Below, one piece after another: positions 1 to 64,000 of a DNA stretch of 64,000 nt (its first letter is position 1; each line of letters begins with the position of its first letter). Source of the stretch: Ashinkailepas kermadecensis (Eukaryota; Arthropoda; Thecostraca; Neolepadidae); contig JAOTOM010004373.1 in NCBI GenBank assembly GCA_034440615.1, positions 105,001 to 169,000 of the forward strand, given 5' to 3'. The translations under genes were made by a program, and so were the position numbers. Under the pieces are notes generated by a model. It had not been told where the DNA came from. It did no database searches and saw only the letters and a program-made list of their open reading frames with translations.

Positions 1-250
1 CATTTCTAACGACGGCAGCGCGCATCAATAAGAAAATGTGTCAGGCGTGCGCCTTAACGAGTGAAGAGAAGCGGGTGAATGGCGAATTCCAGACCCGCCG
101 CTGATGGCAATATGATGAACATGCAGACCGATGATACATGATGATAGCAGATGGTCCCAATCCGGAAAAGGGTGTTGAAAGGACAGAAGAGCGTGAACAT
201 ATGGGACATATCCACTTCCCAATAGCCAAGCTTCAAAGGACCTCACCATG
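1..250. other. no gene recognised
   Basis: No recognisable gene, RNA or repeat is seen. Short overlapping open frames on the minus strand resemble nothing I know and are probably chance. Confidence 0.5.
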
Positions 251-418
251 CTACCAGAAGTGGTAGCACAGTGAGGATTACAGCCAGTTATCCTCCAGAA
301 GTAGTAGCACGGCGAGGGTTACGGCCAGTTATCCTCCAGAAGTGGTAGCACGGTGAAGGTTACGGCCAGTTACCCTCCAGAATTAGTAGCACGAGGGTTA
401 TGGCCAGTTATCCTCCTA
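251..418. repeat. 41-bp minisatellite, 4 copies
   Basis: The phrase cctccagaagtggtagcac recurs at 292, 333 and 374, exactly 41 bp apart, with a more diverged first copy at 251. The last interval is 38 bp because of a 3-bp deletion. The copies differ by scattered substitutions, so the array is not recent. Confidence 0.85.
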
Positions 419-449
419 TCCCGTCGAATATGGTGTAAATTATCAGCAT

Positions 450-638
450 TGCGCACGAATGTGGTTATTGGTTTTTACGACACGTCGACCGTTGAGTCAT
501 GTAGCGTCGCCAATCTCTCACGCCGATTGGTCGCGGGCGAAGAGTAGCGACAGGTGAGACTCGAACCCACAACCTTTCGATTGTGAGACGAGCATCTTAC
601 CCCTAGACCACTCACTCGTCCCCCTGCGCACGAATGTG
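450..638 (-). mobile_element. tRNA-derived SINE, copy A, with 14-bp TSD
   Basis: A 161-bp element (464-624) lies between perfect copies of tgcgcacgaatgtg at 450-463 and 625-638. These are the target-site duplication left by target-primed reverse transcription. Read on the minus strand it starts with a tRNA-like head: GGGGACGAGT, an A-box-like stretch, and a B box GGTTCGAGTCT. It continues into a body containing CCAATCGGCGTGAGAGATTGG and ends in an AACC-rich tail. A 4-bp duplication (actc) interrupts the head. The anticodon arm does not fold as a normal tRNA, so this is not a functional tRNA gene. Confidence 0.92.
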
Positions 639-643
639 AGGCC

Positions 644-828
644 ACATTATTGACAGGGGACGAGTGGTCTGGGGGTAAGATGCTCGTCTCACAATCTAAA
701 GATTGTGGGTTCGAGTCTCACCTGTCGCTACTCTTCGCCCGCGACGAATCGGCGTGAGAGATTGGCGACGCTATATGACTCAGGGTCGACGTGTCGTAAA
801 AACCAATAACCAACCAACATCATTGACA
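644..828 (+). mobile_element. tRNA-derived SINE, copy B, with 12-bp TSD
   Basis: A 161-bp element (656-816), the same length as copy A but in the opposite orientation. The flanks acattattgaca (644-655) and acatcattgaca (817-828) match at 11 of 12 positions and form the target-site duplication. It begins GGGGACGAGTGGTC, has the B box GGTTCGAGTCTC, then the shared body, and ends AACCAATAACCAACCA. With copy A it makes a head-to-head inverted pair 31 bp apart. Confidence 0.92.
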
Positions 829-880
829 ACATCTGAGGCGTCATGTACGCATCTGAGGTGTTTTTGGGTGTTAACTGAAG

Positions 881-1028
881 CCCGCTGTACACCGCGCCCG
901 CTGTACACCGCGCCCGCTGTACACCGCGCCCGCTGTACACCGCGCCCGCTGTACACCGCGCCCGCTGTACACCGCGCCCGCTGTACGCCGCGCCCGCTGT
1001 ACACCGCGCCCGCTGTACACCGCGCCCG
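881..1028. repeat. 16-bp minisatellite, about 9 copies
   Basis: The unit cccgctgtacaccgcg repeats with an exact 16-bp period from 881. The only difference I see is one copy with gtacgcc. The array is nearly homogeneous, so it is young or actively homogenised. Sixteen is not a multiple of three, which explains the open frames in every reading frame here. Confidence 0.95.
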
Positions 1029-2734
1029 TGTCTTAGTCCGCTTGCGTTCCACGTCCGCATCAAGCGGAGTGGAACAAAACGTTGAGGATCGCGAACACTC
1101 TATCCAGCTACGTTCTCCGCGGGCACCAGAGGTGCGCTTGTCTGGCGGCTGTGCCATACTGCGCCCATAGAAGCTTCACTAGAAGTCGGGACAAATCGCA
1201 TATCCGGAAGGACGTGAATTGTCGCTCTAAGTTGTCGCTGCACACAGAGTGGGAAACTTACATTCCAGGTTGGGAGTCGGAGTGCATACCAACTTCTTCC
1301 GGAGTACATTTTCATGGACATTATTTTTGTATGCATGGTATCTGTTTACCAGTAATCGACCGGAAAAAAACCTATGTAATCAATACCTACATAATATGCA
1401 TATGTAATATGCATTCTCATTTTTCGTCAAATCAAATGTCAAAACATAGGAACAAAGAAGTGAACAATGGATGGCACCACCCGGCAGTGACTCGTAATAA
1501 TCAGCACTGTTTCGTCTCTCATAACCCACAGGAGCAAGGCGCTTTCCTTTCACTGTTGGTTTCAGTACAAGGCTAGCCATATGAAAAACAAACCATATGA
1601 AAATACTTCACATTTCACCCTCAGCTCAGAGCGCATACCTACCTACGCAGCCAATTTCCTACGTAATACGAACGCAACTACGCTACCGCACACGCGAAAG
1701 TTGGATGTGATCGAAGCAAAGGATCAGTCAAGGTCTTGTGTTTGCAGTATGACGCTGTTAACCATGTGTTCAAAGTTGCTAATGGTTATGACGTCATTTA
1801 AAAAATACCTTGCATTGATTGGTTGACGGACATATTTCGGAACAGAAAACGCTAACGCAGTCAATTCTGATCAGTGGCCTCCGGGACTCCGGAGGACGTC
1901 TCTCAAAACTGTCAAACTTTCCTACTATATGGGTGGCAGGAACACAGGTTTTCCGAGACGCGGCTCCAGAGCCTAAGAACAGTGTACTCAGTGCGCACGC
2001 GCATCATCTTGCACGTTGCTGTTGGCGCGTTGTTGTCGGCAATTCCGGTCTCTGGTTATCTTGATTCCGGTGGTTGAGATTGATGGAGTGTGTGAAGCTG
2101 GCGTCCGGCTGCTGACTGCCACAAAAAGTGGTTAGTTTGAGTGGTGACCGTAAGTGGAATAACCAACATTTTTTTTGGTGTCGTTCTGTGTTTGTTTTTA
2201 TTGATATCTTTGTTCCCACATTTGTGTCGGAGTACATGTGAAGCCCATCCTATCCAGTATGAACCCGGAGTGCAAAAATGTTTTCAGAGATAAAATATCT
2301 TAAGAAGTGCCTTAATTCCCACCCTGACTGCACACAGCGGCTGTCCAAACGGATGCCCGCAGGCGAGTCGACGTGTGTCTGACGTGCGTCTGACGCCCGT
2401 ATAACTCAAACCGGCGCAGTATTCAACCGGTCCACATCCTCCAGTGGATTACATTACCGGTACCACACGAAAACAACCACTACAGCCGTCACGTGAACGG
2501 AATCTTGCAGCCACTGCAGCCACTGTAGGTCTGTAGACCTGGCAGCCACTGCACGTCACCCTACATCAGTTGCAGCCGAGGTTGACGGTATCAAAGCGTT
2601 GACACCACATTGGCTGGCCGGGCGCCACCTCGCCGGCAGCTGACTAGGCGACAAAGCCACCAGTCGGCGTACCACGCTGCTGCCAGCATTGCTGATCATA
2701 CCGGCCGTCAGCGGGGAGTCGGTCTGCTGCCAAT
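1029..2734. other. no gene recognised
   Basis: About 1.7 kb of unique-looking sequence with no domain, RNA or repeat I can name. Open frames stay below about 165 residues and resemble no family. The right part (2,330-2,730) is GC-richer. Confidence 0.5.
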
Positions 2735-3012
2735 CGTCACGTCACGTCACGCCACGTCACGTCACGTCACGTCACGTCACGGGACGTCACGTCACGTCAC
2801 GTCACGTCACGCCACGCCACGCCACGCCACGCCACGTCACGTCACGTCACGTCACGTCACGTCACGTCACGCCACGCCACGCCACGCCACGCCACGCCAC
2901 GCCACGCCACGTCACGTCACGTCACGTCACGTCACGTCACGCCACGCCACGCCACGCCACGCCACGCCACGCCACGCCACGCCACGTCACGTCACGTCAC
3001 GTCACGTCACGT
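2735..3012. repeat. pentanucleotide array of two alternating variants
   Basis: A pure 5-bp array of GTCAC and GCCAC units with one gggac variant near 2781. From 2811 the variants are in blocks: 5 GCCAC, 7 GTCAC, 8 GCCAC, 6 GTCAC, 9 GCCAC and 5 GTCAC. The GTCAC blocks are runs of TGACG/CGTCA half-sites; the GCCAC blocks lack them. The long HVTSRHVT-type frames here are translated repeat. Confidence 0.97.
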
Positions 3013-3275
3013 AAATGGTCAGATTGACGGCAGACACCGCTGATGGTTAAGACAAAAACATTGCGTCGTCGTGCCTGCCGGAAACTTTGGTATTCCGGAA
3101 GATCCAGAATAGGGAGCATCATTGAATTGGCAGGGCGAAATGAACACGGTAGAAAGGGGACTAACCATATATTGTACTGCACGTAAGTCAACATTCCAGC
3201 ATGAAACGCTAAACCAGAAAGCCCACCAACCACCGCGCCAGTGCAGTGGCCGCCCACCCACTAACTAACTAAAGC

Positions 3276-3358
3276 TCTCGTCGAATGATTGGTGGTTATT
3301 TGGGCTTAGGGGCGCATCGATTGCGTTGTTCATACAGTGCCTATTTTCTCGTCGAATG
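3276..3358 (-). mobile_element. 59-bp retroposed element, copy 1, with perfect 12-bp TSD
   Basis: The sequence tctcgtcgaatg occurs at 3276-3287 and again at 3347-3358, enclosing exactly 59 bp (3288-3346). The minus strand of the insert matches the 59-bp insert at 40813-40871 along most of its length, including an identical run around gatgcgcccctaagcccaaa. Its 3' end reads AAATAACCACCAAT, close to the tail of the SINE family in this window. No open frame and no obvious Pol III boxes fit into 59 bp. It may be a very short retroposon or a truncated end of a longer family. Confidence 0.8.
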
Positions 3359-5108
3359 TGCCACGCTTTTCCGTCTGCCTGGGCAGGCTACACGGTATGG
3401 TGGACTCGTTATGGAATGCAGTATCACAAAGTGGAGTTGTACGTCACAATGGAAAATCTGGAGTCGAATTAGAGATTAGAGAGTTAGAGAGTGGATTCTT
3501 TTAACCCAATATGCAACTCAATTTCACTCAATAACTCAATATCATAGTTCATTTTTTCATGACAATTATATAATTTTGCAACTACCTAATTGTATAATTT
3601 GTCTTGTCTGCGCAGCTATTGTCGACAATGTAGCGTGACTGTAAAAAAAAGATTGACCGGTTGCGAACACACCGATAAAAGATCCAACATAACGTCACGC
3701 AGAATACAATAGTCTGCGTCCACTTCGAAATCACCCCAAAATTCCAATTCTGTCTAGAGTTACCGAGCACCAGGCCAGGATTCGGGACCGCCCCTCTCCT
3801 CCCACCACGGCCGAACGCACAACACCAGCAATGTGCTGCCACCTGCACCTAAGCCGGCCTCACCTCCACCTTTGTAGCCATGGCGTCTGTGGGCCGGTCC
3901 TAAGTTCCGCCACCACCTACACTCACGACACGACACAACACGTCACGTCACGTCACGCACGCTAAGGCACGGCAGGCACCGAACGCGTCGGCGGGCGCTG
4001 CTACGAAGCGCAGGCTTGCACACGTGTAGCGGGGCCGTCCCGGCGAGGGGTCCTATTGCACATCTGCAGCGCACCGCCGCACCGGCTCGTGTTTCTCTGC
4101 TGCACCACACAAAATGGAAGACGGCCGCCGGCAGGTCCACGCTGCTGCACTTTTAGCTCAGCCCAGCACTGAGCACCGACCGCACCGGCAAGGACGGTGG
4201 CGGTCGACTGGCGTCGGCCGGCGCACGGCGAATTCCGCGCCGCGGAGGTACATCGCCGAAACGGCGCACGCGCTCTGACGTCACGGCCGGCCAGTGTCAC
4301 AAAGGAACTACGTGGTCGGCAGTCGGCGCCGGCTGGCCGCACAATGCCCGGCGAAGTTGGGCATTGCGATCTCTTCCCCACGTCAACGCATCGGTAAGAC
4401 GTAGCTTGGGGAAACCAAAAACGGGATTCCGGGAACAACTTCTCCCATCGACGTTGGTTATGAAATCAATTTGTGGTGCATTTTAAAACCCAGGGAACGC
4501 AAATATAGTCTCCCTTTCTCTCCCTCTCTTTCGCACATATTCACCATTTCGTACCTGTTACTGTCCGTCTCCAACTATACCCATCATCAACTGACGCTCT
4601 TCCTCTCTGATCTGCCTTCAGCAATCAGTTATTGTTCAACCTAAAGAAGGGGCAACCTTGGACGGAGAAAACTGATCCGAAGACAATATCAATGAACACC
4701 CACGAAAAGTATCAACAGACTTACCGCGGCGTCGAGGGGTGGGTGAGGCCAACCCATATTTCACAAATATTGTTGGACCGCCCCCCCCAAGCAAATAAAC
4801 GTCACATCGAAATCCATCCTTTTGATATACATCTCCCCTCAACCCATGAAGTCCACAACCCACCACACTCCTCACCATCCCTCACACATAACCTCAGTCA
4901 CTTTCAAATCTCGCCATCTGAGCCCCCAAACCATCATGCCATCTGGCCGTCACGTCGTTTTACGCTGTACGTCACTCACCGTCACACCACTTAATTACAA
5001 TCATAACACATCAAGGTGACAATAAATATGACCTCCTCCTCCAAGTTAGAAAAGTACTGCCAAAACGTGTTGTATTAGCTTGATTAAACTATCGTACAAG
5101 GCAGACAC
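3359..5108. other. no gene recognised
   Basis: Mostly unique-looking sequence. A short CGTCA run (four units) lies at 3940-3957. Sequence from 3,850 to 4,440 is GC-rich and keeps a 145-residue minus-strand frame without recognisable similarity. I see nothing else I can name. Confidence 0.5.
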
Positions 5109-5272
5109 CGGCTGTCGGTTTGGTTTGCCGGTTGTCTGTTTGATGTGCCGGTTGTCGGTTTGGTTTGCCGTCTGCCGGTTTGATGTGCCGGCTGCCGGTC
5201 TGATTTGCGGACTGTCGGTTTGGTTTGCCGGCTGTCGGTTTCGTTTGCCGGCTGCCGATGTGGTCTGCCCGA
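5109..5272. repeat. 20-bp minisatellite, about 8 copies
   Basis: Units such as ggctgtcggtttggtttgcc repeat with an exact 20-bp period but differ from each other at several positions (ttg/ctg, ggttt/gatgt). The array is old and diverged. It keeps open frames on both strands that are repeat translations. Confidence 0.9.
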
Positions 5273-6189
5273 TGCCAATATCAGCCAACGTTAACCATGT
5301 GTCGATTTGCTGGAGCTGAAGGTGAATTTGGCACGCTTGAGATGTGATTCTGATGACGCACCGTGCACGATAGCTTCACCGTCCTAAAATATAGCATAAT
5401 TGACAATAGTGTTTACCACCTTCCAGAAAGACATAGTAAATGACACCTTTATATATCATTCTCCTCGCAGCCGCAATTATACACATCAGACCAATCATTG
5501 CACCATTCAATGATCATTTAATGCTTGTCACCACCTCACCATTCACCCTACTCAACATCTGACCTTGTTCTCTTCTAACCCTCTAACCTGATGAAACCTT
5601 CTCACCGACCAATCGATCCCCTCGCCTTCCACTGTCGCTCCGTCGTCGCCGTCACTTAGCCTCCCGCGCTCTCCCTGCTCTCTCCCTTTTCTGGGTAACT
5701 TATTGACTAATGCCTGGGCGACCAGGCAGCAACTGGATGCCAGAGGGTGCCCAAGTGGAAGCCGGTGTCGGCGCCGAGTGAAACATGACGGCCACCGGGT
5801 GGCGCGGCCTCGTCTCTGGCTACCGATCAACATCGACGGCATCCGAACACACCATGCGCGCTAATTGGCGCTCATTGGCGCCAAGAGCCGGCGCCAAGAT
5901 GTGGCGAGTACGGTGTTAGATGTGGCCAAGCTACCGTTGGGCAGGATGTGATTGCATACCAGCCGAGAAGGGAGCATCGAGCGCCGTCCGACTGAAACCA
6001 ATTCCAGCAACCCGGAAATTTCCAGGGTGGCCGGCAAACAATTCTTCCAAATTATGCCCCTTTTTCCTCAACATCTCGCAGAATTCCTCATATTGTTCAG
6101 TCGCAGAGTGGCTCCAACTCTTCGGCTATTCCTCCTGGTGTGCCGTTCAAACACGATCAAAGCATGCCCGAGCGCGCGAACGGCCATCC
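5273..6189. other. no gene recognised
   Basis: No gene, RNA or repeat recognised. Short frames only. Confidence 0.5.
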
Positions 6190-6438
6190 GCTGCAACATT
6201 GACCAGGCGCACAGCCAAACACATCTCCGTCACCCCAGCCGACAGCTGCCGCTGCAACATTGACCAGGCGCACAGCCAAACACATCCCCGTCACCCCAGC
6301 CGACAGCTGCCGCTGCAACATTGACCAGGCGCACAGCCAAACACATCTCCGTCACCCCAGCCGACAGCTGCCGCTGCAACATTGACCAGGCGCACAGCCA
6401 AACACATCCCCGTCACCGTCACCCCAGCCGACAGCCGC
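6190..6438. repeat. 61-bp minisatellite, 4 copies
   Basis: ctgcaacattgaccaggcg recurs at 6191, 6252, 6313 and 6374, exactly 61 bp apart. Copies alternate between catctcc and catcccc. The alternation suggests doubling of a two-copy block. Confidence 0.93.
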
Positions 6439-7887
6439 CAGCAGTGCGCACTCGGCACAAACATAGACTGCATACACGCGATACACAGCCACCGCCAGAC
6501 GGTCGGCAGCACACGCACGACTTTGTTTATGTGTGTGCTCTTCCTGAAAAACAAGCTTGGGTCAGGGTCTATAGCGAGGGGAACGGCACCGCCAGACCAA
6601 TGTCGGCTGGCAACAGCTGCATGTCAACCAAGCGCATATCCACCAAATAAATAACGATGCCACGATATGGACAGAGCAAGGCTGAGGGCGTCCTCAAGTC
6701 AGTGCAAAGGAAAAAGAGAAAGGGAGAGATGGGGGAGACCCGTGGTGATTGGCATACAGCTGATGCACCAGAGTGGCTGCATAGCCTGCACGTAGTGGCA
6801 ATGTGATCCCCGTGCGCACGTGTGCCATCATTTGGAGCGTCGGACGTGCGTAGCTGCCAAGTCCGGTGAGTTTTACCTTGATCGCACCACTGACAGTGGT
6901 CACCCACAGTGGGCACAGTGGAACTGGCTAAATATAGGTATCAAAGTGGCTGAGAATCCGGCTGTCAACCAGACAACCTCAAGGGCGGCAAAGCAAGTAC
7001 ATCATCCGTGGCAAGCAGCTTCCCAACACCGACTAAAAACACACCGCCAATTTTGATGTCCATCGATATGTTCTCGGCCGACTGTAGGAGCTCGTCAGCT
7101 CCCTTCAAGTCGAAATATAATGAATATAATACAAATTGTGAAAATCCGTACGCCTGGTTTCCAAGTGACTCACTGGTACGTGCCTTTATTTGATGGCTTC
7201 GATCATCCCATTTGCTGACTGATTGCCTGCTGTGCTGCACATGCACGTGCGCCACTCCCGGGAATCCCGGAATCCTCCGTCGTGGGCGGTGGGCATATAC
7301 ACGAAGTTCTCGCCAATGATTGAAAGGCTGCACAATGACTGCATAATGAAGGCTGTAGTGGCAGGGAAAGGAACTCGCTGCTCAAAGTCAATGCCAAGTA
7401 CATTAAAATGCACAAAGGCATTGATCTCTGCATCTGTTAACCACGCATTGCGTTTTCTTCTAGCGTATTCTTGGGGGTGACGATGCCAAAAAGAATCTTT
7501 TCGAAGCTAGATTAGCCAGAAACCAAGCATTTTCTTCCACGCAGACATTCAACACGAGGTAATCTTTGCCATACATGAAATGAAAACTCTTCCATAGCCA
7601 TTCATACCGAGTCTTCGGCTCCTCACAAGGTTGTTTCGACATCCAGAACTCCGGTCTACCCGATTACTTACATGTAACAAATAGTGCAAGCATGAATGAA
7701 ATAAATGAACGTACAAAGCAGCGCTAACGCAGCGCCTTGCATTGCGTAACATGAAGGACCTCACGTGAAAATAAAAAAACCTGCTCACAAGTGTGCCGCG
7801 TGTTAATTTCCCGCTCCAGCAAGTCAGCACAGATAACCACCTTTTGGTGCTGGGGCACGAGAGGCTACAAAGGCGGCGGGCCGAGCG
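6439..7887. other. no gene recognised
   Basis: About 1.45 kb with no recognised gene or repeat. Frames up to 122 residues on the minus strand have no motif I can identify. Confidence 0.5.
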
Positions 7888-8312
7888 CACCACCCACAGC
7901 AGACATCAGTACCACCCACAGCAGACTTCAGCACCACCCACAGCAGACATCAGCACCACTCACAGCAGACTTCAGCACCACCCACAGCAGACATCAGTAC
8001 CACCCACAGCAGACATCCGTACCACCCACAGCAGACATCAGTACCACCCACAGCAGACATCAGTACCACCCACAGCAGACATCAGTACCACCCACAGCAG
8101 ACATCAGTACCACCCACAGCAGACATCAGTACCACCCACAGCAGACTTCAGCACCACCCACAGCAGACATCAGCACCACTCACAGCAGACTTCAGCACCA
8201 CTCACAGCAGACTTCAGCACCACCCACAGCAGACATCCGTACCACCCACAGCAGACATCAGTACCACCCACAGCAGACATCAGCACCACTCACAGCAGAC
8301 ATCAGTACCACC
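7888..8312. repeat. 22-bp minisatellite, about 19 copies
   Basis: The unit caccacccacagcagacatc plus a 2-base linker repeats every 22 bp. Two positions vary among copies: accaccc/accactc and catcagt/cttcagc/catccgt. Because 22 is not a multiple of three, long frames run through it in several frames; none is evidence of a protein. Confidence 0.95.
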
Positions 8313-8394
8313 GTTGTGCATGATACGGCGACGACCGCAGCACCCTCCAGCCGTCCACCTCCGCAACACTCCTCTGTAACGCAAGCACAGCACT

Positions 8395-9147
<753 letters not shown>

Positions 9148-9897
9148 CTGGTTGGCGTTACAATGCGCCAGCAGTTTCGGTCATGTAGAGTGGTCAGCGT
9201 GTCGCGTCGGTCGGCGCCAGCAAACAACAGCGACAGGTGGTGCTCGCACCGACAACGTGCCAGCTGGGAGACCAGCACGCCACCCCTGGGCAGCGCGCCC
9301 TCAGCTGGTCACTGATCCAGCTCGCCGTGCTTCCGAAATACAGCACCAGAGCCCAGCGCTGGCTACACACAGCACATTCCGCCACCAGCTGACACATCCA
9401 GTTGACCCGCACAATGGCCGACACCGCTGCTCCAGGCGAACCGACACACAACCCGCTGAGGCAAGCAGCAATGGACGGGTGCAGTGCGGTCGGCGGGAGG
9501 GACGGGTGGGTGTTGGCAGCGTCGGGTGTAGCCAGTGAGGCCGCCCTGCTGGCAGCAGAGCCGCAGAGCCGCCGGCCCGTCCGGCCGGTTCCGGCCCTGC
9601 TGTTTACGCCGGACACGCGTGCAGGCCCCGCCGGGTTTGCCGGCTTGTTTTGATTCTCGTGCTGCGCGTGCAGGGCGCGCGTGACCGCCGCTCGTCGTCC
9701 ACACGTGACGTCACAAATGTGGTATCCGACACAGTCGTGGGGACCCACATAGACGGAGGGACCGACAAGAGCATGCTACAGGTATGCTCTCTCTCGATCT
9801 CTGCTGTGACTTTTTGCATTTCATTTCTACGTGTTGTTACGATGTGCCATCCGTCAGAGGTATTGTGTCTGCTACGGATGCTACATCCGCCGCAGGC
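9148..9897. other. no gene recognised, GC-rich
   Basis: GC-rich flank of the tetranucleotide tract. A 184-residue minus-strand frame spans much of it but shows no domain I recognise, and I regard it as chance. Confidence 0.45.
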
Positions 9898-10028
9898 GCA
9901 TGTATGTTACAACTGCATTAATTATGCGACGCATGTATGTTACAACTGCATTAATTCTGCGACGCATGTATGTTACAATTGCATTAATTCTGCGACGCAT
10001 GTATGTTACAGCTGTATAATTATGTGAC
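9898..10028. repeat. 33-bp minisatellite, 4 copies
   Basis: gcatgtatgttacaactgca recurs at 9898, 9931, 9964 and 9997, every 33 bp. Each unit ends in a TAATT(A/C)TGCGAC segment. Copies differ by one or two bases. The 33-bp length keeps frames in register, giving short YVTTALI-type repeats. Confidence 0.93.
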
Positions 10029-12678
10029 GTAAGTGCCATTGGACACAGTTGAAGCATGTCCTTGGTAGCACAAGGAAGACAGTTGCTACGCAACTGCAGC
10101 CTGACAAAGTTGCAGCGTTCCTCCCAACCAATCAGAAGGATGGATCAGCAAGTCAGGGTGAAACAAAGACGCTGTGAAGTTTGGACCTTGAAGCTCGCAC
10201 TTGTTCTGTTGCTAGTAATACATTGCTTTATTTGGCGATTATAACTGGCGACATGGGCGTCGCCACCGCTGGGGTTCCTTGGGTCCGGACCAATCTGGGG
10301 TTGCTATGTTGGAGTCTGACATCACCTGGAAAACCGGCAAGCTTCGGGATCATCCCCCTGAAGTTGATCAGTTTTTGTATCAGGTGACATCTGAATCGGA
10401 TGGATGGACTGGTACGATGGTGCCGCCACGGGTTCGCCGAGCGGGTCTCCGTCGCGATCAATTCCACCATGACCCGCGGCGGGCCAGACGACGGGCTCAC
10501 CTGCCACTCTGACCTCTCCTTAACCCGCCCATTCTCCGAGCTCTTTTTACCCCCAGCTCGCCCAGTCAGGGTTTCCCGCGACAGCGGGAAGACGGCGGAA
10601 ATATTTTCCGTACATTTTCCTTGGTCATTTTCGTATCTGAAGAGAAAATTTCAACCTCGGGTCACCTAGTCATTGGCCTAGCTCAGGTCAGAGGACCACC
10701 TCGAAAAAAAAATGTTTGAGGATCGACAACACACACATGAAAGGATATTGAAACGAAACTTGCTATATGTTTACAATTTGGCAGTGTCTCCAAAAGTACA
10801 TCTCGGACTTTTGTTTGAGATCGGGTCAGCGACCCGAGGTTACGGTCAATTTTGGCACATTATTGGCAAAATTTTCCATTTCTGTAATATGCATGCTCTT
10901 CTAACATCGGGGATTGAACGAACATCGACCATGTTGATCATATGGCCTCTTCTAACATCATTTTTACCTTGTTATGCATGCAAAAGCATCAGAAGTTCCT
11001 TGTGCCATTTGCTTGACCTCTGTCAAGTGACCTCAGGTCAGATCACGATAAAGTGCGCAATATGGGCTAAGCCTATTTAGACACTGCTATCTGTATGTTT
11101 AATATAGAGTTTGCATGGTTTAATAGTGTCGAAGTTGCATTGCACAACCCAAACCACCCTAATCTGTCCATACTTTCAAAATATAATTTACTTAAAAAAC
11201 GACTTTTTCTAAAAAATCAATATTTTCGTGTTGAAAATTATCCAAAAATAAAAATAGCACCATTGTTAGACCCTGTTCGTTGAGGGCTTTCCGATGGTAC
11301 CACGGTTGTTCGTGCAATGTTTAGTTTTGACGTTAGATGGGGGAGGTCTTTAATGTCTCCCCGCGAGACGGGGTGCGACGATCTGACAGGGAGAGACGGC
11401 GCCGGTTAAAGATCTGCTACTTTTGAAAGGGTTGTGCAGCTAATGCATAGCATTGTGTACTACAAAAAAAATCACACGATTTTTTCCTTCCTCCATGCCA
11501 GTGCTGGAACGATCATCTTTACTGCGTCCTTTGTTGTCAGCTGCTGAATAAAACGCATGCTCTAAAGCAATAGCCAGCAATATCAATAGCCGGCAGGACG
11601 GCTACTGCGGCAGGAGCGCCAGCCCATAAAAATATAAAAGTATAGGACCCGCGTAATAGCCTACCATCTTATGACCACGAAAAAGGCGTTGTTTTGTCTC
11701 TACGATGTGCAAGTGAGGGGGATCACCTCCTGGCGCTTGGTTAGACAGGAGCATATGAACATGGGAAGAGCAGGGGCTAAGCCTTCGGGTAGCTGACCTA
11801 AAACTTTAACAGTGAAAATAGAAATCCGAAAGGATGTTGGGCTGCAGAAACAAAGTTCCCGACATCAGAGTTTGTATGTTAAGTGGGTGGGAGGGGGACA
11901 GGGACAAGGGTAGAAGACAGTCGCAGTCCTACCCCTCAAATATGAAAATCGTTCCTGCGCCCCTGGGGTTGGACCCCACCTGGAAACTGAAGGTGCCGAT
12001 GCCACTAAAACCACCAACTAGCACATTTCAGAAATGTGGCTCGGACAAAACTGTGATGGTGAGTGTGTAGGTGAGATTTGTGGGCGCGTCAGCTACTTCG
12101 GCTATATTGCGTCCATATCTAAGACAAAACTATGATGCATTGCGCAATATATACATACATTCTTAATGAAATCCCCGCTGTTTTGTTCATATTCGCAACG
12201 CAAGCAGCAGCGGGCAAAAAAACCTGGGCAGCGGACAGGAAAACAACCACCTGACAAGTTAGATTCCGGTAATCTCGATTGAGCCGACTATTCATTATGT
12301 GCAGGAATGGCCTTTATACATGCAGTCCATTTACTATTCATTTCCCACTACTGCACTGGCCTTTTAACTGGAATACAAATAAAATGGACGTGAAAGCTGG
12401 CATGGGACAAAATGATTAAAGCGCTGGTGAGAGAACATTTCAACAAAACCCCTCGCCTACTGCTCGTGATATACATAAAACGCTCCACTCGCTGACGGTT
12501 TAATATATAGTGAACGATAACGAATACATTCAGCCTACCTAGCCGAGTGCCATTCACCTCTCACGTTTCAAATTCGTCAAACCTTTCGGCTGCAAAATTA
12601 ACCACTCGACATAATGTGGTATACCACTTCGGCGACAGCAATATCCACACATACATTCATATACATACACACACGCAT
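10029..12678. other. no gene recognised
   Basis: About 2.65 kb without an identifiable gene. Several TGACCT/AGGTCA hexamers occur around 10,660-11,045, a feature shared with 14,735-15,190 and 62,330-62,800, so part of this may be an unclassified dispersed repeat. I see no domain in the short frames. Confidence 0.45.
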
Positions 12679-12683
12679 ACTAA

Positions 12684-12765
<82 letters not shown>
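12679..12765. repeat. TA microsatellite
   Basis: A nearly uninterrupted (TA)n run, broken by two phase slips (aata), after a short cacacacgcata stretch. Typical dinucleotide microsatellite. Confidence 0.97.
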
Positions 12766-12769
<4 letters not shown>

Positions 12770-13360
12770 CAACCGGGAATTCTCCGACACCAACTTGAAT
12801 ATTCAGACCACAATGGCAGTGACCCAATAACACCAGTCACGTCGGCATTTTTCAGTGGGGCAGTGGCTTGTCGTTTCAGGCCGTCTTGAGGCCGTAATAG
12901 AATACGGCCAGCTAGATCGACTTCCAGATAAGCCGTCAGCCAGACACCGTCATAATCCCCGGTCCAGGATGGCAGCAGACAGTGGACTGACGCCGAGTCG
13001 GCAAAAGTCGATGGTCGTGTTGCCGAGCGAGCTTGTGCTGTGGATGTTCCAATGGAGCCCGACCTGACTTGACATGATTGGACCCGGTCCGGTCCCACCG
13101 GATGCGAATTGGCCCGACTCGATCCGACTATTAGTGGATAATTCCTCATTGGATCGGTAACATGACATGATGACAGGGACACTTTAAATTATCGGGGTGT
13201 CACGTGCAAGACCACATTCTATTTCCGACAGCATTTCCACATAACACAAGTACCCAATCGTACGCAGTGGAAATCAATTCAAATCACGGTGCACTTGACC
13301 CAGCCAGGCCCGATTTGACCACAAGTTGCCGGACTCGGTGGCGGAGTGCCGGTGGGAGGC
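12766..13360. other. no gene recognised
   Basis: Unique-looking sequence containing a degenerate run of tgacttgacatgattggac-like steps around 13,065-13,130. No gene recognised. Confidence 0.45.
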
Positions 13361-13482
13361 GGTAGATGATAGGTGATGGTAGGCGGTGGTAGATAGTGGT
13401 AGATGGTGGTAGATGGTGGTAGGCGGTGGTAGATGGTGGTTGGGCGGTGGTAGGCGGTGGAGTGGCGGTGGGGCGGTGACAA
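13361..13482. repeat. degenerate GGTGGTAGAT/GGTAGGCGGT repeat
   Basis: Irregular repetition of ggtggtagatggtggtaggc-type steps of 10-13 bp, G-rich on the plus strand. Period is not constant, so this is a cryptic simple repeat and not a clean minisatellite. Confidence 0.85.
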
Positions 13483-13574
13483 GGCGGCCGTCCGGCTGCT
13501 CGGACGCTCCACACGCCCGACAAACACTGTCCGCGACGTGTCGGCGCTAATCAAATTAGCTGAACCGGTGCCGA

Positions 13575-13840
13575 CGTGGCGGCCGCCCGCCTGCGCCAGG
13601 CCAACTGCGCTGCCCAACACAGCCGCCCGCCTGCGCCAGGCCAACTGCGGTGCCCAACACAGCCAGCCGCCCGCCCACCCGACCGACGGCGGCCCACTGT
13701 CCAACACAGCCGCCCGCCTGCGCCAGGCCAACTGCGCTGCCCAACACAGCCGCTCGCCTGCGCCAGGCCAACTGCGGTGCCCAACACAGCCAGCCGCCCG
13801 CCCACCCGACCGACGGCGGCCCACTGCCCAACACAGCTTT
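13575..13840. repeat. GC-rich minisatellite interrupted by LINE A
   Basis: Two unit types alternate: one of about 40 bp containing cgcctgcgccaggccaactg, and one containing gcccacccgaccgacggcgg. Type order is repeated, giving a higher-order unit. The array stops abruptly where LINE A starts. A single related unit (cgcccagccgaccgacggcg) reappears at 16848-16890 after the LINE, which indicates insertion into the array. Confidence 0.9.
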
Positions 13841-13849
13841 TTTCAAAAA

Positions 13850-16042
13850 CGGAAGTATGAAGTGTGTAGGGAACTACAGGCCAGTCAGTTTGACCTCAAA
13901 AGTTTGCAAGGTACTAGAAAATCTGGCTAAACAGAATGTTCAGATTCATCTTGATAGGCACAATCTTTTAAGGGATACTCAACATGGATTTCGATCTCGA
14001 AGGTCTTGTTTAACTAACCTTTTGGAGTTCATGGAGTTTGTTACTAAAGAAGTAGACAATCAAAGCAGGATGGATGTTGTGTACTTGAACTTTAGCAAAG
14101 CTTCTGATAAAGTTCCACATGGGAGGCTAATTCATCAACTACAGCAACATGGGATTGTTGGAAAAGTTATAGGTTGGATTGAAGCATGGTTGAGGGGAAG
14201 GAAACAAAGGGTAATGTTAAATGGATGTAAATCTGATTGGAAGGATGTTCTAGGTGGAGTACCACAGGGCTCCGTTCTAGGGACACTTCTCTTTATCATC
14301 TTTGTGAATAACATTGAGTTAGGGCTGAGGAATAGTGTTCAAATTTGCTGATGACATCAAGCTGGTAGGAGTGACAAACAGTTGTGATCAATCTAGTAAT
14401 ATTCAACTAGACTTGGAGGACCTGAAAAAGTGGGCTGATTAATGGCAGATGTCTTTCAACTATGACAAGTGTAAGGTTATGCATCTGGGGTCTGGAGGTG
14501 AGACTTTCAGATATACAATGGGAGGGAGGGAACTGGATGTTATTGAAGAGGAAAGGAATTTAGGTGTGTTGGTTTCAAGAGACCTTAACCCGCGCCCTGG
14601 AGGGCCTCTGAAAATTACGCGCACTGAAGGGGGGGGGGGCGAATTCCGCCCCCCCCCAAGATCTCGGCTCCTATTAAAGCTAGAGGCACGAAATTCGCAG
14701 GGTGGATGGCCACGATAGTTAACTCTATTGTGTGCAAATGTTATGACCTTAGGTCAATATCTTCAAGATCAAATGAGGTCACATTTGTCAAAATTGTCTT
14801 GTTTTGCGTGGCTTGGCTTGTCATTGTTATGGATCGCTGTGATTGTGTTTAAATGCTCCAAAATGGGCATCAATGATGTTTTGGACATTACGAATGATGC
14901 AATGCCGACATTTGACCCGACCCTAGACCCGACATTTGACCTCAGTTAACCTATATAGCAGCACTATCAGGTCAGTTACTTGTTCCGGTTACCGGAACCG
15001 GGCCGCCCGCCCGATTGCTCCGTCGGGCAGCTCGGCGCAATTGGCTTCGCGAAGAAAGGAGTGAAGTACATGAATAAAGTATGGATACGCAATCACAAAC
15101 AGTGCAAACGACAAATAGTAGTGCATTTATGGCAACATTCCAGTTATGAACTTGACCTGACTTGACCTCGGTGACCTAACATGGCCTTGAAACTATATAG
15201 CATATCAATATACATCAAACAAGTCGCTTAGTGTTGCCAAGAACACTTCTCTTTTGCGGATATACGGGAAGCGCATCAGCGCCGATTTGTTTGGTCCGGC
15301 GCTGGGAATGTTTTTGACTTTAGCGGCCCCTAACTTGACGATCTTTCGGCCCATTTCCATTTTTCTTACTTTAAACGACGCGCCGGTCATTTCTAAGCAG
15401 GTACGCAGAACATCGCGTATATTGACCGGTAAAATCTGCAGTTATGTACGAAAAATCGGAGGGGTGGGCGGATTTCCCCCCCCTCCAGTGCGCGTGTTAA
15501 AGCAGAAAAACAATGTAGATCAGCTAGGAAATTAATAGAAGTGTGATATATAAGAGCAAGGAAGTCATGAAAAAACTGCACTTAGCATATGTGCGACCCC
15601 ACTTGGAATATTCGGAACAAGCATGGAGCCCAACCTAGAAAAAGATCTTGACAAGTTAGAAAGAGTGCAGCGCAAAGCAACTAGACTCATCAGTGGAATA
15701 GGTAACTTAGAATATGGAGAAAGGCTTGTGGCATTATATATGTATTCACTCAAGTATAGGAGATTAAGGGGGGACATGATTGAAATGTACAACATTGTTA
15801 TAGGACTAGATCAGGTCAATTTGAATGGCGCTCTTCAGTTTAGAGTATCACATAGAGGTCATCAATTCAGGTTAGACAAGTTGAGGTGTAGGACAGTTAA
15901 GCGACAACAAGTCTTCAGTTAAAGGGTTGTTGATCAGTGGAATGGGCTGCTTGCTGATGTTGTGGGGAGTTCCTCATTGAATGTATTTAAAAGTAGGGTG
16001 GACACATTTTTTAGACAGGAAAATCTTGTTTTTGAGTTCTAA
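13850..16042 (+). pseudogene. LINE A reverse transcriptase remnant
   Basis: Visible motifs in order are NYRPVSLTSKVCKVLE, QHGFRSRRSCLTN, YLNFSKASDKVPH, GGVPQGSVLG and FADDIKL, then a thumb-like region with YVRPHLEY. The motif A aspartate of the usual LDFSKAFD is asparagine here, so the copy would be catalytically dead. A frameshift near 14335 puts FADD in another frame. There is a stop near 14440, a frameshift near 15,622 and a stop near 15,920. A 908-bp insertion splits it. Function is inferred from the CR1 family; the gene is clearly broken. Confidence 0.93.
14585..15500. mobile_element. TTAA-flanked non-autonomous DNA transposon inside LINE A
   Basis: The insert 14589-15496 (908 bp) lies between TTAA at 14585-14588 and TTAA at 15497-15500. 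Its ends are inverted: CCCGCGCCCTGGAGGG at the left and the complement of CACGCGCACTGGAGGG at the right, matching at 14 of 16. A second inner G-run inverted copy follows at the left end. Taking out the element and one TTAA rejoins the LINE reading frame across the junction. TTAA duplication is typical of piggyBac-like and Kolobok elements; I cannot choose between them. No transposase is visible. Confidence 0.88.
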
Positions 16043-16108
16043 TTTGTGATGGATGGGATGAGATTTATGTTAAGTAAGTGTGCACGGCACATACCCCTTT
16101 AAGCAGGC

Positions 16109-16294
16109 ATGGATGCAGTTGGTTGGTTATTGGTTTTACGACACGTCGACCGTTGAGTCATATAGCGTCGCCAATCTCTCACGCCGATTGGTCGCGGGCG
16201 AAGAGTAGCGACAGGTGAGGTTCGAACCCACAATCTGTCGATTGCGAGACGAGCATCGTACCCCTAGACCACTCGTCCCCATGGATGCAGTTGG
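16109..16294 (-). mobile_element. tRNA-derived SINE, copy C, in LINE A 3' UTR
   Basis: A 158-bp copy (16123-16280) between perfect copies of atggatgcagttgg at 16109-16122 and 16281-16294. Same head and body as copies A and B, minus orientation. The B box reads GGTTCGAACCTC on the minus strand. A local duplication (ttggaaaattattgataagc) follows at 16291-16331. Confidence 0.93.
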
Positions 16295-16890
16295 AAAATT
16301 ATTGATAAGCCTAGTTGGAAAATTATTGATAAGCCATTCAATCCACATGTGTTAAGAGAGATCAGGGGAATAGGGCTGGATAGCTAGGGTAGATAGGCAT
16401 TGATAGGTGTGTGGGATATTGGAGGACTGGTTTCTTCAGGATGTGGGATGGTTGGGGTGGGTCTTTTTACCAGGCTGATGGTATCTTCCATTTACAGACT
16501 TAACTGCATGGGCATTTGGGTCTCTTATCAAGTTTAAACGCTTTATAACTTTATATAGGTTGTACCTAGCAACGGATTCAGCACCTTCCTTCGGGATGTG
16601 ATACTGATGAGATTGTCTATGGTAGCACAATGGGTATGATGGGAGGAGTTTGTAATTGTTGAGTATGTTATGCAATAGCAAGTGAATGGTGCTAGATAGG
16701 CTGGGATATATAGCTCCCTAGGAACTTGAGGTAAGGGATTTATTGGGGTAAGAGTATGCACATTTATAGTACCTTTTCTAGATAGGCTTAACCCAGATGG
16801 GCCCCTGTGACTCTTATTAAGGCTTAACACTTTATGACTTGATGACAGACGCCCGCCCAGCCGACCGACGGCGGCGCACTGCCCGACGGC

Positions 16891-18319
16891 GACGCTGCCG
16901 ACCCGTACACCCCAGTATCCAGGTGACGCTGCCGACCCGTACACCTCAGTATCCAGGTGACGCTGCCGACCCGTACACCCCAGTATCCAGGTGACGCTGC
17001 CGACCCGTACACCCCAGTATCCAGGTGACGCTGCCGACCCGTACACCCCAGTATCCGGGTGACGCTGCCGACCCGTACACCCCAGTATCCAGGTGACGCT
17101 GCCGACCCGTACACCTCAGTATCCAGGTGACGCTGCCGACCCGTACACCCCAGTATCCAGGTGACGCTGCCGACCCGTACACCTCAGTATCCAGGTGACG
17201 CTGCCGACCCGTACACCCCAGTATCCAGGTGACGCTGCCGACCCGTACACCCCAGTATCCGGGTGACGCTGCCGACCCGTACACCTCAGTATCCAGGTGA
17301 CGCTGCCGACCCGTACACCCCAGTATCCAGGTGACGCTGCCGACCCGTACACCCCAGTATCCGGGTGACGCTGCCGACCCGTACACCCCAGTATCCAGGT
17401 GACGCTGCCGACCCGTACACCCCAGTATCCAGGTGACGCTGCCGACCCGTACACCCCAGTATCCAGGTGACGCTGCCGACCCGTACACCCCAGTATCCAG
17501 GTGACGCTGCCGACCCGTACACCCCAGTATCCAGGTGACGCTGCCGACCCGTACACCCCAGTATCCAGGTGACGCTGCCGACCCGTACACCTCAGTATCC
17601 AGGTGACGCTGCCGACCCGTACACCCCAGTATCCAGGTGACGCTGCCGACCCGTACACCTCAGTATCCAGGTGACGCTGCCGACCCGTACACCCCAGTAT
17701 CCAGGTGACGCTGCCGACCCGTACACCCCAGTATCCAGGTGACGCTGCCGACCCGTACACCTCAGTATCCAGGTGACGCTGCCGACCCGTACACCTCAGT
17801 ATCCAGGTGACGCTGCCGACCCGTACACCCCAGTATCCAGGTGACGCTGCCGACCCGTACACCTCAGTATCCAGGTGACGCTGCCGACCCGTATACCCCA
17901 GTATCCAGGTGACGCTGCCGACCCGTACACCTCAGTATCCAGGTGACGCTGCCGACCCGTACACCTCAGTATCCAGGTGACGCTGCCGACCCGTACACCT
18001 CAGTATCCAGGTGACGCTGCCGACCCGTACACCTCAGTATCCAGGTGATGCTGCCGACTCGTACACCCTAGTATCCAGGTGACGCTGCCGACCCGTACAC
18101 CCCAGTATCCAGGTGACGCTGCCGACCCGTACACCCTAGTATCCAGGTGACGCTGCCGACCCGTACACCCTAGTATCCAGGTGACGCTGCCGACCCGTAC
18201 ACCCCAGTATCCAGGTGACGCTGCCGACCCGTACACCCCAGTATCCAGGTGACGCTGCCGACCCGTACACCCTAGTATCCAGGTGACGCTGCCGACCCGT
18301 ACACCCCAGTATCCAGGTG
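16891..18319. repeat. 34-bp minisatellite, 42 copies
   Basis: gacgctgccgacccgtacac starts every 34 bp from 16891, with total length 42 x 34 bp. Copies differ at a few sites: cccc/cctc/ccct before agtatcc, and ccagg/ccggg. The period is not a multiple of three, so one 102-bp cycle is open in all minus-strand frames and produces the long GYWGVRVGSVTWIL-type frames. These are not credible proteins. Confidence 0.97.
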
Positions 18320-18598
18320 CAGCATCCCACGGCACAGCAACGGCCGCCTCCGCCCAATACGGTGTGTCCACGGTTGGCAATTGTGGTGGGAAACGACACT
18401 CGGTGGGAACAATGGATTTACCTCAAGGCAAACGTTTCGCTTTTATTTTTTGTTTACAGCTTTCATTGGACAGCATCAACTGCACACTAGCAAGAGATGC
18501 ATCATGTGTCATGTAAAGTTCACATTAATTGCATTGAGGTTCATGTCGATGTAGGGTTGTTGTGCGCTGCATGAAACTATATCGCGTTATGGTATTCA
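18320..18598. other. no gene recognised
   Basis: Unique sequence between two repeat tracts; nothing recognised. Confidence 0.5.
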
Positions 18599-18650
18599 AC
18601 ACAAATAAATAAATAAATAAATATATATATATATATATATACATATATGC
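18599..18650. repeat. AAAT and TA microsatellite
   Basis: Four to five aaat units are followed by a (TA)n run and atgtata steps. Confidence 0.92.
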
Positions 18651-19436
18651 ATGTATATACAATTCAGCAACATCGTCTTAGTAACATCTGTGACAGTCAA
18701 AGTAGACGTTGTATTTACATCTGCCGTCCCAATAACAACGAATGGACACTGCCTCTACACCACCAGCACCAGCACCAGCAACGACCCAACAGTCTACAGT
18801 GTCTGCGTCATCCAAACGCCGCACCAGCTGGCAGTGCCTGCACCAGGGTACCGCAAGACGGCTAACGGAGAGTCACCCGGCGGCTAATGCCACAATTCGG
18901 TGATAATAATGATGATTTGATTTACTTTAACTTACTTTAACTCGGATTCATTGCACGGTGCAACATGTTCAAAACGGAAACACAGCATTCGCTTCAAAAA
19001 CTTACTGGCAGATCCGTCTCTACGTCAGAGTAGACTGGTGTTAATTGGGAGCCAATAAGAAGAGCAACAAGGTGGTGTCGCAAAGTTCATGTTTCAAATT
19101 GCGTGGTGCGTGCCCACAAGGGAAAGTGGGAACTACGAAGTGTCCTAAGCAACGCAAAATTAGTATAAGTGTTGTAACTACGACACCTGCCGTACGTTTT
19201 CTACCTAGGTCAACTCTTCGAGCATGCAAACTACGATCCAGCAGGGCTGCTGCCTCCTCCTCCTCCTCCTCCTCGTGATCCTGCAATTAACATATTGTAC
19301 GGCCCGTCCGACTTCAAAGTGGCTCAAAGCTGACGGAAAGTACAACATGCTGGCTGCCTCTCACCCACATCAACCACACCAGCCCACACCCGCCTCTCCT
19401 TCAGTTCTTCAAACTGCTGGGAGCACCCGCTGTACC
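18651..19436. other. no gene recognised; short TCC microsatellite
   Basis: No gene recognised. A (TCC)8-type run lies at about 19250-19275, and a short cagcaccagcaccagcaac run near 18765. Small frames on both strands show no family signature. Confidence 0.5.
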
Positions 19437-20318
19437 ACAGCGATAAACACCGCCGGCGCTCCAGAGCCCACACTCCGCCCAGTGGCCAGCACCCACTCCA
19501 TACAGTCAGATAAACACAGCCGGCGCTCCAGAGACAACACTTCGCCCAGTGGCCAGCACCCACTCCATACAGTCAGATAAACACAGCCGGCGCTCCAGAG
19601 ACAACACTTCGCCCAGTGGCCAGCACCCACTCCATACAGTCAGATAAACACAGCCGGCGCTCCAGAGACAACACTCCGCCCAGTGGCCAGCACCCACTCC
19701 ATACAGTCAGATAAACACAGCCGGCGCTCCAGAGACAACACTCCGCCCAGTGGCCAGCACCCACTCCATACAGTCAGATAAACACAGCCGGCGCTCCAGA
19801 GACAACACTTCGCCCAGTGGCCAGCACCCACTCCGTACAGTCAGATAAACACAGCCGGCGCTCCAGAGACAACACTTCGCCCAGTGGCCAGCACCCACCC
19901 ATACAGTCGATAAACAGCCGGCGCTCCAGAGACAACACTTCGCCCAGTGGCCAGCACCCACTCCATACAGTCAGATAAACACGCCGGCGCCCGAGACACA
20001 CTTGCCCGTGGCGACCCACCCATACAGCGATAAACACGCGGCGCCCGGACACACTTGCCCGTGGCCGCACCCTCCATACAGTCGATAAGCCGGGCTCCGA
20101 GACAACACCCGCCCGTGGCCGACCCCCGTACAGCGAACACGCCGGCGCCCGAGACAACACCCACCCAGTGGCCGCCCACCCGACAGTCAGATAAGCCGGC
20201 GCTCCGAGACAAGCTTCGCCCAGTGGCCAGCACCCACTCCGTACAGTCAGATAACACAGCCGGCGCTCCAGAGACAACACTTCGCCCAGTGGCCAGCACC
20301 CACTCCGTACAGTCAGTC
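19437..20318. repeat. 67-bp minisatellite with an indel-ridden interior
   Basis: A 67-bp unit containing cagccggcgctccagagac and gcccagtggccagcacccac repeats about 13 times. Copies up to about 19,980 and after about 20,190 are almost identical. The copies between them (about 19,980-20,190) have many single-base losses, such as gcgcccgagacaca for gcgctccagagacaaca. That clustering looks like poor consensus quality more than biological divergence. Confidence 0.93.
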
Positions 20319-20627
20319 CGGCCGCATTGCTCGAACAGTCACTCATCATGAAACATCTAGAATTAAGCATGTCTGGGATGAGGAAATATATCGGCTCAGC
20401 CACAATTCCTTGTCAGCCGCAACACAACACCTACCACAATATCACCTAAACTACCATACATGGCCAACAAAAAGCGTCACAAATAACTATGACAGAGTCC
20501 CCACAGTCAGGAAACCCAGCCAATGATGCACGAATCTGCATGCGATTAAATGTCACAAAATTGAACGAACGTGTTGCCACTGATGTTCGCATGGTATAAA
20601 ATTGGTATGTTAAATACTTGTATTGAC
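20319..20627. other. no gene recognised
   Basis: Unique sequence; nothing recognised. Confidence 0.5.
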
Positions 20628-20908
20628 AAAAGTTAGTGAGAACAAAAGTTTGTATGCATAAAGTCCGTATTCAAAGGTTCGCATGCAAACATTCGGATAC
20701 AAAAGATGCATAAAGACTCGTAAGCGAAAAAGTTCCTACGCAAGTGGTTCGCATGCAACCAAATAACCTATGCCCACAAGACAATTTTCCTTGCGAACAT
20801 CTATGCGAACTTTAGTCCATACGAACTTTATCCCACACCTACTTTTGTTCTTACGAACTTTATCCCAGTTAACCATGGCGAACTTTAGACATACGAACTT
20901 CACAGGGG
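20628..20908. repeat. inverted cluster of AAAGTTCG-type motifs
   Basis: The left half (20628-20765) carries repeated aaagttcg/aaagtccgta/ggttcgcatgcaa motifs. The right half (20785-20905) carries their complements, cgaactttatccc and tgcgaactttag. The motifs are spaced irregularly at 20-30 bp. The arrangement is a degenerate foldback centred near 20,775, possibly an old foldback element. Confidence 0.7.
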
Positions 20909-21760
20909 AAGATACAGAAGGGGAACTGGAGGCATGTCCCTGCAGCCCTATGGAAGGGCGACGTCCCTCCGACCGGGAAAAGCGCACCTCTTCAGGAAGA
21001 CATCCCCAGCTTCTGCCCCAGAAGTGCATCCCTAGCCTCCTCCTAGCCGCCGGTGCCTCCACCACGCGCAAGACCACTAACTACAGATTGATGAGCAGTT
21101 CCAGCCGCGGCGACAACTGACGTCATACGTGCATCATCAACCCCCGGCCGCATCACAACTGTAGAGATCAATCAGGAAATGTATTTTGGAAACTGCCCGC
21201 AAGGAGTTGCGCCGAAGCATAAATCACTCGCAGCAGCTCAGGACAGGGTGAATGTTTACTGTTCACTACGTAGGTACGCCAGCGACACCTATCCGGCAAC
21301 ACCGCAACCATCAGTTGACACGGACGCCGCCAGGGAACATGGGACTGCTGCGAGTTGTTGCCACCCTCTGCTGACGTCACTAAGCCGATTTCAGACAGGA
21401 ATATGGTCATAAATTTCTTCTCGGGAGACCAGAATTTCCGGTCGCGCTCGAGCTTTCCGACAAGCAGCCAGCGAGTTGCGCACCGAAAACCCAGGCAATT
21501 TCACCAGGAGGGTGTGATTAGGAGGGTGTGGGTGTGATAGCAGGGTGTGATTATTCCGCGGTCGATACCGTTCACTTTATGACACACCGCAAAATAAACA
21601 CGTGCCGAACATACACATCGATCGCAAGTGTGCAGGCCGGCCGCGGTGCGTCCGATGGCTCGGGCTGCGTTTACAGGTGGGTGGTTTGTTGATGGCGTGG
21701 CCGTGCCGGCGGGCCCGGCAGCCGCACCCACTGTCTAACCAGTGGTGAAACACGGCGTCG
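20909..21760. other. no gene recognised
   Basis: No gene recognised. A ggagggtgtg/ggtgtgatagcagggtgtga cluster at about 21510-21552 is a short cryptic repeat. Confidence 0.5.
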
Positions 21761-22130
21761 CCTGTCGAGGTGGTGTACCGCCAGTGTACCACCACTCCTC
21801 CGCCTGACGTGTGCTGCCGCACTGCCAGTGCACCACCACTCCTCCTGACCGTCTGCTGCCGCGCCTCTGGAGGTAGTGTACCGCCAGTGTACCACCACTC
21901 CTCCGCCTGACGTGTGCTGCCGCACTGCCAGTGCACCACCACTCCTGACCGTCTGCTGCCGCGCCTCTGGAGGAAGTGTACCGCCAGTGTACCACCACTC
22001 CTCCGGCTGACGTGTGCTGCCGCACTGCCAGTGCACCACCACTCCTGACCGTCTGCTGCCGCACCTGCCGAGGTAGTGTACCGCCAGTGTACCACCACTG
22101 CTCCGCCTGACCGTCTGCTGCCACACTTGC
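21761..22130. repeat. about 98-bp minisatellite, 4 copies
   Basis: Each unit carries gtaccgccagtgtaccacca, then a related gccagtgcaccaccactcct half and ccgtctgctgcc. The two halves resemble each other, so the unit is itself a dimer. Copy length varies by a 3-base cct gain or loss. Confidence 0.9.
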
Positions 22131-22325
22131 CGGCGGGCGAGCACGACGCCTCACGTTGGCAACATCCATGCCGTTTTGATTTTGTTTTGGGGGAGAGTGT
22201 TGCTCACTCGATGCCACTCCAGTGGCATGGCTGTGCTCCACCACAACTGCTACTGGCTCGGAGGAAGGAGCCGAGCCGTCTCACGTCCCGAAGAGGGCGC
22301 GCGCTGTCATGCCTGTCGTGGGCCA

Positions 22326-22712
22326 CAACACACGTCTCGTCCCGAGGCCGGCTCACACTGCCACCGCAGCGGACGACACTCCGTACGGTGGGCAGGCCCC
22401 AACAACACACGTCTCGTCCTGAGGCCGGCTCACACCGCCACCGCAGCGGACGACACTCCGTACGGTGGGCAGGCCCCACCAACACACGTCTCGTCCTGAG
22501 GCCGGCTGACACCGCCACCGCAGCGGACGACACTCCGTACGGTGGAAGGGCCCCAACAACACACGTCTCGTCCTGAGGCCGGCTCACACCGCCACCGCAG
22601 CGGACGACACTCCGTACGGTGGGCAGGCCCCAACAACACACGTCTCGTCCTGAGGCCGGCTGACACCGCCACCGCAGCGGACGACACTCCGTACGCTGGG
22701 CAGGCGCCGACA
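22326..22712. repeat. 77-bp minisatellite, 5 copies
   Basis: cacgtctcgtcctgaggccg recurs at 22331, 22408, 22485 and onward, every 77 bp. Units also contain gcagcggacgacactccgta. Copies alternate ggctcacac and ggctgacac, which suggests a two-unit higher-order repeat. Confidence 0.95.
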
Positions 22713-23412
22713 GTATTGTCCGGGCTGCCGCCGCGCCCACCACCCACCGGCCGCACGGTCTGTGACGTCACGCCCTGGTGCGCACGCCTCGACGGCTGTT
22801 ACAGTCGGCAAGCCCCTGTCTGCTTGTCATTAAAATGGAAACATTTTGCTTCTGTTGGTCAGACGATGATAGCCAGGTTACGGCTCCGATGGGGTGATTT
22901 GACACCTGAGATCATGTCCCCCAACTGTTGGCCTATGCCTGGTATTAAAACATAGCAATTGCCATGCCAATCTCAATGGCTCACAGATTAGCTGATTGAC
23001 GACCCACGCCACCACTTGTATTGGGAAACGGTGCCTACATTTGCTAGAGCCAGGCTAAATAACTCCATAAACTACACAATTATGTCAAGTCGTTGACCTG
23101 CCCGCAAGCGACAAGACATGGCTACTTACCATCAGAGCTGTCTGCGGGGTGAGGGCACATGTTCCCATTCATAATCGGGGTGTTTTCATCAATTTTTAAA
23201 CTTGTTAGTGCATGTGCGCCGAGGGGCAGACTGGTGCCGCCCGAGCCGCTGCCGCCGGCTGACACTCGGAAAGATAAACGTAACGCATAGCCCGGTGTAC
23301 ACCGTCGCCGGACTGGAAGAAGTTCTGTGGCCGGACACCTTATACGGTACGGCTTCTGGTCCGGCCACCCACACTTGTCAGGTGTAAGTGAACCGGGCAC
23401 CGCGCGCCAACG
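22713..23412. other. no gene recognised
   Basis: Unique sequence; nothing recognised. Confidence 0.5.
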
Positions 23413-23526
23413 GTCAGGCTACTGCCAGTCAGGCTATTGCGGTCAGGCTACTGCCGGTCAGGCTATTGCCAGTCAGACTACTGCTGGTCAGGCTATTGCC
23501 GGTCAGGCTACCGCCGGTCAGGCCGA
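23413..23526. repeat. 15-bp minisatellite, about 8 copies
   Basis: Units of the form ggtcaggctattgcc repeat every 15 bp, with cagtcaggctactgc variants. Confidence 0.9.
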
Positions 23527-23810
23527 GATAAACTTCGCTTATCTTTCCGTATATCCCCCGGTGGCAGAGGCCCGGTTGGCATCAATCTCCCCCCTTCCGT
23601 GCGAGCGAGTCTCGAAGGCCACTCCCCAGCCACACCCCAGATCACACGCCCGGGTCAGCACCACAATGAGTGCAGGGCAATGCCCGTTTGGCGGCCAATA
23701 CAGTTGATGCGCCATTCCGCCCACAAAATGACTGTGTAAGGTGAAGCCCTGCGGCCGGCCGCTCGGTGGTGAAGCCTTGAAGAGCACACGCTTCAGCGCG
23801 GCGGCTGTGT

Positions 23811-24400
23811 AACCCAGCCGTGTGCGGAGGGGCTCGTCACGGTACCTCACTACACGGAGGGGCTCGTCACGGTACCTCACTACACGGAGGGGCTCGTCAC
23901 GGTACCTCACTGCACGGAGGGGCTCGTCACGGTACCTCACTACACGGAGGGGCTCGTCACGGTACCTCACTGCACGGAGGGGCTCGTCACGGTACCTCAC
24001 TACACGGAGGGGCTCGTCACGGTACCTCGTCACGGTACCTCACTGCACGGAGGGGCTCGTCACGGTACCTCACTACACGGAGGGGCTCGTCACGGTACCT
24101 CACTACACGGAGGGGCTCGTCACGGTACCTCACTGCACGGAGGGGCTCGTCACGGTACCTCGTCAAGGTACCTCACTGCACGGAGGGGCTCGTCACGGTA
24201 CCTCACTGCACGGAGGGGCTCGTCACGGTACCTCACTACACGGAGGGCTCGTCACGGTACCTCACTACACAGAGGGGCTCGTCACGGTACCTCACTACAC
24301 GGAGGGGCTCGTCACGGTACCTCACTGCACGGAGGGGCTCGTCACGGTACCTCACTGCACGGAGGGGCTCGTCACGGTACCTCACTACACGCCACTACAG
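23811..24400. repeat. 30-bp minisatellite, about 19 copies
   Basis: The unit holds ggaggggctcgtcacggtac followed by ctcactacac. Most copies are 30 bp. A few carry an extra 15-bp ctcgtcacggtac duplication (24,025 and 24,160) or lose one g (24,245). It runs directly into the next array and shares the cggtacctcactacac core with it. Confidence 0.96.
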
Positions 24401-26945
24401 GTCTCGTCACGGTACCTCACTGCACGCCACTGCAGGTCACGGCATGGCACCTCACTGCACGGAACGTCATGTTACATCACGGCACGCCACTACAGGTCAC
24501 GTCATGACACGACACGACAGGGCACGGTACCTCACTACACAGTACGTCATGACACGACACGACAGGGCACGGTACATCACTACACAGTACGTCATGACAC
24601 GACAGGGCAGGGCACGGTACCTCACTACACAGTACGTCATGACACGACACGACAGGGCACGGTACATCACTACACAGTACGTCATGACACGACAGGGCAC
24701 GGTGCCTCACTACACAGTACGTCATTACACGACAGGGCACGGTACCTCACTACACAGTACGTCATGACACGACAGGGCACGGTGCCTCACTACACAGTAC
24801 GTCATTACACGACAGGGCACGGTACCTCACTACACAGTACGTCATGACACGACACGACAGGGCACGGTACCTCACTACACAGTACGTCATTACACGACAG
24901 GGCACGGTACATCACTACACAGTACGTCATGACACGACAGGGCACGGTGCCTCACTACATAGTACGTCATTACACGACAGGGCACGGTACCTCACTACAC
25001 AGTACGTCATGACACGACACGACAGGGCACGGTACATCACTACACAGTACGTCATTACACGACAGGGCACGGTACCTCACTACACAGTACGTCATGACAC
25101 GACAGGGCACGGTACCTCACTACACGGTACGTCATGACACGACAGGACACGGTACATCACTACACGGTACGTCATGACACGACAGGACACGGTACATCAC
25201 TACACGGTACGTCATGACACGACAGGACACGGTACATCACTACACGGTACGTCATGACACGACAGGACACGGTACATCACTACACGGTACGTCATGACAC
25301 GACAGGGCACGGTACCTCACTACACGGTACGTCATGACACGACAGGACACGGTACATCACTACACGGTACGTCATGACACGACAGGGCACGGTACCTCAC
25401 TACACAGTACGTCATGACACGACAGGGCACGGTACCTCACTACACAGTACGTCATGACACGACAGGGCAGAGCACGGTACCTCACTACACAGTACGTCAT
25501 GACACGACAGGGCACGGTACATCACTACACGGTACGTCATGACACGACAGGGCACGGTACCTCACTACACAGTACGTTATGACACGATACGACAGGGTAC
25601 GGTACATCACTACACAGTACGTCATGACACGACAGGGCAGGGCACGGTGCCTCACTACACAGTACGTCATGACACGACACGACAGGGCACGGTACCTCAC
25701 TACACAGTACGTCATGACACGACACGACAGGGCACGGTACTTCACTACACAGTACGTCATGACACGACACGACAGGGCACGGTACCTCACTACACAGTAC
25801 GTCATGACACGACAGGGCACGGTACCTCACTACACAGTACGTCATGACACGACAGGGCACGGTACCTCACTACACAGTACGTCATGACACGACACGACAG
25901 GGCACGGTACCTCACTACACAGTACGTCATGACACGACACGACAGGGCACGGTACCTCACTACACAGTACGTCATGACACGACACGACAGGGCACGGTAC
26001 CTCACTACACAGTACGTCATGACACGACAGGGCAGGGCACGGTGCCTCACTACACAGTACGTCATGACACGACACGACAGGGCACGGTACCTCACTACAC
26101 AGTACGTCATGACACGACACGACAGGGCACGGTACCTCACTGCACAGTACGTCATTACACGACAGGGCAGGGCACGGTACCTCACTACACAGTACGTCAT
26201 GACACGACACGACAGGGCACGGTACCTCACTGCACAGTACGTCATGACACGACACGACAGGGCACGGTACCTCACTACACAGTACGTCATTACACGACAG
26301 GGCAGGGCACGGTGCATCACTACACAGTACGTCATGACACGACACGACAGGGCACGGTACCTCACTACACAGTACGTCATGACACGACAGGGCAGGGCAC
26401 GGTACCTCACTACATAGTACGTCATGACACGACACGACAGGGCACGGTACCTCACTACACAGTACGTCATTACACGACAGGGCAGGGCACGGTGCATCAC
26501 TACACAGTACGTCATGACACGACACGACAGGGCACGGTACCTCACTACATAGTACGTCATGACACGACACGACAGGGCACGGTACCTCACTACACAGTAC
26601 GTCATTACACGACAGGGCAGGGCACGGTACATCACTACACAGTACGTCATTACACGACAGGGCACGGTACCTCACTACATAGTACGTCATTACACGACAG
26701 GGCACGGTACCTCACTACACAGTACGTCATGACACGACACGACAGGGCACGGTACCTCACTACACAGTACGTCATTACACGACAGGGCAGGGCACGGTGC
26801 ATCACTACACAGTACGTCATGACACGACACGACAGGGCACGGTACCTCACTACACAGTACGTCATTACACGACAGGGCACGGTACCTCACTACACAGTAC
26901 GTCATTACACGACAGGGCAGGGCACGGTGCATCAATACACAGTGC
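24401..26945. repeat. mixed 40/45-bp minisatellite, about 58 copies
   Basis: Units hold gtcatgacacgacagggcac, then ggtacctcactacacagtac. A 45-bp form has an extra acgac, and another form has an extra agggc. Variants gtacatc/gtgcctc/gtgcatc and cattacacg/catgacacg are distributed in blocks. The first 100 bp are degenerate copies linking this array to the 30-bp array. Long RHDTTRQGTVPHYTV-type frames on both strands are repeat translations. Confidence 0.96.
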
Positions 26946-27750
26946 AGAACACACCTCAGTCGAGCCGGAGACGCTGGCACGGCATGTCAACTGCAGACCG
27001 TGTCGGTCCCAAACACTTCCGGCGACACTCACCATGGCACTCACGATGGTACTTGTGGTGGAACTCGCTCATCTCGCAATATCTCGACATGTCCTTAACC
27101 ATGGTGCCTGGGAGCATTGGTGGAGAATGAGGCGGGCGGTGTGGCTTGTTGGTTGGGTTGGATTATTTAACGACGCATTAGATTGCTGGGTTACACCGCG
27201 CCGCCAATCAGCCAGGTGAGGTACCGTGCCCTGCCTGGTGAGGTACCGTGTGGCGGACGCCAACCTCATTAGCAAGTTTGTTGTGCGTGTTTGCATTGCA
27301 AGACTATCATTCTGGTTGTTTTGCAAAACCTATATCGCTTTTACTCGCCAATGCCCAGGGAATATGATCCCGGAACACTCAATAGTAATATCTTCCCGTA
27401 ATCATTTAGCCAGCAATATACTGGACAAAAACTACTTTTGATGAAAATTCGACGACCAGCAACAATTTCACGTTATCATTCACGCAGCTAAGCTTGCTAA
27501 CAGAGATCTTCATAGTCCCCTTCTCCATTCTCATACATCACACTCGTCTCTGACAACCTCGCCTACATCATTGCCAGCACCCATCCATCTTCACCCCAAC
27601 GTGCTACCGATCACGGTGGGGGGGACGACATGTCTGCTGACCGCCGGCGCCGCCACGGGGGGGGGGCACATGCCGTCTCCATCGCGTCACCGTCCTTCCT
27701 GTAGAAGGCCTCCAGAAGACCTCTCTCGACAGGAGACGAGGGCTCATGTC
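26946..27750. other. unique spacer with two inverted array monomers
   Basis: No gene recognised. At 27218-27251 the sequence ggtgaggtaccgtg occurs twice. This is the reverse complement of the array core cacggtacctcac, so two fragments of the array lie inverted about 275 bp beyond its end. Confidence 0.6.
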
Positions 27751-28076
27751 CAGACACACTGACCACATCGAACATATTATGGACGGGCGACTCTTCCTTG
27801 CACGCGACTGCCAGCGTATCGCGCTCCACCCGACTCCCACCCTCATAACAAGTCTGGACACACTGACCACATCGAACATATTATGGACGGGCGACTCTTC
27901 CTTGCACGCGACTGCCAGCGTATCGCGCTCCACCCGACTCCCACCCTCATAACAAGTCTGGACACACTGACCACATCGAACATATTACGGACGGGCGACT
28001 CTTCCTTGCACGCGACTGCCAGCGTATCGCGCTCCACCCGACTCCCACCCTCATAACAAGTCTGGACACACTGACC
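27751..28076. repeat. 104-bp tandem repeat, 3 copies
   Basis: cactgaccacatcgaacata recurs at 27757, 27861 and 27965, 104 bp apart, and a fourth partial copy stops at 28076. Copies are nearly identical (tatgg/tacgg). Confidence 0.95.
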
Positions 28077-28318
28077 TCCCGGCGGAGGGGCGTGTAGGAT
28101 GGCAGGTGGCTGGGGTGGAAGGTCAGGGTGCAGACCGAGAGGTGCAGCCTTCTCGACATGCTGTCTTCCTACCACGCTCTCGTCATCTCACAAAACGGCT
28201 TCACTGATCTGAGCAAGCTGGGCATGGACACAGCTGTCTGAATAAATTCCATTACCATTCCAACCAATCCCCCTCGCCAATTTGGCACTCTATTAACTAG
28301 CACCTGGTCATCTAATTC
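28077..28318. other. no gene recognised
   Basis: Unique sequence; nothing recognised. Confidence 0.5.
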
Positions 28319-28409
28319 GTTGGTAATTAGCTTTTACTACCCGTCGACTGCTTCGGTCATACGGCATCGTCAATCTCTTCCACCGATTGGTCGCGGGCGA
28401 CAAGTCAGG
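28319..28409 (-). mobile_element. diverged SINE body fragment, copy D
   Basis: The minus strand keeps the body core (gaccaatcggtgg, gattgacgatgcc) and the tail side of the SINE family, with many substitutions. The tRNA-like head is missing, so the copy is 5' truncated. It is the oldest-looking copy here. No convincing duplication is visible. Confidence 0.8.
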
Positions 28410-28770
28410 CATCCCACCCTTAGATTACCTACCATCATTACCATTACCTAACATACCAGACATTGCGGACCATCTGACCTCGCCAGCCTATCCCCACATA
28501 TGACAGTCTCCCCCTCCCCCTTCCCCACACACAAACCCACAGGTCATTGACATCCTCCGCCGAGAAGAACACACCGAACGCTAACCCAACTTTTTCCAGC
28601 ACCTCGGAACGATACGCATCCTTCGACATCATCCATCCCCACTTCTTCGAAACCGTGTCAACACCTGCCCCCTCCTTGGACGTCACATCAACAGTTCCCT
28701 TCATCAGCATCATCAACATCCCATCCCCTTGGGGGCTCGCCCGACAGCAGGGCGACCGGTGTCGGGGCCG
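28410..28770. other. no gene recognised
   Basis: Unique pyrimidine-rich sequence; nothing recognised. Confidence 0.5.
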
Positions 28771-29182
28771 CACTCCTTCACTGCGCCAGTGTTTGGGCCG
28801 CACCCCTTCACTGCGCCAGTGTCGGGGCCGCACCCCTTCACTGCGCCAGTGTCGGGGCCGCACCCCTTCACTGTGCCAGTGTTTGGGCCGCACCCCTTCA
28901 CTGCGCCAGTGTCGGAGCCGCACCCCTTCACTGCGCCAGTGTCGGGGCCGCACCCCTTCACTGCGCCAGTGTCGGGGCCGCACCCCTTCACTGTGCCAGT
29001 GTTTGGGCCGCACCCCTTCACTGCGCCAGTGTCGGAGCCGCACCCCTTCACTGCGCCAGTGTCGGAGCCGCACCCCTTCACTGCGCCAGTGTCGGGGCCG
29101 CACCCCTTCACTGTGCCAGTGTCGGGGCCGCACCCCTTCACTGTGCCAGTGTTTGGGCCGCACCCCTTCACTGCGCCAGTGC
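28771..29182. repeat. 30-bp minisatellite, about 14 copies
   Basis: Units hold caccccttcactgcgccagt then a gtcggggccg ending, repeating every 30 bp. The endings gtttgggccg and gtcggagccg alternate, and ctgtgccagt often precedes gtttgggccg. The length is a multiple of three, so frames stay open on both strands without implying a gene. Confidence 0.95.
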
Positions 29183-30268
29183 CGGTGAAGGGCGGGGGAG
29201 GGGAGGGCGCCGAGAGACAGGTGACCTTCACCGCGAACCGTCGCCACAGCCGCCACCAGAGGTACTGACAGCACGTTGACGCCCACCAGTAAGAGGGTGG
29301 CCGGTGTGAGGCCAGTGTAAGGAGGACGGTGTGAGGCCAGTGTGAGAAGGTGGCCAGTGTGGGGAGGCCGGTGTGAGAAGGCCAGTGAGAAGGTGGCCGG
29401 CGTGAGGTGGCCAGTGTGGCTGGCAGTGGAACAGCAGGCTGTCGTGGCAATAGTGAACTGCCACAGCCGGTGCAAAGGCAAAACCGCCAAATAATGATCA
29501 TCAGCATCATCACTGAGCCATGTAGTAATGGCGCCGGGTGAATAAATCAAGGATGGATGATGAAACAGTGTGTGATACCATAAAATACAACATGAAAGAT
29601 GCCTATACTCATTAACTACCCATGAACCCATTGCGACGATCCCCGTGTATTTGCATGTCCTCAATTTAATGGAGCTATGGAGAATGGCATCAGTGATCGA
29701 ATTGTCATCAGTTCGCTCCCCATTAATCGCGACACACCCTGATGTTCAGCTGATCTGGCAGCATTCTCAGCAGCATTCCTCCTCAAATGTGTCCACATCC
29801 CAGTAGGGTTGGGTGCGAAAGATGGTTTGTAGAAAAAGAACTGATCTTCACTCATATTCATCCTAAGATGGAGTAAAATGCTTTGTATGTATGTCGGTAA
29901 CTATTCATCAAAAACTATCTACCGAAGAACTAAGCACCAGCTAGATACCTATCTAGGTATTGATAACGTATCAGTTTTGGCGCACTTCACCAACGGCGGA
30001 ACTATTTTTAGTTTCCACATGCATCAAATACGATTTCTAAATAAGCCAAAACCCTGTTGACTAGCATCACCATATCTGCAAAATGTCGGGGAACATGAAC
30101 GTTAGGACCTGGTTGAAGCCGGGCCAGGCACACGTGTCGATGTGGCGGAGGATAACGGGTCACGTATTGACGCGGCCCGTGTCGGCTGTACTGACCGTTA
30201 CCTCCCGCCGCAGAGGTCACCCCGTCTGCAGACGAGGCACGTCACGGCTGCCACTTACCTGGAAACGT
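29183..30268. other. no gene recognised; degenerate GGCCAGTGTG repeat at left
   Basis: 29,285-29,425 is a degenerate repetition of ggccagtgtgagaaggtggc-like steps. The rest is AT-richer unique sequence. No gene recognised. Confidence 0.5.
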
Positions 30269-31416
30269 CACAGTACCGTCACGGACACGTCACACACACG
30301 CGTCACGTCAGACGACAGTCACCGTATTGGCCGCTCGCCACACAGTACCGTCACGGACACGTCACACACACGCGTCACGTCAGACGACAGTCACCGTATT
30401 GGCCGCTCCCCACACAGTACCGTCACGGACACGTCACACACACGCGTCACGTCAGACGACAGTCACCGTATTGGCCGCTCCCCACACAGTACCGTCACGG
30501 ACACGTCACACACACGCGTCACGTCAGACGACAGTCACCGTATTGGCCGCTCGCCACACAGTACCGTCACGGACACGTCACACACACGCGTCACGTCAGA
30601 CGACAGTCACCGTATTGGCCGCTCCCCACACAGTACCGTCACGGACACGTCACACACACGCGTCACGTCAGACGACAGTCACCGTATTGGCCGCTCCCCA
30701 CACAGTACCGTCACGGACACGTCACACACACGCGTCACGTCAGACGACAGTCACCGTATTGGCCGCTCGCCACACAGTACCGTCACGGACACGTCACACA
30801 CACGCGTCACGTCAGACGACAGTCACCGTATTGGCCGCTCCCCACACAGTACCGTCACGGACACGTCACACACACGCGTCACGTCAGACGACAGTCACCG
30901 TATTGGCCGCTCGCCACACAGTACCGTCACGGACACGTCACACACACGCGTCACGTCAGACGACAGTCACCGTATTGGCCGCTCCCCACACAGTACCGTC
31001 ACGGACACGTCACACACACGCGTCACGTCAGACGACAGTTACCGTATTGGCCGCTCCCCACACAGTACCGTCACGGACACGTCACACACACGCGTCACGT
31101 CAGACGACAGTCACCGTATTGGCCGCTCCCCACACAGTACCGTCACGGACACGTCACACACACACGTCACGTCAGACGACAGTCACCGTATTGGCCGCTC
31201 CCCACACAGTACCGTCACGGACACGTCACACACACACGTCACGTCAGACGACAGTCACCGTATTGGCCGCTCCCCACACAGTACCGTCACGGACACGTCA
31301 CACACACGCGTCACGTCAGACGACAGTCACCGTATTGGCCGCTCCCCACACAGTACCGTCACGGACACGTCACACACACACGCGTCACGTCAGACGACAG
31401 TCACCGTATTGGCTGT
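30269..31416. repeat. 72-bp minisatellite, 16 copies
   Basis: cagtaccgtcacggacacgt starts every 72 bp from 30271. Copies are nearly identical; most differ only at cgctcgcc/cgctcccc, with rare extra changes (cacacacg, agttacc, a 2-bp ca gain in the last copy). Each unit has tcacgtca (TGACGTGA on the minus strand), three CGTCAC hexamers and an ATTGG/CCAAT box. A 476-residue frame runs through it, but all three plus frames are open, so I do not call a gene. Confidence 0.97.
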
Positions 31417-31825
31417 TCGCTACATCTACCGTAGGCAACGTGTACGCGACAAGCATGGACGGCGTGGAGTGTGCTGGAGCCGGGTTCGAACCCCACCAAC
31501 AGCAGGATATTGAGGAGCATGGAGCGTATTATGGGACCACGTGAAATAAGTGAGTCCTCAGTAATAGCTACTGCGGTGCAGAGCATGATCGCAGGATAGT
31601 TATGTTGCGAGCATGATACATAGTGCGTAAAGTATGCTTTAAAAAACATCGACACCACTGCATACAACGGTCGATCTGGGATGATGCAAATGACACAGGG
31701 CTCTCGCAGTCTCCATTCGAGACTTCAAAGGCGTTGGATCCCACGGGGAAGACATTGGGCACTCAATGTGTGCCCAACATTGGTCCACGTGGTCGTTTGA
31801 CTCGCGTTCGACCGAGCGGCCCATC
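31417..31825. other. no gene recognised
   Basis: Unique sequence. gggttcgaacccc at about 31481 resembles a Pol III B box, but no matching A box or tRNA fold surrounds it. Confidence 0.5.
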
Positions 31826-32396
31826 GGCGAGGTTTGGCCAGGGTCACGTACGTCGCACCAGTCGGCGAGGTTTGGCCAGGGTCACGTACGTCGCACCAGT
31901 CGGCGAGGTTTGGCCAGGGTCACGTACGTCGCACCAGTCGGTGAGGTTTGGCCAGGGTCACGTACGTCGCACCAGTCGGCGAGGTTTGGCCAGGGTCACG
32001 TACGTCGCACCAGTCGGCGAGGTTTGGCCAGGGTCACGTACGTCGCACCAGTCGGCGAGGTTTGGCCAGGGTCACGTACGTCGCACCAGTCGGCCAGGTT
32101 TGGCCAGGGTCACGTACGTCGCACCAGTCGGCCAGGTTTGGCCAGGGTCACGTACGTCGCACCAGTCGGCCAGGTTTGGCCAGGGTCACGTACGTCGCAC
32201 CAGTCGGCCAGGTTTGGCCAGGGTCACGTACGTCGCACCAGTCGGCCAGGTTTGGCCAGGGTCACGTACGTCGCACCAGTCGGCGAGGTTTGGCCAGGGT
32301 CACGTACGTCGCACCAGTCGGCCAGGTTTGGCCAGGGTCACGTACGTCGCACCAGTCGGCCAGGTTTGGCCAGGGTCACGTACGTCGCACCAGTCG
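31826..32396. repeat. 38-bp minisatellite, 15 copies of two variants
   Basis: Each unit has a gaggtttggccagggtcacg or caggtttggccagggtcacg start followed by tacgtcgcaccagtcgg. The two start variants occur in the order 7 G, 5 C, 1 G, 2 C. One G unit has ggtgagg. Otherwise units are identical, so the array is young and variants spread by local duplication. Confidence 0.96.
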
Positions 32397-32789
32397 CACG
32401 ACACATCCGAGCGATGCTTGCCAACGCTCACGTCCGAACAGGAAAAGGGAAGCAGTTTAGAGTTCAGGCACTCTGCGTATCTAAGTGTTGACGAGCTTCC
32501 GCCGCGTTCCTACAGCACACCAGTGTGTGGCGTGCATCAGATTGCCTAATCCTCACCAGATGTCGCTACATGCACTACATTTGCATTACTACCACCATAT
32601 CGTGGCGGCACGTCTGGGCTGGGCCGAGCCAGACCACCAAACCTGCGTCACTATTTGGGCTCAGTATAGTGGTGAGCGTTGTCGGCTGGTGAGGAACACC
32701 TGTCGGTGTTCACACAGCTGGCCGTGTTTGTAATGCATCAGGCAAATCAGCGCCACCAGCTGCTCTCGTCACTGCGTCACCTTCTCTGC
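32397..32789. other. no gene recognised
   Basis: Unique sequence; nothing recognised. Confidence 0.5.
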
Positions 32790-34470
32790 TGCCGACTGTG
32801 AACAGACGGTGTGGTCCTCGTCTGCTGCCGACTGTGAACAGACGGTGTGGTCCTTGTCTCCTGCTGACTGTCCAACAGAAGGTGTGGTCCTCGTCTGCTG
32901 CCGACTGTCGAACAGACGGTGTGGTCCTTGTCTGCTGCCGACTGTCCAACAGACGGTGTGGTCCTCGTCTGCTGCCGACTGTGAACAGACGGTGTGGTCC
33001 TCGTCTGCTGCCGACTGTGAACAGACGGTGTGGTCCTCGTCTGCTGCCGACTGTCGAACAGACGGTGTGGTCCTTGTCTGCTGCTGACTGTCCTACAGAC
33101 AGTGAGGTCCTTGTCTGCTGCCGACTGTTGAACAGACGGTGTGGTCCTCGTCTGCTGCCGACTGTCGAACAGACGGTGTGGTCCTCGTCTGCTGCCGACT
33201 GTGAACAGACGGTGTGGTCCTCGTCTGCTGCCGACTGTCGAAAAGACGGTGTGGTCCTTGTCTGCTGCCGACTGTGAACAGACGGTGTGGTCCTCGTCTG
33301 CTGCCGACTGTCGAACAGACGGTGTGGTCCTCGTCTGCTGCCGACTGTGAACAGACGGTGTGGTCCTCGTCTGCTGCCGACTGTCGAAAAGACGGTGTGG
33401 TCCTTGTCTGCTGCCGACTGTCCAACAGACGGTGTGGTCCTTGTCTGCTGCCGACTGTGAACAGACGGTGTGGTCCTCGTCTGCTGCCGACTGTGAACAG
33501 ACGGTGTGGTCCTTGTCTGCTGCCGACTGTCCAACAGACGGTGTGGTCCTTGTCTGCTGCCGACTGTCGAACAGACGGTGTGGTCCTCGTCTGCTGCCGA
33601 CTGTCGAAAAGACGGTGTGGTCCTTGTCTGCTGCCGACTGTCCAACAGACGGTGTGGTCCTCGTCTGCTGCCGACTGTGAACAGACGGTGTGGTCCTCGT
33701 CTGCTGCCGACTGTCGAAAAGACGGTGTGGTCCTTGTCTGCTGCCGACTGTCCAAGAGACGGTGTGGTCCTTGTCTGCTGCCAACTGTCCAACAGACGGT
33801 GTGGTCCTTGTCTGCTGCCGACTGTGAACAGACGGTGTGGTCCTCGTCTGCTGCCGACTGTGAACAGACGGTGTGGTCCTCGTCTGCTGCCGACTGTGAA
33901 CAGACGGTGTGGTCCTTGTCTGCTGCCGACTGTCCAACAGACGGTGTGGTCCTCGTCTGCTGCCGACTGTGAACAGACGGTGTGGTCCTCGTCTGCTGCC
34001 GACTGTCCAACAGACGGTGTGGTCCTTGTCTGCTGCCGACTGTCCAACAGACGGTGTGGTCCTCGTATGCTGCCGACTGTGAACAGACGGTGTGGTCCTT
34101 GTCTGCTGCCGACTGTGAACAGACGGTGTGGTCCTCGTCTGCTGCCGACTGTCCAACAGACGGTGTGGTCCTTGTCTGCTGCCGACTGTCCAACAGACGG
34201 TGTGGTCCTTGTCTGCTGCCGACTGTGAACAGACGGTGTGGTCCTTGTCTGCTGCTGACTGTCCAACAGACGGTGTGGTCCTTGTCTGCTGCCGACTGTC
34301 CAACAGACGGTGTGGTCCTTGTCTGCTGCCGACTGTCCAACAGACGGTGTGGTCCTCGTATGCTGCCGACTGTGAACAGACGGTGTGGTCCTTGTATGCT
34401 GCCGACTGTGAACAGACGGTGTGGTCCTCGTCTGCTGCCGACTGTCCAACAGACGGTGTGGTCCTTGCAC
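32790..34470. repeat. 36/37-bp minisatellite, about 46 copies
   Basis: Units hold cagacggtgtggtcctcgtc and tgctgccgactgt. The junction varies as tgtgaacag (36 bp), tgtcgaacag, tgtccaacag or tgtcgaaaag (37 bp), and ctcgtc alternates with cttgtc. The mixture of 36 and 37 bp shifts frame repeatedly, so the 615-residue minus frame is not under coding constraint. Confidence 0.97.
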
Positions 34471-34880
34471 GAGGAGTGTTGAATGCATCCGCGGGAACAA
34501 ATATAGGTGCCACTGCATGAAATATAATGCATTGTGTACGTGTACTGTATTGTACACTGACCGTGCTTTAGTATTTTAAAAAATACCGTGATACCTTTTG
34601 TCAGCGATCCCAGGGTTGCAAGAATGCCGATGAATATTTTCAGGTAGCATGTTTATGTTCCTCAAAACGACCAAATGCATTTTTCTTGGGGAGAGGATTT
34701 TCATTCCATGGGAAATACCTATGCATACTGGGAAGTCAAGTTTTGTAAGTCATAGCTTCGGGGTGTCAAGGCGGGTGATTTCAGACAACACCAGGGAATC
34801 AAAAGGACCACCGTGGATGGTGCACGTGACTGTGCACTGGCTACATGTTAAAATCCCTAGGATATTAGGTATCCCAACAC
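34471..34880. other. no gene recognised; possible 5' edge of LINE B
   Basis: AT-rich sequence between the array and the LINE. I cannot see an endonuclease domain here, and the exact LINE start is uncertain. Confidence 0.45.
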
Positions 34881-37712
34881 AAACGAAAGGTACACTTACG
34901 AGTCTGCTATTGCCTCAAAATTGGGTTTGAAGGACTTCAACATATATCAAAAGACATCGATTCCTGGCGAATTTCGACATCCTACTGCACTACAGGCACA
35001 GGTAGCAGGGACAATCAAGGATAATTTGGCAAAGATTCCAAATTTTAACAGGGCAGACTTTGACTGCATGAGAGAGGCTTTAAGTGCCATAAAATGGGAA
35101 GAAGAATTATTTGATTTAAATGCCTGTGAAATGTGGGAAAAGTTCAAATCTTACTTGAGGGAAATTCAGATTAGACATGTTCCCCAAAAGCAAAGGCGCA
35201 AAAGAAGGGTAGGAAAGCCAGCATGGCTTACACCAGATGTGATGAAAGCAATTAAGGCTAAGAAAGATGCATTTAGAGTATTTAAGGAAGCTTCAAATAT
35301 CGTAAATCTAAGGTCGTATCAAAAATCTAGAGATGCTGTGAAGCAGAAAATCAGAGCAGTAAAGCGAGCAAAAGAATTGGATTTGGCTAGGAACTGTAAT
35401 GGGGACAGTCAAAAGTTCTTTAGTTTCTACAAGCTAAGTAAAGTTTCAAGCACAATTGGTCCACTGGAAGTAAATGGGACTATATTGAGTGAGGATGGTG
35501 AGATGGTTGAGGAGCTGAGCAAGCAGTTTAAATCAGTGTTTACAGTGGAGGATGTGACTAATCTGCCAACCGTGAATCACAGTTCAGTGACAGGTGATCA
35601 GATACACGATGTTGATTTCATTGATAGTGATATTGTTTTCAATTATATCAGAAAAATAAAGCCGAACAAGGCAGCAGGACCTGATGGAATTTATGCTAGG
35701 GTATTGCGGGAAGCTGAAAAGGAAGTGGCAATTCCACTTAGTATAATATTTTGTTGATCAGTTTCACAAAATCAAATTCCAACAGATTGGAAAAGGGCAA
35801 ATGTAGTTCCTATTTTCAAGAAAGGAGAAAGAGGGAAAGTTGAAAACTATAGGCCAGTAAGCCTCACATCCCTAGTCTGCAAGGTACTCGAATCAATTAT
35901 CAAGGATAGAATAGTTAGTTTTCTGGAAGGAAACAGATTGATTCAAGATACTCAACATGGGTTTAGAAAAGGGCGATCGTGTCTCACAAATCTATTGGAC
36001 TTTTTGAATTTTGCTACAGAACAATTTGATCAGGGAAATCAGGTTGATGTAGCATATCTTGACTTTAGTAAGGCCTTTGAGGAGGTACCCCATAAACGGT
36101 TAATGATGCAGCTTCAGGTCCATGGTATTGCAGGTAGCATCTTAAAATGGATAGAGTTGTGGCTTTCAGATAGACAGCAGAGAGTGATGCTAAATGGTAC
36201 AAAGTCATCATGGCAAAATGTTCTTAGTGGAGTTCCCCAGGGGTCGGTACTGGGGCCACTATTGTTCATTATACATGTGAATAGCATTGAATGTGGCCTA
36301 AGCAGTAAGGTTTTGAAATTTGCGGATGATTTGAAGATCTTTAGGGCAATAACAGGGCACAATGAGCAGATTTTGCTGCAGAAAGACTTAGACGAGCTAG
36401 TGAAGTGGTCCGAAAAATGGCAAATGAAGTTTAATTTTGATAAGTGCAAAGTCATGCATGTAGGTAGGCAGCATATGAAGGCTCCATACTTGATGGGGGG
36501 CCAAGTACTATCTGTGACTCAGCAGGAGAAGGACTTAGGTGTTATTTTGAACACAAAATTGGGGGCATCAGAACAGACCAAAGAAGTCAGGAAGAAGGCA
36601 CTAAGAATGCTTGGGGCAATACAGAGGAATGTGTCATACAAAAGTGAGGTCATCAGGAAGCTTTACTGTGCATATGTCAGGCCACATTTGGAATACTGTG
36701 TCCAAGCTTGGTCCCCTAGTTATGAGAAAGATTGTTGGCTTTTAGAGAGAGTACAAAAGAGGGCAACAAAAATGGTTAATGGTATAGGCAACCTGGCATA
36801 TGAGGAAAGATTGAAGAAATTGAATATGTTTTCACTTAGATATAGAAGGCTGAGAGGAGATCTCATCGAGGTTTTTAAATTTGTTCATGGTCAGGAACAG
36901 GGATATCTCAGGGAAATGTTTGAATTTAACAGAAATAATGCAATTAGAGGTCATCAATTCAAAATTAAAGTTAATCACAGCAGGACAAGGTTAAGACAGT
37001 CTTTCTTCACCAACAGGGTAGTAGAACACTGGAACCAGCTGCCAGGAACCATTGTCAGTAGCAACACACTGAACATCTTTAAAAACGGCATAGACAATCA
37101 TTATAAGAATATGGGGCTTGTTTTTCTGTATTCCAGGGAGGGTTGATCGACAGGGAGGAGATGGGAGTTGGGAGGAGTTTGTAATTGTTGAGTGTGTTAT
37201 GCAATAGCAAGTGAGTCTCTTATTAAGTCTAAATGCTTTATAACTTTATATAGGGTGTGCCTAGCAGTGGATTCAGCACCTTCCTTCGGGATGTGATACT
37301 GATTAGATTGTCTATGGTAGCACAATGGGTATGATGGGAGGAGTTTGTAATTGTTGAGTGTATTATGCAATAGCAAGTGATTCTCGTATTAAGTCTGAAC
37401 GCTTTATGAATTTGTGTGGGGTGTGCCTAGCAGTGGATCCGGCACCTTCCTTCGGGATGTGATGCTGATGAGATTGTCTATGGTGGCACGATGGGTATGA
37501 TGGGAGGAGCTTGTGATTGTTGAGGGTGTTATGCGGTAGCAAGTGAGTGGTGCTAGATAGGCTGGGGTATATAGCTTCCTAGGAACTTGGGATAAGGGAT
37601 TGATTGGGTTGAGAGTATGTACATTTCCAGTACCTTTTCTAGATAGGCTTAACCCAGATGGGCCCCTGTGGCTCTTATTAAGCCTTAATACTTTATGACT
37701 TTATGACTCGTT
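34880..37712 (+). mobile_element. LINE B, CR1-like non-LTR retrotransposon, 5' truncated
   Basis: Encodes the linker and reverse transcriptase half of a CR1-type ORF2. Its 3' UTR is shared with LINE A and ends in two octamers, (TTTATGAC)2; short tandem octamers at the 3' end are typical of CR1. The 3' UTR contains an internal duplication of about 166 bp (ttccttcggg at 37281 and 37447). The endonuclease is absent. The left edge is uncertain. It lies immediately beyond the 36/37-bp minisatellite. Confidence 0.93.
34921..37146 (+). pseudogene. LINE B ORF2 reverse transcriptase, one in-frame stop
   Basis: One frame is open from before 34921 to 37143 except for a TGA at 35755-35757. Motifs in order are WLTPDVMKAIKAKKDAF, NKAAGPDG, then after the stop WKRANVVPIFKKG, NYRPVSLTSLVCKVLE, QHGFRKGRSCLTN, YLDFSKAFEEVPH, SGVPQGSVLGPLLF, FADDLKIF and YVRPHLEYCVQAWSP. 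The catalytic aspartates of motif A and of FADD are present. The usual KAFD is KAFE. The stop and the missing 5' half make it non-functional as it stands, but decay is light, so the insertion is relatively recent. Confidence 0.95.
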
Positions 37713-38162
37713 TCGACTTCTCACACCAAACGAAAAACTGCTGTCTTAATATTCGTTTAGCGTGGGCTCCGATCTTGTACGCATTCGAGGTCGAGATATG
37801 CGATCAAAGCTTCCTCCAAAACTTCCAGTTTTTTTCTTCTTTTTAAATTCCCCTACCTATTAATAGGTAGGCAGGAGTGCCCTTCCATACCCGTGCGACC
37901 TAATTACGTTAAATTCCAGGGATGAGAAGTAGGTCATGGTAAGCAAGCCAAGGTAGGTTACACCACTCCCCGCTCCTGTTTCTTGCTGGACAGATCCCGC
38001 CACCAGATATTAGTAAAAGATGTTCCTGAAGCCCTCTCAGACAATTAGCAATGCTAGTAACGTCTTTGAGGGCTCCAGAAAAAAGCTGTTATATGTGTTA
38101 ATGGGGAAATAATATAAAATCCCTAATCTTGCACGTACATCTCCTAAACTATTACTACACTA
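37713..38162. other. no gene recognised
   Basis: Unique sequence between LINE B and a DNA element. A cctaccta/taggtaggcag palindrome near 37,850-37,875 is the only structure I note. Confidence 0.5.
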
Positions 38163-38958
38163 ATGGACTGTTCACACCTAGCGTAATCTCGACGCAAAAA
38201 AAAACAGCGCAATGACGGACTAGGCGTAATCCCGACGCACTGGGCGTAATTTCGACGCGTCGACAGACCAGTGCAGCAACATCGCCTGGACGCGAGTACG
38301 CCAGCAATCAACTGATAGATCCGTTGTTATGACAACAAAATCAGCTGTTTAGATTGGGTTAAAGTGTGGCAGACTGAGTTTTGTCATTGCAGATGATCCC
38401 AAGCCGTTAATTAGTGAGTTGCTGCGATTGAGGTTGATGCTTCTCTGGAGTTTATAATAACCCCTGTGTTGGTAATTTTTCGAGCGTGGTTAGAAGTATA
38501 TCTCGCTTTTGTCGTTAAGCAGTTTTGCTCGTTAGTATCATACCCATTTCCGGTATCGAAAGAAGCTTTTCAACGCAAAGTAGGTAAATACCTGTCATCC
38601 TATCCTCTCACCTGTTCTTGGCTTGTTTGCATCTTCCGAGAGAGACATGCTGCAACTTACAAGCTGAAAAAACCGCAGCCGATGTGGCCCAAATCCGCCG
38701 AAGATCAGCAAATATGGCAACCGCAGTTTATCCCAAGCAGTCTGTCGACCTTGCGTCAAGGTCGCTGGTGTGCCGAGCGGAAAAAGTTGAGAAAATCCAA
38801 CATTGTCCGCTCGGAAAACGCCAGCGTTTTGTAGGACTCGGCAGACAGCCGACGCAAGGCCGGCGCAATGGCAGAATTGGCGGACTCATTGGGTCCCATG
38901 CTAGCTTTGCGTCGATTCCGACAGTGCGTCGAGATTACGCTAGGTGTGAACAGTCCAT
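38163..38958. mobile_element. DNA transposon with 32-bp perfect terminal inverted repeats
   Basis: The ends 38165-38196 and 38925-38956 are perfect reverse complements over 32 bp, starting GGACTGTTCACACCTAGCG. Both ends are flanked by AT (38163-38164 and 38957-38958), a possible 2-bp target duplication. The left end carries two further copies of the terminal motif GCGTAATYYCGACGC at about 38,220-38,260, like subterminal transposase-binding repeats. Length is 792 bp and I see no transposase, so it is probably non-autonomous. An AT duplication is known for ISL2EU-type elements; this assignment is tentative. Confidence 0.88.
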
Positions 38959-39077
38959 ACGGAGAAAGGACAAACCAAGTATGAAGAAAGAAGAAAGAAA
39001 GAAAACATGATACTTAACGAAAATATCCGAATAAGACAACCAGATCACCATGCATAGCACAACATTATCACCGACAT

Positions 39078-42000
39078 TCATTGAAAAAGTTCATATTTTC
39101 TAGTAATGTATTGCCTGATGTGTTTTTTCAAAATGATTTTACTCCCGGGTACATCATCAATCCTATGGAAATGAGAGCAGATTATTTTATTCCAGGCTTT
39201 TGGTGCAATAAAGGGTAATGAAAACATCTTGTAATTGATATCAGAAAAGGGTATTTGAAAGTGTTGTCTAACTCTGAGGTCACCTTCTTGATGAAGTTGA
39301 AACATATCAGAAAGAGGTGTTGGTAATGAGTGATTTAGAAAACCTAGCATGATGTAAATGCATTGTTCATCAACTATGTCCAGAAACTTAAGAACTCTAT
39401 GCTTGATAAACAATTCATTTGTATGGTATAAGTAAGGTTTCTTGTCAACAATCCTAATAACACGTTTCTGCAACTTAAATCTTGTCAAGCTTAGAGTGGT
39501 AAGTACTTCTCCAGACAACAGCACAGTAATTTAGATATGGCAGTATTAGATAATTATACAGAAGAAGCAAGTCACAAGTTGATAGGAAGTACCTAGATTT
39601 GCCTATAATACCAATATTTCTACTAATTTTTGAAGAAATGGCATTGATATGGCTTTTCCATGTCATGTCTTCATCGATTAATACACCTGAATATTTTATG
39701 CAGCTATGCCTTGTAATATTAGAACTATTTATTTTTACATGAAGGTCATCACATGGTTTCCTGGAAAAAAAAATTGATATCCAGTCTTATCAGCATTAAC
39801 AGATAATCTGTTGGTATGAAACCATGCAATTATTTTGGGTATTACCTCATCTACTTTAGTTCGTAACTCAAAATGATCATTAGCTGTAATAGTTATGGCT
39901 GTATCGTCTGCAAAGAGGTAAAAGCTAGCCAAATTGGAAACATTGCAAAGATCATTAATGTATAGAAGAAATAGCAGAGGTCCAAGAATCGAACCCTGAG
40001 GAACACCTATTGTGATATTTAATGGTTGGGAGAGGATGTCATGTATCTTGGTTCTTTGAGATCTATTTGATAGATGAGTTTAACAGTTTATATATATTTC
40101 CCCTAAAGCCAATAAAGTAAATATTTTGTACCAAAATGCTGATGGTGACAGTGTCAAAGGCCTTTTTTAAATCGAGATACAGGGTACAAACTAATTTATT
40201 ATTTACAAGGGCTTTAGTTACTTCATTATGCATCAGAGCAATTGGCATGTATGTGCTATGTTTTTTTCTGAAACCAAACTGCAGTGGGTGTATAATATTA
40301 TTTTCATTTATAAATGATGATACACTAATGTGTATTAATCTTTCCAGCACCTTCGAAAATATTGGTAGCAAAGAGATTGACCTATAATTAGTAAATTTAT
40401 TATTTTCCCCTGATTTATATACAGGAATTATAAATGCATATTTTAATGCATCAGGGAATATTGCAGTGCTCAGACAAAGATTAAAGAAATATGTTAGATG
40501 TTGCAAAATACTTCTATATGTTCCAAGCAAAATATGTGTGCTAATTCTATCCATACCTCCACCCACAGGGTTCAAAGACTTAACAATTTCTTCAATTTGA
40601 GCTTCATTAACAGAAGGAATATTGTTAATGCTGACATGAGTAGGCTGTGTAAGGTAATATAATGGGCTATTGTGTGCTGCATGTATATTTTTTTCCAATT
40701 CACTACCTATCGTTGAAAAAAGTATTGAATTTATCAGGTATTTGTTCATTTACACAGGTAGCCCCAGAGTTATCAACAAAGCACATGGGAGGAACTGTTT
40801 GCAATTCATTCTCTATGGGCGCTGTATGACCAACGCAGTCGATGCGCCCCTAAGCCCAAATAACCTAACCCTTGCAATTCATTCTTGTTTATAATTTCAT
40901 TCAAATACTTCCATGTTTTTTTCCATCACCTTTGCTGTCCTGGAATGCCCTCTTGTAATATAATCGTTTTGCATCCCTAAGCACATTGCAAAGCATGTTC
41001 CTATACATTTTGTATTTATTTTCGTTCAATAAAATTATATTCCTAATATATTTTGCATAAAGTTTATTTTTGTATTTATTGAACACAGAAGTGCAGGAGT
41101 TACCCATGGTTTAATTGGATTATTTCTTCTACTGGGTGTAAAAGTTTTAGATAATTTTGTAATACCTGTTTCATATGCCTTAATAAGTTTGTTGCATGCT
41201 TGATTAGCATCAGTTTCATCTTGAAAGGCTTCTAAGTTGCTGATGAGGTGATCATTTAATTCACTGATTTTATTCTTATCAAAGACTGTCACTGAATGTC
41301 TTGTTATATTTGAACTTTCAATTAATGACAGAATAAGAAAAACTGGAAAATGATCTCATAAATCATGAAGTAGTATTCCTGAATTGTTAAAGACATTAAC
41401 ATCATTTATAAATATATTATCCAAAAGGGCATCTGATTCATTACAAATTCGGGTTGCTTTTGAGATGGTTGGGAAAAATCCATAAGAATTGAACAAATTC
41501 ATAAAATTAAGTGTAGGTTTATCAGAGTGATATTTCAAAAGATTGTAATTGAAGTCCCCTGCTATGACACATGTACATTTGGTGTTTTCCAATGAGTCAA
41601 GTATTTTTTCCAAATAGTCCATAAATATAGTGTGGCTTAGACTTGGAGGTCTATACATTTCCCCTACTAGGAATCTTTTCGCTGGTACACCCAACTTCAT
41701 TTTGATTTCCAGAAAACTTGTCTCGAAATGATCACTCTCCAGGTCTTTTCTTTCCCTAGCCTCATATATATTACTTACATATATTGCTGTACCTCCACCT
41801 TCACCTTCTTTTCTACTAGATGAAAAGAGATTATAATTTTTTAGACTAAAGTATTGTTCTAAATCTTTCTTCAACCATGTCTCTGATACACAAATAACTG
41901 ACCAATCAACTTTAGAGCTTGCTAGAAAATTAACAACATCATCAAATTTATTCTTCAGGGATCTTGCATTGATATGAAGTACTGAGAATCCAGCATTAAA

Positions 42001-42126
42001 GTTAAGTGGTTGAGGTAAGGTATAATATGTACATTGTGACAATATAAGTTCATAAGGAGGGTACTTGTCATTCAAATCATTCCCTAGTAATTCCAATGTA
42101 GCTCCCTCAAGTTTGAGCCTGCTCAT
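39078..42126 (-). pseudogene. LINE C ORF2: endonuclease plus reverse transcriptase, broken
   Basis: The endonuclease part shows LHINARSLKNKFDD, SETWL, GGGTAIYV, EMYRPP, AGDFNYNLL and a DHFP motif. A stop at about 41356-41358 replaces the residue before DHFP. The reverse transcriptase part shows IPVYKSGENNKFTNYRSISLL, GFRKKHSTYMPIALMHNE, YLDLKKAFDTV, GVPQGSILGPLLF and YLFADDTAI. Frameshifts lie near 41,060, 40,715 (in a T run) and 40,085, and another near 39,740. Catalytic aspartates are preserved. Removing the 59-bp insert with one duplication leaves the frame continuous at that point. Confidence 0.93.
40799..40885 (+). mobile_element. 59-bp retroposed element, copy 2, with perfect 14-bp TSD
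   Basis: ttgcaattcattct occurs at 40799-40812 and 40872-40885, enclosing exactly 59 bp (40813-40871). The insert breaks the LINE C frame, so it arrived after that LINE. It is homologous to the insert at 3288-3346. It contains GGGCGC and GCGCCC, which could pair as a 6-bp stem. It ends AAATAACCTAACCC. Confidence 0.85.
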
Positions 42127-42404
42127 TACTCAGAGAAAGAGCCAACTGGAAATGGTGATTATATCTGGAAATGTAAAACTTGGAATAATAATTGTGCTTG
42201 GACATTGAACTGGGAACACACAAAAGAGGGACCATGAATGATCGGAAAGCAAAATGGAAAAAGTAAATTAGGGAGGTAAAGTTCACACCATCAAGAAGCA
42301 TAGTTTGAAAAATAAATATAGATAGTTGTATGCCTAAATGAGATGATAGAGGAGCAAGGATTCTAAAGCTAAAGCTTCGCCTTACTCATTTCCAAATTGC
42401 CACA

Positions 42405-42991
42405 CATGCACTCAGTGGCGCAACCAGGATTTCAGTTCGGGGGGGGCCACGGTTGGAGAGCGGGCCCCCTCGCAAGCGGGCCCCCCTCATGTTTTTAAAA
42501 AGTCTGCGGAAAACATGCACTTACTTTTGAGCGGGCCCCTATGTTTGTAAAAACTAAAACGAGGCGGGCCCCAGGTAAAAGCGGGCCCCTGGTTCTAAGC
42601 GGGCTATTGGTTCAATGCGGGCCCCTGGATCAAAGTGGGCCCGGTTCGAAGCGGGCCCCTGGTTCCAGAGAGCCCCTGGTTCAAGACAGGGCCCCAGGTT
42701 GAAGCGGGCCCCTGGTTCTAAGCGGGCTATTGGTTCAATGCGGGCCCCTGAATCAAAATGGGCCCCGGTTCGAGGCGGGCCCTGGTTAAAACGGGCCCCC
42801 AGATTTTCAGTTGGTTCAAAGGGCCCCTGATTCGAGCCACAGATCCGCTTCGCGGGCCTAGCCAGGGCTCTGAGTAGGGTGGCCCACTCCGAGCCAGGGG
42901 CCCGCTTCGCGGGCCTGGCTCGGACCGGGCCCCAAAAATTTCGGGGAGGGCCATGGCCCTTGGCCCCCCTGGTTGCGCTAGTGCATGCACT
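42405..42991. mobile_element. hAT-like non-autonomous transposon with 8-bp TSD
   Basis: The element 42413-42983 (571 bp) lies between perfect copies of catgcact (42405-42412 and 42984-42991). The left end CAGTGGCGCAACCAGG and the complement of the right end CACTAGCGCAACCAGG match at 14 of 16. CAGTGGCG-type ends with an 8-bp duplication are characteristic of hAT. Its interior is mostly a tandem array of about 18-bp gcgggcccctggttcaaa units (about 42530-42840) and other GGGCCC-rich sequence. No transposase. Confidence 0.93.
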
Positions 42992-43056
42992 ACATATGCA
43001 TTAATACCACCATACCTCAACGTGGTTCCCGTCCGGGTCCTCAGACACGCTGCTTG

Positions 43057-43246
43057 TTCGACTACCAGTCTGAGCTACAAGTCTGAGTAGGCTCCAGCGA
43101 AGTCTCCACTACCAGTCTGAGCTATAAATCTGAGTAGGCTCCAGCGAAGTCTCCACTACCAGTCTGAGTTATAAGTCTGAGTAGGCTCCAGCGAAGTTTC
43201 CACTACCAGTCTGAGCTATAAGTCTGAGTGGGCTCCAGCGAAGCAT
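43057..43246. repeat. 47-bp minisatellite, 4 copies
   Basis: gaagtctccactaccagtct recurs at 43099, 43146 and 43193, every 47 bp, together with aagtctgagtaggctccagc. Confidence 0.93.
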
Positions 43247-43274
43247 TTCCACTTCCATCGGTGGCGGGCCGTAA

Positions 43275-43327
43275 CATGCGACAGGCCCGCCTGACAGGCC
43301 CGCCTGACAGGCCCGCCTGACAGGCGG
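43275..43327. repeat. 13-bp GC-rich repeat, 4 copies
   Basis: The unit gacaggcccgcct is repeated about four times in tandem. Confidence 0.9.
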
Positions 43328-44034
43328 AGCGGGGAGCGGTGTGGCCTACCGTGAGACGGAACCTTCACCTGTGTGTACGCCGCGGAACACAACGTAGTCT
43401 GGTCATGCGGGTATCGAACTGCGCTGAGGTGAGGTGCTGCACAGTAGGGGCTACTGGTTACCGGGACGGCACCACGACGGCGCCACACAGACCATGGTGA
43501 ACGTCAACTGCGCCGTACATATCATAAACGTGCTTCGCCTTCGTCTGACAGCACGAATGCGTGTTTGCTTTCGCGCAACTACCAAGGCAAGCACGTTGGC
43601 AAGCACCAGCCGGAAGGGAACACTGGAAAAATAAATAACCTCCGCCTGACCCGATCAATTTGACGCTTGCTCTCCAATCAATTCGGTGCCCTCCCTAATC
43701 AGCCCCGAGTCAGAAGAGCTGTCAGATGGCCTCTAACGGATCACCCACGACACTCAAATGCGATCTAAAAACATTCGGACGTACCTCGGAAATGTTCCCT
43801 GATTGGCTGATGCACGGCCACTGTGATGCACGGCCAGATGTGTTCCTCAGCATAAGAAAAACACTCCCACATTTTGGCATTTCAAGTGGCGGAAAGATGA
43901 GCGAACTGTTCTTAATACGATTGCATCGTCCTCGTCTTAGGTTATGGACATCCTTGGGAAATACATACACATCCATACATGTATTCATACATACATACAG
44001 CATGAGGAACATACATGTTTGTACATTTTACTTT
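43328..44034. other. no gene recognised
   Basis: Unique sequence; nothing recognised. It ends in catacatacatacagc steps leading to the TA run. Confidence 0.5.
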
Positions 44035-44035
44035 A

Positions 44036-44092
<57 letters not shown>
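44035..44092. repeat. TA microsatellite
   Basis: A (TA)n run of nearly 60 bp, flanked by tatgtatgta-like imperfect copies. Confidence 0.97.
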
Positions 44093-44754
44093 GTGTGTAT
44101 ATGCAAGTACGTAAATATGTAGGTATATATGTGTATGTATTGTATAGGTATGTAACTATGCATAACACGTGTGTCATGTTTATAACACGCTGCATATCAG
44201 AATGGGAACTGACAGCCTGCGACTCGAAACATGCTGCACACTCGGGTCGCACGGCAGCCATTGCTGGCCGCACCTATAGCGCGTCACACACTGCACCAGC
44301 AGATACAGCAGCCAGGTGACACGTGGCCAAAGTCCGGCCGGCAGACGGCCTGCAAAATCGCCCACCCGACCACACGGCATGGCCCGACCAAAAAACGTGT
44401 TTGCGTGACGTCGGAGCACCACGGTCGGCTGACGGTAACAGCCGATCTCGGTCCGGTTTGCACAGGGCTGCGATAAGCAGCGCATTGCCGCACAATCCGC
44501 GGGAGTGGCGCCCAAGGGCAGCGGCGAGCTGCAGGGCGCAGACGTGAACACTAGTGGTGCAAAACTGGCCGGCGGTGGCACCAGGCGTTCCAACTGATTT
44601 CACGCGGGAGTCGGGCGTCACAGATGGGAACCGGCAGTGCAGCCGACCCCAGTTCACTGATGGACCGACATGATGACGCTTAGTTGAGGCCGGAGTCCCC
44701 GGTGCGTGGGTTGGAGATGCGGTGCGTTGGACACTGGGTTGTACGACAATTGCA
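44093..44754. other. no gene recognised, GC-rich
   Basis: Part of a 280-residue minus-strand open frame (44274-45116) lies here. The frame shows no family motif and overlaps a two-copy repeat, so I treat it as unproven. Confidence 0.45.
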
Positions 44755-44995
44755 TCACCGCTCCAGGCTGAGTAGGTGTTGTGAGCCGGCCAGCGGAGGG
44801 GGCGGGGAGGAAGCGGCACGTGAGGGAGTCCTCCCGTGCGAACGTAATCGGGATGCATGCAGATAGTCCTGGGTGATGCGAAACCTCCACTGCAGGCTGG
44901 ATAGGGGCTATGAGCCGGGCAGCGGAGAGCCGGGGAGGGAGCGACGCGTGAGGCAGTCATCTTCAAGTGCGAACGTAATCGTAGTTCAGGCCGAC
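44755..44995. repeat. two tandem copies of a roughly 131-bp unit
   Basis: ctccaggctgagtaggtg...gtgcgaacgtaatcg and ctgcaggctggatagggg...gtgcgaacgtaatcg are diverged neighbours about 131 bp apart. They share agcggag, ggggagg and gcgaacgtaatcg. Confidence 0.75.
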
Positions 44996-45938
44996 AATAC
45001 CGACGCGAGGCCATGACCCGGGCGGCCGCCAACACTCCATCGACGTCAATTCGGCATAATTTGACCACTCGCAGACGAGCCGGGCACCAGACCGGGCACC
45101 TAAATGGGCCATACAACGGTGCAAGTCGTAAAGTCTCAAGTCAAGGCCTCTTTTTCGGTGTCTAGCAGCTTAGTGATGTCAGTTCACTTCACAGCGCGAC
45201 CCGGCCGTCTCGAGGACGGCGGAAATTGAACTGGTCACGACGACGGCTTCCGTTCGTGGTGTTCGTAGTTCACTGTTGACCGATCTGTTCGAAGAGATTG
45301 TTTGCCTATGAGGGCACGGATATCACGGGTAACCAGGGTACCATCTGGATACGGTGATATCCGTCATAACCACACTTCGCACAACGCTGTCAGTGTAGGT
45401 GTATTTACTGGTATAAATCAGCCTGGAAGATAACTTCAAGACTCGACCTCTTGTGAGTCAATCATCGGACCGCGTCCGGGAAAAAAACAGCGTCAATTCA
45501 ATGAATTCAACAGAGTTTGGATTTGTTGACGGAGGTGCATAGTGACTAAAGGAACAATTCAACGAAATGATGTCACAGAATGGCACACTCCAGTACGCAG
45601 GTTCACCCCGTTCATCAGTACTTTTCTGCTCCTTATTTCTTCCGCAAAAACAAAATGAAAAGGACACATTGAAGTTGAAAAGCCGCTGTTCAAGGAATAC
45701 AGCTAAACATGCACGTACTCGGAAAGCTACGTCGGACAAGCGAACATTATCAACCTGCTGCGGATGAGACAACCACTGCCACCACTCATCAGCCTCCCAG
45801 GCCGCCCAACAACGTCACAGCTCGACCTGCTGCGGATGAGATACAACCACTCCCACCACTCATCAGCTTCTCAGGCCGCCCAAAAACGCAACAACGCTCC
45901 AAGAATCCGGCCCAGCCGAGGCACTCCCCATTCATCCG
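44996..45938. other. no gene recognised
   Basis: Unique sequence. A weak two-copy repeat (cgacctgctgcggatgaga with ccaccactcatcagc) lies at about 45,755-45,875. No gene recognised. Confidence 0.5.
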
Positions 45939-46314
45939 CAGGCGTCACAGCACACCGTGCCCTCCGCATGTCACGTGACGGTGTGGATTGTCAGGCGTCA
46001 CAGCACACCGTGCCCTCCGCATGTCACGTGACTATATGGATTGTCGGGCGTCACAGCACACCGTGCCCTCCGCATGTCACGTGATGGTGTGGATTGTCAG
46101 GCGTCACAGCACACCGTGCCCTCCGCATGTCACGTGACTATATGGATTGTCGGGCGTCACAGCACACCGTGCCCTCCGCATGTCACGTGATGGTGTGGAT
46201 TGTCAGGCGTCACAGCACACCGTGCCCTCCGCATGTCACGTGATGGTGTGGATTGTCAGGCGTCACAGCACACCGTGCCCTCCGCATGTCACGTGACGAT
46301 GTGGATTGTCAGAG
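45939..46314. repeat. 53-bp minisatellite, 7 copies, each with a TCACGTGA palindrome
   Basis: ggcgtcacagcacaccgtgc recurs every 53 bp from 45941. Each unit also contains gcatgtcacgtga, so an E-box CACGTG sits once per unit. Four of the seven have the full palindrome GTCACGTGAC. Unit types ending ggtgtgg and ctatatgg alternate in the first half, giving a 106-bp higher-order repeat. Confidence 0.96.
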
Positions 46315-46659
46315 GGAGAACATGTCACCCTGCCCGCCCACCGGCTCGCCGGCGGAGCGCCGAGTCTGTGCTGGGCGATCAGACGCGCGGTTAGATACAC
46401 GCGATCACAGCACCACTGCCGACGCCCACTGGCCCGCCGAGCACAACACACATTATTTCTACCCGTGTGTTTGGCATCTCCGTCCATTTGAATCGTCTTG
46501 CATTGATCAGTTGCCGAGCTTCGGTGGTATCGACTGCGTCCGGTCCAATCTCGCTCGAGATGGAACTGTCACAAACTGAGCACGTGGACCCAGTCAAAAC
46601 GGCACGGTGGGGAATGCTAGACAGATCGAGTGTCCACGGAAGTTGTTTGGAGCCCGAGG
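46315..46659. other. no gene recognised
   Basis: Unique sequence; nothing recognised. Confidence 0.5.
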
Positions 46660-46820
46660 GGTCGTGAAATTCAACACCAGCCGACGCCAATGGTATGGTG
46701 GGATGTGTGCGGTCTGAGGAGCTGTGAAATCTCACACTAGCCGACGCCAATGCAAATGGTACGGTGGGATGTGTGCGGTCTGAGGAGCTGTGAAATTCCA
46801 CACCAGTCGACACCAGCGGT
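46660..46820. repeat. about 60-66-bp tandem repeat, 3 copies
   Basis: gtgaaattcaacaccagccg-type phrases recur at about 46664, 46724 and 46790, with ggtgggatgtgtgcggtctg between them. Confidence 0.88.
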
Positions 46821-47059
46821 ATTGTGGAGATTCGTCCTCGATTTTACACTTTGTTAAGCCGATATAGACATATTGGGCTATAAAACTCCACTTCAGTCGA
46901 CACAAAACACGTTCTTGCAGTACGAAAACAGCTATCGAACAAGGTGGGCTCTTTGGCACGAGAAAAGAAAACAGGAGAAACAGGCAAGTGGCTTTGTACA
47001 ATTAGTTGTAGACGAAGCTGATTATCACTATTAGTTTCAGAAATTAGTAGATGTGTATG
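46821..47059. other. no gene recognised
   Basis: Unique sequence; nothing recognised. Confidence 0.5.
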
Positions 47060-47792
47060 GCTGGTAGGGACCACCTTCGACGGTTGATCAGGTGAACAAA
47101 CCGGTGGGCTGGCAGGGACCACCTTGGATGGTTGATCAGGTGAACAAACCGGTGGGTTGGCAGGGACCACCTTCGATGGTTGATCAGGTGAACAAACCGG
47201 TGGGCTGGCAGGGACCACCTTCGATGGTTGATCAGATGAACAAACCAGTGGGTTGGCAGGGACCACCTTCGATGGTTGATCAGGTGAACAAACCGGTGGG
47301 TTGGCAGGGACCACCTTCGATGGTTGATCAGGTGAACAAACCGGTGGGTTGGCAGGGACCACCTTCGATGGTTGATCAGGTGAACAAACCGGTGGGTTGG
47401 CAGGGACCACCTTCGATGGTTGATCAGGTGAACAAACCGGTGGGTTGGCAGGGACCACCTTCGATGGTTGATCAGGTGAACAAACCGGTGGGTTGGCAGG
47501 GACCACCTTCGATGGTTGATCAGGTGAACAAACCGGTGGGCTGGCAGGGACCACCTTCGATGGTTGATCAGATGAACAAACCAGTGGGTTGGCAGGGACC
47601 ACCTTCGACGGTTGATCAGGTGAAAAAACCGGAGGGTTGGCAGGGACCACCTTCGATGGTTGATCAGGTGAACAAACCGGTGGGTTGGCAGGGACCACCT
47701 TCGATGGTTGATCAGGTGAACAAACCGGTGGGCTGGCAGGGACCACCTTCGATGGTTGATCAGGTGAACAAAACCGGTGGGTTGACAGGGAC
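47060..47792. repeat. 48-bp minisatellite, 15 copies
   Basis: ggttggcagggaccaccttc then gatggttgatcaggtgaaca, with a 48-bp period. The period is 16 codons, so a 16-residue repeat (NKPVGWQGPPSMVDQV) is open on the plus strand, and the minus strand is open too. Variants ggc/ggt and ccg/cca would be silent in that frame, but atg/acg, gtg/atg and gtg/gag would not. I see no start context or signal outside the array that makes a real protein likely. Confidence 0.96.
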
Positions 47793-47904
47793 AAAAGCCG
47801 TAATTATACTGTCAGCCATAATTTACTGGCGCTCCATGGCGAATGCAGGCGTCCGTGCGCCCTGCTCGTCGAGCGGAACCCATCGTACCGCACTGGGAAT
47901 CACA

Positions 47905-48150
47905 ACCGTCGCCGCCACCGCTGCGTCACTGCCACTGCTGTCACCACCACCGCTGCGTCACTGCCACTGCTGTCACCACCACTGCTGCGTTACTGCCACT
48001 GCTGTCACCACCACTGCTGTGCCATCGCCACCGCTGCGTTACTGCCACTGCTGTCACCACCACTGCTGTGCAATCGCCACTGCTGCGTTACTGCCACTGC
48101 TGTCACCACCACTGCTGTGCCACCGCCACCGCTGCGTTACTGTCACTGCC
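47905..48150. repeat. irregular CACTGCTGTCACCAC repeat
   Basis: ccactgctgtcaccaccact and gctgcgttactgccactgct steps recur with irregular 12-33 bp spacing. The array mixes CCACYGCTG and TGCGTTACTG submotifs. Confidence 0.88.
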
Positions 48151-48354
48151 CTTTCACGGTTACTGCCACGAACCGGCCACGACCGGCCATCCAGCAGTCG
48201 CCTGCCGTGAACCGAGGCCCGATATCGCCGCCGTCCCCTCTCTTGACGTCAGTCGGACTGGCAGCTGTGAACATACTGTCCCACCCCTCCAGTCTTGTTA
48301 TTTCCTCGCTCCGTTTAGAATCCTGACTCCACTCAACATCTCTGTACCCCCCCC

Positions 48355-48532
48355 GTGTCACGACACTTCCGTGTGACTGCGTCACGGCACCTCCGTGTGA
48401 CTGCGTCACGGCACCTCCGTGTGACTGCGTCACGGCACCTCCGTGTGACTGCGTCACAGCACCTCCGCGTGACTGCGTCACAGCACCTCCGTGTGACTGC
48501 GTCACGGCACCTCCGTGTGACTGCGTCACGGG
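48355..48532. repeat. 24-bp minisatellite, about 7 copies
   Basis: cgtcacggcacctccgtgtg plus actg repeats every 24 bp, with cgtcacag and ccgcgtg variants. Each unit contains CGTCAC. Confidence 0.95.
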
Positions 48533-48573
48533 TCCTAACCATCAATGCGTGTGCCGCTATTTAGCGTTTACTA

Positions 48574-49268
48574 TACCGTCTGACAGACAGAAGTGTCACG
48601 TCGCACGCCTCTCAATCCCGACCGTCCCGACCCACACCCATGGTGAGATGGGTACCAACGGTTATAACCTTGACAGACAGGCACCCTTCAATCCCGACCG
48701 TCCGACCCACACCCATGGTGAGATGGGTACCAACGGTGTACCGTGTTGACAGACAGGCACGCCTCTCAATCCCGACCGTACCCATGTTGAGATGGGTCCA
48801 CGGTTACTATACCGTCTGACAGACAGGCACGCCTCTCAATCCCCACTCCCGACCCACACCCATGGTGAGATGGGTACCAACGGTTACTATACCGTCTGAC
48901 AGACAGGCACGCCTCTCAATCCCGAGCTATCGCCGACCCACACCATTGAGATGGGTACCAACGGTTACTATACCGTTTTAAAAAAAGGGGCTCAATCCCG
49001 ACCGTTCCGACCCACACCCATGGTGAGATGGGTACCAACGGTTACTATACCGTCTGACAGACAGAAGTGTCACGTCGCACGCCTCTCAATCCCGACCGCC
49101 CCGACCCACACCCATGGTGAGATGGGTACCAACGGTTACTATACCGTCTGACAGACAGGCACGCCTCTCAATCGACCGTTCCGACCCACACCCATGGTGA
49201 GATGGGTACCAACGGTTATATACCGTCTGACAGACAGGCACGCCTCTCAATCCCGACCGCCCCGACCC
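48574..49268. repeat. about 80-bp minisatellite, 9 copies, with two inverted motifs per unit
   Basis: Units contain ctgacagacaggcacgcctc, ctcaatcccgaccg, cacacccatggtgagatggg and taccaacggttactatacc. Unit length varies by small deletions. Each full unit holds ACCCAT-ggtgag-ATGGGT and ACGGT-tactat-ACCGT, which could form two small stem-loops. Two units carry agaagtgtcacgtcg in place of ggcacg. Confidence 0.93.
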
Positions 49269-49413
49269 TGTCACACCACTGCGTCCAGGTGACTGTCCGT
49301 ATTGCTACCAGAGCGGGCGAGACAGCCATGGCGCCTGAGGCGCTAGTCACATCAGCCGCTACGTCACCAAGATGGTGACCCCGGGCCACGTCGGTCCGGG
49401 CCGGGCGCCAAGT

Positions 49414-49552
49414 AGCCACGATGGCACAGTAGCCACGATGGCAAGTAGCCACGATGGCAAGCCACGATGGCAAGCCACGATGGCAAGTAGCCACAATGGC
49501 AAGCCACGATGGCAAGTAGCCACGATGGCAAGTAGCCACGATGGCATAGTAA
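49414..49552. repeat. short AGTAGCCACGATGGCA repeat
   Basis: The 16-bp unit agtagccacgatggca is mixed with shorter agccacgatggca units of 13 bp, about 9 copies. Confidence 0.93.
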
Positions 49553-49974
49553 GCACGCACATTGACAAGTGCCTCTCATGTTCCTGTCTCTACCTGCCAC
49601 TGTCTCTCATTGTTATTGACTCTCCAGTCGAGGAACGATATTTTCCGCGCCAGTTTTGGTGGCTGTTCACTTGTGGAGACATGCAGTATCAAACTTACAT
49701 TCGCCAGCACTGGCCAGCACTGGCCAGCGCGTTGGATGCAGTGTCCAGTGCCAATAACACCGAGTAAAACTAATGGAGACAACGCCTGAAAAGCCGTACA
49801 GCCATTTTGAAATGCCGAATGAGCTCGGTCAAAAGTGAACCCAGGAAATATTTTTCAGTCATTATAGGAATCAAGAGACTTGAATACATACGCTTTTCGC
49901 AATAGGCATGTGAACGTTTTTTTTAATCACCCTAGTATCATAGGTGTTGTTTTATGAAAATTATGGCGGGGCAG
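49553..49974. other. no gene recognised
   Basis: Unique sequence; nothing recognised. Confidence 0.5.
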
Positions 49975-50760
49975 TGCTACGGGATTGATGTAGGTATAAG
50001 ATGTGGCCGTTTCACACGCGAATCAAAGGAGGGGGGTGGGGGGGGAATCCACCCGCTTCTCCTGCTTTTTTAACATTGTCTAATAGACGGGCAGCGATAT
50101 TGAAGAAGCACCTTGGGTTCGTTTACGACGCATTCAACCGCTCGGTCATATAGCGTCGCCAACCTCTCACGCCGATTGGTCACGGGTGGAGTCGGTAAAT
50201 GCCGTCGGTTGTGAGATTCGAACCCACAATCTTGCGATCAACAGTCCGACGCTCTACCGACTGAGCTACCGCGGCCCCCGGGCGGCGATATTGTAATGCA
50301 ATCTTGTGACATTGCTAAAAATCGCTAAGCGCATCCTCTCCAACACAAAATCTAAACCAATTAGTAACTATGGAAATTGCGGGGTGCCAAATCGACTGAC
50401 CTGGCAGCGGCCAGCGAGCGTTGAAGGTCACAAAGGCTTCGTCGGTGCGATATAGCGGCGGTACGATGAGACAGCTGATCATGACCTCATTTGACCTTAA
50501 AGGCTTAGGGTCATGAAATTTGTAGTTCACTACATCCGTAATCTACTCTCCAAATTGTGTGCTTATAGCTTCAGCAGCTTCCGAAATCTTAGGGGCAGGG
50601 TCCGAATCCTCCCCCCCCCCTCCTCCTCCTCCTTGTCCCTCCTGTGCGTGTTATGTGAGAGGCCCTGGGGCGCTCGTGTTAATCGACCCTGTCCTCAATT
50701 ATGTTTGTATGCTAGATTTAGGCCACTTAATCTGCTGATGGGATAAATGTACAATTTATT
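49975..50760 (+). repeat. dispersed repeat copy 1, split by a SINE
   Basis: Aligns along its length with 51190-51765, including gggcggcgatattgtaatgc, gtagttcactacatcc, ccaaattgtgtgcttata and ctgtcctcaattatgtttgt. A SINE at 50103-50278 splits it. Near its right side, gtgagaggccctggggcgctcgtgttaa resembles the terminal segment of the TTAA element at 14589-15496, so it may belong to or include that transposon family. Confidence 0.85.
50088..50293 (-). mobile_element. tRNA-derived SINE, copy E, with a different head
   Basis: A 176-bp element (50103-50278) between cgggcagcgatattg (50088-50102) and cgggcggcgatattg (50279-50293), a 15-bp duplication with one mismatch. On the minus strand it starts GGGGGCCGCGGTAGCTCAG, a Lys/Asn-like A box region (TAGCTCAGTCGGTAGAG), with a GTT-like anticodon position and B box GGTTCGAATCTC. 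The anticodon stem has two mismatches and the acceptor stem does not close, so it is not a tRNA gene. Its body is that of copies A, B, C and F. Confidence 0.9.
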
Positions 50761-51189
50761 TATTTTACAATTGATTCCTGACTTAGAACCAGCCATAGTA
50801 ACAGGTAACTGCTAACTGGAGGCTGAGGTCTCGGGATCTGCATGTCAATATCGCTGGCAGAGGAATCAGGACAGAACGTACTTAACACGGCCAACCTGAA
50901 TTGAAATCACGACAGGAACGAGGACGGAAATGGCGTTTGGTACCAGAATGCCATAATACGTCCATGTGAAATGCACTCAAGCTCTGCCTCAGTGTGCTCT
51001 TGCTGTGCGATTATCCCGCATCAATTTACGTATAAAAATACAACATAGGTATGTATGAAAAGTGAACATTTGGATTATTCTTGTTTAAGTAAAGAAACCA
51101 TGCCACGGATGAAGGAACTTTCTGATGGAACTTTTCACAACTTTCCCCCAGTTCTATGGTGGAATTTTCCCAGGTTATTCCATTGTTTG
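50761..51189. other. no gene recognised
   Basis: Spacer between the two dispersed repeat copies; nothing recognised. Confidence 0.5.
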
Positions 51190-51765
51190 CCAAAGAGCTA
51201 CAAGATTGATGTAAGTATAATAAGTGGCTATTTTACACCCTTACCGAAGGAGGGGGGAGGAATCTGCCCACTTCTCCTGTTTTTTTTTAAACATCATCCC
51301 GTAAACGGGCGGCGATATTGTAATGCAATCTTGTGACTTTGCTAAAAATCGATAAGCGCACCCTATGCATCACAGAATCGAAATCCGTTCGTAAATATAG
51401 GAATTGCGGGGTGGACCAAATCGACCGACCTGGCGGCGGCCGGCGAGCGTTCAATGTTCCAAAGGCGGTGGAGCGGCGGTGCGGTGAGACAGCCAATCAC
51501 GACCTCCTTTGAACTTAAAGGCCCAGGGCCACGACATTTGTAGTTCACTACATCCACAATCTACCCTCCAAATTGTGTGCTTATAACTTCAGTGGTTTCC
51601 GAAATCTTAGAGGCAGGGGACGAATCCTCTCCCCCCCCCTCCTGTGAGTGTTATGTGAGAGGCCCTCCGGCGCTTGTGTTAATCGGCCCTGTCCTCAATT
51701 ATGTTTGTATCCTATATTTAGGCCGCTTAATCTGCTTATAGGAAAAATGTACAGTTGATGTGATG
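51190..51765 (+). repeat. dispersed repeat copy 2, with the empty SINE site
   Basis: Homologous to 49975-50760 but lacking the SINE. cgggcggcgatattg occurs once, at 51305-51319, exactly where copy 1 has the duplicated flanks. Its right part keeps gtgagaggccctccggcgct followed by tgtgttaa, like the end of the TTAA element in LINE A. Confidence 0.85.
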
Positions 51766-53658
51766 CTCAAGATAAAGATACAAATATAACGACACCTCTA
51801 GAAGACCAGGTTATCACTTAAGGGGCATACAATTGTCCGATTCAATTGAAAGCTCGACAAAAGAACAGCGAATTAAAGTGTCGAAATGTTCCGTTCCATC
51901 GGTGTGCAAGAGTTCCCAGCCACGTTTCCTCCGTTGCTCATATATCAACGAATAATCTACGAGCGCAACCACACACAAGCGTGATGGCGAACTATTCATA
52001 TATTTGTACCATTAGTATTTGTAGGCAAGACACAGAAACACACCCAGGTCGGGAATCATGGCTCCGGTCATACCAACATGCATTATACAGACTGGGACAG
52101 TGGATAGGACTGCGTTCAGACATTAAATATAAGATGCGGAGTTCTTATATGTAACTTTAAATTCGACTTGAGATCATATTAAATGTTCTTTCTTGATGGT
52201 GAAAAGATGACAATATGTAATCATTATCAAGTACAGTTGAGAGTTAAATCTACCTAACACCGTTAGGTAATCTACCTAATCTAATAAAATCTACCGGCAC
52301 CGGCTTCACGTCAGTTCATCTCATACCAATATCTTCTGAAAAGAGGCCGAGTTCAATATATCCTCAAAATCCAAGCAAGCAAGACCAAGTGGGTTTTAGC
52401 ATTTGTTTCACTGCGTTCGCTCGGAACTCTCGCTCACTCTGTCTGAACAGTCAGTGCAAATTCGTAAGGTGAACGCTGCCTGGGAAACGAATGTGATGGA
52501 ATGTGTGGTAAGTATGGCTATATCTAGCAATCTAAATAATATCAGACCTTTTTGACCTTCACATTTTAGTGACTTGTTATGAAAAAAAATAAGGTGTGGT
52601 GGCTGTTGCAAAATTCCCTCACGAAGAAAATAATACAACGCATCTGCCTTTACTAATCTGAGGGCACATGCCACACAACTCAGAAGTTTTAGGAACGACA
52701 CCGTCATTTGCCATCTGTCGCAGTCTCCCACCAACAGCCAGACTACAACACCAAGATGCACAAATGCATGTGTGTGACCATATCACACCCCTGCAACAGA
52801 TTATCTTTCACCCCTGTAACCTCAACACCGTTACCAGTACCAGTACCCTACTACAAAGGACATGCATGGGGTGGAATGAAGCAGCCGTAGTGAGCGATGT
52901 AAAAGGGATCTCGATCCATGCCTCGTAGCGTTTCTAAACTAAAGTAGCGGAACAAATGTTGTCGATATTGAATTGGGCCCCTCATCACCAACGTCAAGCG
53001 AAAACTTTGCATATGCACACTTGCTGCCTGTATTGTCTGGGAAAGAACCCGGTACACATGGGCAGGGAAAAAGCAATGTTGGGAACAAAATCTGGCCACA
53101 TGCGAGCAAGCGTGGTTTCTGTGAACGAGGTCGGAATAACAGCAGGTAAGTACAGTACAAGGCATCAAATGTGCACCACTGTCTGGCTGTCTAATCCGCT
53201 GATATTACGGAATTCAGATGGTATTAATTTATCGTGTACTAAATACACAGCATGTACAATATTTTGATGTTTCTGTACTATTTTACGGGTGCCTGTAGCT
53301 GCTCTAATAAGTATCCATTTCTGATGTCTCTCCGTGTTATATGCTCTATATATCTTATATGGTAAAATACATATGCGTCGCCACTCCCCAAGTAGGTACG
53401 TGTCTGCGAAATAGGCAAGGTAGGCGTTATAGCCACGGAAAATATAAAAGAAGGTATTGTATCACACATGTAGCCAAACATAGCTTATTAGGAAATAATA
53501 GGAAATTAATTATACCCCATAATGAAGATTGGGCATCGGGTGATGGGTCGTGCACGATGTTGTAGCCCAAGGAAAAAGACGATGATGTGTAAAAAAAAGT
53601 AATCTTCAAAACCCAACATGTTAACGTCCGCGGCGCGGCGGCCCTGCCAGCTCCGGGG
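51766..53658. other. no gene recognised
   Basis: About 1.9 kb with no recognised gene, RNA or tandem repeat. Frames up to about 118 residues have no family motif. Confidence 0.5.
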
Positions 53659-54888
53659 ACCCCTGCCAGGGGCGGATTCAGGAATTGTCATGGGGGCACT
53701 TGTCTGAAGGTGCGCCGTTTCTTCGGAGGAGTGCCACTGCGTAAGTACTTGGAGGCGGGGGCGGATACAGGGGTGGCACTGAAGACATGTGCCCCTAGGA
53801 AAATTGACGCCCCTTCGGCCGGGAAAATGCTCCACTGTGGGAATGTTCGAGTGCATCCCCATCGAATTTTTCAGCCAGATTCAGTGAAGAATTATCTCAG
53901 AGAAAAAGGAGTACTCTTCGGTATGGTCGAATGCATCCCCTCGAAATATTTAGCCAGAGGCGCTCCTTGGAAGGAAAAGACCCCCATTCAGAGTGTCAGA
54001 GTCCCCATCGAATTTGTGAGCCAGAAGCGCACATTCGAAGATAAAGGCGCCCCTCCGGGAAGGCCCGAGTGCACCCCACCCCTCGATTTTGTTTTCAGCT
54101 GGAGGCGACCCTCCAGTGACCAAGTTCTCCTCATGACAAGTATTGGTGTCTGTCCCGGTCTCCTCCATCAGCGGCCTGTGTCAGACCTCTGGGCAGGTCT
54201 AAGTGTCTGTCCCGGTCTCCTCCATCAGCGGCCTGTGTCAGACCTCTGGGCAGGTCTAAGTGTCTGTCCCGGTCTCCTCCATCAGCGGCCTGTGTCAGAC
54301 CTCTGGACAGGTCTGAGTGCCTGTCCCGGTCTCCTTCATCAGCGGCCTGTGTCAGACCTCTGGGCAGGTCAGAGTGTCTGTCCCAGTCTCCTCCATCAGC
54401 GGCCTGTGTCAGACCTCTGGGCAGGTCAGAGTGTCTGTCCCGTCTCCTCCATCAGCGGCCTGTGTCAGACCTCTGGGCAGGTCTAAGTGTCTGTCCCGGT
54501 CTCCTCCATCAGCGGCCTGTGTCAGACCTCTGGGCAGGTCAGGGTACCTGCCCCGGTCTCCTCTGGACAGGTCAGGGTACCTGCCCCGGTCTCCTCTGGA
54601 CAGGACAACCATGACAATTCCTAAACTCGCTTCTGCCTGGAGGGGTGCCTTTTCCGTCCGAGGGGTCTGGTAGAAAAAAATTATAAGGGGGAGGTCCATT
54701 CAAGCACAATAAAGAGGCGCCTTTTCTCTCGGAGGGGCGCTTTTGACTAAACATTTATAGGGGGTTCACTCGAGTCTTCCCGGGTGGGCGCCCTTTCCCG
54801 GTCGGAGGAGCGGCCACCATTCATGGGAGGGAGGCATATGACCCCAGTCCTCCCCCCACCCCACCCTGTATGTGCCCCTGACTCCTGC
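53659..54888. mobile_element. hAT-like non-autonomous transposon with near-perfect 8-bp TSD
   Basis: The element 53667-54880 (1,214 bp) starts CAGGGGCGGATTCAGG and ends with the complement of CAGGGGCACATACAGG, matching at 13 of 16. Flanks acccctgc (53659-53666) and actcctgc (54881-54888) match at 7 of 8. CAGGGGCGGA-type ends are typical of hAT. The interior holds a 57-bp array and many ggcgcccct/gtgcccc steps. Open frames through it have no transposase motif. Confidence 0.78.
54146..54605. repeat. 57-bp minisatellite inside the hAT-like element
   Basis: tgtcccggtctcctccatca recurs at 54151, 54208 and 54265 and on, 57 bp apart, with agcggcctgtgtcagacctc. About 7 copies, then short ggtacctgccccggtctcct repeats. 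One copy lacks a base (cccgtctcc). Confidence 0.93.
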
Positions 54889-54889
54889 A

Positions 54890-55530
54890 TCTGCAAGCTA
54901 GCAGTTGGCGGAGTTCAGGCTACCACAGTTGTCTCCTTTCTCCGAAGAAGACAGACCTCTAGCCAACGCAGATGGGCTGTGCGTTTCTGGTGGCTGGCAT
55001 CCAAGAAGACAGCACCAAGTTCGACCTGGTGGTAGCAAGCCTTTCTATGTCGATCGCCACGCAGGTGCGGATATCATCACGGCCCAGACGCCCATTTTCG
55101 TGGCCCGTGTTGACGCCCTGAGACGTAGATTAGCGCAATCGCGAGCGGCCCTCCTGGAAGTCCTATTGCCCTGCCAGCAGCTCGGAGACCAGAGGCCGTT
55201 ACAGCTGCCCCTGCGGATGCACTTCGAACTGGGTACAGCAGGAGATGCCCCACACGTCCGTGAACTGTTGAGAAGACTAATTCCTCGACGGCTGCCGCAG
55301 GCAGCTTTGGCAGTATTATCGCTGCCGTCAGAGGAAGCTTCTCTGGGTCAACTGGCTACCGTAGCTGACAGATTCTTGGAAGTCTCGGCTTGAGGCCTGG
55401 TGTCAGCAATGGCAGCAGGATACTCAGCAGCGCTGACGGTGCCAGTCGGCGCAGCATCTCCGGACAGCAGTTCATTGGCGACACTACAGGGTATAGTCGC
55501 TAAGTTAACGGTGGCGGTCAGTCGCCTGGA
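54890..55530 (+). pseudogene. Ty3/gypsy-type Gag remnant
   Basis: Pieces of a gypsy Gag core are visible across frames. EFRLPQLSPFSEED is followed by IQEDSTKF and DLVVASLSMSIATQV in a shifted frame. Then come QLGDQRPLQLPLRM, a charged leucine-rich segment with RELLRRLIPRRLPQ, and SLGQLATVADRF. This order is that of the capsid-like domain of arthropod-type gypsy Gag proteins. Frameshifts and a stop near 55391 break it. No protease, reverse transcriptase, integrase or LTR is seen. It starts right beside the hAT-like element, which may have inserted at its edge. Confidence 0.72.
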
Positions 55531-55589
55531 AGCCGTCCTGAGTGGCAGGTCACCAGAGAGAACGGGTGGACGTCACCAGTTCCAGGGCC

Positions 55590-55832
55590 ATAGGCGGGGC
55601 CATCGGTGGGACTATCGGCGGAGCCATCGGCGGAGCCATCGGCGGAGCCATCGGCGGGGCCATCGGCGGGGCCATCGGCGGGGCCATCGGTGGGACTATC
55701 GGCGGGGCCATCGGCGGGGCCATCGGTGGGACTATCGGCGGAGCCATCGGCGGGGCCATCGGCGGAGCCATCGGCGGGGCCATCGGCGGGGCCATCGGTG
55801 GGACCATCGGCGGAGCCATCGGCGCCCCCGCT
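55590..55832. repeat. 12-bp minisatellite, about 20 copies
   Basis: The unit ggggccatcggc (variants ggagccatcggc and gggactatcggt) repeats every 12 bp. It sits just after the Gag remnant, where Gag proteins often have low-complexity linkers, so it may have grown from such a linker. Open frames on both strands (AIGG, MAPP, SAGP) are repeat translations. Confidence 0.95.
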
Positions 55833-57105
55833 CCGATCGCAACCCGCAGTTTTATGCTTTTTGCTGCATGCCAATTTCCATTTCATATTGGGGGGGGGGG
55901 GGCAAATACACTATTGGAGGGGCAAAATTTAACATTTAGGGGGCACATGCCCCTCCAAAAGTATACAAAACAACACCCCTGCCTAGTATGCATATTGTTA
56001 ATTTAGGCATGCATGTAGATCCTAAAGTTCAGCCATGCCACAGGCCCGTGGACGGCGTTGCCCGTGGATGTCGTTCTCCACCTCATCACAGTACCGCCAG
56101 TATGTCCGAGCCGGTGATGGAGCGGAGTGCGTGCACCGGTCTCCATACCGCCTCGTCCTCGTCGCTGGCACCTCCGGAAGTGGAGGCGCCCCCGTACGCT
56201 GTGGTGGCACGAGATCTTGAAATAGCCTTCTGTGTATGTGTGGCGGCTCACGGCATGGCCCTCCCCACGCGCCAATCGATCCAGCGTGGAAGGCGCGCGG
56301 GCCGCCCTCTGGGGGTGAGGCGCCACACTGGCGAGACCGGACCTAACCACCTGGATCGCCGATGACAGCCTCACACAGTATTAAAATAATGGGCATTCGT
56401 TAGGTGTGAGATGTCGAAACGAGTACCGTAGGATGTCGAAATTCGCCATGGATACAATGTCGCTTAACATAACCTATAAGTTCTTCAAACACAACCTTGA
56501 TCCAACAGTGTACTTAAACGTGCACCTTTTTCTTTTCTTTTGGGGAACGAAATTTAGGTATCACTATTACCATACGATACAATAGCGATAACGACACAAA
56601 ATACCCACCCTATCATCTATATTGCATAACAGACCACACAGTGATACATTATTGGTGAAATACGGTGGAATATACCACTTTCTGAACACTGAATCAACAT
56701 CCCTTCCAAAGAAGTATCGACAGCGTGCTTCTTGATGAGTTGTTTTATGTCTTCATATCCAATTCTAACAATATATCCTTGATAACCATCATGCTTATGC
56801 TCACCATTGCGGATCATGATACACGAACATCTCTTAACACAGTTCCAGGTAAGATGATTACCTATAATATGTTCTGTCATACATTATCATTTGGTAAGCA
56901 TAGGCATTTTGCATCGTTATCGTTAAAATAGTTATCCCTAAATGAGGTATATATACTTTACTTTACCTATACTTTACATTACATGGATCATGGATTACTT
57001 CGGTAGCCTTAGGACCACGCTTCCCTTGACAAGAATCATGATTCCTCGTCTAAGTAACGTAACTCATCACTGCGTGGTGTAAGACAAGGTATCGTGATGA
57101 CGTAT
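55833..57105. other. no gene recognised
   Basis: Contains a (G)13 run at 55890 and gggggcacatgcccctcc at 55938, which resemble hAT-like subterminal sequence, but no paired end was found. The rest is unique with no gene recognised. Confidence 0.45.
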
Positions 57106-57806
57106 TCGCTACCTGTCGCGTCACGTCACGTCACACCATGTCGCGCGACGCTGCGTCACGTCCAATCACTTCACACCACGCCATACCACGTCACAAGACG
57201 TCACGTCACACCACGCCATGGCACGTCACGCCGCATCACGTCACGTCACGTCACGCCGCATCATGTCACGTCACGTCACGCCGCATCATGTTACGTCGCG
57301 TTGCACCGCGTCACGTCACGTGACGCTACGCTGCATCGCGTCAAGTTATGTCACGTCACGTCACATCACGCCAGACCACGCCACACCATGTTGTCACGCC
57401 ACGTCACGTCACGTCACGCCAGACCACGCCACACCATGTTGTCACGCCACGTCACGTCACGTCACGCCAGACCACGCCACACCATGTTGTCACGTCACGT
57501 CACATCACGCCAGACCACGCCACACCATGTTGTCACGTCACGTCACGTCACGCCAGACCACGCCACACCACGTCGTCACGTCACGTTACGTCACGCCACA
57601 CCACGCCACACCATGTCGTCACGTCACGTCACGCCAGACCACGCCACACCACGTCGTCACGTCACGTCACATCACGCCAGACCACGCCACACCATGTCGT
57701 CACGTCACGTCACGTCACGTCACGCCAGACCACGCCACACCATGTCGTCACGTCACGTCACGCCAGAACACGCCACACCATGTCGTCACGTCACGTCACG
57801 CCGCCG
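57106..57806. repeat. CACGTCA-rich minisatellite, 43-53-bp higher-order units
   Basis: The left part is irregular cgtcacgtcacgccgcatca steps. From about 57358 units of about 48 bp recur: ccagaccacgccacaccatg, tygtcacg, then variable numbers of tcacg pentamers. The variable pentamer count makes unit length uneven. It is related in composition to the 2735-3012 array. Confidence 0.93.
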
Positions 57807-57904
57807 TGACGCGACAGACCGGACGGCACCTGTCCATCAGTCGATGACGACACCATTGTCATGTGTGTCGAATGGCCGGCCGGGCTGACAGGCAGAGCGG
57901 CGCG

Positions 57905-58066
57905 ATAAGATACGGCCCGAGCGGGGCTGCCCGGCACGGCTGCCCGGCACGGCCCCGCACGGCTGCCCGGCACGGCTGCCCGGCCCCGCACGGCTGCCCG
58001 GCACGGCGGCACGGCACGGCTGCCCGGCCCCGCACGGCTGCCCGGCACGGCGGCACGGCACGGCAC
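57905..58066. repeat. GGCACGGCTGCCC repeat
   Basis: Irregular 13-bp and longer units built from ggcacggctgcccggc and ccccgcacggctgcc. Confidence 0.92.
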
Positions 58067-58204
58067 GTTTGCTCTAGCCGATCGCCAGCTCTTGGATATT
58101 TGAAGGTTGAAAGGCGGGGGTGCAAGCTTACTAGTCATGGTGGTAAGCAAGAGTGGAAAATTGCCGTCATTTGTGTGCCATTTCTAATCGAAGTCCTAAA
58201 CCTT

Positions 58205-58505
58205 GTGACACCGCCGTCGGTACGCCAAACACCAATGGACCGATTTCCGCCGGTACAGCACATAATGGGTCCATTATTGCCGGTAAACCACACATCAGTG
58301 GCTCCATTACCGCCCATACGTCACACACCAACGGATTCATTACCGCCGGTAGGCCACACCAATGGATTAATTACGGTGGGTACGCCACACACAATGGATC
58401 TATACTGCCGGTACGCCAAACACCAATTGACCAATTACCACCGATGCGTCACACACCAATGGATCCATTGCCGCCGGTATTACACACGCCAATGGATCCG
58501 CCGCA
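58205..58505. repeat. about 33-bp minisatellite, 9 copies
   Basis: Units contain caccaatggatccattac and cgccggtacgccacaca in diverged forms, spaced about 33 bp apart. Strong divergence indicates age. Confidence 0.88.
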
Positions 58506-58509
58506 CCAG

Positions 58510-58583
58510 GGGCACGTGCCCACGGCGCTAAGAGCGTGGGCGCACGTGCCCCTGCGCTCCTCGCCTCCTTGGCTGCGCCACTG
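58510..58583. mobile_element. possible truncated hAT end
   Basis: The right boundary reads, on the minus strand, CAGTGGCGCAGCCAAGGAGG, like the hAT end at 42413. An inner palindrome ggggcacgtgccc/gggcgcacgtgcccc precedes it. No matching left end or target duplication was found, so this is a weak call. Confidence 0.35.
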
Positions 58584-59141
58584 AATCCATTGATGATCAG
58601 ACCAGCGCGCCATCATAACATGTTTTCCATCTCCGTTGACGGCCAATTCCTGCGATTGGATCCCGTCTGCACGTGATTGAACTGAGAGAGGATGTAGTCT
58701 CATCAGATCGTGCTGGACGTCGAGTGCACGACCTCGCGTCGCCGGAGCCGTGACCTTTTGGACGAGCCGGAGGGGCTGGGGACACGACGCGCGCCGTGTG
58801 CACATGGCGGCAGACCGGGCGCCAGCTGAGTGGCTCACAGCTCCCCGACAAGTGTTCCCGGAGTGGAGCATGCGCCGAGTACAGTCTAGTGTCACCAATG
58901 TAGCTGCGCACGCAAGCAGAGATACAGACTAAATACAGCCACCGCGAATCGATACAAAATGCTATCAAAAACAACCGAAAATCGGTCGTGTGAATTGGGA
59001 GGAATGCTTCCCACTATTTCAAATGGCGTCATGCCCTCGGCAAAACTACCGTGACCAATGTCCATTCATCAATGGGGATGCACGGGAGACTCCGTCATTT
59101 ACCATGTCCAGGAAGACATTACGTTTCTTATGGACGCCACG
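58584..59141. other. no gene recognised
   Basis: Unique sequence; nothing recognised. Confidence 0.5.
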
Positions 59142-59331
59142 CACGCTGATAAATTGGTTGGTTAATGGTTTTACGACACGTCGACCGTTGAGTCATATAG
59201 CGTCACCAATCTCTCACGCCGATTGGTCGCGGGCGAAGAGTAGCGACAGGTGAGACTCGAACCCACAATCTTTCGATTGTGAGACGAGCATCTTACCCCT
59301 AGACCACTCGTCCCCTACACGCTGATAAATT
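59142..59331 (-). mobile_element. tRNA-derived SINE, copy F, with 14-bp TSD
   Basis: A 162-bp copy (59156-59317) between perfect copies of cacgctgataaatt at 59142-59155 and 59318-59331. Head and body are as in copies A, B and C, with the tail toward the left. The minus-strand tail reads AACCATTAACCAACCA. Confidence 0.93.
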
Positions 59332-59449
59332 TGAACAGTTGGACCAGCTGTAGCGTCTCCCCTTCGTTGGTCCGTCTGCGCCCATCCGTCCGTCCGTCGA
59401 TGGAGCAGGACACCTCAGGACACGACAGGACAGTGCAGGGTCAAAGAAG

Positions 59450-59605
59450 ACTAACCGACCAAATCAGACTAGACCAGACCTAAGCCCACATCAGACTAGA
59501 CCAGACTATACCGGATCAGACGAGATCAAACGGGAGCTCAGACCCTAAACCATACCACAGACCACACCAAACCTCAGCCTAGGTCAGGCCACGCCAGACC
59601 AGTGG
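59450..59605. repeat. degenerate CAGACTAGAC/CAGACC repeat
   Basis: Irregular agactagaccagacc, catcagactagaccag and accacaccaaacc steps of about 10-15 bp; cryptic simple sequence. Confidence 0.75.
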
Positions 59606-59616
59606 CGTACCTGTTG

Positions 59617-60381
59617 ATGAGTCGTATCAGCAGACACCACATAGCTGGCGGGCGGCGGCGGCGGCGGCGCCTTGTGTTGTCGCCGCCAACAGTCGAGCAG
59701 GCCCATCACTTCACCCGGCTCCACCCGGCTCCACCCGGCTTCACCCGGCTCCCGACACGGCTCCCGTTACGGCTCCACCAGTGCCGGCACGCCGCGGCCA
59801 CCAGCGTGTCGTTCGGTCACAGGTCGCTGTCTGAGTTCGCCCGACTTCACACGCGCTGCTGGTCGCCAGTGCCGACCCCGGGCCGCGCGTCGCCACTGCA
59901 CGTCTCCGGATCACGCCCCGACCCCGCTGAGGTCACGCCCCGACCGATCCACCTCCCAAGTGCACGATTGCGGGACGATCGTCGCCTTCTCACAGCAGCC
60001 ACGCGCGCGACTGCGCGGCTTCGACCTTCTGCGCTGCGCGCGGGCGGAGCGGCCCAGTCCCACAAGTTGGCGCGGCTGCCGGTGGCGGCGCCACCGGCAA
60101 CAGGAGTGGCGCTCCTCGAGCCGGCACGAGCTGGGACGACGATGTTACGATCGCATCGTCTGAACCGCGACGTCAGTCAACGCCTCAGTCAGAACGTCAC
60201 TATATTATCAACGCATGCGAGGACGATCTACATTCGATCACAAGGTATCGGGTTAGAAGCGCACATCCGGCTGCAATTTCAAGCCGACCCGCAGTTCCCG
60301 CAGAGGTTGACAGCGGTCATACTGGGGTGGCGCTTCGCAACCCAGCAGTCGAGTGCGTCGAGAGAAGAAAAAACGGCGTAA
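59617..60381 (+). other. CpG-rich block with a 254-codon open frame, function unknown
   Basis: The frame runs from ATG at 59617 to TAA ending at 60381 and is the longest open frame on the plus strand outside tandem arrays and LINEs. The DNA is GC-rich and dense in CpG up to about 60,150, which alone lowers stop frequency. The product is arginine, proline and alanine-rich, starting with a run of arginines, and matches no family I know. It could be a CpG-island first exon or chance. A short 10-bp repeat (cggcttcaccc/cggctccaccc) lies at 59715-59755. Confidence 0.25.
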
Positions 60382-61660
60382 GATTCCCGTCGCTTCCTTT
60401 TCAATCGTCAACACCGACTCCGCCTAGCTTCCTCTCACTCTGCAGTGAAGAAGAGTAGCTGCGTCCTGCAGCACCTGCGGCCGAGCCGTTGGGTACGCAA
60501 CCATTACCATGGGTCACTCCGGGACACTCCCGGGACACTCCCGGGCACTCCGGATAAATATGTTTGTCAAGTTGCCAATTGCCGTTCAGGAATGTTGTCA
60601 ACTGCCGATTTACACATTGTGGATTGCTATAGTAAGCTAAGCTGGAAAAAGTCCATAACTTTGGCGGCAACAGTACGGAACGTGTCCCTCTCTTATGACG
60701 TCGCAGCTCCATGTTCTGCCATAACCTGACAAACTGAGAATACACTGAGAACTACCGGAAAAGTATGGGAACGCATGGGCATATGAGTATGTGAAAATAG
60801 ACAAACAACATAGAAAGGGTAGTTTCGCTTGAATGATATATCGGCTCCAATGAACTGTACCTCTCAACCAATGGCTGTTATCATTGGGAGTAAACTAGAT
60901 GATGTAGACTATCCAATTTGGCACGTCGCATTAATCTGACGTACGTGTGGAAGATCCGCCATCAACCTCTCGACAGAACCCCCGGTGAAGTCCGTGGACC
61001 GGCATCTCACCTTTCGTGCCACAAAATCCTGGAAACGGCCCTGAATCGGCACTACCACCACTACCTCTCACGAGACAAAAGTGTCTGTGTTCTGATGATG
61101 TGTTCTCATGAACCAGTGTCCTCAAACTTATGGCTTGCAGAGTGAATGGGGAGGGGATGGTGTCAAGAAAACCCATTGATGTAAAAATGTTCAAACATAC
61201 ATGGATATAGTCATCATTGATGAGCGACTTTCTATGACCTTTGTTGATAAGTTGATAATGGTGATGATCTCGGTGGTGTCCCTATTGCCTTTACCGATCA
61301 GAGCAGTGCTGCTATCAGAAGCCATATGCACTGTTAAAGACCATTTTCACTTATAACCCATGGCAAAAAGCGAAGGTTGTACTTAACACGGTTAAAAAGA
61401 GATAGCGACGTCACAACAATCGTCATTAAGTGTGGTTCTCCACGCATTTCAGGGCGGTATAATTAACACATTCAGATATGCCAAAACAAAACTGGCTCTC
61501 CATTCGGTCACCACAAAAAAAGAGCATCCAGGAATTGAGCTAAATTCCAGCAATGTCAAAATTAAAATCACACACGGTGCCAAAGATGGACCTGATCGAA
61601 AAATGTGAGAGCCTATAAATATCAGAAACATTCGACCGAGCCTGAATCAACAAACCTGTT
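60382..61660. other. no gene recognised
   Basis: Unique sequence. A short gggacactcccgggacactc run lies at 60,520-60,555. No gene recognised. Confidence 0.5.
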
Positions 61661-61895
61661 CGTGACCTCTAGTTCCGCAGTGTCGTGTGTTCTCCGTGGA
61701 CTGGCTCGCCTCCCACTTCGTGACCTCTAGTTCCGCAGTGTCGTGTGTTCTCCGTGGACTGGATCGCCTCCCACTTCGTGACCTCTAGTTCCGCAGTGTC
61801 GTGTGTTCTCCGTGGACTGGATCGCCTCCCACTTCGTGACCTCTAGTTCCGCAGTGTCGTGTGTTCTCCGTGGACTGGATCGCCTCCCACTGGGA
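61661..61895. repeat. 58-bp minisatellite, 4 copies
   Basis: cgtgacctctagttccgcag recurs at 61661, 61719, 61777 and 61835, every 58 bp, with only a gctc/gatc difference between units. Confidence 0.96.
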
Positions 61896-64000
61896 TCAGT
61901 TCCGCCACACTGTGAGATCAGCGTGCTGTAGTGATGTTGGTTTCCTTCAGTGTCATAATCTTGTTTTACGACCCCTCTTTCAAACCTTGCATACATGTCT
62001 CAAAGGCATGATCATATCGATATATAAGATAGCTGCATAATTTGTGTTGTTGCTTTTTACCCCACAATAGTTCTCATTAACTGGATGTTCGAATTACATA
62101 CTACATACTAGTGAGGCATGTATGTGTATATCTTGCTTTTCCAGCAGTAGTTTCGCCTATCCTCGTATGGACGAGAAACGTGACTTGATTTGTACTTCAT
62201 ATACGGATATCTGATGTTCGATAGAGACATCAGGTGAAGAAGCTACATTGATGACATATGTTGTATATTTGGACATATTTTTGACTGATAACTATTTTAA
62301 CAGTATGAGACCAGGGCTAATTCTCCTAATAGTTTAAAAGGTCATAATAGGAGAACCCAGTGGCATGGTCTTTACCTTGGGCAATGACCTGGGAAATATC
62401 AATATATCTGTCTCGGGTCCTTTCAACAACTTCTGACCTCGTGACCTGACCTAAGGTGCACGCTGAGCCAATGTATATATTGATAAAACGATCTCATCAG
62501 CCTTCGCCAAAATGTACACTGAGGTATATGGAAAGTATTCCAAGGCAAGGTCAAATCTGGTCAAATATGGTCAGATCACACTAGTGCGGGTCATCTCAGG
62601 TCAGTCGTTGGCAATCCAATGTCATGTCGCACGACTTTGGCGGCGCCGAAACCGAATTCAGATATCACTTCGCGAGGAACAGCAACATTCTGTATAAGAT
62701 TACCTTGTCTGGTGTATCATAAGACCTGTATACGATATAATTGTCATCTGACCTTTGATATTGACCTTTGACACCTAATAATTTAATCTGGAATGTTTAT
62801 TACATGCTCCTTACAAGTTTATCCAAGAAAATTAACACCAAATTGAATTTTCCCCACAATACGGTAAAAACGGAGATAGACCTGAACTCATGTCAGTAAC
62901 TTTGACCGGACTTAAAATTGCACATAGGAGGTTGTTCGTCCTGATGAACGGACAGCATGATGTGAGTGTGGTCAGTATCTGTCGCGTGCACATACCTGTG
63001 ATCCCAATGTGATAATACATGTTGTGCTCTCTGTGGAGTGATACTTTGCCAATGCAAACCACACCTTGCCCTCCCTCTTTCTGAGAAATGCATACACTGC
63101 ATAACACATTTTCATGCATAAAGGCGTGCACATTTATTCAAGCCCATGGTAAACTACATCCATGTTGGTTCAAAATCAGCTAAAGCTTCACCAAAGCTCA
63201 AAACTAATTAACAAACCCAGCTCAAAATTTCGATAACACTTAAATACCGTTTTTAGAGGCTGACGGCACGATCGGGAAATCGTGATAGGGACTAGGGACT
63301 ACGAAAGCTTGACGACTGCCTTTGGTACCCATCTGGGAGAGGAGGTAAGCCGGAAATATTCACCTGTCCTACCTGGTATTGTCATTTGATTTGGGGATGG
63401 GGAAGGGTGCAATGGGGAAGATAACTTCTAAGGTAAATGCAGGATTTCAATGAAATAAAAAGAACTGAATCTATCATAACCTGCCTTGGTATACTCACTG
63501 GAGTAATATTCATTATCCGCGTCTGTTGGTGCTGTGTGCACGGGGGCTTTCCAACAGAGTTGAATGAATTGTCAAAGGAACTTTAAGTTATAATAAAATA
63601 CATAAGAAAGTATGCCCACCTAGCTGCTACACGTGACCTACCATGGGCACTTGCAGGTAAACAATACCCCTGTCTCTATCCTCACCCTACCTGCTCAATG
63701 CTGTCATGAGTACTTATCTTGTTGAAGGGATGCTCTTCATCAGCTATGTTGCCTGCCACATTTGTCCACATATTTGTTGCGTATGACTGACACCAGAAGA
63801 TATGTTAAGGTAAGAGTACCAGGGCGCCCTAGGTGTAGTCGGTGGTGGAGAATTCTGGATTTCTGTCTGAGAATTCCAACACAATTATCCACTAGAATTA
63901 TAAATTCTGGTAGAGAATTGTGGAATAGTATTACTTATTGAGGTCGCTACTGAAGCGCGGCGGGACTTGTGTCCATTACTTCAAAACCTCACGCAGTATC
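61896..64000. other. no gene recognised; TGACCT hexamers
   Basis: About 2.1 kb without a recognisable gene. Between 62,330 and 62,800 TGACCT/AGGTCA-type hexamers are frequent, including tgacctttgatattgacctt, as in the interior of the TTAA element and at 10.7-11.0 kb. This may be an unclassified dispersed repeat. The right end (62,830-64,000) is AT-richer and featureless to me. Confidence 0.45.

Follow-up and report, generated by a model that had tools for sequence, protein, structure and literature searches.

On the evidence of sequence, the short element present twice in the 64,000-nucleotide stretch of Ashinkailepas kermadecensis DNA analysed here (hereafter the window; C3876:105001-169000) can be shown to originate from the 3' end of a 6.4-kb LINE. 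Tail-only insertions of this LINE with a strongly preferred 5' end form a distinct class that is real and well supported. There are many independent insertions with target duplications of about 10-18 bp, and in most short copies the 5' end falls no more than a few bases from the outer base of a 3' hairpin.

Two inserts in the window

The two inserts, and the decayed LINE that hosts the second, have the following features.

3276-3287 and 3347-3358: target-site duplication of copy 1, TCTCGTCGAATG, perfect, 12 bp
3288-3346, minus strand: copy 1, tail-only retroposon of 59 bp with a decayed hairpin
3294-3343, minus strand: core of copy 1, 50 bp, TAGGCACTG...AAATAACC
40799-40812 and 40872-40885: target-site duplication of copy 2, TTGCAATTCATTCT, perfect, 14 bp
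40813-40871, plus strand: copy 2, tail-only retroposon of 59 bp
40816-40865, plus strand: core of copy 2, 50 bp, TGGGCGC...AAATAACC
40817-40849, plus strand: hairpin of copy 2, in which GGGCGC (40817-40822) pairs with GCGCCC (40844-40849), with an upper UGAC/GUCG stem
40866-40871, plus strand: tail of copy 2, TAACCC, at the site of the (AACC)n repeat
41356-42129, minus strand: endonuclease part of the decayed LINE hosting copy 2 (PF03372, PF14529)
40063-40749, minus strand: reverse-transcriptase part (PF00078), probably of the same decayed host LINE as the endonuclease part

The earlier note on this DNA had described two 59-bp inserts lying between perfect direct repeats of 12 and 14 bp, respectively, and both loci bear this out. 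The pair is 92% identical across a shared 51 bp, and a 26-mer, CGATGCGCCCCTAAGCCCAAATAACC, occurs in the window only at these two copies when up to three mismatches are allowed (0 of 100 shuffles). Copy 2 sits between the endonuclease and reverse-transcriptase parts of the decayed LINE. Neither window copy was matched by Rfam (at gathering scores) or by ARAGORN, and a known RNA gene was rejected as an explanation, Rfam having matched tRNA only, at three SINE places. The copy-1 locus has a second version, L096 (on C2023), with the same flanks and target duplication and a less decayed element, which by its letters looks like a segmental duplicate or haplotig of that locus.

A Pfam scan of 20 open reading frames of the window found transposon domains in four of them, a weak NUDIX/IMS match in one and nothing in the other 15. 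Very dense minisatellites, with spacings of about 8 to 72 bp, occupy 2600-3137, 7801-8736, 16752-18445, 23770-25358, 30125-32510, 32691-34564 and 46915-47934; several of them coincide with long open frames, in two or more reading frames, that are probably spurious. At 34861-37146, two adjacent open frames mark another LINE, beside which no hairpin copy was matched; the first has 298 aa, and the second, of 462 aa, contains a reverse-transcriptase domain.

Copies across the genome and their 5' ends

The assembly searched comprises 907.7 Mb in 4689 contigs, in which the exact 25-mer that forms the 3' half of the core, GATGCGCCCCTAAGCCCAAATAACC, occurs 733 times (a total that includes copies with shared flanks), and its reversed control not at all. 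Our sample consisted of 100 of these 733 places, taken in contig order, and the two window copies, i.e., 102 copies in all, drawn from 97 fetched loci plus the window, four of the 100 places lying in a single locus, L030. Because the sample was chosen by the exact 3' half alone, no 5' end was favoured, and inexact copies were left out. Merging copies with shared flanks (e.g., L016/L036 and L039/L042/L078) reduced the 102 copies to 91 clusters, of which nine run into the LINE and 82 are short. The nine LINE-extended clusters represent 11 copies, nine of them recognised by an alignment score of at least 28 (control maximum, 23) and two, L001 and L027, by eye. The four copies of L030 (C919:30317-31975), where a tail-only insertion is found four times within an apparent minisatellite, count as two of the 91 clusters.

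The element consists of a 50-base hairpin core and an (AACC)n tail. Across the 102 copies, column identity upstream of the 25-mer is at least 0.82 from -1 to -25, except at -8 (0.56); it drops from 0.90 at T(-25) to 0.51 at the next base, -26, and to 0.26-0.48 between -27 and -60, and nothing is shared among the copies upstream of -26. Because identity falls upstream of T(-25), we set the core as the 50 bp TGGGCGC...AAATAACC. The short clusters end accordingly: 63 of the 82 have their 5' ends 24-28 bases upstream of the 25-mer, where (A)TGGGCGC marks the outer base of the hairpin; 11 stop within the hairpin, and eight match slightly further (29-33 bases upstream), where chance matches also count. 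That 63 of 82 clusters end within five bases sustains the view, put forward in the earlier note, that the 5' end is not the product of random truncation.

Of the 102 copies, 58 lie between target duplications of 10 bp or longer, compared with 12 of 1010 mismatched flank pairs serving as controls, in agreement with the earlier proposal that the copies were inserted independently, in a manner resembling target-primed reverse transcription (TPRT); 53 such copies are left once the nine LINE-extended copies selected by score and L030, the minisatellite locus, are set aside. With L030 excluded, 80 short copies are independent; a separate duplication of 10 bp or longer is present in 50 of them (mean, 13.3 bp), and in 38 of these 50 the 5' junction falls at -29 to -22. 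The inserts in the same 50 copies are 33-121 bp long, with many at 52-55 bp and eight at 59 bp, so that 59 bp is not the fixed length it had been taken for. Since each window copy is made up of the 50-bp core, three extra 5' bases and six tail bases, their shared 59 bp is coincidental.

A pattern for the 5' half of the core matched the genome at 2682 places. Three of the first 43 listed belonged to loci already fetched, and the other 40, all on short contigs, were sorted by eye: 34 lie in four other amplified repeats (L114-L153), each bearing a single tail-only insertion in a constant position (these repeats account for 16, 8, 6 and 4 of the 40), two are separate short insertions, and four are LINE-extended. 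None of the four carried insertions runs on into the LINE, and their duplications, read by eye, are exact over 10 bp in one case and imperfect in the others. Because 34 of the 40 sampled places lie in four amplified repeats, 2682 is not a retroposition count; and because the pattern required TGGGCGC, this second sample could not reveal shorter copies.

The parent LINE

LINE-extended copies read directly into the same 50 bp. This LINE parent rules out an unrelated element family: what had been proposed as an undescribed, separate family is the 3' terminus of an autonomous LINE. Two loci, L098 and L101, hold full-length LINEs of about 6.4 kb that are 97.8% identical (in two aligned pieces), each flanked by a 14-bp target duplication. 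ORF2 of L098, of 1252 aa, contains, in this order, endonuclease (PF03372/PF14529), reverse-transcriptase (PF00078) and RNase H (PF00075) domains, an arrangement that we take to be that of the LINE I group, and its stop lies 152 nt upstream of the end of the 25-mer; the other open frame of L098, of 651 aa, had no Pfam match. Of 7996 candidates scored against ORF2, 464 reached E 0.001 or better, and 120 of these relatives were listed. Among the matches listed, the best at 98% coverage are 55-61% identical, and the named relatives are from Nymphon striatum (41%) and a Chloroflexota MAG (40%). Comparison of ORF2 with solved structures covered 11 distinct sequences, including LINE-1 ORF2 and R2, and gave no clade information.

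Other LINE-extended copies are 424 bp (L100) and 555 bp (L099) long, and copies of intermediate length exist, few in number. A LINE-extended insertion of about 81 bp recurs in L008, L077 and L082 and also in L136; it seems to have been amplified together with its surroundings, and in L136 CCTTTgTTGTGG/CCTTTaTTGTGG looks, by eye, like the duplication of this insertion. According to the earlier note, a continuous range of longer copies would reduce the 59 bp to a truncated end of a known SINE or LINE. The outcome was divided: the sequence is a LINE end, with longer copies from about 81 bp to 6.4 kb, but the lengths form no continuum and peak sharply at the hairpin base.

Three main subtypes of the hairpin are present in both LINE-extended and short copies, which fits an origin from several LINE subfamilies. 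Among 71 exact LINE-extended copies, counted by hand and unmerged, 48 are AACGC, 10 ATCGC, 8 GAAGC and 5 other; the 91 non-LINE copies of the 102-copy sample comprise 38 ATCGC, 30 AACGC, 10 GAAGC and 13 other, and ATCGC accounts for 30 of 81 in the short set after flank merging. ATCGC is commoner in the short than in the LINE-extended set (Fisher, p = 0.0001 unmerged; p = 0.002 with the short set merged), the two sets having been drawn with different patterns. A rarer subtype, CTGAATGACCATCGC (variant TGGGCGCTGAATGACCATCGCAGTC), has 55 exact copies. We considered a short-only lineage marked by CTGAATGACC, the 55-copy variant, and rejected it because five of the 55 carry the GTTA of the LINE immediately upstream (about 0.4 expected by chance).

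The 3' hairpin

The fold predicted for copy 2 combines the GGGCGC/GCGCCC stem with an internal loop and, above it, the UGAC/GUCG stem; its energy, -14.3 kcal/mol, is matched by 4 of 200 shuffles. Copy 1 has lost the hairpin through decay (70 of 200 shuffles fold as well), and a tRNA-SINE tail whose letters were combined from two copies in the window adopts the shape of copy 2 (matched by 10 of 200). Taken alone, the 55- to 59-nt hairpin is only modestly better than shuffles (z from -1.6 to -1.95), and the last 161 nt of the LINE have no advantage over shuffles, 155 of 200 folding equally well.

In an alignment of six sequences that includes both LINE-type and SINE-type tails, 95% of cells pair, compared with at most 60% in slid controls, and two pairs of the hairpin are changed on both sides between the two types. 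Three of five measures of covariation were reached by 1 of 500 shuffles each; the numbers of double-sided pair changes (253 of 500 shuffles) and of further pair types (475 of 500) were not unusual. Because the rows fall into two groups and the structure was taken from one of them, this pairing is support for the fold, not proof of it. Recognition of a stem-loop in the 3' tail by the LINE protein has been reported for zebrafish LINEs (ZfL2; PMC4176376).

tRNA-SINEs and the question of a stop

The window contains five tRNA-SINEs whose tails are related to the element.

59151-59316, minus strand: tRNA-SINE with a related 3' hairpin tail
16119-16280, minus strand: tRNA-SINE of the same family as 59151-59316
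655-817, plus strand: tRNA-SINE of the same family as 59151-59316
462-613, minus strand: tRNA-SINE of the same family as 59151-59316
50122-50271, minus strand: second tRNA-SINE family, with a related tail

The SINEs at 462-613 and 655-817 lie in opposite orientation about 41 bp apart and make a long inverted repeat. There is at least one further tRNA-SINE family (50122-50271; L002; L066), with a different tRNA head and a related body and tail; L002 and L066 match the SINE through other tRNA-SINE families only. In alignments with the SINE at 59151-59316, the score is 34 for copy 2 (reached by 0 of 2000 shuffles) and 26 for copy 1 (6 of 2000). These scores, together with the like hairpin fold, confirm the resemblance of the 3' end to a tRNA-SINE tail that had been remarked on from the letters alone. 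For the second SINE family, the score of copy 2 was reached by 7 of 2000 shuffles, and copy 1 gave no signal (1716 of 2000 as high).

If the hairpin itself arrested reverse transcription, SINE-type hairpins would be expected to end at the same place. The 22-mer of the tRNA-SINE tail has 10,974 copies in the genome, and of 4865 copies of the exact SINE-type hairpin 4497 (92%) keep the next six upstream bases exactly, the remaining 368 including point mutations. Among the fetched loci, none of 11 distinct SINE-type hairpins (12 matches, one locus having been met twice) is hairpin-only, compared with 63 of 91 LINE-type clusters (Fisher, p = 9e-6); one SINE-type tail, in L067, is cut inside the hairpin. 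Because SINE-type hairpins mostly continue past the base, the hairpin is not a general stop, and the contrast favours a difference in template, with LINE RNA often present only as a 3' stub, over an effect of the hairpin as such. The tRNA-SINEs presumably depend on a LINE; since they may use a different LINE enzyme, the contrast is weakened.

How the short copies may arise

We lean, by a small margin over disbelief, towards a model in which the 3'-terminal hairpin and (AACC)n tail of the 6.4-kb LINE were inserted by TPRT from RNA that had been reduced to the hairpin beforehand, a reading drawn from genomic copies. The LINE protein would bind the 3' hairpin of the LINE RNA, and the remaining message would be trimmed or cut away as far as the bound stem. 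The complex of protein and hairpin would still be able to nick DNA and copy the remaining 50-60 nt by target-primed reverse transcription, most simply with this LINE's own enzyme. Short copies would in that case arise often as a by-product of the LINE's activity, and a promoter of their own would be unnecessary. We infer that the template was usually an RNA already reduced to the hairpin and not the whole LINE RNA. Weighing against this reading are the 11 short clusters that stop within the hairpin, the excess of ATCGC among short copies, the two covariation measures that do not surpass shuffles, and the modest fold of the hairpin, which copy 1 and the last 161 nt of the LINE do not share. A more far-reaching form of this model, in which the transcript is routinely cut to an enzyme-bound hairpin of about 55 nt that serves as the main TPRT substrate, giving a headless, promoterless class that would rank among the shortest retroposons known and that outnumbers the longer copies of the LINE, is one that we put forward tentatively, with belief and doubt nearly balanced and doubt slightly ahead.

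An unlikely, though serious, alternative is that the template is intact LINE RNA and that the cut occurs in the cDNA: RNase H would strip away the copied RNA, and once the entire inverted repeat had been copied the nascent cDNA would fold at GGGCGC/GCGCCC, leave the template and be joined to the target. The LINE carries an RNase H domain, and the cDNA is predicted to have its hairpin complete at -24/-25, just where the 5' ends lie; one can also reason that RNA structure by itself should halt the enzyme ahead of the hairpin and not beyond it. However, such folding does not by itself explain the contrast with the SINEs, in which 4497 of 4865 like hairpins continue and 0 of 11 are hairpin-only, and the fold predicted for the cDNA is weak (-8.1 kcal/mol, matched by 20 of 200 shuffles).

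It is less probable still, indeed improbable, that the short copies are an independent SINE-like lineage, transcribed from a short gene with an outside or upstream promoter as a discrete hairpin RNA of about 55 nt and mobilised in trans by the LINE. The sharp 5' end and the enrichment of ATCGC in short copies would both follow from such a gene. Yet several subtypes are found in both LINE-extended and short copies, so that several such genes would be required; nothing is shared upstream of -26 among the 102 copies, the window copies have no Rfam or tRNA match, and inspection revealed no clear internal promoter. The ATCGC excess leaves room for a partly independent short lineage, and a lineage that propagates itself would give the same excess.

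Ordinary random 5' truncation is usual for LINEs (PMC3747384), and longer truncated copies of about 81 bp (L008/L077/L082), 424 bp (L100) and 555 bp (L099) exist; as the source of the short copies it is very improbable, with 63 of 82 short clusters ending inside a five-base interval of a 6.4-kb element. We give next to no credence to the idea that the copies are solely passengers in amplified repeats or segmental duplications, which may explain most of the 2682 matches, as the 34 of 40 copies of the second sample inside amplified repeats and the shared flanks of the first would suggest, but not the 91 clusters that remain from 102 copies after flank merging, nor the separate duplications of 50 of the 80 independent short copies.

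Comparison with known systems

The cause of the 5' shortening of LINE copies is an old open question. In this genome most cuts fall within a few bases, beside an uncut SINE with a like hairpin, a setting in which loss of template can be separated from fall-off of the enzyme. The short copies also suggest that a 3' hairpin and tail suffice for integration in vivo, which bears on the birth of SINEs by addition of a head to a tail. Inserts of 50-60 bp with target duplications are likely to be overlooked or misnamed in repeat annotation; a search of the open-access literature with narrow terms, itself weak evidence of absence, found no description of LINE insertions confined to the hairpin and constant in their 5' end.

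The tail-only copies share features with several kinds of retroposon. They resemble 5'-truncated copies of stringent-type LINEs (cf. ZfL2, PMC4176376) in having a 3' stem-loop, a repeat tail, target duplications and the sequence of a LINE 3' end; they differ in that most of them begin at one place, the base of the stem-loop, in place of the spread along the LINE that marks ordinary truncation and that the short copies do not display, and in that short copies exceed longer ones by about nine to one (82:9 clusters). With the tRNA-SINEs of the window they have in common a like hairpin, in which two pairs are changed on both sides, and an (AACC)-like tail. Those SINEs are about 160 bp long, whereas the tail-only copies are about 50-60 bp and have no RNA-gene head that we could find. 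Like SINEs, they share a tail with a partner LINE and are flanked by target duplications; a head derived from tRNA, 7SL or 5S with a Pol III promoter was not seen among the 102 copies, nor by Rfam and ARAGORN at the window copies.

The short internally deleted elements, or SIDEs, of R2 and R2/R1 (PMC3414825) and of Persaeus/Zenon (PMC6740152) keep the 5' end of the LINE or a ribozyme; SIDEs and tail-only copies are alike in being non-autonomous, derived from a LINE and in possession of its 3' end. A SIDE formed by internal deletion was rejected here, the 5' end of the LINE, GCCCTAAGGACCCGG, not having been seen in short copies compared by eye. Finally, the mammalian tailless retropseudogenes, which lack poly(A) and have tRNA or tRNA-related SINE RNA as their source (PMC3747384), are likewise a case of retroposition of truncated RNAs; the tail-only copies instead keep the 3' end of the LINE together with its tail.
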